Origin: Planctomycetaceae bacterium
GTDB lineage: Bacteria; Planctomycetota; Phycisphaerae; SM23-33
Assembly: GCA_039680605.1 (NCBI GenBank)
Contig: JBDKTA010000017.1
Location: forward strand, 1 to 48,862
Direction: 5' to 3'
Length of the DNA: 48,862 bases
The translations under genes and the position numbers were made by a program. Positions 1-48,862 of this stretch are shown one piece after another (the first letter of the stretch is position 1; every line of letters starts with the position of its first letter). Below the pieces are notes generated by a model, which worked only from the letters and a program-made list of their open reading frames with translations, had not been told where the DNA came from and did not search any database.

Positions 1-365
1 ACGAACAGGCGCAGGGCATCGAGCAGGTCAATACCGCCGTCGGCCAGATGGACACCATCACCCAGCAGAACGCCGCCACGGCCGAAGAGTCGGCGTCGGC
101 GTCCGAAGAGCTGTCGGCCCAGGCCGAGGAGCTGACCAAGATGGTCGGTGAACTCCTGGCGATGGTGGGCGGATCGAGCAAGTTGGCCGCCGCGGCCGCG
201 ACGCCGCACTTTGCCCACGGCCACAAGGCCCCGGCGACGGCCCACAAGGCCGCCCCGGCGACCGCCCACGCAGGCGCCCCTGCGGCGACGGGCTGGAAGA
301 ACACCAAGTCGCATGAAGGCGCGACGATTCCGATGGAATCGGACGCCGAAGCGGCGAAGTTCTAG
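1..365 (+). CDS. Methyl-accepting chemotaxis protein, C-terminal fragment (5' end outside window)
   Basis: The reading frame is open from the window edge and ends at TAG 363-365. The visible start of the fragment (EQAQGIEQVN, then MDTITQQNAA and AEESASASEEL) is the helical coiled-coil end of the cytoplasmic signalling domain of chemoreceptors, which controls the CheA kinase and carries methylation sites. It is followed by an Ala/Pro/His-rich tail of about 60 residues ending in DAEAAKF. No NWETF-type CheR tether is seen at the C-terminus. The gene directly precedes cheR, cheD and cheB, which encode the enzymes that modify such receptors. Ligand-binding and membrane parts lie outside the window, so ligand and class cannot be given. 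Confidence 0.9.
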   Translation, partial: EQAQGIEQVNTAVGQMDTITQQNAATAEESASASEELSAQAEELTKMVGELLAMVGGSSKLAAAAATPHFAHGHKAPATAHKAAPATAHAGAPAATGWKNTKSHEGATIPMESDAEAAKF

Positions 366-370
366 AACGC

Positions 371-420
371 GTCCGCCCGGACCGGGGGCGCCCCGCGTGG
401 GGCGCCCCCGCCCGGCGGAC
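371..420 (+). terminator. Long GC-rich stem-loop between the chemoreceptor and cheR
   Basis: An 11-bp perfect stem (384-394 with 399-409, loop GCGT) sits inside a second 7-bp stem (371-377 with 414-420). No T-run follows, so it is not a classic intrinsic terminator. It may attenuate read-through or protect the mRNA 3' end. It lies in the only sizeable gap (108 bases) of the chemotaxis cluster. Confidence 0.5.
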
Positions 421-473
421 TACGGGAACCTTCCCCTGCCTCAGAGGCGGGCGAAAGACACACGGAGGCGTTT

Positions 474-1322
474 GTGAGCGAGGCCTTGTTCCACAGCACG
501 GTGATGACGGAGGAGGAGTTCGAGACCATCAGCGCCTTCGTGAAGTCCACGTGCGGGATCAACCTGCATGCCGGCAAGAAGGAGCTGGTCAAGGCCCGCC
601 TCTCCAAGCGCATGCGGATGCTGAAGCTCGACAGCTTTGAGAAGTACTTCGCCCACGTGCAGCGCGACGTCTCGGGCATCGAGCTGATGGGCATGCTTGA
701 CTGCCTCTCGACGAACCTGACGTCGTTCTTCCGCGAGCCGGCACATTTTGAACTGCTGGCCAAGGTAATGGGCGAACTGCTGGCGACCAATGCCCAGACA
801 CGCAAACTGCGCATCTGGTCGGCGGGCTGCTCCAGCGGCGAGGAACCGTACACGCTGGCGATGACGCTGGCCGAAACCGCCGGCCAATGCGGATACGACA
901 TGAAGATTCTGGCCAGCGATCTTTCGACGCGCGTGCTGGCGGCGGCGCGGCGGGGCGTGTACCCGCACGCGCGCCTGCGGGGCGTTCCGGGGGAACTGAC
1001 CAGTCGATATTTCACCTTGGTCCAGGCGCGCCCGGAACGCCTGTACCAGGTCAACGAATCGCTGCGAAGCCTGATCACGTTCGCACGGGTGAACCTGATG
1101 GAGAGCTGGCCGATGGCCGGACCGTTCGACGTGATCTTCTGCCGCAACGTCATGATCTACTTTGACAAGGACACGCAGACGCGACTGGTGTCGCGATTCC
1201 AGGACATGCTGCGCCCGGGCGGCCTGCTGTTTGTCGGCCACTCCGAAAGCCTCAGCGGCGTTCGACACAACCTCGAGTACGTCCAGCCGGCGGTGTACCG
1301 CCGGCGCGGCCGGGGAGATTGA
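474..1322 (+). CDS. cheR: Chemotaxis protein methyltransferase CheR
   Basis: S-adenosylmethionine-dependent methyltransferase that adds methyl groups to glutamates on chemoreceptors during adaptation; cytoplasmic. The 282-residue protein has the usual CheR layout: an N-terminal helical domain (about 1-80), the family motif NLTSFFRE near 81-88, and a SAM-binding fold with IWSAGCSSGEEPY at about 114-126. Near the end there is DVIFCRNVMIYFD, another CheR signature. The start is GTG 474, chosen because GGAGG at 464-468 lies 5 bases upstream and the encoded sequence matches the family from its first residues. The stop (1320-1322) is 2 bases before cheD, so the two genes are probably co-transcribed. 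Confidence 0.95.
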   Translation: MSEALFHSTVMTEEEFETISAFVKSTCGINLHAGKKELVKARLSKRMRMLKLDSFEKYFAHVQRDVSGIELMGMLDCLSTNLTSFFREPAHFELLAKVMGELLATNAQTRKLRIWSAGCSSGEEPYTLAMTLAETAGQCGYDMKILASDLSTRVLAAARRGVYPHARLRGVPGELTSRYFTLVQARPERLYQVNESLRSLITFARVNLMESWPMAGPFDVIFCRNVMIYFDKDTQTRLVSRFQDMLRPGGLLFVGHSESLSGVRHNLEYVQPAVYRRRGRGD

Positions 1323-1324
1323 GC

Positions 1325-1804
1325 ATGAAAGTCGTCGTAGGCGTGGCCGACATGCGAATATCCAACCAGCCCGGCGACGTGGTCGTCACGCACGCGCTGG
1401 GCAGTTGCCTGGGCCTGGCGGTGCATGACCCGCAGGGGCGCATCGGCGGCATCCTGCACGTAATGCTGCCCCAGTCGCAGATCAATCCGGAAAAGGCCAA
1501 GGTCAACCCGTACATGTTCGTGGATACGGGCGTGCCGGCCTTCTTCAACGAATTGATGGCGCGCGGGGCGGTTCGAGGGCGCCTGGTGGTCAAGCTCGCC
1601 GGCGGCGCCAACGTCCAGGGCGGACAGGAAGACCGCTTCGCCATCGGAAAACGAAACTACCTGCTGCTGCGGAAGATGCTTTGGAAGAACAACATCCTGG
1701 TCAAGGCCGAAGAGGTCGGCGGCTCGTCCCCCAGAACGATGTATCTCGACGTGGACAGCGGCCGGACCTGGTTGTTGGTAAACGGACAAGAAAAAGACCT
1801 GTAG
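1325..1804 (+). CDS. cheD: Chemoreceptor glutamine deamidase CheD
   Basis: Deamidates glutamines on chemoreceptors and, in other bacteria, partners with CheC/CheX-type phosphatases. The 159-residue protein has the CheD core: THALGSC with catalytic Cys28, and His45 in ILHVMLP, close to the Cys27/His44 pair known from Thermotoga CheD. GGANV and the IGKRN segment are also conserved. ATG 1325 is preferred over an in-frame TTG at 1319 because GGGGAGA lies just upstream at 1312-1318 and family members start with a few residues before the VGVAD segment. It sits between cheR and a CheY-like gene, and a CheX-like gene follows two genes later. Confidence 0.95.
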   Translation: MKVVVGVADMRISNQPGDVVVTHALGSCLGLAVHDPQGRIGGILHVMLPQSQINPEKAKVNPYMFVDTGVPAFFNELMARGAVRGRLVVKLAGGANVQGGQEDRFAIGKRNYLLLRKMLWKNNILVKAEEVGGSSPRTMYLDVDSGRTWLLVNGQEKDL

Positions 1805-1824
1805 CAGCACCCGGAGGATTGCAG

Positions 1825-3748
<1,924 letters not shown>

Positions 3749-3775
3749 AGGGCAAGAGCACGACCGCCTGCAAAT

Positions 3776-3953
3776 GTGGTACGGCCTACCCCTCAATTGT
3801 ACTTCCTTGCACTTTGTTGTACTTTTCACAGCGAATTCGAGGAAGAGACGCCGATATCCTGAAAGTGGTACTATCTGCCCCTCAATTGTACTTCCTTGCA
3901 CTTTGTTGTACTTTTCACAGCGGTTTTTGGGGAAGGGAGGCGCCGTCTTGTCC
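3776..3953 (+). repeat. Tandem duplication of an 89-bp unit containing a 45-bp identical core made of 10-bp-phased units
   Basis: Two 45-base identical cores lie at 3789-3833 and 3878-3922, exactly 89 bases apart. Each is preceded by GTGGTAC (3776, 3865) and followed by a related GA-rich tail, so the whole 89-bp unit is duplicated. Inside each core, the octamer TTGNACTT occurs three times with starts exactly 10 bases apart (3797, 3807, 3817 and 3886, 3896, 3906). That is one helical turn, as in protein-binding iterons. The repeat fills most of the 289-base gap between the convergent cheB and vsr genes. No gene is supported there. Confidence 0.85.
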
Positions 3954-4037
3954 GTCTTTCACGTGATTCAGAAAGAGTGCTATTATTGCAGGTGCTTTAT
4001 TGACAGTCACTTACGGAACGTCGCGCCCGGCACGTGT

Positions 4038-4454
4038 TCAAGAAGGTCGCAGAAATGCAGATACTCTTTTGAGCGTGGCGGGCAGTCTGCGGCTTGCAAG
4101 CTGGCATTCCCATACGACCAGCGGTCGCCAACCTTTGCGGCGCAGCAACCGACGTGTCCTTTCATCGCGAGCTTTGTTGCTCAGGAATTTCGCTCGCCAG
4201 TATGTCTTGCTCGTGTTTGGCATCCTGAAGTTCTTGCAGGAATGCATGTGCCAGAAGCATCCGTTGACAATGATGACCTTCTTGCGACCGGGAAAGACGA
4301 TGTCCGGGCTGCCCGGAAGGCTCTTGACGTGCAACCGATAGCGATAGCCCATCGAAAAAAGCAGTCTTCTCAGAACAAGTTCCGGCGTGGTGTTCGTCGA
4401 CTTGACTGCCGCCATTATGCGGGAACGTTCCGCTCTGGTGAACGTGTCGCTCAT
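4038..4454 (-). CDS. vsr: Very-short-patch-repair (Vsr) DNA mismatch endonuclease
   Basis: Nicks DNA next to T:G mismatches that arise when 5-methylcytosine deaminates, limiting mutation caused by a linked cytosine methyltransferase. The 138-residue protein is the usual Vsr length. It keeps Asp51 (LPGSPDIVF), His69, and the zinc ligands Cys66, His71 and Cys73 (NGCFWHMHSCKN) plus Cys117 (VVWEC); as far as I recall, these match the E. coli Vsr positions. It is the last gene of the island: its ATG is 4 bases after the DUF4928 stop, so it is likely co-transcribed with the methyltransferase. The local sequence is visibly AT-richer than the flanking che and flagellar genes. Confidence 0.95.
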   Translation of the reverse strand: MSDTFTRAERSRIMAAVKSTNTTPELVLRRLLFSMGYRYRLHVKSLPGSPDIVFPGRKKVIIVNGCFWHMHSCKNFRMPNTSKTYWRAKFLSNKARDERTRRLLRRKGWRPLVVWECQLASRRLPATLKRVSAFLRPS

Positions 4455-4458
4455 CTCG

Positions 4459-5415
4459 CTACTTTACGATAATCTTGATTCCAGGAAGGCCGACCTTGTC
4501 CACCCATTCCTTGTTATACAGGTCCACCAGCGCCTTGAGTTGACGTGTCTTCTGCTTGCTGGAGAACTCGCTTAACTCGCTTATATTCTGCCCGATGAAA
4601 GCCTCCACCGACGTGACGACAACCCTTTTCACGTCAGTAACCTCGCCTTTTTCCAACTCTCGCTTCCATGTCCCTACCCGGTCAGATCTGGTCAGAAGCC
4701 AAACCTCAAAATCGGAATCCTCCAGCGCGTCAGCTATCTGATTCATGTGTTTGTCGTCCGGCAGCCCGACCGCGACTTCGATGACGGCATTTTCGATGAC
4801 AAAGTCGCCCGGCTGGGCCTTCGCATCCCCCCGGCACTTGCGATCCGCCCTGTTGGCCTGATTGGCAGGAATATCCCGCTTGAAGCGCAACTTCAATTTG
4901 GCCCCCACCAGATACTGCGCGACATCGCCAGCTTTGCCTTTCTCCTCAGCCTGTTTGAGCAGCTCCCCAACGACAGTCTCCGCTGTCTTGCCGCCAAGCC
5001 GCACTTCCAAGGGCTCTTGATCCAATATGTACCGAAGCTTTTCGGCCAACGACCGCTGGGCGTCATCCAGAAGAGTTGATCGCCCGGATTTGGAGGCATT
5101 TTCGAATCCGGCGGCCTTGAGCAAATCAAGCAGTTCCTGCCCCCAATCCTGCAGACTTGATGACCGCCGACCATGATTCTTGTTGATTGCCTCGATCTGC
5201 AAACGCTTATGTGCCCGGTTGCCCCACGTCTCGTGTGACTGGAGTCCCGAGCTGCCTTTGCTCGCCAGGTGAGCCGTCAGATCAAGAACGGGATCGCTTC
5301 GAAGCTTTTCCAGCAACGCCAAAGCGGCTTGGAGGCGAGCAGGGATGAACCGGTCGCCTTTCTTCATCCATTCTTCTACAAAACCGTCTGGGACGATATC
5401 CATAGTTTTGCTCAC
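4459..5415 (-). CDS. DUF4928 family protein, probable restriction endonuclease partner of the Dcm-type methyltransferase
   Basis: A 318-residue protein that I recognise as DUF4928-like, a family that travels with cytosine-5 methyltransferases and vsr. It starts at an ATG overlapping the methyltransferase stop by 4 bases (ATGA) and ends 4 bases before vsr. The N-terminal half is helical and charged. Around residues 200-220 the pattern GDFVIENAVIEVAVG resembles the D...ExA strand pair of PD-(D/E)XK nucleases, and a segment with two Cys and many basic residues precedes it. No signal peptide or membrane segment is seen. A nuclease role is an inference from gene context and this pattern; the recognition site cannot be read from the sequence. 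Confidence 0.75.
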   Translation of the reverse strand: MSKTMDIVPDGFVEEWMKKGDRFIPARLQAALALLEKLRSDPVLDLTAHLASKGSSGLQSHETWGNRAHKRLQIEAINKNHGRRSSSLQDWGQELLDLLKAAGFENASKSGRSTLLDDAQRSLAEKLRYILDQEPLEVRLGGKTAETVVGELLKQAEEKGKAGDVAQYLVGAKLKLRFKRDIPANQANRADRKCRGDAKAQPGDFVIENAVIEVAVGLPDDKHMNQIADALEDSDFEVWLLTRSDRVGTWKRELEKGEVTDVKRVVVTSVEAFIGQNISELSEFSSKQKTRQLKALVDLYNKEWVDKVGLPGIKIIVK

Positions 5416-6872
5416 CTATAGGCCTCAACTTGATCGGGCAGCTTACTCCCCAATGGAGCCAAATACTGCTTGGCAATCCACTCTATCGCAGGTACACAAA
5501 CGGCGTCACCGAACCCGAAAAGGGCTTGGTTTAGCGGAACAGGTACCACATAGGAATCCGGAACTCCCTGCAGTCGTGCGCACTCGCGAGCCGTCAGCAA
5601 ACGGACCTGATATCTTCCCTTTCCCGCCTTGAAGAGGATCTGGCGTCCACTCCCGCCCTTCGGTGTTCTCAGGCAACCTGCCACACCGTCTGTCCTGAGT
5701 TCGGCCATCGACCTGCAATTACGGACGCGACGAAAGGCGGTTCCAAATGAAATGACTCGCTGCTGGATCATCTTGTCTGCGACCGCCAAGTGCCTCTCAC
5801 TGAGTTGGTTCATGAAATAGGCTGATCGCTCTTGATTCCACCACGCGGGATGGTCGTCGGGTAGATCCTCAAGGATGGACTCCAGAGAGACTTCTCGCGC
5901 CGGAGGGGGGGGGAGGTCATGGATATCCCAGGTAATCTCGGGATGGGCATTCATGAATTGCACGAGGGTTTCGGGTCGCAGAGCCGAAGCGGTCAAACCA
6001 AAAACCGACTGGCCAGAGGGGGCTTGCTTGCCCACGACAAATAATCGAAGCCTGCTTTGGGGAACAAAACATGCCGCATCCAAAAAGAAAGCGTCAACAG
6101 CATAGCCCAGTTCATTCATTGCCAGTAACGCAGATTCAAAGTCCCTACCACCGTGCGACATGAGGAAGCCGGGCACGTTCTCAAGCAACACCAGTTGAGG
6201 GCGCCGGGCATCCATGTCCTTCAGTATCCTGATCAGTCCCCAGAAGGCACTCGATTCCCCACTGTTGAGCCCCTTCATCTCCCCGGCAATCGACAAGTCT
6301 GTGCAGGGAAAAGACGCGGTCACGAGTTCACAATCGGGAATCTGATCCTCCGAAAGTTCGTGGATGTCGCCAAGAAGGAAATCGTCTTCCGCAAAATTGG
6401 CCCTGTATATCTCGAATTTGTTTGGGTCGATGTCATTCGCAAAAACAACACGAAATCCTTGGCGTTCAAGCGCGAGTCTGACAAGACCTATGCCGGCGAA
6501 GAACTCGACCGCCCGCATCGTCGGGTGGCTGACCAACCGCATGACATACTCGCGAGTGTCAACCCTCTGCAATTCCAGCAAGTCCCCGGCACGAACATCA
6601 TGGTGTCTGAAAAACTCCTTCACCCATTTTCTTGCGCGAAACTGACGACGCGGTTTGCCGGTCTTGGCCTCACGCCCAATATCCGTTTCTATCGTCCTGT
6701 CCAGTCCATCCAACAGAATGCGAATTGGCTTGCCAGCCCCTTTGCCCTTGCTAGGTTCCCCGTAGCAGTCGGGAGGGAAGAAACTGTAGAGTCCAGCCAC
6801 TGAGATGGAACTATTTCGGATATTCCCTTCGGTAACACGGATCGCCCTCTTGTCCGGCGCGGCAATCACCAT
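5412..6872 (-). CDS. DNA (cytosine-5-)-methyltransferase with N-terminal B3-like extension
   Basis: Makes 5-methylcytosine in a specific DNA site. The 486-residue protein has an N-terminal block (about 1-115) with a strand-rich pattern (IRILLDGLDRTIETDIG, then GDLLELQR) resembling the B3-type DNA-binding domain of EcoRII-like enzymes; this match is tentative. The methylase follows: motif I FFAGIGLVRLAL (about 124-135), motif IV FPCTDLS with catalytic Cys190, motif VI LLENVPG (about 229-235), motif VIII QSRLRL (272-277) and a final GFGDAVCVP motif. The start is ATG 6872, but GAAGGAG lies only 2 bases upstream; the next codon is GTG (6869), with better spacing and a possible true start. It precedes DUF4928 and vsr in one operon. 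Confidence 0.95.
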   Translation of the reverse strand: MVIAAPDKRAIRVTEGNIRNSSISVAGLYSFFPPDCYGEPSKGKGAGKPIRILLDGLDRTIETDIGREAKTGKPRRQFRARKWVKEFFRHHDVRAGDLLELQRVDTREYVMRLVSHPTMRAVEFFAGIGLVRLALERQGFRVVFANDIDPNKFEIYRANFAEDDFLLGDIHELSEDQIPDCELVTASFPCTDLSIAGEMKGLNSGESSAFWGLIRILKDMDARRPQLVLLENVPGFLMSHGGRDFESALLAMNELGYAVDAFFLDAACFVPQSRLRLFVVGKQAPSGQSVFGLTASALRPETLVQFMNAHPEITWDIHDLPPPPAREVSLESILEDLPDDHPAWWNQERSAYFMNQLSERHLAVADKMIQQRVISFGTAFRRVRNCRSMAELRTDGVAGCLRTPKGGSGRQILFKAGKGRYQVRLLTARECARLQGVPDSYVVPVPLNQALFGFGDAVCVPAIEWIAKQYLAPLGSKLPDQVEAYR

Positions 6873-6885
6873 CGCTCCTTCTATG

Positions 6886-6912
6886 CATCAGCCTCATCAG
6901 CCTCATCAGCCT
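6886..6912 (-). repeat. Three perfect 9-bp tandem repeats just upstream of the methyltransferase start
   Basis: On the minus strand AGGCTGATG is repeated three times in a row, ending 13 bases before the methyltransferase ATG. Each unit carries an ATG, which opens a short reading frame overlapping the methyltransferase start in another frame. Changes in copy number would alter leader length without changing frame. Confidence 0.8.
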
Positions 6913-6986
6913 GCCAAGGCGTGGAAGATTCTACAGTGTCCGCCGAGACTCTGCAAGGCACAGCGTCGGGCCTTGTCATCCACAGC

Positions 6987-7235
6987 CTAGACCGTCCTCA
7001 TATCCTCTAGAAGTGATCTAATTGACGCTGACGGCTCTATCTCGCAGGCGTCGCATATCCAACAGTACTCAACGAGGTCTAATCGTCTTTCCCCTATTTC
7101 CACCTTTGCTACCCAGCTAGGCGGAACAGACAATCGCCGCGCCAGGCCGCGCTGGGTCAGCCCCGCGGCTTTCCGCATAGCCACAATGTGCTGACACAGA
7201 GCGCGGTATTCCGCAGTATGAGTTGATTTTCGCAT
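6987..7235 (-). CDS. Small XRE-family helix-turn-helix regulator, controller-like, heading the restriction-modification operon
   Basis: An 82-residue DNA-binding protein with one Cro/C1-type helix-turn-helix: about 14-55 with HIVAMRKAAGLTQRGLARRL and VPPSWVAKVEIGERRLD. The size and position match controller (C) proteins that time expression of restriction-modification genes, and 114 bases separate it from the methyltransferase on the same strand. ATG 7235 is chosen because it gives the correct domain start; an upstream in-frame extension to 7442 encodes low-complexity sequence running through a repeat hairpin. A -10 box lies only 7 bases before the ATG and there is no ribosome-binding site, suggesting a leaderless mRNA, as is known for several C proteins. 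A general regulator is the alternative. Confidence 0.85.
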   Translation of the reverse strand: MRKSTHTAEYRALCQHIVAMRKAAGLTQRGLARRLSVPPSWVAKVEIGERRLDLVEYCWICDACEIEPSASIRSLLEDMRTV

Positions 7236-7246
7236 GGGCGGAATAC
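7206..7246. promoter_or_regulatory. Inverted repeat spanning the XRE gene start (candidate operator)
   Basis: GTATTCCGC at 7206-7214 is the exact reverse complement of GCGGAATAC at 7238-7246. The arms are 23 bases apart and bracket the ATG (7235). The outer arm overlaps the -10 box of the regulator, so binding there would block transcription. This suggests self-control by the XRE protein. Confidence 0.5.
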
Positions 7247-7270
7247 TACATAGGTCTCCAGCGGATTCAA
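7243..7270 (-). promoter_or_regulatory. Sigma-70-type promoter of the XRE/restriction-modification operon
   Basis: On the minus strand TTGAAT (7265-7270) is followed after 16 bases by TAGTAT (7243-7248), then 7 bases to the ATG at 7235. Transcription would begin at or next to the start codon. A weaker alternative is TTGCCA (7271-7276), 18 bases, then TATGTA (7247-7252). Confidence 0.5.
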
Positions 7271-7405
7271 TGGCAACGTTGTATCCCAGAGGCGGCGGAT
7301 TGGCAAGGCCGCAGTCGGGGACATGCCTCCCCGGGGGATGCGCGGCACCGAGGGCAAGGCGCCCTCGCCACGCGCGGGCGCGACGCCCGCCACACGGGTC
7401 AGGGA

Positions 7406-7428
7406 CACGCACAACGGAGTTGTGCGTG
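7406..7428. repeat. Perfect hairpin repeat, copy 1 (second copy at 40903-40925)
   Basis: CACGCACAAC, loop GGA, GTTGTGCGTG: a 10-bp perfect stem. The same 23 bases plus flanking GGCACC occur again upstream of the ABC ATPase gene. It lies in the 210-base gap 7236-7445 between the end of the pseudo-ATPase gene and the XRE promoter, and could end transcription or be an extragenic palindrome. Confidence 0.8.
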
Positions 7429-7445
7429 GCACCCGGCAACACGTG

Positions 7446-8870
7446 CTATCGGAGAAACCCTAGTACGCGGGCGAGTTCTGCGATGGACGTCTCCCCGGCG
7501 GCGGCGCAGCGGACTGCCGACTGCATGAACGGGGGGTGTTCTTGTGAGATCGGGGATGTGCCTTGGCGCAGGGCGGCGGCGGCTGGGCCAGCGATCTCTG
7601 TCACATCCGTCAGCAGTACTCTGCCGCTGTAGCCCGTGTGGGCGCACTGCGCGCAGCCGACGGGTTCGTACGTCGTGCCGCCGCCCAGGGTCGACAGGGC
7701 GGCTGGCAACTCCGCAGCTTCAAGCACGACCCGGCGGCGGCAGTGCGGGCACAGGCGCCGCGCGGACCGTACTGCCACGACGGCCTTGAGCGTCGAGGCG
7801 GTCGCCCACCCGGCGCCCACGGTTTCGGTAAGAATGTCCGTGGCCGCCGCGGCGCTGTCGGCCGTGATTCCCGCCAACACCAGGGCGCCTCCGCGTGCCA
7901 GATCGAAGGCCGACTTTGCCGTGGCGGCATCGGTCAATTCGGCGACGACGGCGACATCCGCGTCGCCCAGATCGGCCGCCATGGCGCCGGCGGGACAGGG
8001 GATGTATCCGTTAATGGCCCCGCCGAGTGCAAACGCCAGCGCCCCCTCCAGCGGCACGTCGCCAGCCATGGCCTGGAGCAGCGTGTCCCTGCCGCCGCGG
8101 GGCGCTGCGGCAATAAGGATCAGCCCCCCGCCGCTGTGGCTGAGCCTGCGCAGGGTCGCCAGTTCTTCCGCCGCCAGCAGATCGGCCAGCCCCGCCGCGA
8201 CCGAAGACGGGGCGGGCAGGCGGCAGATCAGCGTGCATCCGACGGCGGCGGGAACGGCTGTCAGCTCCAGGGCGACCTGCTGGCCGTCGAGGGCTCGCAC
8301 GAAGGGTGCTTTCCGTACCGCCGCAGCGCCGGCATCCAGATGAGCCTGTTCGAGCAGGTACCGGGGAAGCTCGGCCACCAGCGCCGCCGGCAGACGCTGG
8401 GCGAAGCTGTCCTTGGCATGCATCACGCCATCGATGCGCAGTTGCAGGCTCAGCGAACCGCCGCTGGGCTGAAGGACCAGCTCCGTGGCGCGGGAGACGA
8501 GGGCCTTTCGCAGGATGGCGTCGAGCACTTGGGCGGCGGGCAGCTCGGCGGGGACCGTTTCCGCAGCGTCGGGGATTCCTGGGTCACTGAAGTGGCCAGG
8601 CCGGGAGGCCGCGGGGGCGGGCGGCGCGGAAGGCTCGTGCGACTGGCGCGATGCTTCTTTTTCGCGCGCGGCGGTTTGAGTCATCAGAGCGCCGATGTCG
8701 ATCCCCTGGCGCCTGAGGAACTCGACGAGGTGTTTCTCCGATATGCGGATGGACTTGTCGTTCATGCGCTGGAAGGGCAGGATCCCCTTCTTCATCCACT
8801 CGACGACCGCCTCGGGAGCCGACCCCAGCAACTCGGCGACCTGGTAGGTGGTATACAGGCGCCCGGTCAT
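7446..8870 (-). CDS. HTH domain fused to a degenerate GspE/PilB-type secretion ATPase
   Basis: A 474-residue fusion. Residues 1-56 form a MerR/excisionase-type helix-turn-helix (YTTYQVAELLG, VVEWMKKGILP). After a Pro/Ala linker (about 65-110) comes a GspE/PilB-like region: RIDGVM at 145-150 matches the family RIDG motif and AELTD near 310-314 matches the Asp/Walker-B region. A zinc tetracysteine is kept (Cys374, Cys377, Cys406, Cys409, with HTGYSGR). The Walker A site is broken: APRGGRDT at 256-263, with Asp in place of the essential Lys, and the His box is gone. It is probably a non-hydrolysing regulator or scaffold rather than a motor. ATG 8870 overlaps the previous stop by 4 bases. Confidence 0.75.
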   Translation of the reverse strand: MTGRLYTTYQVAELLGSAPEAVVEWMKKGILPFQRMNDKSIRISEKHLVEFLRRQGIDIGALMTQTAAREKEASRQSHEPSAPPAPAASRPGHFSDPGIPDAAETVPAELPAAQVLDAILRKALVSRATELVLQPSGGSLSLQLRIDGVMHAKDSFAQRLPAALVAELPRYLLEQAHLDAGAAAVRKAPFVRALDGQQVALELTAVPAAVGCTLICRLPAPSSVAAGLADLLAAEELATLRRLSHSGGGLILIAAAPRGGRDTLLQAMAGDVPLEGALAFALGGAINGYIPCPAGAMAADLGDADVAVVAELTDAATAKSAFDLARGGALVLAGITADSAAAATDILTETVGAGWATASTLKAVVAVRSARRLCPHCRRRVVLEAAELPAALSTLGGGTTYEPVGCAQCAHTGYSGRVLLTDVTEIAGPAAAALRQGTSPISQEHPPFMQSAVRCAAAGETSIAELARVLGFLR

Positions 8871-9241
8871 CTGCGGACCTCCCGCGAGCCAGACGCGCAG
8901 GCGCCGCAGGCGCCGTACGCCCGCACGAGGGCCTTGCCCGGGTACACGCGAGCGAGCTGAGCTTTGACCTCGCCCTGCTGCTGCGACAGCGCCAGGTTCA
9001 CCTGCTGGTGCAGGCGGCGGCAGGCGGCCAGTTCGGCCTTGCCGGCAGAGCTTGCGACCCCAATCTTGCCGAGGCGGCAGAGAAGTTCGTTCGTCCGGCT
9101 GCAGATTTCCGATGCCGGGTCCAGCAGCCCTTCCCGCACGCACTGCAACTGCTCCTGGAGCGCGTGGCGCAGGTCGGCCAGCAGGGACGATTCATCGTGG
9201 ACCCCTGGAATGCGGTGATCACTGGCGGGCATCGTGGTCAT
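8867..9241 (-). CDS. Small unknown protein between the TPR gene and the HTH/pseudo-ATPase
   Basis: A 124-residue protein I do not recognise. It looks mostly helical and charged (ADLRHALQEQLQCVREGLLD, later LHQQVNLALSQQQGEVKAQL), with Cys residues near the C-terminus (YGACGACASG). Length and helical content resemble flagellar chaperones such as FlgN or FliT, but no motif proves it. It overlaps the upstream TPR gene by 23 bases (14 if ATG 9232 is used) and the downstream gene by 4 bases, so it is translated as part of one three-gene unit. No signal peptide or membrane segment is visible. Confidence 0.65.
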   Translation of the reverse strand: MTTMPASDHRIPGVHDESSLLADLRHALQEQLQCVREGLLDPASEICSRTNELLCRLGKIGVASSAGKAELAACRRLHQQVNLALSQQQGEVKAQLARVYPGKALVRAYGACGACASGSREVRR

Positions 9242-9869
9242 CCGCCGCCCGGGAGGAGAGGGTTTGCTCGATGCGCTGGAGCAGGGCGGCCGCTTCGGCG
9301 TTTTGGGGCTGCAGCGAGAGGACTTTCATCGCCGCCTCCCGTGCGGCGGCAAGAGAGCCTTCGCGGGCGTAGAGGGTGGCCAGGCAGAAGAGCACGGCGG
9401 CATCGTCATTGTGGCGGCTGAGATAGACCTTGAGATAATGCACGATCATGGCGAACGTGCCCATCTGGCACGATGTCTGGAAGAGCCCCAGCAGCGCCAT
9501 CAGGTTGTCGCCGTCGATTTCCAGACACCGCAGGTACATGGCGAAGGCCTGGCGATATTCCTTGCGGTCCTGGTAGATCATGGCCAGGCCCGAGCAGGCT
9601 TCGGTGCAGTTGCGATCGAGATCGCGGGCCAGTTCGAAGTAGCCCTGCGCCTCGTAAGGTCGCCCCTCGGCCAAAGCCACCACGCCCAGACCGGCATAGC
9701 TGTCGGCGCGGTGCGGTTCGAGTTCCAGCGCCTGGCGGTAGAGGCCGCGGGCGCGCTCCAGATCGCCGGCGACGGCGCAGCAGTCCGCGGCTTCTTTGAT
9801 CCCCTGGTAATCAGCCAGAGGGCCGTCAGCCTGCTGCTTGCTCGTATTCCATGTTGTGCCAGGAGACAC
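9219..9869 (-). CDS. Tetratricopeptide repeat protein
   Basis: A 216-residue cytoplasmic protein made almost entirely of about five TPR units (starting near residues 22, 57, 91, 125 and 158; for example RGLYRQALELEPHRADSYAGLG). TPRs bind other proteins. It starts at GTG 9869 with AAGGGA upstream; an out-of-frame ATG at 9876 opens only a 16-codon frame. A near-consensus sigma-54 promoter lies 55 bases upstream of the start, so this gene begins a transcript separate from the flagellar operon that ends 213 bases earlier. It probably forms a complex with the two genes downstream, but its partner is unknown. Confidence 0.85.
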   Translation of the reverse strand: MSPGTTWNTSKQQADGPLADYQGIKEAADCCAVAGDLERARGLYRQALELEPHRADSYAGLGVVALAEGRPYEAQGYFELARDLDRNCTEACSGLAMIYQDRKEYRQAFAMYLRCLEIDGDNLMALLGLFQTSCQMGTFAMIVHYLKVYLSRHNDDAAVLFCLATLYAREGSLAAAREAAMKVLSLQPQNAEAAALLQRIEQTLSSRAADDHDARQ

Positions 9870-9923
9870 GTGCCATCCCTTCGCGTGAAGGTATCACCGA
9901 TATTCTACCACTAAATCGGACTA

Positions 9924-9939
9924 TGCAAAGTACGTGCCG
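9924..9939 (-). promoter_or_regulatory. Sigma-54 (-24/-12) promoter of the TPR/pseudo-ATPase module
   Basis: On the minus strand: CGGCACG, 4 bases, TTGCA. The invariant GG (9937-9938) and GC (9925-9926) are separated by exactly 10 bases. It differs from consensus TGGCACG-N4-TTGCA at the first base only. Predicted transcription start is near 9913, leaving a leader of about 44 bases. The rest of the 213-base gap 9870-10082 shows no gene. Confidence 0.75.
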
Positions 9940-10082
9940 GGAATAATACACAGCTTCTTATGCCGCTAAAGCCCTTGGGGGACAGTGATTGGTGACATCG
10001 CCACCTGCCGCCGGCCTTGCCGTGGGGCTCTCTGGAATGTGCAACAACTGGCCGCGCGCAAAGCATCCGCGCATGGCGGAGG

Positions 10083-11516
10083 CTAAATGTAGTCCAACAG
10101 GGAGACCTTCATGATCTGTGCCGCAGCGGCCAGTGTCATCTCGTAGAAGGTCTGGACGCGCGCCAGTTCGGTGGCGACTTCGGCCACGTCCGCCGATTGC
10201 AGGCTCGTGGCCTGATATTCAGCGCCTTCCTTCATGATGGCCAGGTTGTCGGCCAGGGTCTCCAGGGCCTGCTGCTTGGCGCCGACGGAGGTCAGACTGG
10301 TCAGGATCGTCTCATGCACTTCATCGAGGGCGGCCAGGGCCTGCGTGATCTGCTGGGTCTGCTCGGTCCGGCTCAGGCCCCGGGTATTGGCCAGGGCGTC
10401 GCGAGCGGCGATCAGGGTCTCGAAGATATCATGCGTGCCTGCCACGCTGACGGCCTCGGTGCCGGTGCGGGCGATGTTCGTCGTGTCGACAAAGAGCCCG
10501 CGTCCGCTGACGGAGTCGACGACGCTCTGATTGTCGGCGAAGTTCGTCAGGGGGGTCGAGGAGGCTCCGCCGTCAATGCTCATCGTGCCGGTGGCCTGCA
10601 GAGAAACGCTGATGGTGCCGGCCAGGTCCGCATCGAAACCCGTTGTGTCGACATGCACGACATCGCCCTGGGCGTTGACCAGGCGCACGCTGGCGTCGGT
10701 GGCGGCGTCAAATGCGACAGCCGGTCCGCCGTCGAGCGACAGCGTACGCGCATCGGCGTCGACCGTGATGGTATGGCCGCTGCCGAGGATGGTGTCTCCG
10801 GTTGGCGATTCGGCAGCCGCGGCCAGACCGGAAGCCCCGCCGTACGTGGTGACGGCGTGGGAGAAGGTCAGCCAGGCGCTGCCGGTGATGCTGCTGGTGG
10901 CACTGCCGGCGGCGGCGCCGGTTGAGCCGCTGAAGATCGGGCTCTCGCGCTGCTGCGTCTGGAAGACGTTGGCGCCGATGAGGGTGTGGGACTGCCCGAC
11001 GCCCGAGGCAACCCCCACTTGCGGCATGGTCATGCTGCCGCAATAGCTGACGGAAGTGATCTTTCCGTCGACGCGCGTGACGGCGTAAGGGGCGCTGGAC
11101 ATGCTGGAGCCGCCGAAGAGGTAGCCCTGGGCGCTCTTGGTGTTGGCCAGCGAGACGATCTGTTCCAGCAGAACGTCCATCGCCTCGGATGCCGGGAGGC
11201 GGTCTTTCTCGATGAAGGTTTCGCTGGCGGCCTGCGAGAGCGTCTGCCGGGCCTGGATCAGGCCGTCCGAGGCGCTCTGGATCGCGGTGGAGATTTCGCT
11301 GAGGTTCTGATTGACCATGCCGAGGTTGCGCACAAAGGTCTCGATGCCCCCGACGCGCTGGCGGAAGCTCAGGATCATCGCCGCATCGGCCGGGCTGTCG
11401 CTGGCGCGGTTGACGCGTTGACCGGTCGCCACTTGCTCCTGCAGGCGCGCCAGTTGATTCATCCCCGATCGCAGCGATGTCAGCACCGAGTTGTAGATCC
11501 GGTTGGTTCCGCTCAT
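10083..11516 (-). CDS. flgL: Flagellar hook-associated protein 3 FlgL
   Basis: Junction protein between hook and filament, exported by the flagellar type III system. The 477-residue protein has the flagellin-like N-terminal helix (NRIYNSVLTSLRSGMNQLARLQEQVATGQR, which I cite only for its RVNRASDSPADAA continuation) and C-terminal helix ending in KVSLLDYI, as in FlgL. The middle part (about 170-370) is a long Thr/Ser/Gly-rich surface domain, making it longer than the roughly 300 residues of enterobacterial FlgL. Its ATG overlaps the flgK stop by 4 bases. It is the last gene of the hook operon. Confidence 0.93.
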   Translation of the reverse strand: MSGTNRIYNSVLTSLRSGMNQLARLQEQVATGQRVNRASDSPADAAMILSFRQRVGGIETFVRNLGMVNQNLSEISTAIQSASDGLIQARQTLSQAASETFIEKDRLPASEAMDVLLEQIVSLANTKSAQGYLFGGSSMSSAPYAVTRVDGKITSVSYCGSMTMPQVGVASGVGQSHTLIGANVFQTQQRESPIFSGSTGAAAGSATSSITGSAWLTFSHAVTTYGGASGLAAAAESPTGDTILGSGHTITVDADARTLSLDGGPAVAFDAATDASVRLVNAQGDVVHVDTTGFDADLAGTISVSLQATGTMSIDGGASSTPLTNFADNQSVVDSVSGRGLFVDTTNIARTGTEAVSVAGTHDIFETLIAARDALANTRGLSRTEQTQQITQALAALDEVHETILTSLTSVGAKQQALETLADNLAIMKEGAEYQATSLQSADVAEVATELARVQTFYEMTLAAAAQIMKVSLLDYI

Positions 11517-13468
11517 AGCACGTCCATCAGGAATGACAGCGCCTTATCCTGTGCAGCGATAAATTTCGAAACGGCCTGGTACATCCGCTGGAACATCAGC
11601 ATCTTGGCGGCCTCTTCGTTGACGTCGACGCCGCTGACGCCTTCGCGCTGATCCGCCAGAAGGCCCACCACCTGCGCCAGACTCTTCTGGGTGGCGGTTC
11701 CGGTGAAGACGTCCTGCCCGACGCCGGTGACGATCTGCTGGAGGTATTCCTCGGCCGCGACATTATCCAGCGCCGCGTGCGGCTGACTGACGCGTTCGAT
11801 CATGCGCTGCAGATTGGCCCCGTCGACGGCGCCCTGTCCGATCGCCAAGGCCAGCGATCGCGGATCGTTCATCAACTCCTGGCGCACGGCGATATCCGCG
11901 GCGCCGGTCCCGTTGAAGAAGGTGTTGATCCCCGCCGCCGCCAACAATCCCGAGGTGTCGCTGTCGGCCAGCGCCGCGATCGTAAAACTGTCGCCGTTGT
12001 TAAGCGTCCCGGGACCCATCGACAGGAAGACGCCCTGTCCGATCTCGATCCGGTCCAGCGAGGCGTAGCCGGTCCCGACATTGAGGGTTTTGACGACCGC
12101 CCCGGCAGCATTGGTAACGACCACGCGGAGCCCATCGGTGGCGCCGACCTGGCCCGAGCCGCTGACCGTGCATGTGTAGACCTCGTTCGACGAACCGCTG
12201 TACAGCCCGCTGACAGCCGCTTCGGCCGTGCCGGTAATGGCGCTGCTGTCGGGCCGGACGGACAGAGCCGGCAGGAAGTCGAAGGTGTACCCATCGGCAG
12301 CGGTAATGTTCATCGCGCCGTTGAACCGCGAGGCGGTGATGTTGTCCAGCGCGTCGAGCCTGGCGACGATGCCGGCCATCGAGTCATGCTGCGGGTCGAC
12401 GCTGATTTCATGGCGCGTGACCTGGCCGGTGGCTTCATTGGTCACGCGGATGAAGAAACTGCCGGGCGACACGTTGTTCAGCGCGGCGGCGATAGGACCG
12501 TCATCCACGCTCTGGCCGGTTACCTGGGTAAACCCGCCGGTGGTCCCCACGCCCTGGGAGTGCAGTTGGTTGATGTCGCTGATCAGTTGGCCGGCCAGGC
12601 TGTCCAGGCGAGCCTGGAGGGCGGGAATGTAGTCGTTGGCCAGCGTCAACAGGGCGCCGATCCTGCCGCCATCGACGTCGGTTTGAAGATTGCCCGCGCC
12701 CTTGATCGTCACGCCGATGGTGTTTCCCACGCCGATCCCGGATTCGATCTCCACCGCATGACTGCCCAGCACCAGCGGCGTTCCCATCGCCAGAACGTTC
12801 TGGACAGTTCCGCCGGGCTGGATCTGCGCCTCGACGCCGATCAGTTCCGCCAGTTCGGCGACGGCCTGATCGCGATTATCCTGTATCAGGTTGCCTCCGC
12901 CGCCGGCGAAGAGGACCTGGCCGATCTGCCCGTTGGCGATGGCGATCTGCTGCGTGAGGGAGTTGACCTGTTCGCTCAACACCGAGACCTGCGAGAAAAG
13001 CTGCCGGCGCAGGTCCGACAGGAATCCCGAAAGATTGCGGAACTGCGAGGCCATGCCATCGGCCGACCAGATCACCTGCTGGCGCAGCGCCGGGCTGTTG
13101 GGATCGGTGGACAGTTCGCTCAGGGCGCTGGTGAACTGGTCCATCGCCGAACCGAGGGAGTTGGAGTCCAGCCCGCCCAGGGCGCTTTCGATGGTCTGCA
13201 GAATGCTGGTCCGCTGGTCGGCTTGGCCCAGGCGGGTCGTCTGCTGAAGGATCTGTCGCTGCAGCAGCTCATCGACGCAGCGTTTGACCGCCACGACCTC
13301 CGCGCCGCCGAGGGATATCTTTCCCTGACGGCTCAGTTCGAGCGATGCGATCTGGAGTTCCTGGCGGTTGTAGCCCGGAGTGGTGGCGTTGGTGATATTG
13401 GTGCCGACCAGGTCCAGCGATTGCTGGGCGACGCGAAGCCCCGTCAGTCCTATGAGGTAGCTGGACAC
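11513..13468 (-). CDS. flgK: Flagellar hook-associated protein 1 FlgK
   Basis: Hook-filament junction protein, 651 residues. The N-terminus has the rod/hook signature (LRVAQQSLDLVGTNITNATT, then PGYNRQE), and the C-terminus a conserved helix (MLMFQRMYQAVSKFIAAQDK). Between them lies a long, variable, Ser/Thr/Gly-rich region. The start is GTG 13468, supported by GGAG 5 bases upstream; the G is shared with the TAG stop of flgN. Enterobacterial FlgK is around 550 residues, so the central domain is moderately enlarged. Confidence 0.93.
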   Translation of the reverse strand: MSSYLIGLTGLRVAQQSLDLVGTNITNATTPGYNRQELQIASLELSRQGKISLGGAEVVAVKRCVDELLQRQILQQTTRLGQADQRTSILQTIESALGGLDSNSLGSAMDQFTSALSELSTDPNSPALRQQVIWSADGMASQFRNLSGFLSDLRRQLFSQVSVLSEQVNSLTQQIAIANGQIGQVLFAGGGGNLIQDNRDQAVAELAELIGVEAQIQPGGTVQNVLAMGTPLVLGSHAVEIESGIGVGNTIGVTIKGAGNLQTDVDGGRIGALLTLANDYIPALQARLDSLAGQLISDINQLHSQGVGTTGGFTQVTGQSVDDGPIAAALNNVSPGSFFIRVTNEATGQVTRHEISVDPQHDSMAGIVARLDALDNITASRFNGAMNITAADGYTFDFLPALSVRPDSSAITGTAEAAVSGLYSGSSNEVYTCTVSGSGQVGATDGLRVVVTNAAGAVVKTLNVGTGYASLDRIEIGQGVFLSMGPGTLNNGDSFTIAALADSDTSGLLAAAGINTFFNGTGAADIAVRQELMNDPRSLALAIGQGAVDGANLQRMIERVSQPHAALDNVAAEEYLQQIVTGVGQDVFTGTATQKSLAQVVGLLADQREGVSGVDVNEEAAKMLMFQRMYQAVSKFIAAQDKALSFLMDVL

Positions 13469-13986
13469 TATCGCTCCGTATTAAGCAGCCCGCCGTCGCG
13501 TTGCCCGTGAGGGCGCCCGCCGGCGTCGTAAGTCTCCACGGCTGAACCGCGCCCCAACAGCGTATCGAGCAGCAGGCGATTGATCCGGGAGCATTCGGCC
13601 AGCAGGATGGCCGTTTCCAGGTGCCGGCGGCGGAGGCGCCGCAATCGCTGGAAGATCTCGCCGCAGAGTCGCTCGATGCCGCCGGCGGAGTCGCCGTCGA
13701 GGGCGCGGGCCAGTTGCCTCAGTCTCAAGGGCGGGCGCCCGGGCGATATGGCGTCGCTCAGCTCGGCGCGGCGGCGGGCGATATCCATGTCCAGGCGAGA
13801 CTGTTCGATATCGGTATGGGCGATGGTCGCCATCAGCGCTTCCAGCGCCGCGTCGTCCGAAACCATCACCGCCTCGCGCAGGCGCTCCATCTGCTGTTCC
13901 TTCTGATCGAGCAGATCGGCTTCGCGTTGCAGCGCCTCGACCAGCGACTCGGACAGTTCCGTCACGGACCCCTGCGAGAGAATCAT
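13468..13986 (-). CDS. flgN: FlgN-family flagellar export chaperone
   Basis: A 172-residue, highly helical, charged protein (LVEALQREADLLDQKEQQME and a C-terminal helix RLLLDTLLG). FlgN binds the C-termini of FlgK and FlgL before export, and this gene lies directly upstream of those two. The start ATG 13986 overlaps the flgJ stop by 4 bases; a longer in-frame reading to 14046 adds only a Gly-rich stretch that belongs to flgJ sequence. FlgN is poorly conserved, so the call relies on size, helix pattern and position. Confidence 0.8.
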   Translation of the reverse strand: MILSQGSVTELSESLVEALQREADLLDQKEQQMERLREAVMVSDDAALEALMATIAHTDIEQSRLDMDIARRRAELSDAISPGRPPLRLRQLARALDGDSAGGIERLCGEIFQRLRRLRRRHLETAILLAECSRINRLLLDTLLGRGSAVETYDAGGRPHGQRDGGLLNTER

Positions 13987-14309
13987 GGCCGCACCTCCGC
14001 CGCCGCCGCCTGCGAGGGAGCGATCTGGCGTGCGATGCTCTTCCACAACCCCAGGCCGCCCTTGCTGGAAAGGTCTTGCGCCAGGTGGTAGTAGAACATG
14101 TCCATCACCTGCTTTCCGCCGGTTTCTTCCAGCATCCCGCCGTCCTCGACGGTATTGCCCATTTCCTGAACGAGTTGGGTCAGCAGGATGGACTCGAAGC
14201 TCTTGGCCGCCTCGACGACGGCCTTGTCGTGCTGCCTGGCACCCGCGGCGGCGATCTGCGGCATCGCCTGCGGCGGGAGGACGCTGATTGGTATCGAAGG
14301 CATGTCCAT
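13983..14309 (-). CDS. flgJ: FlgJ-like rod-binding protein (no muramidase domain)
   Basis: A 108-residue protein matching the N-terminal rod-binding part of FlgJ (AAKSFESILLTQLVQEMG, GGKQVMDMFYYHLAQ). It helps assemble the rod in the periplasm. The peptidoglycan hydrolase half present in enterobacterial FlgJ is absent, as in many other phyla, so a separate hydrolase would be needed to open the wall. Its ATG overlaps the flgI stop by one base (TGATG). It sits between the P-ring gene and flgN. Confidence 0.88.
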   Translation of the reverse strand: MDMPSIPISVLPPQAMPQIAAAGARQHDKAVVEAAKSFESILLTQLVQEMGNTVEDGGMLEETGGKQVMDMFYYHLAQDLSSKGGLGLWKSIARQIAPSQAAAAEVRP

Positions 14310-15421
14310 CAGATCACCTTCAGTTCCGCCTGGAGGGCGCCGGCCTGGCGGAGCGCCTCAAAAATACTGATCAGGTCGCGCGGCGTCATGCCCAGGGCGT
14401 TGAGCGCGCGGGCCAGTTCCGAAACGCTGACTTTGCGCCGCAGGACGTTGAGCGTGCCCTTCTCCTCCACCACGTCGATCTGCGTGCGCTTGACCTTCTC
14501 GGTGTTGCCGGTCTTGGCGAAGGGCGAGGGCTGCGAGACCATCTCCTTTTCCTGCGTCACGATCGCCAGGTTTCCGTGGGCGATGGCCACAGCCGAGATC
14601 GACACGTTCTCCCCCACCACGATCGTGCCGTTGCGCGAGTCGATCACCACCACCGCCGGCGTGTCGACCGTCACGCTCAGGGCCTCAATCGCGGTGACCA
14701 TCTCAGTCACGGTCTCGGGCTTGGCATCCTTGGGCAGCGAGACGCGGACGGCCGCGGCGTCGATGGCGGCGGCCGCTTGCGGATACTTCTCGTTGATCGC
14801 CGTGGCGATGGCCTGGGCAGTGGCGAAGTCTGGGTTCCGGAGCTGCAGCGTCATGAAGCCTTCGCGGACGAAGACGGCCACTTCGTCGCGCTCGATGGTG
14901 CCGCCGTTGGGGATGCGTCCCACCGTCGGATGGTTTTTTGAAACCGAGGCCGCCGCGCCCGAGGCGCCGAACCCGCCCACCGACAACTGCCCCGAGGCCA
15001 CCGCGTACGGCTGACCGTCGGCCGCGACCAGCTCGGTCATCAGCAGCGTTCCGCCCTGAAGGCTGCCGCAGTTGCCGATGGCCGAGACGGTCACATCAAT
15101 CTTGCCGCCGCTGCGGGCGAAGGGGGGCAGGTCGGCCGTCACCAGAACGCTGGCGATGTTCTTGCTGGCCACGTCGTCCGGCGAGAGGACCAGCCCCGTG
15201 CGGCGCAGGACGTTGGCCAGCGCCCGCTTGCTGGCGATCGAGTTGTCGCCGGTGCCGTTGAGCCCGATGACCAGGCCATAGCCCCACACGGGGTTTCCGC
15301 GGACGCCCTTGATGTCGACGATGTCTTTGATGCGCTCGGCGCGGGCCGTCCCGGCGGCGATCAGGACTGCCGCCATGCCCGCCGCCGCCCACCATGTACT
15401 GTTGCGTGTCATATCGTTCAC
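14309..15421 (-). CDS. flgI: Flagellar P-ring protein FlgI
   Basis: Forms the periplasmic P-ring around the rod. The 370-residue protein is the usual length, with a signal peptide at about 1-28 (hydrophobic AAAGMAAVLIAAGTARA). The mature start RIKDIVDIKGVRGN, the LVIGLNGTGD motif and the RTGLVLSPDD region are typical of FlgI. The conserved FVREGFMTLQL and final IFEALRQAGAL are also present. An in-frame ATG three codons in could be the true start. It lies 9 bases after flgH. Confidence 0.96.
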   Translation of the reverse strand: MNDMTRNSTWWAAAGMAAVLIAAGTARAERIKDIVDIKGVRGNPVWGYGLVIGLNGTGDNSIASKRALANVLRRTGLVLSPDDVASKNIASVLVTADLPPFARSGGKIDVTVSAIGNCGSLQGGTLLMTELVAADGQPYAVASGQLSVGGFGASGAAASVSKNHPTVGRIPNGGTIERDEVAVFVREGFMTLQLRNPDFATAQAIATAINEKYPQAAAAIDAAAVRVSLPKDAKPETVTEMVTAIEALSVTVDTPAVVVIDSRNGTIVVGENVSISAVAIAHGNLAIVTQEKEMVSQPSPFAKTGNTEKVKRTQIDVVEEKGTLNVLRRKVSVSELARALNALGMTPRDLISIFEALRQAGALQAELKVI

Positions 15422-15430
15422 CGCTGCCGC

Positions 15431-16096
15431 TTACGAAGGACTGATTACGTTGAGGATCGCGTCGAGCCATCCCGGTCGCACGAACGTGTCGCTCTGGCCG
15501 CGGTCGTAGGTGACGAACTGGAACTCGGCGATCTTTGCGCTGGAGATCGTGTTGGCGTAGGTAATGTCGCTGAGCCTGACGATCCCGCTGATCTGGACGT
15601 ACTGGACGTTGCCGCCGACCTGGCGCTTGCGCGTGCCCATGATCACCAGGTTGCCGTTGGGGTGAACGTCGTAGACCGTGACGGTGATCGAATCGGCGAT
15701 CGAGCGGTTGCTGCCGTAGTCGCTCTTGCCGTCGAACTTGTTGCCCGAGGAAGCACTGAGATCGACCGTCGGCGCCACGTACGTTTTGTCCTCGATATCC
15801 TTGAGGCCGAAGATCTTCTCCGCCCACGCTCCGAGCATGTTGCCCAGCTTCACCGTGCCGCTCATCTTGGCGGCGCGCGACGTCGTCTTCTCCATGGTGT
15901 TGTTGGTCGTGTTGCTGACCTCGCTGATCTCGGCGATCTGCACCGTCAGCGAATCGCCGACCTTGCGGGCCGTGTCGTCGGTGGTGACCGTCGAGACGCC
16001 CCGGCGGGTCGCGCGGGCGTAAATCGAATCGGCGCCGCACGGGCACGCCGCCCCCAGCAACGCCGCGACCATCAGCAATGCCACGCGGATCTTCAT
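15431..16096 (-). CDS. flgH: Flagellar L-ring protein FlgH
   Basis: Outer-membrane L-ring protein, 221 residues, with a signal peptide (about 1-22). Core segments GDSLTVQIAEISEVSN and RSIADSITVTVYDVHPNGNLVI (residue range about 128-150) followed by GTRKRQVGGNVQYVQISG are diagnostic. A Cys at residue 18 (LLGAACPC) is near where a lipobox would be, but the -3 residue is Gly, so lipidation is uncertain. It overlaps flgA by 4 bases. The presence of both L- and P-ring genes implies an outer membrane of the usual two-membrane type. Confidence 0.94.
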   Translation of the reverse strand: MKIRVALLMVAALLGAACPCGADSIYARATRRGVSTVTTDDTARKVGDSLTVQIAEISEVSNTTNNTMEKTTSRAAKMSGTVKLGNMLGAWAEKIFGLKDIEDKTYVAPTVDLSASSGNKFDGKSDYGSNRSIADSITVTVYDVHPNGNLVIMGTRKRQVGGNVQYVQISGIVRLSDITYANTISSAKIAEFQFVTYDRGQSDTFVRPGWLDAILNVISPS

Positions 16097-17046
16097 CGTC
16101 TCACCTCGCTCGTTTGCGGCTGCACTGACGCGTCGGCCAGCACGATGCCCGACACGATGCGCTTGGAATCGACGTTGCGAACCTTGATATATTGCCCTTC
16201 GTACCCGTCCTCGAGGGCCTGGCCCATCGCCGAGACGGTGAAGCCCTCGCCCACGATCCGCATCGTCACGGCCTGGTTGCGGCGCACGAGCACCTCGGGC
16301 TTGGCCTGGCGAACCAGCGAGGACCGAATCGCCGTGCCTTTGGCGATCGGCTGCGACGCCAGGGCCGTCGCCGGCGGGACATACGCCTCGACCGCGGCGG
16401 AGACCTCCTGTTCCTCAATGCGAAGGTTCTCCTGCGTCAGCGCCTCGCCGGCGGCGATATCCCGCACCGCCACCCAGCGGCGCACGGTAAAGATGCGTTT
16501 GAAGACGACCTCGATCTCCGCCAGGTCGCCCTGGGGGCCCGAGACCGCCACGCGCAGGTGGGCCAGACCGGCGGCGTAGGAATCGAGACGGGCCTGGTAC
16601 TTCAGCGACTCGCTGCTGGGCAGCGTCAGGTCTTGAGGCCGCGTGCTGACCCGCCACGTCCACGTTCCCAGTTCGGGCAGTTGCGCCAGAAACGCCCGGG
16701 CCTGTTCGACCAGCGTGTCGGCCTTGATCACCTGCTCTTTTCGGCGGACGCTGACGCGGTCGGCGCCGGTGACAGTGACCTGCCCGGTCTGGAGATTGCT
16801 GCAGGCCACGCGCGAGCGGACGAGTGCCTGCTCGATCGTCAGAACTTCCTGGGCCAGCGGCGAGCGCCCCAGGGGCAGGGCGCGCAGGGCCTCGCGCAGC
16901 GTCGCGTTGTCGCATGAGACAACGCCCACGTCGCCCAGCGTCAGTTGGCGGCAGGCGACGCTGATCTCGCGCGGAAGATGTATGCGCACGTCGCGGGAAG
17001 GCTCTCCCGCCGCCAGCGCCACCAGGCATAGTGCCATGAAGTTCAT
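16093..17046 (-). CDS. flgA: Flagellar basal body P-ring formation protein FlgA
   Basis: Periplasmic chaperone for FlgI. The 317-residue protein has a short N-terminal hydrophobic signal, then an N-terminal domain, and a C-terminal SAF-like domain (about 205-315: VAVRDIAAGEALTQENLR, AKGTAIRSSLV, IVGEGFTVSAMGQALEDG). The final GQYIKVRNVDSKRIVSGIV is the best-conserved FlgA motif. It is longer than enterobacterial FlgA (about 220). The start ATG 17046 lies 10 bases after the flgG stop; an ATG four codons in is possible. Confidence 0.92.
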   Translation of the reverse strand: MNFMALCLVALAAGEPSRDVRIHLPREISVACRQLTLGDVGVVSCDNATLREALRALPLGRSPLAQEVLTIEQALVRSRVACSNLQTGQVTVTGADRVSVRRKEQVIKADTLVEQARAFLAQLPELGTWTWRVSTRPQDLTLPSSESLKYQARLDSYAAGLAHLRVAVSGPQGDLAEIEVVFKRIFTVRRWVAVRDIAAGEALTQENLRIEEQEVSAAVEAYVPPATALASQPIAKGTAIRSSLVRQAKPEVLVRRNQAVTMRIVGEGFTVSAMGQALEDGYEGQYIKVRNVDSKRIVSGIVLADASVQPQTSEVRR

Positions 17047-17056
17047 GAGTGTCGTC

Positions 17057-17842
17057 CTAGCTGATCAGACCGTTGGCCGTACGGAGCATGTCGTCGCCGG
17101 CCTTGATGGCGCGGGAGTTGATCTCGTAAGCCCGCTGGGCCGTGATCAGGCTGACCAGTTCGGTCACCATCTGCACGTTGGAGCGTTCGAGGAATCCCTG
17201 CTGGATCGCCCCGACGCCGTCGCTGCCGGCAGTGCCCACGATCGCGCTGCCGCTGGCGGGCGTTTCGGACAGCAGGTTGCCCCCCTCATTGCTCAGCCCG
17301 GAGGGGTTGGCAAAACGCACCACCGAGATCGTCCCGACCACCGTGGCGGTGTTGCTCGAGCCGGTGAAGACCGATACCGTCCCGTCGCGCCCCACGCTGA
17401 CCGAACGGGCGTTGTTGGGGATCGTGATGGCCGGCTCGAGGGTGTACCCGTTGGCGGTGACCAGTTGGCCGTCGGCGTTGGTTCGCAGAGCCCCGTCACG
17501 CGTGAAGCGCGTCTGCCCGCCGGCGGAGACCTGGAAGAACCCGTCGCCCTCGATGGCCAAGTCGAGGTTGCGCCCGGTGTTTTCCATCTCGCCCTGGGTG
17601 TAGACCTTGAGGCTGCTGTTGGGCCGCACGCCGCTGCCGATGTCCAGGCCGGTCGGGGCGGTCACGCCGCTGGCGGTCTCGCGCCCGGCCTCGGACAGAC
17701 GAAGGTACATCAGGTCCTGGAAGTCCATCTGGCTTCGCTTGAACCCGACGGTGTTGATGTTGGCCAGGTTGTTGGCGATGGTGTCGACGATCATCTGCTG
17801 GGCGGACATGCCCGTGGCGGAGGTGGAGAACGCTCTTAACAT
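17057..17842 (-). CDS. flgG: Flagellar basal-body distal rod protein FlgG
   Basis: Main component of the distal rod, 261 residues, the standard length. N-terminus MLRAFSTSATGMSAQQ with NNLANINTVGFKR is typical; the middle has the EGDGFF motif, and the C-terminus has ELVSLITAQRAYEINSRAIK. Start ATG 17842 is chosen for the family match and AAAGGA about 9 bases upstream; the open frame continues upstream through flgF sequence and is not real. It follows flgF after 14 bases. Confidence 0.96.
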   Translation of the reverse strand: MLRAFSTSATGMSAQQMIVDTIANNLANINTVGFKRSQMDFQDLMYLRLSEAGRETASGVTAPTGLDIGSGVRPNSSLKVYTQGEMENTGRNLDLAIEGDGFFQVSAGGQTRFTRDGALRTNADGQLVTANGYTLEPAITIPNNARSVSVGRDGTVSVFTGSSNTATVVGTISVVRFANPSGLSNEGGNLLSETPASGSAIVGTAGSDGVGAIQQGFLERSNVQMVTELVSLITAQRAYEINSRAIKAGDDMLRTANGLIS

Positions 17843-17856
17843 CTCGAATTTCCTTT

Positions 17857-18570
17857 CTACAGAACGACGCGCGTCAGGCTGTCGAGGCGGTCGTCGACGG
17901 CCTTGATGGTCTTGACGTTGGCTTCGTACAGTCGGGCGATGCTGATGAGCCCGACCATTTCCTCGACGGGGTTCACGTTGGAGGCTTCCTGGAAGCCCTG
18001 CTGCACTTTGGGATCCTTCGCCGGCGCGACCTCGGCGTCTTTGGGCAGGGCGAAACACCCCCCGCCGACGGGTTTGAGCTGCGCCAGTTTGGCGATCTCG
18101 ACGATCTTGAGCTGCCCGACGCTCTGCCCGCCGGCGCTGACAGCCCCGTCGGGCGAAACGGCCACGTCGCTGGCGGCGGCGTTGGGCGGCAGCGTAATGG
18201 GCCCGTTTCGCCCCGCCACGATGCGCCCCTGCGTATCGACCAGGTGGCGGGTGCTGTCGAGCGTGAAGGTGCCGTTGCGCGTGTAGAGCTCGCCGCCGGA
18301 CGTCTCGATCACGAAGAAGCCCGAGCCGCCGATGCCCAGATCCGTCGGGCGCCCGGTGTAGGTCATCGCGCCGGGGCTGAAGTCCACCGCCACCTTCCCG
18401 ACGACCTGGGCGGCCTGGCCCTCCATGCGCCCGGCCAGCACTTCCATGAACACGGGCTGGCCGCGCTTGAAGCCCACGGTGCCGGCGTTGGCCAGGTTGT
18501 GGGCGATGGTGCGGTAGCTCTCGGAGAGCCCGTCCAGGCATGAAGAGGTGGTGCCCACGGCGTCAGCCAT
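17857..18570 (-). CDS. flgF: Flagellar basal-body rod protein FlgF
   Basis: Proximal rod protein, 237 residues. It shows the rod-family N-terminus (SYRTIAHNLANAGTVGFKRG), a central GGSGFFVIET motif and the C-terminal helix (VEEMVGLISIARLYEANVK). The order flgF-flgG and shorter length support FlgF over FlgG. Its start overlaps the PilZ-like gene by 8 bases. A Gly-Cys in the last third (GGGCFALP) is unusual but not obviously functional. Confidence 0.9.
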   Translation of the reverse strand: MADAVGTTSSCLDGLSESYRTIAHNLANAGTVGFKRGQPVFMEVLAGRMEGQAAQVVGKVAVDFSPGAMTYTGRPTDLGIGGSGFFVIETSGGELYTRNGTFTLDSTRHLVDTQGRIVAGRNGPITLPPNAAASDVAVSPDGAVSAGGQSVGQLKIVEIAKLAQLKPVGGGCFALPKDAEVAPAKDPKVQQGFQEASNVNPVEEMVGLISIARLYEANVKTIKAVDDRLDSLTRVVL

Positions 18571-19696
18571 TGGAATGCTCCTCCGTGATGGCTACGCCGG
18601 TCATCTCGTGCATCGCCAGGTTGGTCTGGCGAACCAGTTCGGACACTTCCTGCGGATTCAGGTCGGTCATCTCGACGATGATCTGAAACTTGCCGTTGTG
18701 CAGGTCGGTCACGCGGCGGACGATGCCCGGGGCCTGCATCCCGTATTCCTTGCGAAGCTGCATTGCCACGACCACGCGCTGACCCATCAAGGGATGAAGG
18801 GGGGATTCCATCACCACCCCCGGACCGGCGATCTCCGTCAGTTCGGCGTCGACCATCCGCATCTCGCCGGCGGCGGCGCCGTGGAACGACAGCGACCCTA
18901 CTTTCGCCGGGCGCCGAAGCGGCACACGCATGAACCGACGGCGGTTGACGTAACGCACCTGGCTGGTGTGTCCCAGCACCAGTTTGCCGTCGCGCACGGC
19001 CGTGATCGGAGCGGTAAACTCCCACGCCGCCATGCCCTGGCAATACTGCAGCACGAGCGTTTCGCCGGGGCGGGCGGTCATCTGCGGATCGGGGCGGACA
19101 GCCATTTCCATCGGGTCGTTGATTTCGACGATGGCTTCGGCGCCCTCGACCTGTCCGCGATGGATGACGGACAGCCGGCTGCCGGCGGGGATGGCACGGC
19201 TGGAGGGAATCTTGCTGTTCTCGCTGCGGGGAGTGTTGTCGAAGCAGAGCTTGGTGCGCAGGGCCTGGATGATGTCGGCCAGTTGGCCGCGGGCCTGGTC
19301 GTTCATGCCCTGGCAGCGGGGCAGGAGCATCATGCTGGCGACGGCGTGATCGAACGCCTGGCTCATGGTGAAGACGGCTTCGGGATGGCGCAGGCCCGAC
19401 AGTTGGGCCAGGGTCTCGATAAGCTGCTGCTCGGGCTCGCTCAGCCCGCTGCGGCGCGCGTTTTCGCGGATCCTGCGCCGGGTGTTCCACGCGCTGATAT
19501 AGCCGCGGTAACCCAGCAGCGCCACCACGCACAACACCAGGCCCGTCAGGACGCAGAACGCCACCCACCAGGGGTCCACGCGGTGGTTGGCCGCGTACTC
19601 GTTCACGCCGGCCCAGCGTTCGTCGGGCGTCAGGCTCGTTGCGGCCGACAGCAGCGCGTGATGAATTGTGGCAGCCAGTGTGATCATCGTGTTCAT
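18563..19696 (-). CDS. Membrane-anchored PilZ-like (YcgR-type) protein in the hook operon
   Basis: A 377-residue protein with one membrane helix (about 43-64, WWVAFCVLTGLVLCVVALLG), a helical cytoplasmic region (about 70-150), a YcgR-N-like beta domain (about 170-250) and a PilZ-like domain (about 250-345). PilZ domains bind cyclic di-GMP with R-x3-R and (D/N)-x-S-x-x-G. Here RRFMR (253-257) is kept, but the second motif reads EIAGPG (288-293), with Glu for Asp and Ala for Ser. Binding may be weak or lost. Its place between flgE and flgF suggests a role in flagellar assembly or braking. It overlaps flgE by one base. Confidence 0.8.
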   Translation of the reverse strand: MNTMITLAATIHHALLSAATSLTPDERWAGVNEYAANHRVDPWWVAFCVLTGLVLCVVALLGYRGYISAWNTRRRIRENARRSGLSEPEQQLIETLAQLSGLRHPEAVFTMSQAFDHAVASMMLLPRCQGMNDQARGQLADIIQALRTKLCFDNTPRSENSKIPSSRAIPAGSRLSVIHRGQVEGAEAIVEINDPMEMAVRPDPQMTARPGETLVLQYCQGMAAWEFTAPITAVRDGKLVLGHTSQVRYVNRRRFMRVPLRRPAKVGSLSFHGAAAGEMRMVDAELTEIAGPGVVMESPLHPLMGQRVVVAMQLRKEYGMQAPGIVRRVTDLHNGKFQIIVEMTDLNPQEVSELVRQTNLAMHEMTGVAITEEHSNG

Positions 19697-21729
19697 TACC
19701 GCGTGAGGTTGGTCAGTTCCTGCAGCATTTCGTTGGCGGCCTTGATGGTCCGGGCGTTGGCCTGGAACCCGTTCTGGGCCTGGATCAGGTTGACGAACTC
19801 GGTCGCCACGTCGACGTTGGACTGTTCCATCGATCCGCCGCGGACTGCCCCCGCGCTGCCGGACATGGCCTTGGTCGCCACCGGTTCGCCGGAGTTGGCC
19901 GAGACCTCAAAGTAGTTGTTGCCCACCGACGCCAGACCCGCGGGGTTCTGGAACGTGGCGATCCTCAGAGCCGCAAGGTCGCGCCGGGCCCCGTTGGTGA
20001 ACACGCCCACCAACACGCCCTCTCGCGTCACCGAAATGTTGCTCAACCAGCCGGCCGCATAACCGTCCTGCCCGCTGGGAGCAACCGTGCTGCTGCCGCC
20101 GAACTGGCTGAGCCCGTCGAACTCGCCGATGGTCCCCAGGTTGATGTCCAGCGTGCGAACGTTGCTGGGGTCGTTGGCGAAGGTGATCTTGAAGCTCGAC
20201 GAATCCGCCGCGCTGACGCCGCCGAAGCTGCCGTCGGAAAGGAAGTTGATCCCGTTGATCCGACGATCCTGAAGGCTCACGTCGCCGCCCAGGCTGGTCA
20301 CGACCAGGTCCCAGGTGTTGGATGTGTCGGTACGAACAAAGGCCGCCGACAGCACGTGGCTGATGCCCTGGCTGTCGTAGATTTCCATGTTGGTGTTGCG
20401 GATGGCGTTTCCACCGGCCGACAGGAGCGTGAAGTAGTTGGGCAACTCGAACGTGGCGCCGGTGCAACTAAGCGACAAGTCGGTCTTGCTGTATCCTGCC
20501 GAGACGTCGCTCATGCGGATTTCGCCGTTGGACATCGAGGCCAGCGACCATCGCGCGGTCGGGTCGCTTGGGTCGGCAAAGGCATTGGTCACCGCATTGA
20601 GCAGGTCGCCTATCGTGCTGCCGGCCCCGCCGGTGACCAGCCGGTTGAAAGCCGTGGGCAGCGTGAACTCGCCGTCGCCGTTGTAGGTGATGGTCATGGT
20701 CGTTTCGCTGGCCCCGGCGGCGTCGTCGGTCAGCAGGATCTTGCCGTCGACCAGCGTGGCGGTGGCGCCGCTGTAGGCGGCGTTGATCTCGGCCAGCAGC
20801 GTCGCCATCGTGTCGGCGGCGCCATAGGTGTACGTGCGGCTGATCGACGTGCCGTCGGCATCAGTGCCGGAGATGGTGAACGTCTCGCCGACGGTGAGCG
20901 TGTCGGCCTGGTCCAGGGCGGACAAGGCCGTTGCAGCCACGGCAGCGACACCGCCGGCGGTGTAACCCACCAGCGAGGAGAGCAGGTTGGTGGTGGCCCC
21001 GACGGTGGCGGTGAAGGTGCTGCTGACTGTCGAGCCGTCTCGCCGCGTTCCGTTGATCGAGATCGTATCGCCGGTCGAGAGCCCGCTGACCTGGTCGACT
21101 TCGGCCAGCAGGGTGTCCGCCGAAATCACCGCGCCGTCTTTGGTGTACTGGGTGCCGCTGGTGAGGATCGTGGTGGTAGGGTCCGACTCCTCGGCGGAGA
21201 GGTTTCCGGTGAACGTCAGCGACTCGGTCTGCTTGGCCGGAAGAGCCACGTCGTAAGGAATTCGGATATCGTTGCTGGAGGCGTTCTGGAATCCGTCGGC
21301 GACGCCTTCGCTGCCAATGCGCTGCACGCGGTTGCCCGTGCCCGGGTCAACGAGGTAGAACTGGGAATCGACCGCAAAACCGCCCACACGCGTGTAGACC
21401 AGGCGGGACCCGTCATTGAGGGCGAAATACCCCGCGCCCTCGATCGCCATGTCCAGCGGCTGACCGGTGCTGATCAGCGAACCCTGGTTCATGTTGCGGT
21501 CGATGCTGGCCACCTGCACGCCGCTGCCGACCTGCATGGGGTTCGTGCCGCCGGTGGTGGCCGAGGGCTGACCGGCTTCCTGAAGCGTCTGGCTGAGCAG
21601 TTCGGCGAACGTCACGCGGCTGGCCTTGAAGGCGCTGGTGTTGACGTTGGCCAGGTTGTTGCCCGCCACGTCCAGCATGCGCTGATGGGCCTGGAGTCCG
21701 GAAATTCCTGACAATAGCGAATTACTCAT
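19696..21729 (-). CDS. flgE: Flagellar hook protein FlgE, enlarged
   Basis: Hook subunit. N-terminus LLSGISGLQAHQRMLDVAGN and NLANVNTSAFKASR, the DMAIEGAGYF motif near 93-102, and the C-terminus FVNLIQAQNGFQANARTIK identify the family. At 677 residues it is well above the roughly 400 of enterobacterial FlgE. The extra length is a central region (about 190-400) with repeated beta-domain-like units: two stretches share the pattern TGDTISINGTRRDG / VGETFTISGTDADG followed by a threonine-rich strand and an LL-helix. These probably form outward-facing hook surface domains. It starts 15 bases after the flgD stop. Confidence 0.94.
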   Translation of the reverse strand: MSNSLLSGISGLQAHQRMLDVAGNNLANVNTSAFKASRVTFAELLSQTLQEAGQPSATTGGTNPMQVGSGVQVASIDRNMNQGSLISTGQPLDMAIEGAGYFALNDGSRLVYTRVGGFAVDSQFYLVDPGTGNRVQRIGSEGVADGFQNASSNDIRIPYDVALPAKQTESLTFTGNLSAEESDPTTTILTSGTQYTKDGAVISADTLLAEVDQVSGLSTGDTISINGTRRDGSTVSSTFTATVGATTNLLSSLVGYTAGGVAAVAATALSALDQADTLTVGETFTISGTDADGTSISRTYTYGAADTMATLLAEINAAYSGATATLVDGKILLTDDAAGASETTMTITYNGDGEFTLPTAFNRLVTGGAGSTIGDLLNAVTNAFADPSDPTARWSLASMSNGEIRMSDVSAGYSKTDLSLSCTGATFELPNYFTLLSAGGNAIRNTNMEIYDSQGISHVLSAAFVRTDTSNTWDLVVTSLGGDVSLQDRRINGINFLSDGSFGGVSAADSSSFKITFANDPSNVRTLDINLGTIGEFDGLSQFGGSSTVAPSGQDGYAAGWLSNISVTREGVLVGVFTNGARRDLAALRIATFQNPAGLASVGNNYFEVSANSGEPVATKAMSGSAGAVRGGSMEQSNVDVATEFVNLIQAQNGFQANARTIKAANEMLQELTNLTR

Positions 21730-21744
21730 CGTTCACCTCGTGCG

Positions 21745-22113
21745 TTAGTCTGCAATAGCCTGGATCTGGTCCAGCGTGAGGGTTCTCTGACCGGCCTGCA
21801 CCACCGCCTCGCCGGCGACAATCCCGGACCCCGTGACGCGAGCCCAGACCGCCGTGTCCGATCCTTCCGGCAGGTACGCCACGGCCTTGCCGATCAGGGC
21901 GGTGGCCTGCGAAAGCTGCTGCGACGCCAGCACCTTCGAGAAGGTGCTGTTCATCGTTTCCATCTGCTGCAGTTGCGAAAGCTGGGCGAGCTGGCTGGCC
22001 ATCTGGTCGTTATTCATCGGCTCCAGCGGGTTCTGGTTCTGCAACTGCGCCACCAGCAGCTTCATGTAGTTAGCCTGGATCGTGCTGGCGTTCTGTATAG
22101 CGGTCGTGGCCAT
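21745..22113 (-). CDS. flgD: Flagellar hook capping protein FlgD, short form
   Basis: Scaffold that caps the growing hook. The 122-residue protein has the conserved N-terminal part (FMKL-type segment YMKLLVAQLQNQNPLEPMNN, then QMASQLAQLSQLQQMETMN) and the start of the core, with GKAVAYL. It ends at about half the usual FlgD length (about 220), lacking the Ig-like and second barrel parts. The stop is clean and the next gene follows normally, so this seems a genuine short form. Start ATG 22113 has AGGA 5 bases upstream; sequence further upstream belongs to the fliK end. Gap to fliK is 7 bases. Confidence 0.9.
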   Translation of the reverse strand: MATTAIQNASTIQANYMKLLVAQLQNQNPLEPMNNDQMASQLAQLSQLQQMETMNSTFSKVLASQQLSQATALIGKAVAYLPEGSDTAVWARVTGSGIVAGEAVVQAGQRTLTLDQIQAIAD

Positions 22114-22120
22114 GGCGTTC

Positions 22121-23629
22121 CTATATCCAGAGATTGACTGATCCGTCGCCGGCATGGGCGACCGGAGCGGCGGCGGCATCGAGCTCTTGCGCCGGCTCGA
22201 CCGCTCCCGAGGCGGATTCGGCGTCGGTCCAGCCGCCTTGCTGCGACGCCGATTGCTGCCAGGCGTTGTGCCCGCCGGTGAACTGCCATGACGGCGAGCC
22301 GCTGTCGGAATCGGTGCTCATGCGCAATTCGATCTGCCGCACATTGAGCCCCGTCGAGGCCAGGCGGTCGATCAGGCTGGGCGTCTCCTGGCGAAGATGC
22401 TCGAGCGTGGCGGGATTATTCACCTCCACCACTGCGCGAATCTCGCTGCCCCGCGCGTGAAGCGACAGGCGGATCGCCCCAAGCTCAGGCGGGTCCAGCG
22501 CCACCGTCACCCGCTGTGAAGAAAACCGCTGCTCCACGACCGCCGAGACGATCTGCTGCCCGACCCCCACTGTTGCAGCGCTGGCCAACGCCGTAACATT
22601 GGCGACCGGCGCCACAGGAACGGGCGACGCCTGCACCGCCGCGACGGCAGATGCATGTGCGCCCGGGCCTGGCTCGGCCGCTGATGCGAGTTTCAGAATG
22701 CTCGCGGCCGAATCTTTCGGTTTGTTAATTGCCCGCGGCTGGGCAACGACCTGCTGGGCCCGGGGCGTCAGTTCAGCACTTGCGGTCTGGACGGCGCCGG
22801 TGCGCGGGGCAGGTTTGGACCGCTGGACCGGTTCTTCGCCCTGGGCGTTCTGCACAGGCGCCTGCTGCTCAGGAAGCGCCTGTTCCGACATCGGGGCCTG
22901 GGTCTGCGGTGCTTCGACGGGTTGCATCGCGGCTGTCGCCTGGGTCGCGGTCTCCGCCGGCAACGCCGGCCTTGCCGCTTGCGGTGCAGCGTCCATCGAT
23001 TCGCCCGCCGCCGCAACATCCACCCCCCGGCGCTGCAGATGCGCAACTTGCGGGTTTGCTGCACCGACGGCAATGGGAATCTCCGTCACGGACAGCGTGG
23101 TTTCCGCGGCCGATGGCTCCGTGTGTTCCACAGGAATCTCCGGCGGCGTTTGAACACCTGTCACGAGGGCGGCCGGGGTTGCTTCAGTTTGAGGCGAAGC
23201 CGCCGGAGCCTGCACGGGGGCAAGCGCCGCGGCGGGCACAGCGATGCGCTGTTGCGAAACCGCCGGCACAGCCTCCGGCGCCGCGGGCACTTCAGCAACA
23301 ACCTGCATGCGGTTGAGCAACGTCTGGAACGGACTTTCTACCGGCGCCGGGACCATCGCTGCCGGTGCGGCAGCATCGTCGCTGTCCTTGGGCGCCGGCT
23401 TCGGGCTTGCAGTGATTTTGCTCTTGCGCGGGCGGCTGGCGTCGGAGGCGTCGCCGCAAGAGCCGTCAGTTGGCCCCGGCGCAGGCTGCTCGTCTGGCGG
23501 TTGGTCGCCCGCAAGCGCGTGCGGCTCATCGCCCCGCGACGACCGACGCTCCCCGCGCCCAGCGGCCGAGACCGGTTTCTGGGCCAGCGTCTGGCCGAGG
23601 TTGCTCATTAATAGATCAGCGATAGTCAT
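22121..23629 (-). CDS. fliK: Flagellar hook-length control protein FliK
   Basis: Molecular ruler that sets hook length and switches export specificity. The 502-residue protein has a long, low-complexity Pro/Ala/Gln/Glu-rich body (about 20-370), as expected for the ruler part, and a C-terminal switch domain (about 375-460) with LDPPELGAIRLSLHARG and the later LRQETPSLIDRLASTGL. Start ATG 23629 is the first Met in frame with GGTGGA before it; ATG 23608 is the alternative. The sigma-54 promoter just upstream predicts a start of transcription only about 4 bases before ATG 23629, so either the message is almost leaderless or ATG 23608 is used. First gene of the hook operon. Confidence 0.9.
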   Translation of the reverse strand: MTIADLLMSNLGQTLAQKPVSAAGRGERRSSRGDEPHALAGDQPPDEQPAPGPTDGSCGDASDASRPRKSKITASPKPAPKDSDDAAAPAAMVPAPVESPFQTLLNRMQVVAEVPAAPEAVPAVSQQRIAVPAAALAPVQAPAASPQTEATPAALVTGVQTPPEIPVEHTEPSAAETTLSVTEIPIAVGAANPQVAHLQRRGVDVAAAGESMDAAPQAARPALPAETATQATAAMQPVEAPQTQAPMSEQALPEQQAPVQNAQGEEPVQRSKPAPRTGAVQTASAELTPRAQQVVAQPRAINKPKDSAASILKLASAAEPGPGAHASAVAAVQASPVPVAPVANVTALASAATVGVGQQIVSAVVEQRFSSQRVTVALDPPELGAIRLSLHARGSEIRAVVEVNNPATLEHLRQETPSLIDRLASTGLNVRQIELRMSTDSDSGSPSWQFTGGHNAWQQSASQQGGWTDAESASGAVEPAQELDAAAAPVAHAGDGSVNLWI

Positions 23630-23642
23630 TCCACCAGACCTC

Positions 23643-23660
23643 AAGCAATCGACGTGCCAA
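23643..23660 (-). promoter_or_regulatory. Sigma-54 (-24/-12) promoter of the flagellar hook operon
   Basis: On the minus strand: TTGGCACG, TCGA, TTGCTT. The GG (23657-23658) and GC (23645-23646) are exactly 10 bases apart, and the match to consensus is nearly perfect. Transcription should begin near 23633. A 12-bp palindrome, GAGAGATCTCTC, lies immediately upstream (23663-23674) and may bind a regulator. An RpoN factor and an enhancer-binding activator would have to be encoded elsewhere. Confidence 0.85.
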
Positions 23661-23706
23661 AGGAGAGATCTCTCGCTGAACCGGCTGGGGATTGGAAATC
23701 ATGAAA

Positions 23707-23738
23707 TCCGGCCAACGCGTTCTTCGCCAACGGCCGGA
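23707..23738 (-). terminator. Hairpin downstream of the UroD-like gene
   Basis: TCCGGCC (23707-23713) pairs with GGCCGGA (23732-23738); on the minus strand the stem is followed by the weakly T-rich TTTCATGATTT. It could end the UroD-like transcript before the fliK promoter. The direct repeat GCCAACG inside and beside the loop could instead be an activator site at roughly -75 to -105 from the fliK start. Confidence 0.35.
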
Positions 23739-23795
23739 CGATCTTGCCGCAACCCGGCAAAATCTTCCGGGTATGCGTGCAGACATCGCATCGCG

Positions 23796-24827
23796 TCAGA
23801 TTCGTTGATCCGTGAACGCCTCCAACGCCGCCACGGCATTGGCGGTGGGCGTCTCGCTCTGCAGGCTCTTGGCGGCCGCAAGTATGTACCCGCCGCCACT
23901 ACCCATTTCGCGACAGAGGCGGCGGACCTCGGCGGTCACCTGCTCAGGCGTGCCGAAGGGCATGGTGCTCTGGCTGCCCAGGCAGCCCCAGAAGGTCAGC
24001 TTGCCGCCCCAGCGTTTCTTGAGGGCGTAGGGGTTCATCCCCCGCGCTTCCGGCTGGCAGCTTTCCAGCACGTCCAGGCCGATTTCCACCAGGTCGTCCA
24101 TGATGTCGACGATGCTGCCGCAGCAATGCGTGAAGACCTTCTTGCCGTGCGAGTGTACGCGGTCGTAGATGCGCGCCCAGCGCGGCTTCATGAATCGCCG
24201 CCAGCGGTCCGGGCCGATGATCACGCCGCGCTGGTCGCCCCAGTCGTCGCCGAAGAGGACGCCGTCCACCGGCAGTTGCGTGCAGGTGCGGTCGACAAAA
24301 TCCAGGTACAGCAGTGTGATCCGTTCGAGCAGTTCCTCGTAGAAATCCTCCTCGGCGGCGCAGTCCATCAGGATGTTCTCGAACCCGCGCAGGCCCCAGC
24401 TCGTCTCCATGAGCCCCCACCAGATGCAGCCCAAACGGTAGAGGTCCTGGTTGGCCTGGCAGTCGGCCTTGATCGACGCCAGGTCGGCGTCCTTGACGTA
24501 GAACCGCTGCGGCGCAGGCCAATCGAAGCCTTCAAACGACGGCCGCGACATCGCGGGCTCTTCCAGGTGCATGGGCGTGCCCATCTTCCAGATGGACCCG
24601 AACAGGTCTCGGCTGAGGCCCTGTGCCGGATCGCCGATGGGGTCCTTGTGCATGTAGTCGACAGCGTAGGTATAGAGAAAGTAGTTCTTGAGCCGCTTGC
24701 GCCACTGGGGCGAGCCGAAATGCTCATCCATCCGCTGCGCGACCGGCTCATCGATCGACAGCAGATACGGCACCGGGCGCACTTCCTGATGGTCGATGGC
24801 GGCGGCAATGGCTTCTCTTGGCGTCAT
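23796..24827 (-). CDS. Uroporphyrinogen decarboxylase-like (MtaA-type methyltransferase superfamily) protein
   Basis: A 343-residue TIM-barrel protein of the UroD superfamily. Recognisable blocks are GVLFGDDWGDQRG (about 188-200), FMKPRWARIYDRVHSHGKKV and FTHCCGSI (about 236-243), where the His-x-Cys resembles the zinc site of corrinoid:coenzyme M methyltransferases, and a C-terminal GGGYILAAAKSLQ. True haem-pathway UroD signature sequence at the N-terminus is missing, so a methyl-transfer or unknown catabolic role is more likely. Such paralogs are abundant in Planctomycetota. It is monocistronic: a divergent gene lies upstream and the fliK promoter downstream. Confidence 0.85.
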   Translation of the reverse strand: MTPREAIAAAIDHQEVRPVPYLLSIDEPVAQRMDEHFGSPQWRKRLKNYFLYTYAVDYMHKDPIGDPAQGLSRDLFGSIWKMGTPMHLEEPAMSRPSFEGFDWPAPQRFYVKDADLASIKADCQANQDLYRLGCIWWGLMETSWGLRGFENILMDCAAEEDFYEELLERITLLYLDFVDRTCTQLPVDGVLFGDDWGDQRGVIIGPDRWRRFMKPRWARIYDRVHSHGKKVFTHCCGSIVDIMDDLVEIGLDVLESCQPEARGMNPYALKKRWGGKLTFWGCLGSQSTMPFGTPEQVTAEVRRLCREMGSGGGYILAAAKSLQSETPTANAVAALEAFTDQRI

Positions 24828-24917
24828 AGGAACAGGCTCCTGATCTGGAGCGGATCATACCGCTTCCTGCGGCACAAGCAAAGACCTCGCGATGCGGCAC
24901 TTTCTGGGGTAAGGCGG

Positions 24918-24945
24918 TTCCACTCCAGCAACGGCGGGTTATAAT
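24918..24945 (+). promoter_or_regulatory. Sigma-70-type promoter for the zinc-ribbon/GYF membrane protein
   Basis: TTCCAC (24918-24923), 16-base spacer, perfect TATAAT (24940-24945). Predicted start near 24952, giving a leader of about 50 bases with AAGGAG before ATG 25002. It lies in the divergent gap with the UroD-like gene. Confidence 0.55.
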
Positions 24946-25001
24946 GCTGGCGAAATCGTCGCCCATCGGGCGTCGCCTGTCTCAGATACAAGGAGCTATA
25001 C

Positions 25002-26453
25002 ATGCTGTCAGCCACATGTCCGTCCTGCGGAGCTGCTTTGAAAGTCCCCGACACCATGGCCGGAAAGAGAGGCAAGTGCCCCAAGTGCCTCAATGTCTTC
25101 TCGTTGCCTGGCGAAGCAGCGGCGCCGGCGCCCGCGTCGACTGCTTCTGTGCCGGCGGCCCCGCAAGCGGATCAATGGTATTACTCCGCAGAAGGGAACG
25201 AGCACGGGCCTGTGTCAATGTCAGAACTGCTTTCGCTGATCCGGCGAGGGCAATTGCAGACCGATCATTTCGTCTGGAAAGAAGGAATGGAGCAATGGGC
25301 AAGCGTCGCCAGCGTGCCTGAACTGGGCACGGCCGCTCCAACGCGGCGGCCTCAAGAACCGACTGAGACGTCCCAAGCCGAACCCGCGGGTCAGCCGGTT
25401 GCTTTGGCCGGAGCGACCGCGGGCGGCGCTGAAGTTCCGATCTCCGCTGCAGCGCCGCAGCGCCAGGCCAAGCCGGCTTCCAGGGCGGCTGCAACCAAAG
25501 CGGCGATCGGGCGTCAGGCAATGCGAGTCAAAGAGCAGATGCGCGGGCCCTTTTCCCAGGCCACCGGCGGTTATCTGGGCGCCTTGAGGCAGATGCTCAA
25601 GCACCCCATCAAGCTGGCCTTCCTCACGTTTGCCTATCTCATTCTGTCATTGCTGGCTTTTGGCAGCATCCTGGGCATGTTGCTGTTTCCCGTCTTCGTC
25701 ATGGGCTACATCATGAGCATCCGCAACATGGTGAGCGGCCATCCCACGGCGATGGCCGACTTCATTGCCTTCATGCGCCATGGATGGGACTGCTTGTGGC
25801 ACCTGATCATGTTGCTGGCATCGTTCTTTGTGACGCTGGCGACGATCCTGGCCCCGGCCGCTATCGTGCTGGTCATCCTGTATGTGCTTTTCGGCACCGG
25901 CGGGGCGCTGATCTCCGAAGCCACCTCTCACAGCAGCCCCAGCGCCTCCGACGTCTCGCCTTCCCATAACTCGGCAGTTCCGGAAAGGAGGGTCTCCGGT
26001 TCGAGGCTCTTCAGCAGCGCCGCCGAAACGGCCGATGAAGCGATGATGCTTGTTCTGAGCCTGCTGGTGACGGTCGTGGTGGTCACTGTTATCGTCACGC
26101 CGCTGACGGCGGGACTGATCATGTTCTTCTTCCTGGCCATCGAGGTGGCCTCGCGGCCGCCAGGCGGGGCAGAGCGGTTTGCCCTGGTCTATGAAGGGTT
26201 GAAGAGGATGTTCTCGATGGCCAAGCGAAGCTGGAAGCAGTTGCTATGCTGCGGTTTGCTATCTTCGGCAGGATTCCTTGCCTGCATGGCCGTCCCAGGA
26301 CTGATGTCCTATCTGCTGGCGAAGATGCATCTGTTTTCCCTGGCAGCATGGACGGTCGCGGTGCTGCTGCCGCTGCTGATGCTGAGCTTCCAGGTGCATT
26401 GGTACGTTTACGCAACCATCACCTGCACCAGGCTGCAGGACGAATTGGAGTAA
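25002..26453 (+). CDS. Membrane protein with N-terminal zinc ribbon and GYF_2 domain
   Basis: A 483-residue protein. Residues 6-29 form a MJ0042-type zinc ribbon (CPSC and CPKC pairs). A GYF_2-like domain follows (about 59-108: WYYSAEGNEHGPVSMSELLS, with FVWKEGMEQW). After an Ala/Pro/Gln linker come several membrane helices (about 205-235, 260-295, 345-375, 400-420 and 435-460). This layout is common in Planctomycetota and the role is unknown; the soluble N-terminus probably faces the cytoplasm and binds a protein or peptide. AAGGAG gives a clear ribosome site. The GH32 gene starts 24 bases after its stop, so the two may be co-transcribed. Confidence 0.8.
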   Translation: MLSATCPSCGAALKVPDTMAGKRGKCPKCLNVFSLPGEAAAPAPASTASVPAAPQADQWYYSAEGNEHGPVSMSELLSLIRRGQLQTDHFVWKEGMEQWASVASVPELGTAAPTRRPQEPTETSQAEPAGQPVALAGATAGGAEVPISAAAPQRQAKPASRAAATKAAIGRQAMRVKEQMRGPFSQATGGYLGALRQMLKHPIKLAFLTFAYLILSLLAFGSILGMLLFPVFVMGYIMSIRNMVSGHPTAMADFIAFMRHGWDCLWHLIMLLASFFVTLATILAPAAIVLVILYVLFGTGGALISEATSHSSPSASDVSPSHNSAVPERRVSGSRLFSSAAETADEAMMLVLSLLVTVVVVTVIVTPLTAGLIMFFFLAIEVASRPPGGAERFALVYEGLKRMFSMAKRSWKQLLCCGLLSSAGFLACMAVPGLMSYLLAKMHLFSLAAWTVAVLLPLLMLSFQVHWYVYATITCTRLQDELE

Positions 26454-26477
26454 CCCAAGGGCTATAAGGAACCAACC

Positions 26478-27962
26478 ATGAGCCAGACCTTCCGAGCCGA
26501 CATGCAGATCATCAGTGATGAAGAATTGCACACCGCCCGCCACGTGCGGCAGAAACTGCTGCGCGACCCGTATCGGCCGACGTATCACTTCGTCTGCCCC
26601 GAGGGGCTGGCCATGCCGTTCGACCCAAACGGCAACGTCTTCTGGCGCGGGCGCCATCACATGGGCTACATCTACCAGGAACGCGGGGCACATTTCTGGG
26701 GCCACGTCTCCAGCACCGACCTGCTGCACTGGCGACACCACCAGCCGTGCCTGTTCCCCACCCTGGACAGCCCCGAGACCGGCATCTTCAGCGGCAACGC
26801 GTATCTCGACAAGGACGGCAAGCGCGTGCTGATGATGTATCACGGCTGCGGCGCGGGCAACTCGATGGCCTGGAGCGACGACAAAGACATCGAGGTCTGG
26901 CACAAGATGCCCGGCAACCCCATCGTGCCCAACCCGCCCGAGCCGGACAAGGTCGACTACCAGTCGTGGGACCCCTGCGGCTGGATCGTCGGCGACACGT
27001 ACTACGCCGTTTTCGGCGGCGGCAAGAACACCGTCTGGAAGAGCCCGGACCTCAAGAGCTGGACCAAGTGCGGGCCGCTGCTGGCCAAGGCGTATCCCGG
27101 CATCGACATCCACGAGGACATCTCGTGCCCGGACTTTTTCCCCATGGGCGACAAGTGGGTCATGGTCTGCATCAGCCACCGCCTCGGCACGCGGTATTAC
27201 GTGGGTCACTGGGAAAACGACCAGCTCGTGCCCGAGTACCACGAGATGATGTCCTACAGCGACAACGAATTCTTCGCCCCCGAAAGCCACACCGACGACA
27301 AAGGGCGGCGCATCCTGATCTCGTGGATCTTCGACGGCCGCAACGATATCGTCCGCAACTTCTCCGGTTGGAGCGGCACGATGTCGCTGCCGCGGGTGAT
27401 GAAACTCGGCGGCGATAACCGCATGCTCATGACGCCCATCGACGAGGTCAAGACGCTGCGGTACAACGGCAAAACCCTCGCCAACGTCGCCGTCGCCGCC
27501 GACGGCGAAACCGTAATCCCCTTCGACGCCGTCACCGATAACGTGCTGGAGATCGAGGTCGAACTCGACGCCCAGGGCGCGGCGGAGTTCGGCGTGAAAG
27601 TCTGCTGCTGCCCCGAAGGCAAATGGGAAACCAAGATCGGCTACGAGAGCGGCGAAGGCCGGTTGGGCATCGACACGAGCAGGACCGGACCCTCCCAGCG
27701 ACGCGGGCACAACCCCGTCGGCAGCGAACGCAAGAGCGTCGAGTCCAACATCATGAAGCTCGCCGCCGGCGAGACGCTCAAGCTGCGGATCTTTGTCGAC
27801 CGCTCGCTGGTCGAAGTCTTCGCAAACGACGGCCGACAGGCGCTGTCGCGAGCGGTGTATCCCGAGAAATGCTCGACAGGCATCAAGCTCTACGCCAAGG
27901 GCGGAGCGGCCAAGGCCAAGAGCGTCAGCGTCTGGGACCTGATGCCCACGAACCCGTACTGA
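26478..27962 (+). CDS. Glycoside hydrolase family 32 (fructosidase-like) protein
   Basis: A 494-residue, signal-less protein with a five-bladed propeller (about 30-330) and a C-terminal beta-sandwich (about 350-490, with IFVDRSLVEVFANDG, a GH32 hallmark). The nucleophile motif is present as FDPNG (Asp49). The transition-state motif RDP reads WDP (164-166), and the acid/base motif E-C-P reads S-C-P (216-218), with a Glu three residues earlier (HEDISCPDFF). I recall this variant in related planctomycetal sequences, so it may be a distinct subgroup with a shifted acid/base or another substrate. AAGGA lies 7 bases before the ATG. The substrate cannot be deduced. Confidence 0.88.
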   Translation: MSQTFRADMQIISDEELHTARHVRQKLLRDPYRPTYHFVCPEGLAMPFDPNGNVFWRGRHHMGYIYQERGAHFWGHVSSTDLLHWRHHQPCLFPTLDSPETGIFSGNAYLDKDGKRVLMMYHGCGAGNSMAWSDDKDIEVWHKMPGNPIVPNPPEPDKVDYQSWDPCGWIVGDTYYAVFGGGKNTVWKSPDLKSWTKCGPLLAKAYPGIDIHEDISCPDFFPMGDKWVMVCISHRLGTRYYVGHWENDQLVPEYHEMMSYSDNEFFAPESHTDDKGRRILISWIFDGRNDIVRNFSGWSGTMSLPRVMKLGGDNRMLMTPIDEVKTLRYNGKTLANVAVAADGETVIPFDAVTDNVLEIEVELDAQGAAEFGVKVCCCPEGKWETKIGYESGEGRLGIDTSRTGPSQRRGHNPVGSERKSVESNIMKLAAGETLKLRIFVDRSLVEVFANDGRQALSRAVYPEKCSTGIKLYAKGGAAKAKSVSVWDLMPTNPY

Positions 27963-27997
27963 TCAAAGAGGGGAACCTGGAGCCGGAAACCGGGTGC

Positions 27998-28271
27998 CAT
28001 GGCGGCCGTTTCTCAGCCGCCATGCCAGCCCGAAAACTGCATGAACCGCAGAGATCGCAGAGTACGCAGAGAAGCAAATGGCTAAAAACAAGGACCATCT
28101 AACGTCGCCGTCGGCGTTGATCCGGAAAAACAGACTGTCCATGCGGCCCGCTTCCGTAGGTTTCTGTAAGTCTCTTCGTCAAAACACCTCTGCGGCCTCT
28201 GCGATCTCCGCGGTGAAATATCCGGGCTAGCGCAACGGCCCGGGCATGGCGGCTGGACAACGGCCGCCATG
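27998..28271. repeat. Extragenic repeat cluster: palindrome, 198-bp family-A element, palindrome
   Basis: The 347-base gap 27963-28309 holds no gene. Two copies of CATGGCGGC...GCCGCCATG (27998-28024 and 28245-28271) flank a 198-bp element (28033-28230). That element starts with AAAACTGCATGAACCGCAGAG and ends CTCTGCGATCTCCGCGGTGA plus AATATCCGGGCTAG. Its ends are imperfect inverted repeats, and a clear relative of the same length lies at 37046-37242. Confidence 0.85.
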
Positions 28272-28295
28272 GCACCCTGGGCATGCACCTTGGCT

Positions 28296-28301
28296 TATAA
28301 T
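28296..28301 (+). promoter_or_regulatory. -10 box close to the start codon of the small membrane protein
   Basis: A perfect TATAAT ends 8 bases before ATG 28310, so transcription would begin about at the start codon. GAGGAG (28302-28307) lies between the two. No good -35 hexamer is seen, so the box might be chance. Confidence 0.35.
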
Positions 28302-28309
28302 GAGGAGAA

Positions 28310-28612
28310 ATGAGAAAGCTTCTCCGACATCGCCACCCGCTGGTCCGCAAGATTGTCCACTACGGGCGCATCCCGCTGGGAATCTTGCTGATTCTGCTGG
28401 GGATCGCCGGGCTGGTCCTGCCGGTCCTCCAGGGCTGGGCGATGATCTTCGCCGGAATCATCCTGCTGGCGCCGAACAGCCGCTTCTCGAAATGGATCAA
28501 GCGTAAGCTCCAGCGCCTGCGGGCGCGTGCTCGGATCTGGCGGGCGCGGCGGCGGGTAGCCCGCGTCCGCCGACGAGCGGAGAAGGATAAGGCGCGCCGG
28601 GCGAAAGGCTGA
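28310..28612 (+). CDS. Small PGPGW-like transmembrane protein
   Basis: A 100-residue membrane protein. A basic N-terminus (MRKLLRHRHPLVRK) is followed by two membrane spans at about 20-57 (PLGILLILLGIAGLVLPVLQ and GWAMIFAGIILLAP), which resemble the short PGPGW family. The C-terminal 40 residues are extremely Arg/Lys-rich and would sit in the cytoplasm, perhaps contacting nucleic acid or lipid head groups. Function unknown. The DUF488 gene follows after 17 bases and may share its transcript. Confidence 0.75.
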   Translation: MRKLLRHRHPLVRKIVHYGRIPLGILLILLGIAGLVLPVLQGWAMIFAGIILLAPNSRFSKWIKRKLQRLRARARIWRARRRVARVRRRAEKDKARRAKG

Positions 28613-28629
28613 ATTAGGGGGGACGTGCG

Positions 28630-29208
28630 GTGGCTGCAAAAAACAACGCGGAAATCTTCACGGTCGGCCATTCGACGCGAAGCGCCCAGGAGTTCGTGCA
28701 GTTGCTGCGCAGCCACGGAGTGCGGCGGCTGGTGGACGTACGGAGCATCCCGCGTTCGCGGCATAACCCTCAGTTCAATCGCGAAGAACTCGGGCCGTTC
28801 CTGCGCCGGCGTCGCATCAACTACCGCCATATGCCAAGCCTCGGCGGCCTGCGCCACCCGCGGGCCGACTCGGCCAACACCGCCTGGCGAAACGCCGGCT
28901 TTCGCGGATTCGCCGATTACATGCAGACGCCGCAGTTCCAGGCCGCACTCGACAAGCTCATAGCCCTGGCCGGCGAAAAGCCGCTGGCGATCATGTGTGC
29001 CGAAGCCGTCCCCTGGCGATGCCACCGCGGGCTCATCGCCGATGCCCTCACCATCCGCGGCATCGAGGTACGCCACATCGTCAGCGGCGCCAGTGCCAAA
29101 ACCCACGTTCTCAATCCGATGGCCGTGGTGAAGGGAAAATCGCTGACGTATCCAGGAGCGTCGCCGCCGATCGGGCAAACAACCGCGCGGGGCAAACCCC
29201 GCCGCTAA
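28630..29208 (+). CDS. DUF488 family protein
   Basis: A 192-residue cytoplasmic protein of the DUF488 family: TVGHSTRSAQEFVQLL at the start, VDVRSIPRSRHNPQF (about 35-49), and a C-terminal block LAIMCAEAVPWRCHRGLIAD. Family members carry a conserved Cys (here MCAE) and are of unknown function, often suspected to act on nucleic acids. Start GTG 28630 is preferred with a GGGGGGA ribosome site a few bases before. The last 10-11 residues (QTTARGKPRR) and the stop codon come from an extragenic hairpin repeat (29175-29209), so the natural C-terminus has been replaced or extended. Confidence 0.85.
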   Translation: MAAKNNAEIFTVGHSTRSAQEFVQLLRSHGVRRLVDVRSIPRSRHNPQFNREELGPFLRRRRINYRHMPSLGGLRHPRADSANTAWRNAGFRGFADYMQTPQFQAALDKLIALAGEKPLAIMCAEAVPWRCHRGLIADALTIRGIEVRHIVSGASAKTHVLNPMAVVKGKSLTYPGASPPIGQTTARGKPRR

Positions 29209-29209
29209 C
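29175..29209. repeat. Family-B hairpin repeat, copy 1, overlapping the end of the DUF488 gene
   Basis: AACAACCGCGCGGGGCAAAC followed by CCCGCCGCTAAC. Other copies lie at 30740-30767 (opposite orientation) and 32451-32486. The core GCGGGGC/GCCCCGC-like arms form a hairpin. Here the TAA inside the repeat is the stop codon of the upstream gene. Confidence 0.8.
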
Positions 29210-29263
29210 GCTGCGCGCATGAACTTTCTTCATCCTCTGAGTGCTCTGTGCCTCTGAGGTTAG

Positions 29264-29292
29264 TTGTTCGATCACCGGCATTACACTAGAAT
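29264..29292 (+). promoter_or_regulatory. Promoter predicting a leaderless mRNA for the M24-like gene
   Basis: TTGTTC (29264-29269), 17-base spacer, TAGAAT (29287-29292), then 6 bases to ATG 29299. Transcription would start on or next to the ATG. No ribosome-binding site fits between. A degenerate half of the family-A repeat lies just upstream (about 29240-29262). Confidence 0.5.
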
Positions 29293-29298
29293 CACCGC

Positions 29299-30678
29299 AT
29301 GAGCAAACTTGCACGTGTCACGCTGCCTGATCTCGGCCGACCCGATCGCCAACCGGAGATTCCGCTGGAAGTCTACCTTGCCCGAATGGCCGCCGTCGGC
29401 GAGCGAATGGACGCGGCGGGTCTTGACGTGCTGGCGGTCTACGGCGACCGCGAGCACTTCGCCAACCTGATGTACCTGACCGGGTTCGACCCGCGATTCG
29501 AGGAGGCCCTGCTGCTCATCGGCGGCGGGCGAAAGCTCCTGCTGGTCGGCAACGAGTGCATGGGCTACCTGCCCGATGAAGGCCTGGGCATCGAGACCGA
29601 GCTGTTCCAGGAGTTCAGCCTGCCCGGTCAGCCGCGGGGCAACTCGCGCCCGCTGCGGACGATTCTGTCAGACTTCGGCGTCGCCCGGGGCACGCCCGTC
29701 GGATGCGCGGGGTGGAAGTATTTCGCGCCGCCGCTGATCGAAGGCGGCAGCAGCGCCATCGAGATCCCCGCGTACCTCGTCGATCTGCTCCGCGACCTGA
29801 CGAGGGGCGAAGGCTGCGTCTCCAACGCCGGCGCCATTTTCATGGATGTGGCCGACGGGCTGCGGATCATCAACGAGCCCGAGCAGATCGCCCAGTACGA
29901 ATACGCCGCGTCCGTCACGTCGACGGGCGTGCTGGAACTGATGCGCCACGTGAAGCCGGGCGCCGCGGAGCGCGACCTGGAAAAGCACCTCGACAGCCGC
30001 GGCCTGCCGCTGACGTGCCACCGCATGGTGGGCTTCGGCGCCAAGGCCAAACGCGGCCTGGCCAGCGCCGGCGACAACACCGCCGCCCTGGGCGACCCGT
30101 ACACGGCGGCCTTCGGCGTGGTCGGCGCCCTGACCTGCCGGGCCGGATGGGTCGCCGCCAGGCTCGAAGACCTGCCCGCCGCAGACGGCGAGTTCTGCAT
30201 GGCGTATGCGAAAAACTACTTTGATGTCGTGGCGGCCTGGTACGCCGCCCTGCGAATCGGCGTCACGGGCGGGGAAGTGTTTGCAGCCGTCGAGGCAGTG
30301 CGCGACAGGGCGCTGTATGACTTCGCCGTGAACCCCGGGCATTATCTGCACCTGGAGGAATGGACGCATTCGCCCTTCGCCGCCGGCAGCGGCGTGGCGC
30401 TGCGGTCGGGCATGATGCTGCAGATGGACATCATTCCGATCTCGCGCGGGCCGTTTTGCTACATCAACGCCGAGGACGGCGTGGCGCTGGCCGACGCCGA
30501 TCTGCGCCGTGAGATCGCCGCCAGGTATCCGGCGGCATGGAGCCGCATCGAAGCCCGCCGCGCCTTCATGCGCGGCGCGATCGGGATCGACCTCGATGAC
30601 TGCGTGCTGCCCATGAGCAATATCCCCGCCTGGTTGCCGCCGTTTGTGTTGGATATGGATCAGGCGCTGGTCTTGTAG
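29299..30678 (+). CDS. M24 peptidase-like (creatinase/Xaa-Pro aminopeptidase fold) protein
   Basis: A 459-residue cytoplasmic protein. The first 175 residues resemble the creatinase N-terminal domain (YLARMAAVGERMDAAGLDVL, then NLMYLTGFDPRFEEALLLI). The rest resembles the pita-bread fold (TSTGVLELMRHVKPGAAERD, a GHYLHLEEW segment, then LRSGMMLQMDIIP). Active M24 enzymes need two Asp, one His and two Glu to hold two metals. Here the two Asp are not found in the expected strand, and the first Glu position reads Asp (MDIIP), although His and AED near the end remain. It may be an inactive or altered relative. Substrate unknown. Confidence 0.8.
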   Translation: MSKLARVTLPDLGRPDRQPEIPLEVYLARMAAVGERMDAAGLDVLAVYGDREHFANLMYLTGFDPRFEEALLLIGGGRKLLLVGNECMGYLPDEGLGIETELFQEFSLPGQPRGNSRPLRTILSDFGVARGTPVGCAGWKYFAPPLIEGGSSAIEIPAYLVDLLRDLTRGEGCVSNAGAIFMDVADGLRIINEPEQIAQYEYAASVTSTGVLELMRHVKPGAAERDLEKHLDSRGLPLTCHRMVGFGAKAKRGLASAGDNTAALGDPYTAAFGVVGALTCRAGWVAARLEDLPAADGEFCMAYAKNYFDVVAAWYAALRIGVTGGEVFAAVEAVRDRALYDFAVNPGHYLHLEEWTHSPFAAGSGVALRSGMMLQMDIIPISRGPFCYINAEDGVALADADLRREIAARYPAAWSRIEARRAFMRGAIGIDLDDCVLPMSNIPAWLPPFVLDMDQALVL

Positions 30679-30683
30679 AAAAA

Positions 30684-30908
30684 ACCGACGACGAGGACGA
30701 GGACGACGACGAGAACGATGAAGAGCTTCGGTCCTCATCGTTAGCGGCGGAGCTTGCTCCGCGCGGTTTTCAGGATCAGGGAAACAACCCGTCGAGCATC
30801 CAACTTCGCAGAGACTGCGTCGGACAAGAGCTCGACCTCCAACGGGAGAACACCGACGGCGCCAGGACTTTCTTCGTCCTCGTCGTCGTCCTCGTCCTCG
30901 TCGTCGGT
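30684..30908. repeat. 225-bp element with 35-bp GACGAGG-type inverted ends, containing a family-B hairpin
   Basis: The arm 30684-30718 is the reverse complement of 30874-30908 with one mismatch; both are made of GAC/GAG triplets. Between them lies a family-B repeat in minus orientation (30740-30767, GTTAGCGGCGGAGCTTGCTC then CGCGCGGTTT). It fills the gap between the convergent M24-like and sulfatase genes (30679-30926). No gene is supported there. Transcribed, it would fold into a very long stem. Confidence 0.85.
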
Positions 30909-30926
30909 TGTTTCTTTCGACCCCCG

Positions 30927-32432
30927 TTATCCCATCAGCTTCTTCGCCGCCGGCGGCGGGTCGATGCCCTCGGGCAGCACCTTCCACCATTTGGCCCCGC
31001 CGGTCACCAACGGGGCGAGGCGCTTGACGACGTCGGCGTATTTCGGATCGGCGACTACGTTCACGTTTTCCTTGGGATCGCTCTCGTGATCATAGAGCAT
31101 GTGCCCTTCCTGGCGGCCGCGGAAGGTATAGCGCGTGTAGACGAACCGTCCGTCGCAGACGCCGTCGCCGTCGGGGGAGGGATAGCGGCTGAAGATCGCC
31201 TTCTTCCACGGGCGTTTGGGGTCGTCCAGCAGAGGCTTGAAGCTCAGCCCTTCCAGGTGCGGCGGCTGGGGAATGCCCGCCAGGTCGCACAAGGAGGGGT
31301 AGATGTCGACGAACTCGGTGAGCCCCTCGGTGACGCCGGGCTTGATTCCCGGGCCGGAGATCATCATCGGGGCATGATAGCCCAGGTCCATGCAGACCTG
31401 CTTGCACCAGAAGCCGTGCTCGCCGAGGAACCAGCCGTGGTCGCCCCAGAGGATCACGATGGTGTTGTCGCGCAGACCCAGCTTGTCCAACTCGGCCAGC
31501 ACCTGCCCGACCAGCGAATCGATATAGCTCACGCAGGCGTAGTAGCCGTGAACGAGCTTGCGGTTGAGCTCGGCGGAGACCGGACCGCGCTTGGGCGTGC
31601 CGGCGTACTGCCCGCGGAGTTCCTTCCACTGATACGTCGTCAGCGGGCCCGGAGCGTTCTTGGGCAGGTTGGGGTTGTCGGCCAGCACGAGCTTCTCGCC
31701 GTCGTACATGTCCCAGTATTTCTTGGGGGCCAGGAAGGGCAGGTGCGGCTTGGTCAGCCCGCAGGCGATGAAGAACGGTTTGTCGCTCTTGGCCAGGCGG
31801 CGCAGGTCGGCGATGGTTTTCTCGGCGATCTGCCCGTCGGGGTATTCGTTGTCCTTGCAGTCGTCGTCTTCATAGGGCATGCCGAAGCACATGGGCTTGC
31901 CCCGCTTTCGCTCCGAAGCCACCATCGCGGTGGATTCCTTCTTGCGATAGCCCGGCCAGCCGATCGTCGGGGAGTAATGGTCTTCGCTCCAGCCGTCCTT
32001 GCAGTCGGGGGAGTTGTGGAAGACCTTGCCGTTGGCGACGGTGTGATAGCCGTTCTGCTTGAACCACTTGGCCAACGTCACCACGCCGGGGGCGTCCTTC
32101 TCCGCCCAGGCCGCCCAGTCCGAAAAACGAGTTTCGTTGGGTCTCAGACCCGTCAGCAGGCTCGCTCGCGAGGCGCCGCAGACAGGCACCTGGCAGTACG
32201 ACTTCTTGAACAGCACGCCGCGCGCAGCCAGGGCGTCGATGTTGGGCGACTTCATCTGCTTTTGCCCGTAACAACCAAGCTGCGGTCGCAGATCGTCTAC
32301 GGGAATGAACAGTACGTTGTACTTCTTGCCCGAGGCGTTCTGGCCCAGCGCGAAGTCCGGTCCCAGTACGCTCATGGCGCCGGCGGCGGCGCCGGCCACG
32401 GCGGCACTCTTGAGGAACGATCTGCGATCCAT
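30927..32432 (-). CDS. Tat-exported sulfatase, iduronate-2-sulfatase-like
   Basis: Hydrolyses sulfate esters, probably on sulfated polysaccharides, outside the cytoplasm. The 501-residue protein begins with a twin-arginine signal (RRSFLK at 3-8, hydrophobic stretch to about 28). VDDLRPQLGCYG (about 45-56) gives the metal-binding Asp pair. CGASR (85-89) is the C-x-A-x-R site whose Cys becomes formylglycine. GLTKPHLPF and ILWGDHGWFLGEHG supply further active-site residues. The closest pattern is the iduronate-2-sulfatase type. Start ATG 32432 has AAAGGA upstream. An anaerobic or aerobic maturase must be encoded elsewhere. It is convergent with the M24-like gene. Confidence 0.93.
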   Translation of the reverse strand: MDRRSFLKSAAVAGAAAGAMSVLGPDFALGQNASGKKYNVLFIPVDDLRPQLGCYGQKQMKSPNIDALAARGVLFKKSYCQVPVCGASRASLLTGLRPNETRFSDWAAWAEKDAPGVVTLAKWFKQNGYHTVANGKVFHNSPDCKDGWSEDHYSPTIGWPGYRKKESTAMVASERKRGKPMCFGMPYEDDDCKDNEYPDGQIAEKTIADLRRLAKSDKPFFIACGLTKPHLPFLAPKKYWDMYDGEKLVLADNPNLPKNAPGPLTTYQWKELRGQYAGTPKRGPVSAELNRKLVHGYYACVSYIDSLVGQVLAELDKLGLRDNTIVILWGDHGWFLGEHGFWCKQVCMDLGYHAPMMISGPGIKPGVTEGLTEFVDIYPSLCDLAGIPQPPHLEGLSFKPLLDDPKRPWKKAIFSRYPSPDGDGVCDGRFVYTRYTFRGRQEGHMLYDHESDPKENVNVVADPKYADVVKRLAPLVTGGAKWWKVLPEGIDPPPAAKKLMG

Positions 32433-32450
32433 GGCAAATCCTTTCGATCG

Positions 32451-32486
32451 GGGAAACAACCGCGCGGGGCAAGCCCCGCCGCTAAC
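32451..32486. repeat. Family-B hairpin repeat, copy 3
   Basis: GGGAAACAACCGCGCGGGGC followed by AAGCCCCGCCGCTAAC, matching the copy at 29175-29209. It lies in the 63-base gap between the alpha/beta hydrolase stop and the sulfatase start; the perfect arms GCGGGGC/GCCCCGC could act as a terminator on either strand. Confidence 0.8.
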
Positions 32487-32495
32487 ATTCCGGTG

Positions 32496-33308
32496 CTACG
32501 ACTTCTTGCACGCCTTGATGATAAACTCCGCCACCTTGGTCTGATCGGCGGCGTTACAGGCCTTGTTGTGCGCCCCGGCGACGGCTTTGGGGTTCTTGGC
32601 GTCGACGCGTTTCTGCACGGCTTCGAGTTTCGCGTCGCCCTTGATGCTGTCGCGGCTGATGATGATCGCCACGCCGGTAAAATCGCCGCCAAGTTCCTTC
32701 ATCTTCCTGGCGACGACGGCAGAGTTCTCCTCGTACGGCACGCCCTCGTCCTGGGGGCTGTAGAAATGCAGCACGGGGATCTTCGCCTTGGCGATGGGCT
32801 CGAGCAGATCGATAGGGTTCTGCTTGTACTCCATCGCCTGCTGCTCGGTCAGGCCGTACACGGTCTGGAGCAGTTTCCAACTCCCGCCGTGTCCGCCGGA
32901 AAGCCCCTTGCCGCCGGGCCAGCTCTTGATGTCGCAGACGGGGGCGGCGCCAACGATGCAGCCGACCTGGTCCGGATGGACCGCCGCCCACTTGTGAATG
33001 ATCAGCCCGCCGCGGCTGATGCCGATCAGCGCGGGCTTGGCCGCCAGGGCGTACGTGGTGGTCATTTCTTTATAGAAAGCGTCCCAGGTCTTCATCGCCT
33101 CGGGCGAACCGAGCGGATCGCTCGCGTCGATGTAGGCGACGTGGAAGCCCGCTTCCAGCAGCGCCTTGTCGGCCATCGGCACGTGTGCGAAGGGCGCCCG
33201 CAGCACCCAGGGGCGACCGGCCGCGGGCGTCTTGGGGACCGCCACCCAGCACGGGCGGCCGGCCACTTCAAAGCTGAACTGGTCGGCGCCATTCCATTCT
33301 CTTTTCAC
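32496..33308 (-). CDS. Alpha/beta hydrolase, possibly the second half of a split esterase
   Basis: A 270-residue alpha/beta hydrolase with the nucleophile elbow GISRGG (about 106-111), a DEG segment near the acid position (SPQDEGVPY) and a possible catalytic His in GAHNKA near the C-terminus. Start is GTG 33308, which overlaps the stop of the SGNH gene by 4 bases (GTGA). GGAG touches the start codon directly, so the ribosome site is poor, and there is no signal peptide although its partner has one. Fusion of such domains in one secreted protein would explain both; a frameshift is therefore possible. Natural overlap is equally possible. Confidence 0.8.
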   Translation of the reverse strand: MKREWNGADQFSFEVAGRPCWVAVPKTPAAGRPWVLRAPFAHVPMADKALLEAGFHVAYIDASDPLGSPEAMKTWDAFYKEMTTTYALAAKPALIGISRGGLIIHKWAAVHPDQVGCIVGAAPVCDIKSWPGGKGLSGGHGGSWKLLQTVYGLTEQQAMEYKQNPIDLLEPIAKAKIPVLHFYSPQDEGVPYEENSAVVARKMKELGGDFTGVAIIISRDSIKGDAKLEAVQKRVDAKNPKAVAGAHNKACNAADQTKVAEFIIKACKKS

Positions 33309-34009
33309 TCCGGAAAAGGGCGGGCACTGCTCGCGGCCTTGGCCTGCTCCGTCGGAGACGCGCTGGCCTTGGGGGCTGCCTTGATGGCTTCGGCGACGGT
33401 CTGGGCGATGACTGCATAGCCCTTGGCATTGGGATGCACGCCATCGTCGTAGAGGTCGGCCTTGCCGGCGGTGGGCGTGTAGCAGTCGATCAGCGGGAGC
33501 TTCAGGTCCTCGGCAATCTGCTTGACCAGCGGGACAACCTGTTCCTTGACGACCTTCTCAGTGATGCCGTAGGCGTCTTTGCCGACCGCCACGGGCGTGC
33601 AGATGTAGATCTTGGGCTTGCTGGGCAGGTCGGCGAAGCTCTTAACCAGTGCCTTGTAGGCCGCGGTGAACTTTTCCTTGTCGACAGTGGCCGACTTGGC
33701 GTCGTTGGTGCCCAGCATGATCACCACCACGTCGGGCTTGGAAGCCATAGCCTGCTTGCAGTACTTGTCGGTGGCGTACTGCCCTCTGCCGGGCAGAACC
33801 GTGCGCCCGGAGGCGCCGTAGTTGCCCACAACGTAGTCGCTGCCCAGCAGGGCGCCGAGCTGCTTGGGATAATCCTGTCCGCCGCCGCCGACGCCCTTGG
33901 TGATGCTGTCGCCCGCGCAGGCGACCTTTGTCGCAGCGGCCGCCGGCGAGGCAAACACCAAGGCGCAGATCGTCATCCCAATCGCTAAGCTCATCATCCC
34001 ATGTCGCAT
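33305..34009 (-). CDS. Secreted SGNH/GDSL hydrolase
   Basis: A 234-residue esterase-type hydrolase with a signal peptide (about 1-26, ending SPAAAA). The four blocks are visible: GDSI with the Ser nucleophile (about 33-36), Gly in YGASGRTVL, MLGTNDAKS with the Asn, and DGVHPNAKG with the Asp/His pair (about 193-201). Such enzymes remove acetyl or other acyl groups from carbohydrates. It lies upstream of, and overlaps by 4 bases, an alpha/beta hydrolase gene, and is near a sulfatase gene, so polysaccharide deacylation is a fair guess. The final 25 residues are an Ala/Ser-rich tail. Confidence 0.9.
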   Translation of the reverse strand: MRHGMMSLAIGMTICALVFASPAAAATKVACAGDSITKGVGGGGQDYPKQLGALLGSDYVVGNYGASGRTVLPGRGQYATDKYCKQAMASKPDVVVIMLGTNDAKSATVDKEKFTAAYKALVKSFADLPSKPKIYICTPVAVGKDAYGITEKVVKEQVVPLVKQIAEDLKLPLIDCYTPTAGKADLYDDGVHPNAKGYAVIAQTVAEAIKAAPKASASPTEQAKAASSARPFPE

Positions 34010-34119
34010 GTGTAATCAGTCCTTTCTGCCGGCGCATGCCGGGGCTAAGTTCGCTTCAAAGTGTAACCCGTATGATGTGGAAACGGACCTCTCAGGACGT
34101 GGCCTTGAGGCGAAGAAGA

Positions 34120-34208
34120 GATTTCCCATTTCCAATTTACAATTTCCAATTTATGGCCAGCCCCGTTTTTCCAAATGGGCAATTGAAAATTGGCAATTGG
34201 CAATTGCC
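34120..34208. repeat. Family-E AT-rich inverted repeat (CAATTTCCAATTT type)
   Basis: Left arm 34120-34153 (units of TTTCCAATTT) and right arm 34173-34208 (units of AATTGGCAATTG) are imperfect reverse complements around a GC-rich loop. It ends directly at the stop codon of the VCBS gene (34209-34211). The 199-base gap 34010-34208 holds nothing else recognisable. Confidence 0.75.
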
Positions 34209-35315
34209 CTATCTTTCCATGTTCTCCGCGGTGCCAATGTTCTTGAAGATCGCCAGGCCGTCCTTGCCGGGGCAGACGATGTCCAGGCGGCCGTCGCCGT
34301 CGATGTCCACCACCTGGAAGCTGATCCCGCAGCCCTTGGCGTGGGGGATCGGGCCAAAGTCGATCGGCAGCTTGCTGAAGCCCTCGCCGGTCCACTTGAA
34401 ATAGTACAAGCCGTACGGATCGTATTCGCCCGGGTCGTGACCGCAGTGGGCGCGGTAGCGCTTGCCGGTGACCAGCTCGGGCTGGCCGTCGCCGTCGATG
34501 TCGCCCCACCACAGGTCGTGGTACTCGCTGTTGAACGGGTCGATGGGGTGCTTGATCCACGTGCGATTGCCCGCCTTGTCGCGCTTCTGCTCCCACCAGT
34601 CCAGCCCGTATGCGTGCGATTGGCCGACGATCAGATCGTTGACGCCGTCGCCGTTGACGTCGGTGACGATGATCGGGATCGACGCCGAGCCCAGGTCGAA
34701 CTCCTCGTGGAAGATCCATTTGCCGCCGATGCGGTCCTGCGGGGCCTCGAGCCAACCCTTGGCCAGAATGATGTCGCCGCGCCCGTCGCCGTTGATGTCG
34801 CCAAAGCCCAACCCGTGCCCGCTGGGCTTGTCGTAGATCTCGACTTCCTTGAACTGCCCCGTGCCCTTGCCAGCCGCGTCCGTGATGAGCTTGTAGAACT
34901 TCTGGCTGTGGCAGGGCGTGTTGGGGACGATCTCGAGCACGCCGTCGCCGTCGATGTCCCAGGCGCGGGTCGTCTCGACGTTGCCGCAGTTGCCGATGAT
35001 ATGCTCAGCCCAGGGCTTGGTCGGGTCGCCCTTGGGGTTCTCGCGCCAACGGATGTTGCCGCCCCACCACCCGCCGGTGACGAAATCGAGGTACCCGTCG
35101 CCGTTGATGTCCATGGGGATGGTCGAGAAATCGTCGAAGTACTCGCCCTCGGCCTTAACCGGGCCGATGATGTTCTTCTTCGAAAAGTTTGGGCCCTCGT
35201 ACCAGTACGCCCCGCAGACGATGTCGAGCACGCCGTCGTTGTTGACATCAAAGACGCCGCACGATTCGTACCGCTCGTCCGAAATCCATATCTTCTGAAA
35301 TCGCAGTGGAGGCAT
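34209..35315 (-). CDS. FG-GAP/VCBS repeat protein without signal peptide
   Basis: A 368-residue beta-propeller-like protein with seven calcium-loop motifs of the type D-x-(D/N)-x-D-G spaced 40-60 residues apart (DVNNDGVLD, DINGDGYLD, DIDGDGVLE, DINGDGRGD, DVNGDGVND, DIDGDGQPE, DIDGDGRLD). These repeats occur in integrin-like and secreted lyase proteins. Start ATG 35315 is chosen for AAAGGAAG 5 bases upstream; five codons further up is another ATG. No signal peptide or lipobox is visible, which is unusual for a calcium-loop propeller. Ligand and role unknown. Confidence 0.85.
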   Translation of the reverse strand: MPPLRFQKIWISDERYESCGVFDVNNDGVLDIVCGAYWYEGPNFSKKNIIGPVKAEGEYFDDFSTIPMDINGDGYLDFVTGGWWGGNIRWRENPKGDPTKPWAEHIIGNCGNVETTRAWDIDGDGVLEIVPNTPCHSQKFYKLITDAAGKGTGQFKEVEIYDKPSGHGLGFGDINGDGRGDIILAKGWLEAPQDRIGGKWIFHEEFDLGSASIPIIVTDVNGDGVNDLIVGQSHAYGLDWWEQKRDKAGNRTWIKHPIDPFNSEYHDLWWGDIDGDGQPELVTGKRYRAHCGHDPGEYDPYGLYYFKWTGEGFSKLPIDFGPIPHAKGCGISFQVVDIDGDGRLDIVCPGKDGLAIFKNIGTAENMER

Positions 35316-35345
35316 TGATCTTCCTTTCAAGGAGACTTACCGGAG

Positions 35346-35444
35346 AAGATTGGAACACGGGAATAATGGAATATTGGGAAGCGGCCCGAAGCCTCGCTCC
35401 ATCCTTCCATCCTTCCATTCTTCCATCATTCCATTCTTCCGTTG
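35346..35444. repeat. Family-F inverted repeat (GGAATAATGGAAT / TTCCATTCTTCC type)
   Basis: A left arm of GGAAC/GGAATA units (35350-35380) faces a right arm made of TTCCATC/TTCCATT units (35397-35440). It fills the 129-base gap and abuts the stop codon of the oxidoreductase gene (35445). A second copy is nested in the family-A element at 42079-42250. Confidence 0.75.
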
Positions 35445-36512
35445 TTATTGTCCGAAGCGCAGCTTGATGTACTGCCGCGCCATCTTGAGGTCTTCGACGG
35501 CCTCGGCGGCGGCGCAGGGCGGCGTCATTTTGCCCTGGATGACGTCGACGAAGTTGATGGCCTGCTGGCGCATGGCATGGACCCAGGGCATCGTGGGGAA
35601 GCTGCGCACGGGCGTCGAGTCGCCCGGGTCGGCGTAGACTTCCACTGTGCCGGCGCGCGTGTGGGCCAGCGGGGCCGGCAGGCGGATCATGACGTAGCCC
35701 TTCTCGAAGGCCACCAGCGCCGACTCCTCCCATTCGATCGTCGTGCGGTAGGGCGTCATTTCGATCGTGCCCGCGACGCCCGAGGCGCTCTCGACCGCCA
35801 GCAGCACGCCGCTCTTTTCGGCGTAGGTGACGTTATAGCTTTCGCCCAGCAGGTGCCGCATCAGGTTCACCTGGTGGATGTAGTAGTTCACGAACGAGAC
35901 ATACGCCTGGCTGGTGGGCTTGTCCATGCCCGGCAGGGACGCCTCCCAGCCGCCTTCGACCTCGCGCTTGAGTTCCGGCGCCGCGTCGCCGGCGTTGAGT
36001 ACGCCGATGGCGCCGTTGGCAACCCAATCGCCCGCCGGCATGAGGATGCGGACGTACCTCAGCGCGCCCATCTTGCCCGAGGCCTTCCAGTCCTTGATGA
36101 CGCTCATGGCGTGCATCACGGCCGGGTCTGACCGCTTGTGATAGCCGACCATGTGCGTGCAGCCAGCCCTTTGGGCAGCGGCGGCGAGATTCTCAGCCGC
36201 CCCCACCGTGACGGCCAGCGGCTTTTCCGTGAAGACGAACTTGGCGCCGCTGTAGAGTTCGGGCATGAGGACGGCGTGGCGGTCGAAGGGCTGGCTGGCG
36301 ACGATGCCGTCGAGCTTCTCTGCCGCGAACATGGCCTTGTGGTCTTCGTAGACCTTGGGGATCCCGTAGCGCGCCGCGACGAGCTTGCCGGTTTCTTTGC
36401 GGACCTCGGCCAGGGCGACGACTTCGCAGTTGTCCAGCGTGACGTAATTCTGCAGATGGGCTTTCTGACCCATGAACCCGACGCCGACGAATCCGATCCT
36501 GACCTTGGCCAT
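35445..36512 (-). CDS. Gfo/Idh/MocA family oxidoreductase
   Basis: A 355-residue NAD(P)-dependent sugar or cyclitol dehydrogenase-type enzyme. N-terminal Rossmann domain with GFVGVGFMG (about 7-15) and the family EKP motif (FTEKPLAV, about 94-101). The C-terminal alpha/beta domain has the lysine/His-containing segments MVGYHKRSDP and NYYIHQVNLMRHLLGE, where the catalytic His normally lies. No signal peptide, so cytoplasmic. AAAGGA lies 6 bases upstream of the ATG. It stands alone on its strand, and the substrate cannot be given. Such genes are numerous in Planctomycetota. Confidence 0.9.
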   Translation of the reverse strand: MAKVRIGFVGVGFMGQKAHLQNYVTLDNCEVVALAEVRKETGKLVAARYGIPKVYEDHKAMFAAEKLDGIVASQPFDRHAVLMPELYSGAKFVFTEKPLAVTVGAAENLAAAAQRAGCTHMVGYHKRSDPAVMHAMSVIKDWKASGKMGALRYVRILMPAGDWVANGAIGVLNAGDAAPELKREVEGGWEASLPGMDKPTSQAYVSFVNYYIHQVNLMRHLLGESYNVTYAEKSGVLLAVESASGVAGTIEMTPYRTTIEWEESALVAFEKGYVMIRLPAPLAHTRAGTVEVYADPGDSTPVRSFPTMPWVHAMRQQAINFVDVIQGKMTPPCAAAEAVEDLKMARQYIKLRFGQ

Positions 36513-36647
36513 GGTGCTTTCCTTTTGTTAATGCCGCCGGAGATGCGCCGGCGGAATGGCCGATGATTCTATCACTGCCAGTGTCCGGTGCCAGATCAAT
36601 TTCCCACAAAAGACCAAGATTCAACAGGGTTGGAGGACGGGTTTTGG

Positions 36648-36741
36648 AATTGCGGATTTCGGATTTCGGATTGCGGATTATTCCGCGGTTCGAGCATGGT
36701 CTTGACGGTAATCCGCAATCCGAAATCAACAATCCGCAATT
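36648..36741. repeat. Family-D inverted repeat (GCGGATTTCGGATT type)
   Basis: Left arm 36648-36682 consists of direct GCGGATT/TCGGATT units, right arm 36709-36741 of AATCCG units; they pair imperfectly around a loop. It lies in the divergent gap 36513-36768 and ends 15 bases before the -10 box of the MoaD-like gene. Confidence 0.8.
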
Positions 36742-36752
36742 GCGCGCCCATC

Positions 36753-36761
36753 TGTTACAAT
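36753..36761 (+). promoter_or_regulatory. Extended -10 promoter predicting a leaderless MoaD-like mRNA
   Basis: TGT followed by TACAAT (36756-36761) is an extended -10 element. Seven bases later comes ATG 36769, with no room for a ribosome-binding site. No -35 box is obvious; the upstream sequence is the family-D repeat. Confidence 0.45.
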
Positions 36762-36768
36762 CGCCTGG

Positions 36769-37041
36769 ATGAAGATCGACGTCAGCTATGTCGCGCAGGT
36801 GCGCTCCGCCGCCGGAGTCGGGGTCGAGTCTGTCGAGATGCCCGCCGGCGCCACGGCGGCGGATCTGGCCTCGCAGGTCGCCGGCGCCCATGGCCAAACC
36901 CTTGAGCATCTGTTGTTGGACGAGGCGGGACTGCCGCGAAAGACCATCCTGATCTTCATCAACAACAAGCAGTCCGACAGCGCCACGCTGTTGAAAGAGA
37001 ATGACCGGGTCACGTTCCTTTCGCCTCTTTCGGGCGGATAG
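36769..37041 (+). CDS. MoaD/ThiS-family ubiquitin-like sulfur carrier protein
   Basis: A 90-residue beta-grasp protein ending in Ser-Gly-Gly, the C-terminus that is adenylated and thiocarboxylated in sulfur carriers. Typical segments are MKIDVSYVAQVRSAAGV, ATAADLASQVA and NDRVTFLSPLSGG. MoaD feeds molybdopterin synthesis, ThiS thiamine, and others feed tungsten cofactors or amino-acid synthesis. No moaE, thiG or moeB is nearby, so its pathway is open. It is flanked by repeats on both sides and stands alone. Confidence 0.88.
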   Translation: MKIDVSYVAQVRSAAGVGVESVEMPAGATAADLASQVAGAHGQTLEHLLLDEAGLPRKTILIFINNKQSDSATLLKENDRVTFLSPLSGG

Positions 37042-37045
37042 CCCT

Positions 37046-37319
37046 AAAACTGCATGAACCGCAGAGACCGCAAAGTACGCAGAGAAGAAGATTGGCTCAA
37101 AACAAGACCATTTAACGTCGCGAGCGGCGATAATCTGAAAACAGACTGTCCATGAGGCCCACTCCGTAAAGTTTCTGTAAGCCTTTTGATTCAAGACACC
37201 TCTGCGGTCTCTGCGATCTCCGCGGTGAAATATCCGGGCTAGCAGCACGGGCGTCCCGCCCGTGCAGGAAAGCGGCAACGGCCAAGATGGCCGTTGGACT
37301 CACGGGCGAGACGCCCGTG
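37046..37319. repeat. Family-A element (197 bp) followed by three hairpins
   Basis: 37046-37242 is a close relative of 28033-28230 (same ends, same interior blocks such as CAGACTGTCCATG and TTTCTGTAAG). Three hairpins follow: GCACGGGCG/CGCCCGTGC (37245-37253 with 37257-37265), ACGGCC/GGCCGT (37278-37283 with 37289-37294) and CACGGGCG/CGCCCGTG (37301-37308 with 37312-37319). The 297-base gap 37042-37338 holds no gene. Confidence 0.85.
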
Positions 37320-37338
37320 CTACGAATCCGCAATCGCT

Positions 37339-38205
37339 CTAGTTTCCGGCTTTGAGGTCGCCGTAGGGATATTCCGGCAGGGGGCGGAATTCGGCCCGGA
37401 CAGCCGGGCGCGTGACGCGGTAGCCTTTGGTCGGCAGTGACGCCACGGTTGTCTTCTTGTGCGAGAGGAAGAATCTCATAGCCACTTCCGGGTGCCGCTC
37501 GTGACCGACGCCCTCGAGGACTCTCGAGGCCACCTGGAAACCCGACTCGCGCAGGTACCGCACGGCGTTTTCCGACTGGCCGATGATGGGGCCCGGGTCG
37601 GCGCTGCCCCAGTACACCAGCACCGGGTTGTTGCGGGCTTGAATGGGGAAGCGGCCGCTGATGTTGTGTTCGCTGAAGTTGCAGTTGCGCGCGGCGATGA
37701 TGGTAAAGACGTCGGGATGCCGCAGCCCCACGAAGTACATCGGGAACCCGCCGCCGGAAAATCCGGTGATCATCACGTTGGCGCGGTCGATGTTGTACTG
37801 GTACGCCACCTCCGAGACGATGGCCAAAATGCGTCTTTCGCTCTCGATCATGGCATAAATGGGCCCGTCGCCCAGGATGCCGTCGGTGCCGGTCAAGTCC
37901 GGGGCGATCACGATGCAGTTGTTCTCGTCGGCCAGGGCCTTCCACTCCCGGATGTGCATGTTGGAGGTGTCGAAGGGGATCGTCCCGTGGCAGGTGACGA
38001 TCAGCGGCGAGGGTTTCCAGTCGCGATAGCCCTGGGGCACGTAGATCCAGTAGCCCGCCCCGGTGTTGGGCTCGGTCTCGAACACGTGCGGAAAGTCGAC
38101 ATCCGGCTGGGGGACGGCGCAGCCGCCCAGCAGGCACAACAGGCCCGCCAGGACCACCGCCGTCAGTACGGCCATGCGCGTATCCATATTCGTGGGGCGT
38201 TTCAT
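37339..38205 (-). CDS. Lipoprotein alpha/beta hydrolase (PHB-depolymerase/feruloyl-esterase-like)
   Basis: A 288-residue hydrolase anchored to a membrane by lipid: a signal with lipobox LLGGC, Cys29. The fold is alpha/beta hydrolase: LIVTCHGT near the oxyanion turn, the nucleophile elbow GFSGGGFPMYF (Ser in the middle), VYWGSADPGP near the acid residue, and GVGHERHPE with the catalytic His. Secreted esterases of this group act on polymers. Start ATG 38205 is chosen because a -10 box sits 7 bases before it; ATG 38187 is an alternative that would shorten the signal. It follows the ABC permease by 100 bases on the same strand. Confidence 0.85.
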   Translation of the reverse strand: MKRPTNMDTRMAVLTAVVLAGLLCLLGGCAVPQPDVDFPHVFETEPNTGAGYWIYVPQGYRDWKPSPLIVTCHGTIPFDTSNMHIREWKALADENNCIVIAPDLTGTDGILGDGPIYAMIESERRILAIVSEVAYQYNIDRANVMITGFSGGGFPMYFVGLRHPDVFTIIAARNCNFSEHNISGRFPIQARNNPVLVYWGSADPGPIIGQSENAVRYLRESGFQVASRVLEGVGHERHPEVAMRFFLSHKKTTVASLPTKGYRVTRPAVRAEFRPLPEYPYGDLKAGN

Positions 38206-38212
38206 AGTCGTA

Positions 38213-38218
38213 AGTATA
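38213..38218 (-). promoter_or_regulatory. -10 box seven bases before the lipoprotein hydrolase start
   Basis: TATACT on the minus strand, then 7 bases to ATG 38205, again predicting a leaderless message. No convincing -35 box or ribosome-binding site is seen in the 100-base gap. Confidence 0.4.
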
Positions 38219-38305
38219 TCGGTCATAAGCATGCCAAAACCGCAGAGGTTTGCGCAGGCATCCATGCGGCGTGAAAATTCCATCCCCCGTCTCGTCAGAC
38301 CCGCC

Positions 38306-39304
38306 TCAGCCCGCGGTGCGGCGGTGGCGCAGGCGGTCCAACGCGACTGCGACGACAATGATACCACCGGTAATGATTTCCTGCACCCAATTATCCCATC
38401 CGATATGGGAGCAGCCCGACGAGATGACGCCCATGATCAACGCCCCCACCAGGGTCCCCAGCACCGACCCCTCGCCGCCGGAGAGGCTGCCCCCACCGAT
38501 GACGACGGCCGCGATCACGTCCAATTCCAGCCCGATAGCCACTCGCGGGTCGCCGGCGCTGATGCGGGAAAACTGCATCAGCCCCGCCAGACCGGCAAAG
38601 GCCCCGCCCAGGGCGAACACCAGCACCTTGATCCGCCCCACGGCCAGGCCGCACAGGCGGGCGGTGGCCTCGTTGGAGCCCACGGCGAAGACGTGCCGCC
38701 CGAACCGCGTGTACCGCAGCAGCACGCCCACCAGCACCGCCAACACCGCCAGCACCCACACCCCGGGAGCCACCAGCAGCCATTTCATGCCCGCCGGCAG
38801 CGTCACCAGCAGATGCTGCAGCCAGGTCTCGGGGGCATAGACCTTGGTCTTGTCCGCCAGTCCCGTCGCCACGCCTCGCAACGCCATCATCATTCCCAGC
38901 GTGACGATGAACGGCACGACGCGGAAGGTCGTGACGATCATTCCCGTAATGAAGCCCGCCGCCGCCCCGGCCGCCACGCCGCACAAGGCAGCCACCAGCG
39001 GCGAGGCCTCCGCGTCGCGCAACAACATGGCGATAACTACCGAGCTGATCGCCACGATCGAGCCCACCGACAGGTCGATCGCCCCGGCGATCATCACCAC
39101 CGTCATGCCCAGCGCCGCGATGCCCACCACCGTCGTCTGGCGGGCGATGGTCTCCAGCGTGCGCGCCTCGCGGAAGCTCTCCGGACCGATCAGCACAAAC
39201 AGACCATACACCACCGCCAGCGCCAGCAGCGGACCAACGCGGTTCAGCACTGCCTTGGCGCCCCAGTCGCCCGAGGGCGCCTCGATAGTCGTTGCACCGT
39301 TCAT
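38306..39304 (-). CDS. Ribose-type ABC transporter permease
   Basis: Inner-membrane permease of the RbsC/XylH/MglC group, 332 residues, with eight to ten hydrophobic spans. GAIDLSVGSIVAISSV is the family signature near the third span, and GGGSLSGGEGSVLGTLVGALIMG near the end is also diagnostic. The last gene of a three-gene sugar importer (binding protein, ATPase, permease), its ATG overlapping the ATPase stop by 4 bases. Probably one gene product forms a homodimer. The sugar is not predictable from this sequence. Confidence 0.95.
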   Translation of the reverse strand: MNGATTIEAPSGDWGAKAVLNRVGPLLALAVVYGLFVLIGPESFREARTLETIARQTTVVGIAALGMTVVMIAGAIDLSVGSIVAISSVVIAMLLRDAEASPLVAALCGVAAGAAAGFITGMIVTTFRVVPFIVTLGMMMALRGVATGLADKTKVYAPETWLQHLLVTLPAGMKWLLVAPGVWVLAVLAVLVGVLLRYTRFGRHVFAVGSNEATARLCGLAVGRIKVLVFALGGAFAGLAGLMQFSRISAGDPRVAIGLELDVIAAVVIGGGSLSGGEGSVLGTLVGALIMGVISSGCSHIGWDNWVQEIITGGIIVVAVALDRLRHRRTAG

Positions 39305-40884
39305 GCCACGTCTTCCTCAACGGGCGATTCGTCGCCCTGGCCGATGGCTTCCATCATAACCGAGTGTTCATCGAGTTGCTCGACCGGCCGAGCCGGCCCC
39401 AACCGCCCGCGGCACATCACCGCCACGCGGTCGCACACGCCCATGAGCTCGGGCAGGTAGCTGCTGACGATGAGAATCGCCTTGGGCTTGGCGGTATTCC
39501 CAGTGCCCTGGGCCGTCCCGCAGGCCAACCGATCGATGAGTTCGTAGATGGCGGCCTTGCTGCCCACGTCGATGCCTCGCGTGGGTTCGTCCAGCAGCAG
39601 GACGTCGACATCGTGCTGGAGCAGCCGCGCCAGGGCAACCTTCTGCTGGTTTCCGCCCGAAAGGTCGCCCACGGGCTGCCCGCCCTGGCGGCAGCGGATG
39701 CCCAGCGAGTCGATCCACGCCCCCGCCGCCAGCGCCTGGCGAGAGGGCAGCACCAGCCCCAGCGGCCCCAGGCCTTTAAGGCGCGAGAGGGTTATGTTGT
39801 CCGCCACGCTCAGGGTCAGGGCCAGGCCTTCGCCTTTGCGGTCTTCGCTGACAAGCCCGACGCCCTGGGCCCAGCGTCGCGGCGGGGCGGCCGGGCCCCA
39901 ATACGCTCCCACGCGAATGGCGCCGGAGGTAACGGCATCGAGACCGAAGATCGCCCGCAGCAGTTCCGTCCGCCCCGCGCCGATCAAGCCGGCGATACCC
40001 ACCACTTCGCCGCGGCGCAGTTGCAGGCTGGCCGAGAGAGGCTTGACCGCCCCCGCCAGGTCGCGGACCTCCAGAACCGCCTCGCCGGGCGCTCGCCGGC
40101 TGCGCGGGTAGAGCCTCTCGACGTCGCGCCCGACCATCATCGAGACGATCTGGCGGGGCGTGAGGTCCGACCCCGGGCCGCTGCCGACCGCCCTGCCGTC
40201 GCGCAGCACGGTGACGCAATCGGCGATCTGCTTGACCTCTTCGATGAAGTGCGAGATATAGATGATGGACACGCCCTGGGCTCGCAGGCGGGCGATGAGC
40301 TCGAAGAGGCGCTGCGCATCGCGGGCGGCCAGGCTGCTGGTGGGCTCGTCCAGCACGAGCACGCGGCAGCCCACGGCCATCGCCCGGGCGATCTCCACAA
40401 GCTGCTGCGCCGCCGGCGAGAGGCGCCCGACCGTAGCCTGCGGCCGCAGTTCAGGATGTTCGAAGAAAGCCAGGGCTTCTGCGGACCGGCGGCGCACTGC
40501 TCGGCGGCGCACGAAGCCCAGGAGCGTGGGCTCCATGCCCAGCATGATGTTCTCTTCGACGCTCAGGTGCGGCGCCAGGGAAAGCTCCTGGTAGACCATG
40601 CTGACGCCCGCGCGGCGGGCATCGAGCGGGTTTCGCGGGCGGTAAGGCCGCCCCTGAAGTTCCATCGACCCCACGTCGGGCACGTAGGCGCCCGAGAGGA
40701 TCTTCATCAACGTGCTCTTGCCAGCCCCGTTCTCCCCTACCAGGGCATGCACCTGGCCTGGCAGGACCGTCAGACCAACCCCCGCCAGGGCGACCGTGGC
40801 GCCGAAGCGTTTGCTGACGCCGCGCATGACCAGGCGCGGCGACGCGGCGGCGGCAGAGGATTCGCATGCTTCTGGCAATTGCAT
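39301..40884 (-). CDS. Ribose-type ABC transporter ATPase (two nucleotide-binding domains)
   Basis: A 527-residue double ATPase of the RbsA/MglA/XylG kind. The first domain has Walker A GENGAGKST (about 51-59), a variant signature LSPAAQQ and Walker B LVLDEPTSSL. The second has a degenerate Walker A (GLIGAGRTE), a normal LSGGNQQK signature and LLLDEPTRGID, which is typical of this group. Start ATG 40884 is preferred; the frame runs 15 codons further up into a hairpin repeat (40903-40925), which is not likely coding. It lies between the binding-protein and permease genes. Confidence 0.95.
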   Translation of the reverse strand: MQLPEACESSAAAASPRLVMRGVSKRFGATVALAGVGLTVLPGQVHALVGENGAGKSTLMKILSGAYVPDVGSMELQGRPYRPRNPLDARRAGVSMVYQELSLAPHLSVEENIMLGMEPTLLGFVRRRAVRRRSAEALAFFEHPELRPQATVGRLSPAAQQLVEIARAMAVGCRVLVLDEPTSSLAARDAQRLFELIARLRAQGVSIIYISHFIEEVKQIADCVTVLRDGRAVGSGPGSDLTPRQIVSMMVGRDVERLYPRSRRAPGEAVLEVRDLAGAVKPLSASLQLRRGEVVGIAGLIGAGRTELLRAIFGLDAVTSGAIRVGAYWGPAAPPRRWAQGVGLVSEDRKGEGLALTLSVADNITLSRLKGLGPLGLVLPSRQALAAGAWIDSLGIRCRQGGQPVGDLSGGNQQKVALARLLQHDVDVLLLDEPTRGIDVGSKAAIYELIDRLACGTAQGTGNTAKPKAILIVSSYLPELMGVCDRVAVMCRGRLGPARPVEQLDEHSVMMEAIGQGDESPVEEDVA

Positions 40885-40902
40885 CGCAGGCGCTTTCGGG
40901 GC

Positions 40903-40925
40903 CACGCACAACGGAGTTGTGCGTG
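40903..40925. repeat. Perfect hairpin repeat, copy 2
   Basis: Identical to 7406-7428: CACGCACAAC, GGA, GTTGTGCGTG, plus GGCACC. It lies between the binding-protein gene and the ATPase gene, where it could lower downstream expression by partial termination or RNA processing, as is common after binding-protein genes. Confidence 0.8.
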
Positions 40926-40969
40926 GCACCCTCTTCCGGTTACGTATTCCTTATGCCCTATGCCCTGTT

Positions 40970-42043
40970 CTATTTCAGTTCCGGCGTCAGGAGGTTCTTG
41001 ATCTCGGGCTTGTCCATGTTTTCCTTGGTCGCCAGAGCACAACCGGTGTCTTCGAACTCCTTGACCTTCTCGCCGCGGAGGTGCTTGACCATGTTGATCA
41101 CGGCCAGTTTGCCCATGTTGATGGGATCCTGGAGCACCAGCGCGTCGACTTGTCCGGCGGCCAGGCCTGCGGCCAGCTTGGGACTGCCGTCGAAACCGAC
41201 AAACTTGATCTTGCCTGCCAAGGCGTTCTGCTGAAGCACCAGCAGCATGCCATAGGACGTGGGCTCGTTGGGCGTGTAGACGCCGTCGGCCTGGCGAAGC
41301 TTGGGCAGGAGGTTTTCAGCCGTCTTGACGGCCGTGTCGACATCCGGTCCGCCGTAGAGATTCTCGCTGAGGATCTCGATGTTCTTGCCCTTCTTGACGG
41401 TGTCCAGGAAGCCCTGCTCGCGTTTGCCGGTGCTGGCGTGTCCGGCGACATATCGCACCATGACGATCTTTCCGCCCTTGTCGCCGAGCAGCTGGAGCAT
41501 CTTTTCTCCGGCCTTGACGCCGCCGGCGTAGTTATCGGTGGCTACGAAGCTGACCTGATCTTTGCTGTCGAGGTCCGAGTCGAAAATGACCACGGGGATG
41601 CCGGCAGCCTTGGCGTCGGCGACCTGGCGCTTGAGGGCCTTGTCGTGCAGCGGGGCCAGCACGATCCCGTCAACCTTCCGGGCGATAAAGTCTTCGATGA
41701 CTTTGACCTGGGCCTCCAGGTCGTCTTCCTTGATGCCGCCCTTCCAGATGATCTCGACGCCGCCCTCGCTGGCCGCCCCCTGCTGGGCGCCGAAATGCAC
41801 CGACTTCCAGAACAGATGGCTGGTTCCCTTGGGAATAACGGCGATGGTGAGCTTGCCCGATATCTTCAGGAGGCCGCGAGTATCGTCGCTGCTGTCGGGG
41901 CTGGTGGCGGGCTTGGTCGCCGGCTGCGTGGTGGCCGTTTTACCCGCTTTGGGCGTCGGCTCAGCGGGGCGCTCTTTCTTGCCGCAACCCATCGAGACCA
42001 TCGCCATCGCCAAACACAGTGTGACATAGATCGACTTGCCCAT
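40970..42043 (-). CDS. Sugar-binding lipoprotein of the ribose-type ABC transporter
   Basis: Captures a sugar outside the inner membrane and delivers it to the permease. The 357-residue protein has a lipoprotein signal (Cys20 in VSMGC), a Pro/Thr/Lys-rich linker (about 25-55), then a periplasmic-binding-protein type 1 fold: LTIAVIPKGTSHLFWKSV, VDGIVLAPLHDKAL, GIPVVIFDSDLD, FVATDNYAGG and VKFVGFDGSP-like KFVGFDGSP. AAAGGGAAAGG lies 5 bases before the ATG. First gene of the operon; the gap to the ATPase contains a hairpin repeat. Resemblance to RbsB suggests pentose or a related ligand, but this is not certain. Confidence 0.93.
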   Translation of the reverse strand: MGKSIYVTLCLAMAMVSMGCGKKERPAEPTPKAGKTATTQPATKPATSPDSSDDTRGLLKISGKLTIAVIPKGTSHLFWKSVHFGAQQGAASEGGVEIIWKGGIKEDDLEAQVKVIEDFIARKVDGIVLAPLHDKALKRQVADAKAAGIPVVIFDSDLDSKDQVSFVATDNYAGGVKAGEKMLQLLGDKGGKIVMVRYVAGHASTGKREQGFLDTVKKGKNIEILSENLYGGPDVDTAVKTAENLLPKLRQADGVYTPNEPTSYGMLLVLQQNALAGKIKFVGFDGSPKLAAGLAAGQVDALVLQDPINMGKLAVINMVKHLRGEKVKEFEDTGCALATKENMDKPEIKNLLTPELK

Positions 42044-42078
42044 GAGCCTTTCCCTTTCACAAGAGTCTTAAGAAATCA

Positions 42079-42250
42079 TTCACCGCGGAGGTCGCAGAGA
42101 TCGCGGAGGGGAGAGGGAAGACTGGAACAACGGAAGAATGGAATGACGGTGCCAAGTGCGGGCTGCATTCCATTATTCCATTATTCCACTATTCCATCGT
42201 CCCATCGTCGCTTCTTCCTCTGCGTCCTCTGCGTTCTCTGCGGTGAAATA
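42079..42250. repeat. Family-A ends enclosing a family-F repeat (nested element)
   Basis: Outer arms TTCACCGCGGAGGTCGCAGA (from 42079) and CTCTGCGTTCTCTGCGGTGA (to about 42246) are family-A ends. The inside (about 42115-42211) is a family-F repeat with GGAACAACGGAAGAATGGAA facing ATTCCATTATTCC units. It fills the 229-base gap between the regulator and binding-protein genes. No gene is supported there. Confidence 0.8.
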
Positions 42251-42272
42251 TAACAGGCAGAGGTGAGCACGT

Positions 42273-42920
42273 CTAGTCGAGTGAGACGAGCCCTTTTCGG
42301 ACGGCGAACTTGACCAGGGTGGTCTGGTCGTGAATGTTGAGCTTGTGCATCAGGCGCATGCGGTGCGTGTCGACGGTTTTGACGGCCAGTTCCAGCGCCT
42401 GGGCGACCTGGCGGTTGGTCTTCCCCTCGGCGATCAATTGCAGCACCTGGCGTTCGCGCGTCGTCAGCAGATCGTAGGCGTCTTCGCCGCCGTTGGCGAC
42501 CCGGTCGAGCACCGACCGGGAAATGCCCGGCCCCAGGTACAGCTCACCCCGGCCGACCGCGCGAATGGCCTCGACCAATTGCTCTGCCGCCGATTCCTTG
42601 AGCACGTACCCGCTGGCGCCGTATTCGATGGCACGGGCGATAAACTCTTCGTCTTCATGAATGGTCAGGATCAGCACGCCCAAGTTCTTGTCGCGGCGGG
42701 TGAGTTCGCGGCAGCAGTCCAGGCCGTTAAGCCCGGGCATGGTGATATCGAGAACGGCCACATCCGGATTGACCTTTCCGACCTGGTCGAGCACGCTCAT
42801 GCCATCGCCGCATTGGCCCACGACGGTCAGGTCGCTGTGGCGGTTGACCAATTCAACGAGCCCTTCGCGTATCATGGCGTGATCGTCGGCGAAGAACACT
42901 CCGATTTTCCCATTAACCAT
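42273..42920 (-). CDS. NarL/FixJ-family response regulator
   Basis: A 215-residue transcription regulator. Receiver domain about 5-120 with Asp12/Asp13, phospho-acceptor Asp58 in AVLDITMPG and Lys109 in VLKESA. LuxR-type helix-turn-helix about 148-212 (LTTRERQVLQLIAEGKTNRQ, KTVDTHRMRLMHKLN). It is divergent from a large sensor kinase of the matching HisKA_3 class across 133 bases, so the two form a two-component system. The target genes are not evident; the neighbouring sugar transporter is a possible one. Confidence 0.93.
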   Translation of the reverse strand: MVNGKIGVFFADDHAMIREGLVELVNRHSDLTVVGQCGDGMSVLDQVGKVNPDVAVLDITMPGLNGLDCCRELTRRDKNLGVLILTIHEDEEFIARAIEYGASGYVLKESAAEQLVEAIRAVGRGELYLGPGISRSVLDRVANGGEDAYDLLTTRERQVLQLIAEGKTNRQVAQALELAVKTVDTHRMRLMHKLNIHDQTTLVKFAVRKGLVSLD

Positions 42921-42985
42921 ATGTCACCCACTATTCCTGTCGCCCATAGACCAAAGTGAACCCCCTCTCGGACTCATCGGCGATT

Positions 42986-43015
42986 ATTTTAAAAAGCGGC
43001 CAAGACGGTTGTCAA
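42986..43015 (-). promoter_or_regulatory. Sigma-70-type promoter of the response regulator
   Basis: On the minus strand a perfect TTGACA (43010-43015), 18-base spacer, TAAAAT (42986-42991). Predicted start near 42979, giving a leader of about 60 bases. The -35 box is adjacent to the kinase promoter, so the two could compete. Confidence 0.6.
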
Positions 43016-43016
43016 G

Positions 43017-43045
43017 TACACAGGCAGAATAATTCGTAGTAGAAT
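43017..43045 (+). promoter_or_regulatory. Promoter of the sensor kinase, close to the start codon
   Basis: TACACA (43017-43022), 17-base spacer, TAGAAT (43040-43045), then 8 bases to ATG 43054. Transcription would start within 1-3 bases of the ATG; there is no ribosome-binding site. Confidence 0.45.
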
Positions 43046-43053
43046 AGGCAGTT

Positions 43054-46000
43054 ATGAGCGGCAGGGCCGAACAACTGCAGGACCGGTCATTCCAGCGGCG
43101 AACCTGCACGCACTATTGGATCGCCGGGTTCACGCTGGCCTTGGGGGCGGTGCTGTCGGCTTTCTTGTTCTTCCACATGCGCTCGGTGCAGCAGCAGCGC
43201 CTTCAGGAACGCTTCGGCATGGAGGGGCAGGAGCGGTGCGTTCGCCTCAAGCAGGCAGTCGACACGCTGCTGCGCGAGCTGTCGAGCCTGGCGGCACTAT
43301 ACGAGTGCTCGCAGCAGGTCGAAGAAGCGGAGTTCAGGCCCTTCGCCCGGCACCTGCTGGACCGCAACACCTCCCTTCGCGCCATGGCGTGGGCGCCGCG
43401 GACCCCTCCGCCGCGCCCGCCGGCGACCACGCGTCCTGCCGAACAATCCGCATCGGCGCCGGCAGGACAGGCTGGCGTCTCCTATCCGGTCCTGTACCGC
43501 CTGCCCGCCGAGGCAGGACTGCGATCCGCCGAGGACCTGTACGCCTGCCCGGAGTTCCGTCTGGCGATGGACTATGCCGACGCCATCGCCTCGCCGGTCC
43601 TGGCGTCGCTGGATGTTCAGGCCGGTTCGATCCTGGCCGTAGCGCCCATCTATGATCGGGGCGAAAACTCCCTGGCCGCCTCGGGGCGGCGGGAGAACCT
43701 CAGCGGTTTTGCCATCGCCAAGATCGATCTGCCGGACCTGATCCGCGTCGCCTTTTCGACCTCGCTGCGCAGCGGCGCGGAGGTGATCCTTTCCGAGGTC
43801 CAGGCCGATGGACCGCCGCGGCAACTGGGACGATTCCGCATTCCGACCGATCGGCCAGGCCCCCTGTCAACCCTGACCGATGAGCGGTTCATCGACGTCG
43901 GCGGCAGACAGTGGCGCCTGCACAGCGCCGCCACGATCGACTACGTCAACGAGAGGCAGCAGTATACGCCCTGGGCCCTGCTGGGTCTGGGACTGGTGAT
44001 CAGCCTCTCGATCTCCTATTACCTGCTCTCGACAATGGGACGCTCGCAGGAGGTGCGGCGCCTTGTCGACCAGCAGACCGCGCAGTTGCGCGAGGCCAAT
44101 CTGTTGATGGAAGCCGAGATCCTCAGCCGCCGACAGGCGGAGGGACTGCTGTACCTGCAGCGGAACCTGGCCGCGGCGCTGGGCGGGGCTCAGAGCGTCA
44201 ACGATGCCTTGACCATCTCGCTGCAGGCGGCCCTGAAGACCGGCGGGCTCGACTGCGGGGGCATCTATGTCGTCGATCCGGTTCGGTGCTGCGCCGATCT
44301 GGCGGTACACCGGGGCTTGAGTCAGACGTTTGTTGACGCGGCAGGGCATATCGATCCGGGTGATCCGCGGATGTCCATGGTCACCAGCGGGCGGACGGTG
44401 CTGATCGAAGATATGCCCGCGAACCGCCCGGATCTTTCTCCTGTTGAAGAAGGGCTCATTGCCCTGATCGTCGCGCCGATCTGGCACCAAGACCGCGTTG
44501 TCGGATGCCTGAACCTGGCGTCGCACTGCAACGACACGATCTCGCCCCAGACCATCAGCGCCGTCGAGGCCATTGCCAGCCAGATCGGCGGGGCCCTGGA
44601 GCGAGCCCGCGTCAGCGGCGCCCTGCGGGAAAGCGAAGAACGACTGCGCGCGCTGGCGGAAAACATCGACGCCATCTTCTACCGGCTCGATCTCGATGGG
44701 CGAGTGGTTTACACCAGCCCCCAGGTGGCCCGCTTTGGCTACGACGAACGGACCCTCGCCGGGCAGAATTTCCAGCAGTTCATCTACCCCGCCGACCAGG
44801 AGATGGTCCTGAGCCGCTTCCGTGCCATTTTGGCCGGGGCCACCCCTCCCTTCGTCGAGTACCGCATGCTGACCGCCGACGGCCGCGTGCGGTGGATGCA
44901 GGACTCCAGCGTTTCGGCATGTGACGCCGACGGCCATGTCGTCGCCGTGACCGGAATCCTGCAGGATATCACGCACCGCAGGGAGTCTGAGCAGCGCCTC
45001 CGCGACAGCGAGCAGCGATACCACAGCCTGTTCGAGAACTCGCCCACGTCGCTGTGGGAAGAGGATTTCTCAGCCGTGCGCGAGTACCTCGATTCGCTCG
45101 AGGCCGCGGGCGTGACAGACCTGCCCCGGCATCTGCGTCAGAACCCCCAGACCGTGCGCCACTGCGCGTCGCTGGTGCGCATTGTCGACGTCAACACCGC
45201 CACACTGAGGCTGTTCGACGCCCCCAGCAAAGAGGCCCTGCTGGGCAACCTCGACAAGGTGTTCACCGACAGTTCCTTCGCCGTCTTCGGCGAGGAGATC
45301 GCCAACCTCATTCAGGGGGTTCATTCCTTCCGCACCGACGCCACCAACCGCACTCTGGGCGGCAAGACCAAGGAGATCGTGCTGCACGTGGCGGTCGTTC
45401 CCGGATGCGAAACCACCTGGCAGCGCGCCATGATCTCGATGATCGACATCACCGACCGAAAGCAGGCGCAGAAAGCCCTCCAGGCCGCCCGGCAGAAACT
45501 CATGCATGCCCGCGAGGCCGAACGCCGCCACATCGCCGTCGAACTGCACGACTCGATCAACCAGTCCCTGGTCGCCCTGCAACTGATGCTGCACAACACC
45601 CTCAATGCCGCCGGCGGCGCAATGGCCGCGGCGCCGCTGCAGACGCTCTCTGCCGCCGCCGGACATTGTACCGCCCTGGTCCGCGAGGTGCGCAACCTCT
45701 GCCACGGGCTCTATCCTCCCACGCTGCAGTCACTGGGGCTGGGCTCGGGGCTGCGCGAACTGGCCCGCCAGTGTACCGCCGCCGGAATCGCCGCCACGGT
45801 CATCGACACGCCCCAGGCCCGATGGCTGCGATTCGACCCCGACATCGAGATCGCCCTGTTCCGCACGGCCCAGGAAGCCGCCAACAACGCCCTGCGCCAC
45901 AGCGCGGCCGCGCACCTGCTCTTCTCGCTCGAACACGATGGCGCCACGACCACCCTGAGCATCATCGACGACGGGAAAGGGTTCGACCCCCAGAACGTCG

Positions 46001-46131
46001 CCACCGGACTGGGATTGATCTCGCTTCGCGAAAATGCCGAGGCCATCGACGGCACGCTGACCATCGCCTCCCGCCCCGGCCAGACCCGCATCGCCGTCGC
46101 GGCGCCGGCCAAACCACTCAAGGCGGACTAG
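43054..46131 (+). CDS. Membrane sensor histidine kinase: CHASE, GAF, PAS, HisKA_3, HATPase
   Basis: A 1025-residue kinase. TM1 at about 22-42 and TM2 at about 305-327 enclose a periplasmic CHASE-like sensor domain (about 45-295, with LRAMAWAPRT), which binds small ligands. Then a GAF domain (about 365-525), a PAS/PAC domain (about 530-645, with FGYDERTLAGQNF), a second PAS-like block (about 650-800), and a HisKA_3 dimerisation domain with phospho-acceptor His832 in ELHDSINQS. The HATPase part has N box AANNAL, then DDGKGFDP and GLGLISLREN. It pairs with the divergent NarL-type regulator. The ligand is unknown. Confidence 0.93.
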   Translation: MSGRAEQLQDRSFQRRTCTHYWIAGFTLALGAVLSAFLFFHMRSVQQQRLQERFGMEGQERCVRLKQAVDTLLRELSSLAALYECSQQVEEAEFRPFARHLLDRNTSLRAMAWAPRTPPPRPPATTRPAEQSASAPAGQAGVSYPVLYRLPAEAGLRSAEDLYACPEFRLAMDYADAIASPVLASLDVQAGSILAVAPIYDRGENSLAASGRRENLSGFAIAKIDLPDLIRVAFSTSLRSGAEVILSEVQADGPPRQLGRFRIPTDRPGPLSTLTDERFIDVGGRQWRLHSAATIDYVNERQQYTPWALLGLGLVISLSISYYLLSTMGRSQEVRRLVDQQTAQLREANLLMEAEILSRRQAEGLLYLQRNLAAALGGAQSVNDALTISLQAALKTGGLDCGGIYVVDPVRCCADLAVHRGLSQTFVDAAGHIDPGDPRMSMVTSGRTVLIEDMPANRPDLSPVEEGLIALIVAPIWHQDRVVGCLNLASHCNDTISPQTISAVEAIASQIGGALERARVSGALRESEERLRALAENIDAIFYRLDLDGRVVYTSPQVARFGYDERTLAGQNFQQFIYPADQEMVLSRFRAILAGATPPFVEYRMLTADGRVRWMQDSSVSACDADGHVVAVTGILQDITHRRESEQRLRDSEQRYHSLFENSPTSLWEEDFSAVREYLDSLEAAGVTDLPRHLRQNPQTVRHCASLVRIVDVNTATLRLFDAPSKEALLGNLDKVFTDSSFAVFGEEIANLIQGVHSFRTDATNRTLGGKTKEIVLHVAVVPGCETTWQRAMISMIDITDRKQAQKALQAARQKLMHAREAERRHIAVELHDSINQSLVALQLMLHNTLNAAGGAMAAAPLQTLSAAAGHCTALVREVRNLCHGLYPPTLQSLGLGSGLRELARQCTAAGIAATVIDTPQARWLRFDPDIEIALFRTAQEAANNALRHSAAAHLLFSLEHDGATTTLSIIDDGKGFDPQNVATGLGLISLRENAEAIDGTLTIASRPGQTRIAVAAPAKPLKAD

Positions 46132-46137
46132 CTGAGA

Positions 46138-46305
46138 TTTTCACCGCGGAGACCGCAGAGAAGCAAAAGGCGAAGAATGGGTCCAACGTAACATCGCGGA
46201 GGGCTTTCATCGAAAAGAGACTCTGTGCTGGCAACTCTCTTTGCCAATGTGCAGTGATTCTTATCACTCTTATATCTCTGCGGTCTCTGCGATCTCCGCG
46301 GTGAA
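46138..46305. repeat. Family-A repeat, divergent copy
   Basis: Begins TTTCACCGCGGAGACCGCAG and ends CTCTGCGATCTCCGCGGTGA; the 20-bp ends are near-perfect inverted repeats, but the interior differs from the copies at 28033 and 37046. It fills much of the 269-base gap between the kinase and the HAD gene. Confidence 0.8.
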
Positions 46306-46400
46306 GCAATTAGGCCAGGTCCACGCGCCGGGGCAGATGCCCGTTTACTGCGCGGCTGGGGGCGGGTACTCTTGGCGCTTTATCGATCCTGGAGAGCGAC

Positions 46401-47078
46401 GTGGATGCTTTGATCTTCGATTTTGACGGCGTGGTGGTCGACAGCGAACCGGTACACCTGGAGGCCTTCCGCCGCGTGTTACGCGACGTGGGGATCGACC
46501 TGTCCACCCGGGACTACTATGGCAAGTACCTCGGCTTCGACGACCATGACTGCTTCGCCGCCGTGGCCGCCGACAACGGGCGACGCATTTCTGAAAAGAA
46601 AATCGCCGAACTCACTGCCGCCAAGACCCGCATCGTCCAGTCGATCTTCGCCGGGACGATCCAGCCGCTGCCCGGGGCAGTGGACCTGATCCGATCTGCC
46701 GCGGCGGCCAAGCTGCCCCTGGCCGTCTGCTCGGGCGCCCTGCTGGACGAAATCAAACTCGCCGCCAAAACCATTGGCGTGCTGGACTGCTTCGACTTGA
46801 TCGTCTCGGCCGAGATGGTCGCGGCCGGAAAGCCAGACCCCGAAGGCTACCTCCAGACCCTCCGCAAGCTTTCTGAAAAGCACAACCGCACGCTGCGCCC
46901 GCAGCACGTGGTGGTGATCGAGGACTCCCCCGCCGGAATCGAGGCCGCCCAGACTGCCGGCAACAGGACCCTCGCCGTGGCCACCTCGTATCCGCAAGAC
47001 CGCCTGACGGCCGCCGACCGGGTCGTCGCCCGCCTCAGCGACATCACCCTGGCGGAAGTGGCGGCCCTGGCATCTTGA
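46401..47078 (+). CDS. HAD-superfamily phosphatase, beta-phosphoglucomutase-like
   Basis: A 225-residue hydrolase or sugar-phosphate mutase with motif I DFDGVVVDSE (Asp7 nucleophile, Asp9), a helical cap (about 15-85), motif II VCSG (about 113-116), motif III Lys in AGKPDPEGY and motif IV VIEDSPAGIEAA. Start GTG 46401 is supported by GGAGAG 5 bases upstream and by the family, which starts just before the DxD motif. Substrates of this group include hexose phosphates; no partner gene identifies it here. Confidence 0.9.
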   Translation: MDALIFDFDGVVVDSEPVHLEAFRRVLRDVGIDLSTRDYYGKYLGFDDHDCFAAVAADNGRRISEKKIAELTAAKTRIVQSIFAGTIQPLPGAVDLIRSAAAAKLPLAVCSGALLDEIKLAAKTIGVLDCFDLIVSAEMVAAGKPDPEGYLQTLRKLSEKHNRTLRPQHVVVIEDSPAGIEAAQTAGNRTLAVATSYPQDRLTAADRVVARLSDITLAEVAALAS

Positions 47079-47085
47079 AGGGTGG

Positions 47086-47187
47086 CATGGCGACACGCGT
47101 TTTTGTTTTTCGCTGGCCTGCCTGCCGGCAGGCAGGTCGCCATGATCGCTGCAATCCCCATGGCGACCCGCTGCGCGTGTCGCCATG
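47086..47187. repeat. Large compound palindrome next to the IS110 element
   Basis: Perfect 14-bp arms CATGGCGACACGCG (47086-47099) and CGCGTGTCGCCATG (47174-47187) enclose a perfect 20-bp palindrome (47117-47136, CCTGCCTGCC/GGCAGGCAGG) and further GGTCGCCATG/CATGGCGACC motifs. It lies between the HAD gene and the IS. IS110-type elements are known to choose palindromic repeats as targets. Confidence 0.85.
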
Positions 47188-47198
47188 AAGATATGAAG

Positions 47199-47270
47199 AG
47201 AGGGCATCCTAGACCGTTGGTACATTGGTGTTGATCTCTGGCACCAACGACCAACGGGAAGGAGCCCTCT
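47199..47270 (+). other. Structured leader of the IS110 transposase gene
   Basis: Outer stem AGAGGGC (47199-47205) with GCCCTCT (47264-47270). Inside, CCGTTGGT (47214-47221) pairs with ACCAACGG (47250-47257) and TTGGTG (47225-47230) with CACCAA (47242-47247), loop of 11. The outer arm ends directly at ATG 47271 and covers part of the GGAG ribosome site, so it could hold down translation. Confidence 0.6.
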
Positions 47271-48317
47271 ATGGCGACATATTACATCGGCGCAGACGTG
47301 GACAGCAAGATGACAGAACTGGCAGCCCTGGATCATCGCGGGGTGGTTCGCTGGCGTGAGCGGGTGCCCACGGCCATCCCCAAGCTGGTTGAGGTGTTAG
47401 AGGGCAAACCCGGCAGTAAGTGCATGGTGATCGAGGAGGGGCCAATGGCGGACTGGCTGTACCGCAACCTCAGAAGTCATGTGGCGCAATTCGTTGTCAG
47501 CGACCCTCGCCGTAACAAGTTGATCTGCTCAGACGGCGACAAGGATGATCGCATTGACGCGGGCAAGTTAGCGGACCTGTTGCGGGGCGGGTATCTTCGT
47601 CAAGTCCACCATCCAGACAGCCAGGATCGGGTCACCTTGAAGCAATGGGTCGGCCTGTACCATGATCGCGTTCGTGAGGCGGTGCGTCAGATCAACAAGA
47701 TCCGGGCCCGCTGTCGGATGTATGGTGTCCGTCCCCCGCGGGGAGTTCTTCGCAACGCGGCGGCGCGAGCGGTGTGGCTGCGGGAGTTGTCCAAGCATCC
47801 GCTGGGGGGCCAACTGGCGATGTTGTTCCCAGGCTTGGACGTGGTGCGTAAGCAGGTGCGTCAGGCTTTGGGGCAGATGTCGCGTCTGTCCAGGGGCGAG
47901 GGGATCGTCGGCTACTGGCAGGCGCTTGCTGGGGTCGGGCCGGTTCGTGCGATCACGCTGTTGGCCTACCTCGATACGCCCTGGCGGTTCGGTTCGCCCA
48001 AGCGGCTGTGGAAATATTGCGGGGTGGGTCTTGTCCGCAAAACCAGCGGCAGCGATCGCCAAGGCCGTCCCAAACCGGGGCAGATTCAGATGGCATGGGC
48101 GGTGAACCGCCGGCTCAAGGATGCGGTCATGGGATCGGCCGCCAGTGCCATTGCAGCGGGGGGAAACGTCTTTGCCGATAGTTATCATGGATGGGTTCGA
48201 CAGGGTATGAGTGTCGGTAATGCCCGGCACGCCGTGGCTCGCAAGATGCTGACGGTGATGTGGGGCATGTGGAAAACGAACAGCCAATTCCGGGCTGACC
48301 AGGTTCGTGGCGTATGA
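47271..48317 (+). CDS. IS110-family DEDD transposase/recombinase
   Basis: A 348-residue recombinase. The N-terminal RuvC-like domain has Asp near residue 9-11 (GADVDSK), Glu at 55/56 (IEEGP) and the DDRIDAGKLA motif (about 92-101). The C-terminal Transposase_20 domain has GVGPVRAITLLAYL (about 222-235) and the SG-containing region KTSGSDRQG, where the catalytic Ser lies in IS110 proteins. These enzymes use a guide (bridge) RNA made from the element's non-coding end to pair donor and target. Start ATG 47271 has GGAG about 6 bases before. The gene appears intact. Confidence 0.93.
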   Translation: MATYYIGADVDSKMTELAALDHRGVVRWRERVPTAIPKLVEVLEGKPGSKCMVIEEGPMADWLYRNLRSHVAQFVVSDPRRNKLICSDGDKDDRIDAGKLADLLRGGYLRQVHHPDSQDRVTLKQWVGLYHDRVREAVRQINKIRARCRMYGVRPPRGVLRNAAARAVWLRELSKHPLGGQLAMLFPGLDVVRKQVRQALGQMSRLSRGEGIVGYWQALAGVGPVRAITLLAYLDTPWRFGSPKRLWKYCGVGLVRKTSGSDRQGRPKPGQIQMAWAVNRRLKDAVMGSAASAIAAGGNVFADSYHGWVRQGMSVGNARHAVARKMLTVMWGMWKTNSQFRADQVRGV

Positions 48318-48720
48318 AGACAGCAACGCCAGGTGGTTCAGGGAAAGAACATGATTGCAACGGGCCATCGTCCCCGCCGGAGCTCCTTGGGTGGCATTGG
48401 GCCCTGGAGGAATCCAGGAGTTCGCTTAGCCATGAATGGGCCCGGCGGGGCTTGCTACGCCCGAATGATCTCCATGGGCCCGGCGGCGGCGTGGCCGTCG
48501 CTTCGGAGCTCGCGATAGGTGCTTGGCGACGTCCCTGGTGATGATCGTCCCTGGTGAATTGAGATCGTTCACCCCTCTGACCCCTGAGCCGCCCGTGGTG
48601 GTGCTGACCTGAGGCGCCGGGGAACTGGCCAGAATGGTTGGCTTTGTGCGAAGGTGGATGCCCTCGAAGTCACCCATTCGAAGGGCCGGGAAGGAACTGT
48701 GTTGACTTCTCGCTCTTCAT
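48318..48720 (+). ncRNA. Candidate bridge-RNA region in the IS110 right end
   Basis: About 400 bases after the transposase with no convincing gene. It contains paired or repeated motifs: ATGGGCCCGGCGG twice (about 48435 and 48474), GTCCCTGGTGA twice (about 48531 and 48548), and several short complementary GC-rich stretches. In the IS1111 group the bridge RNA lies between the transposase gene and the right end. The RNA's own limits cannot be read by eye. Confidence 0.4.
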
Positions 48721-48862
48721 AGGTGCCACCCGGTTCGTTAGCCCAACTTCCGCAGTTGGCGACGTAAGTGCTTTATTATCAAGGGCAGCGCCCTGAAAGT
48801 CTTCACTACATCGCTACGAAGCAGTCAGCGGCGGGGGCATGATCTTCATCCTCGACGGCAGG
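48721..48862. other. Right flank of the IS element, no gene recognised
   Basis: 142 bases to the window edge. Two small hairpins are seen: CCAACT/AGTTGG (48743-48748 with 48754-48759) and AGGGC/GCCCT (48782-48794). An ATG at 48839 after a G-run could open a gene running out of the window, but eight codons are too few to judge. Confidence 0.5.

Follow-up and report, generated by a model that had tools for sequence, protein, structure and literature searches.

The T4P and T2SS ATPases PilB, GspE and PilF (PF00437) share a core of two domains, N2D and CTD, with an RIDG motif, a zinc tetracysteine, and the Walker A, Asp-box and His-box motifs. The N1/MshEN domain of PilB and GspE is a protein-interaction module. 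Signalling by a secretion-motor ATPase independently of pilus assembly is also on record in the case of PilB, which regulates EPS production (reviewed in PMC11656802), there as an active motor with no fused DNA-binding-type domain. A second described fold that bears on the gene considered here is the winged helix-turn-helix (HTH) of BldC and MerR proteins. In BldC (structures 6ama and 6amk), Arg30, His46, Arg47 and Arg48 contact DNA, and either R30A or H46E abolishes binding (PMC5859096).

One gene in the window, by which is meant the whole 48,862-nucleotide stretch analysed, encodes a protein that joins a winged HTH to a PilB/GspE-like core (hereafter HTH/T2SSE). Both parts belong to known families, and judged by function-defining residues neither is a full member of its own. 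Unlike PilB, GspE and PilF, the window protein lacks the Walker A, Asp-box and His-box motifs, has a winged HTH and a probably disordered linker in place of N1/MshEN, and is encoded in a flagellar rather than a pilus or T2SS neighbourhood. Unlike BldC and MerR, it carries a large fused ATPase-fold domain and has no MerR coiled coil or effector domain. The original prediction knew of no described protein with this layout, and none was found in the open-access literature that the search covered, so the term undescribed is provisional. In the genomes sampled, carriers of the combination form a clade and occur in only part of a single planctomycete class. The union of an inactivated motor with a DNA-binding-type domain, usually in flagellated genomes and often next to the hook genes, suggests a dead motor recruited as a regulatory or scaffold protein in uncultured planctomycetes. 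With a little less than even confidence, we read the protein as a non-catalytic pseudo-motor that regulates or scaffolds motility genes through DNA or the transcription machinery.

The PilB/GspE-like core and its ATP site

The gene and the parts of its product are laid out as follows.

7446 to 8870, minus strand: HTH-pseudoT2SSE gene, 474 amino acids; open reading frame with a Shine-Dalgarno sequence and conserved start, matching Pfam HTH_17 and T2SSE
8697 to 8870, minus strand: MerR/BldC-type winged HTH, residues 1-58, by HTH_17 match and an HTH-only model near BldC
8739 to 8771, minus strand: wing, QRMNDKSIRIS, with Ser/Ile at the BldC His46/Arg47 positions and the Arg48 position kept
8547 to 8639, minus strand: low-confidence (pLDDT <50), probably disordered linker, residues 78-108
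7455 to 8543, minus strand: PilB/GspE core (N2D and CTD), residues 110-472, by VIA-align to 5it5_A
8418 to 8441, minus strand: LRIDGVMH, with the RIDG motif (residues 145-148) kept, by alignment
8076 to 8111, minus strand: degenerate Walker A, AAAPRGGRDTLL, by alignment with the genome's own canonical paralogs
7929 to 7967, minus strand: Walker B, GDADVAVVAELTD, its Glu kept (AELTD), by alignment with paralogs
7857 to 7892, minus strand: former His box, GGALVLAGITAD, both His lost, by alignment with paralogs
7644 to 7751, minus strand: zinc tetracysteine region, C374/C377/C406/C409, by alignment

The gene begins with an ATG at 8870, and its coordinates and reading frame are as originally predicted. 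A Shine-Dalgarno sequence, GGGAGGT, lies closely 5' of the start codon; the start position (MxER...) is conserved among orthologs, and the Shine-Dalgarno sequence often is as well. An AlphaFold2 model of the protein has a mean pLDDT of 84.5, and the linker is the region that varies most in length across orthologs. A Pfam search of the protein returned no MshEN match, residues 1-58 being the winged HTH instead, and by both profile and model the place of N1/MshEN is taken by this domain on its probably disordered linker.

The profile search that the original prediction had proposed as a check bore out the T2SSE similarity, with matches to T2SSE (PF00437; 8.9e-24, 84.2 bits against a cut-off of 24.9) and HTH_17 (3.6e-8, 34 bits against 27). 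In a phmmer search, residues about 108-426 matched PilB/GspE structures at 1e-17 to 1e-13, and the modelled core superimposes on Thermus PilB (5it5_A) with Z 36.5 and rmsd 2.5 over 359 aligned residues.

Within this core, the ATP site has been heavily altered. Where paralogs encoded in the same genome have the P-loop GPTGSGKTTTL, the aligned stretch of the window protein is AAPRGGRDTLL, with the first Gly lost too. The loss of the Walker A Lys had been foreseen, and its replacement by Asp proves wrong by a shift of one: Lys is replaced by Arg and the next residue, Thr, by Asp. The Asp box falls in an 8-column gap of the paralog alignment, and the TLHT of the His box, already called missing, is replaced by GITA. 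The RIDG motif and the four zinc cysteines are retained, again as claimed. Among orthologs, both His-box His are lost in all full-length copies, and the Walker A Lys is kept in only two (G015, GPPRSGKST; G032, DPSGSPKAT), both of which lack the Walker B Glu and the His-box His. The four zinc cysteines are found in most orthologs; G002 and the G029 copy on C145 lack them. Because the Walker A, Asp-box and His-box motifs are lost, we infer that ATP hydrolysis is lost as well, and the ATP site of the window protein looks dead. Motif loss and the core model together support the original picture of an HTH joined to a secretion-ATPase fold that lacks a working ATP site.

The winged HTH and the DNA contacts of BldC

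An HTH-only model, made from 18 sequences, lies closest to BldC (6ama, Z 8.0, rmsd 2.3 over 56; 6amk, Z 7.9, rmsd 1.5 over 51). One Xis chain scores within 1 Z of BldC and several MerR chains within 2, and a Z of about 8 is modest for a short domain, so the fold class is firmer than the exact relative. As in BldC, the Trp31 position is invariant among family members and the Arg48 position is mostly kept (15 of 18). In contrast to BldC, the recognition-helix Arg30 survives in 2 of the 18 and, in the wing, Arg47 in 1 and His46 in none. The next-best HTH relatives are HTH_17-REC response regulators of the same taxon (L128-L135), which score about 50 bits versus more than 95 for most family members. 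Unlike HTH/T2SSE, these proteins have their own receiver domain and an intact GGHRR wing, with His46 and Arg47 present in the five examined.

The fold of the added HTH thus stands as predicted, while its description as DNA-binding is weakened by the loss of BldC wing residues that the HTH-REC relatives keep; with His46 and Arg47 gone, DNA binding by the family HTH is unsafe to assume. The domain is nonetheless the most conserved part of the protein (mean column identity 59% versus 36% for the whole). Since it is so conserved and yet has lost the BldC contacts, the HTH is under selection and may bind DNA in another way or bind protein.

One alternative is that HTH/T2SSE is a pure protein scaffold or adaptor whose HTH is a protein-interaction module and which tethers or chaperones flagellar or envelope machinery with no DNA contact. 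The wing contacts are lost in 17 to 18 of the 18 members, and the first 60 residues of the orthologs carry a net charge near zero (-3 to +4). The CTD is dispensable in a second family, and the gene overlaps orf124, which lies near the FlgK and FlgL genes and whose short length would suit an export chaperone. However, the loss of two wing residues is no proof of lost binding, base contacts are often few in MerR-type proteins (PMC5859096), and strong conservation of the HTH, including the Trp31 and Arg48 positions, sits poorly with a domain freed from DNA. We regard a pure scaffold as possible, if rather unlikely, and continue to favour regulation or scaffolding of motility genes through DNA or the transcription machinery.

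Genomic neighbourhood and a possible link to flagella

The gene lies at the end of a long flagellar cluster, whose parts are listed here with the associated promoter-like sites.

10083 to 23644, minus strand: flagellar operon FliK-FlgD-FlgE-PilZ-like-FlgF-FlgG-FlgA-FlgH-FlgI-FlgJ-FlgN-FlgK-FlgL, upstream of the HTH/T2SSE gene on the same strand
9219 to 9869, minus strand: TPR protein gene (Pfam TPR), after FlgL in several genomes by synteny
8867 to 9241, minus strand: orf124, its stop overlapping the HTH/T2SSE start by 4 bases (ATGA)
23644 to 23660, minus strand: exact sigma-54 site TTGGCACGTCGATTGCT (TTGGCACG-N4-TTGCT) before FliK, by motif scan
9924 to 9940, minus strand: sigma-54-like site CCGGCACGTACTTTGCA, one mismatch, upstream of TPR-orf124-HTH/T2SSE, by motif scan

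Within the operon, FliK and FlgE were named by Pfam and the others by sequence reading and tblastn synteny. The gene between FlgE and FlgF (18563-19696), conserved in position, is PilZ-like by reading, with no Pfam match at 0.001. The HTH/T2SSE gene is the last of the run from FliK to FlgL, TPR and orf124. A homolog of orf124 follows the TPR gene in G011 (tblastn 1.8e-10; L162 6821-7117), and a gene of similar size does so in G027 (L062 13054-13401). Short, chaperone-sized and near the FlgK and FlgL genes, orf124 is possibly an export chaperone. Between the HTH/T2SSE gene and a che cluster at 474-3748 is a possible restriction-modification island (4038-7442), which by sequence reading contains Vsr-like, restriction-enzyme-like and DNA cytosine methyltransferase-like frames and then an XRE-type HTH.

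A sigma-54 promoter had been proposed for the gene. With the spacing set at N4, the scan found two sites with at most one mismatch in the window, against 0.28 expected by shuffling (two or more in 4 of 100 shuffles). These are the exact site before FliK and the one-mismatch site before the TPR gene; the scan found none directly before the HTH/T2SSE gene, and the proposal is borne out in part. A similar site, with two mismatches, precedes the TPR gene in G027. In G008, G015, G023 and G028 the HTH/T2SSE gene is at the opposite end, upstream of FliK-FlgD-FlgE, and an exact equivalent of the sigma-54 site before FliK lies between the two; in G015, CheR-CheD-CheY-CheB is directly upstream of the HTH/T2SSE gene as well. 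An Rfam search of the window found no RNA family.

The predicted position next to the hook operon stands in the window and is frequent, not universal, among orthologs. Linkage to FliK/FlgE or FlgK/FlgL/TPR is seen in the window's own genome (G000) and in G008, G015, G023, G027, G028 and G056, the G027 and G056 orthologs being near TPR/FlgL/FlgK; in G082 the ortholog adjoins the TPR gene. About half of the informative loci adjoin a flagellar hook, che or FlgK-FlgL cluster, at either end and near sigma-54 sites. In the stretches read, the orthologs of G010, G011, G019, G021, G029 and G033 are not near flagellar genes. Their neighbours include a transketolase (G011), a sugar epimerase (G019) and a ComEC homolog (G010 and G033). 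In G033 (L058 10982-13087) and G010 (L059 2-2137) the HTH/T2SSE gene is divergent from that ComEC homolog, which is 78% identical between these two related genomes.

Upstream of the hook operon there is a further element. Upstream of the sigma-54 TGGCACG, at distances of about 147 and 126 bp, tandem palindromes like CGGAAGNNTCTTCCG occur at L049, L053, L056, L060, L147, L159 and L163 and, weaker and shifted, in the window (23644-23800, minus strand), in genomes with and without the HTH/T2SSE gene. A sigma-54 activator probably uses them as its enhancer site. As an operator of HTH/T2SSE the palindrome was rejected as diagnostic because it is also present in two non-carriers, G016 and G006, and so is not evidently a site for this protein. 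A comparison of k-mers upstream of the HTH/T2SSE gene and upstream of FliK showed no sharing above chance.

There is some indication of an association with flagella across the window's family. Flagellar FlgI, called at E <1e-60, is found in 15 of 19 carriers versus 6 of 16 non-carriers (Fisher p 0.018, uncorrected for phylogeny, with several of the MAGs incomplete), and in 13 of 17 versus 8 of 18 (p 0.086) when only the 17 clear carriers are counted as such. Four of the 19 carriers have no flagellar FlgI, two of these being less than 75% complete, and 6 of the 16 non-carriers are flagellated. The association is suggestive and not strict, and carriers without FlgI together with flagellated non-carriers argue that HTH/T2SSE is not a dedicated, essential part of a hook checkpoint. 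A second FlhA-family (FHIPEP) gene, perhaps of a non-flagellar type III system, is present in the window's genome (G000:C33:84946-86901) and in many genomes of the family, including those without flagellar FlgI.

HTH/T2SSE could instead be a regulatory subunit of an active pilus or T2SS motor that co-assembles with or competes against canonical PilB/GspE and so modulates pili; the flagellar neighbourhood would then reflect pilus-flagellum cross-control. The core has the fold of a complete PilB, the window's genome encodes six strong, full-length canonical PilB/GspE homologs, and the genomic position is linked to motility. We consider such a subunit quite improbable, though. Among the neighbours searched, no pilus genes were recognised beside the orthologs examined, the protein lacks the N-terminal domain by which these ATPases usually dock to the pilus/T2SS platform, and G056 and G082 have lost the CTD that a mixed ring would require. 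The flagellar neighbourhood is read here with the preferred account, a non-catalytic regulator or scaffold of motility genes.

Descent, selection and a proposed role

Searches covered 100 relatives with the protein, 397 genomes of the class with the full alignment, and the class with the HTH alone. The full-alignment profile returned mainly ordinary PilB, and an HTH-only profile was needed to reveal the real distribution. Of the 35 genomes in the window's family, at least 19 have an ortholog: 17 clear carriers, G005 (gene split by an assembly gap) and G002 (core strongly degraded). Three genera from a second family in the class (G056, G082, G088) have orthologs too. Where a record is named, it is a Planctomycetota MAG, and the label of some is Phycisphaerae or Phycisphaerales. 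In an HTH search of a 392-genome phylum sample, matches below 1e-14, apart from the window's own, were limited to four short ORFs with an HTH (about 205-232 aa), a size that fits HTH-REC proteins.

A tree groups the pseudo-ATPase cores in a single clade (support 92) separate from ordinary PilB, showing a single origin for the family. The clade is mostly under purifying selection: dN/dS is mostly 0.1-0.4 in closer ortholog pairs, with most pairs in the ranges 0.15-0.24 (HTH), 0.21-0.36 (N2D) and 0.08-0.41 (CTD), and the linker is least constrained. The G056 and G082 orthologs consist of HTH, linker and N2D only, with no ATPase-domain remnant found nearby; between them dN/dS is relaxed (0.54-0.75). 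In G088 the copy is frameshifted and the ATPase domain is present in another frame. Decay of a once-functional fused ATPase by drift, to which the high divergence of the orthologs (about 35% identity), the members that have lost Cys4 or the CTD, the G088 frameshift and the relaxed G056-G082 pair might point, is very improbable given open frames in nearly all copies, the low dN/dS of closer pairs, and a start, Shine-Dalgarno sequence and HTH conserved across 19 or more genomes.

The favoured account, a non-catalytic regulator or scaffold of motility genes, would begin with a PilB/GspE paralog that lost ATP hydrolysis in an ancestor of the planctomycete lineage. Its PilB-like core, mainly N2D, probably serves as an oligomerisation or partner-binding platform and would present several HTH modules to a target, likeliest DNA or the transcription machinery at motility promoters. 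The output would be control or scaffolding of flagellar (hook-stage) gene expression, not motor work. That the protein is a ring-forming PilB pseudo-ATPase with several winged HTHs, and stands for a novel class of regulators of transcription or assembly that couple flagellar (or pilus-flagellum) status to motility gene expression, seems unlikely to us, and the link of assembly state to gene control suggested at the outset is conjectural.

If confirmed, HTH/T2SSE would show a secretion-motor fold turned to non-catalytic regulation, to our knowledge a rare fate for PilT/VirB11-like ATPases, and would offer a handle on flagellar gene control in planctomycetes, where such circuits are little studied. 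The natural truncations, with HTH and N2D and no ATPase domain, open a direct way to test which parts matter. Apart from this family, the window's genome encodes a second degenerate PilB-like protein (L014, G000:C67:124983-126146), with Walker A GMPRSGITST, Walker B LLVDRCGD and an apparently membrane-spanning N-terminus; its gene adjoins a PilT-like gene.
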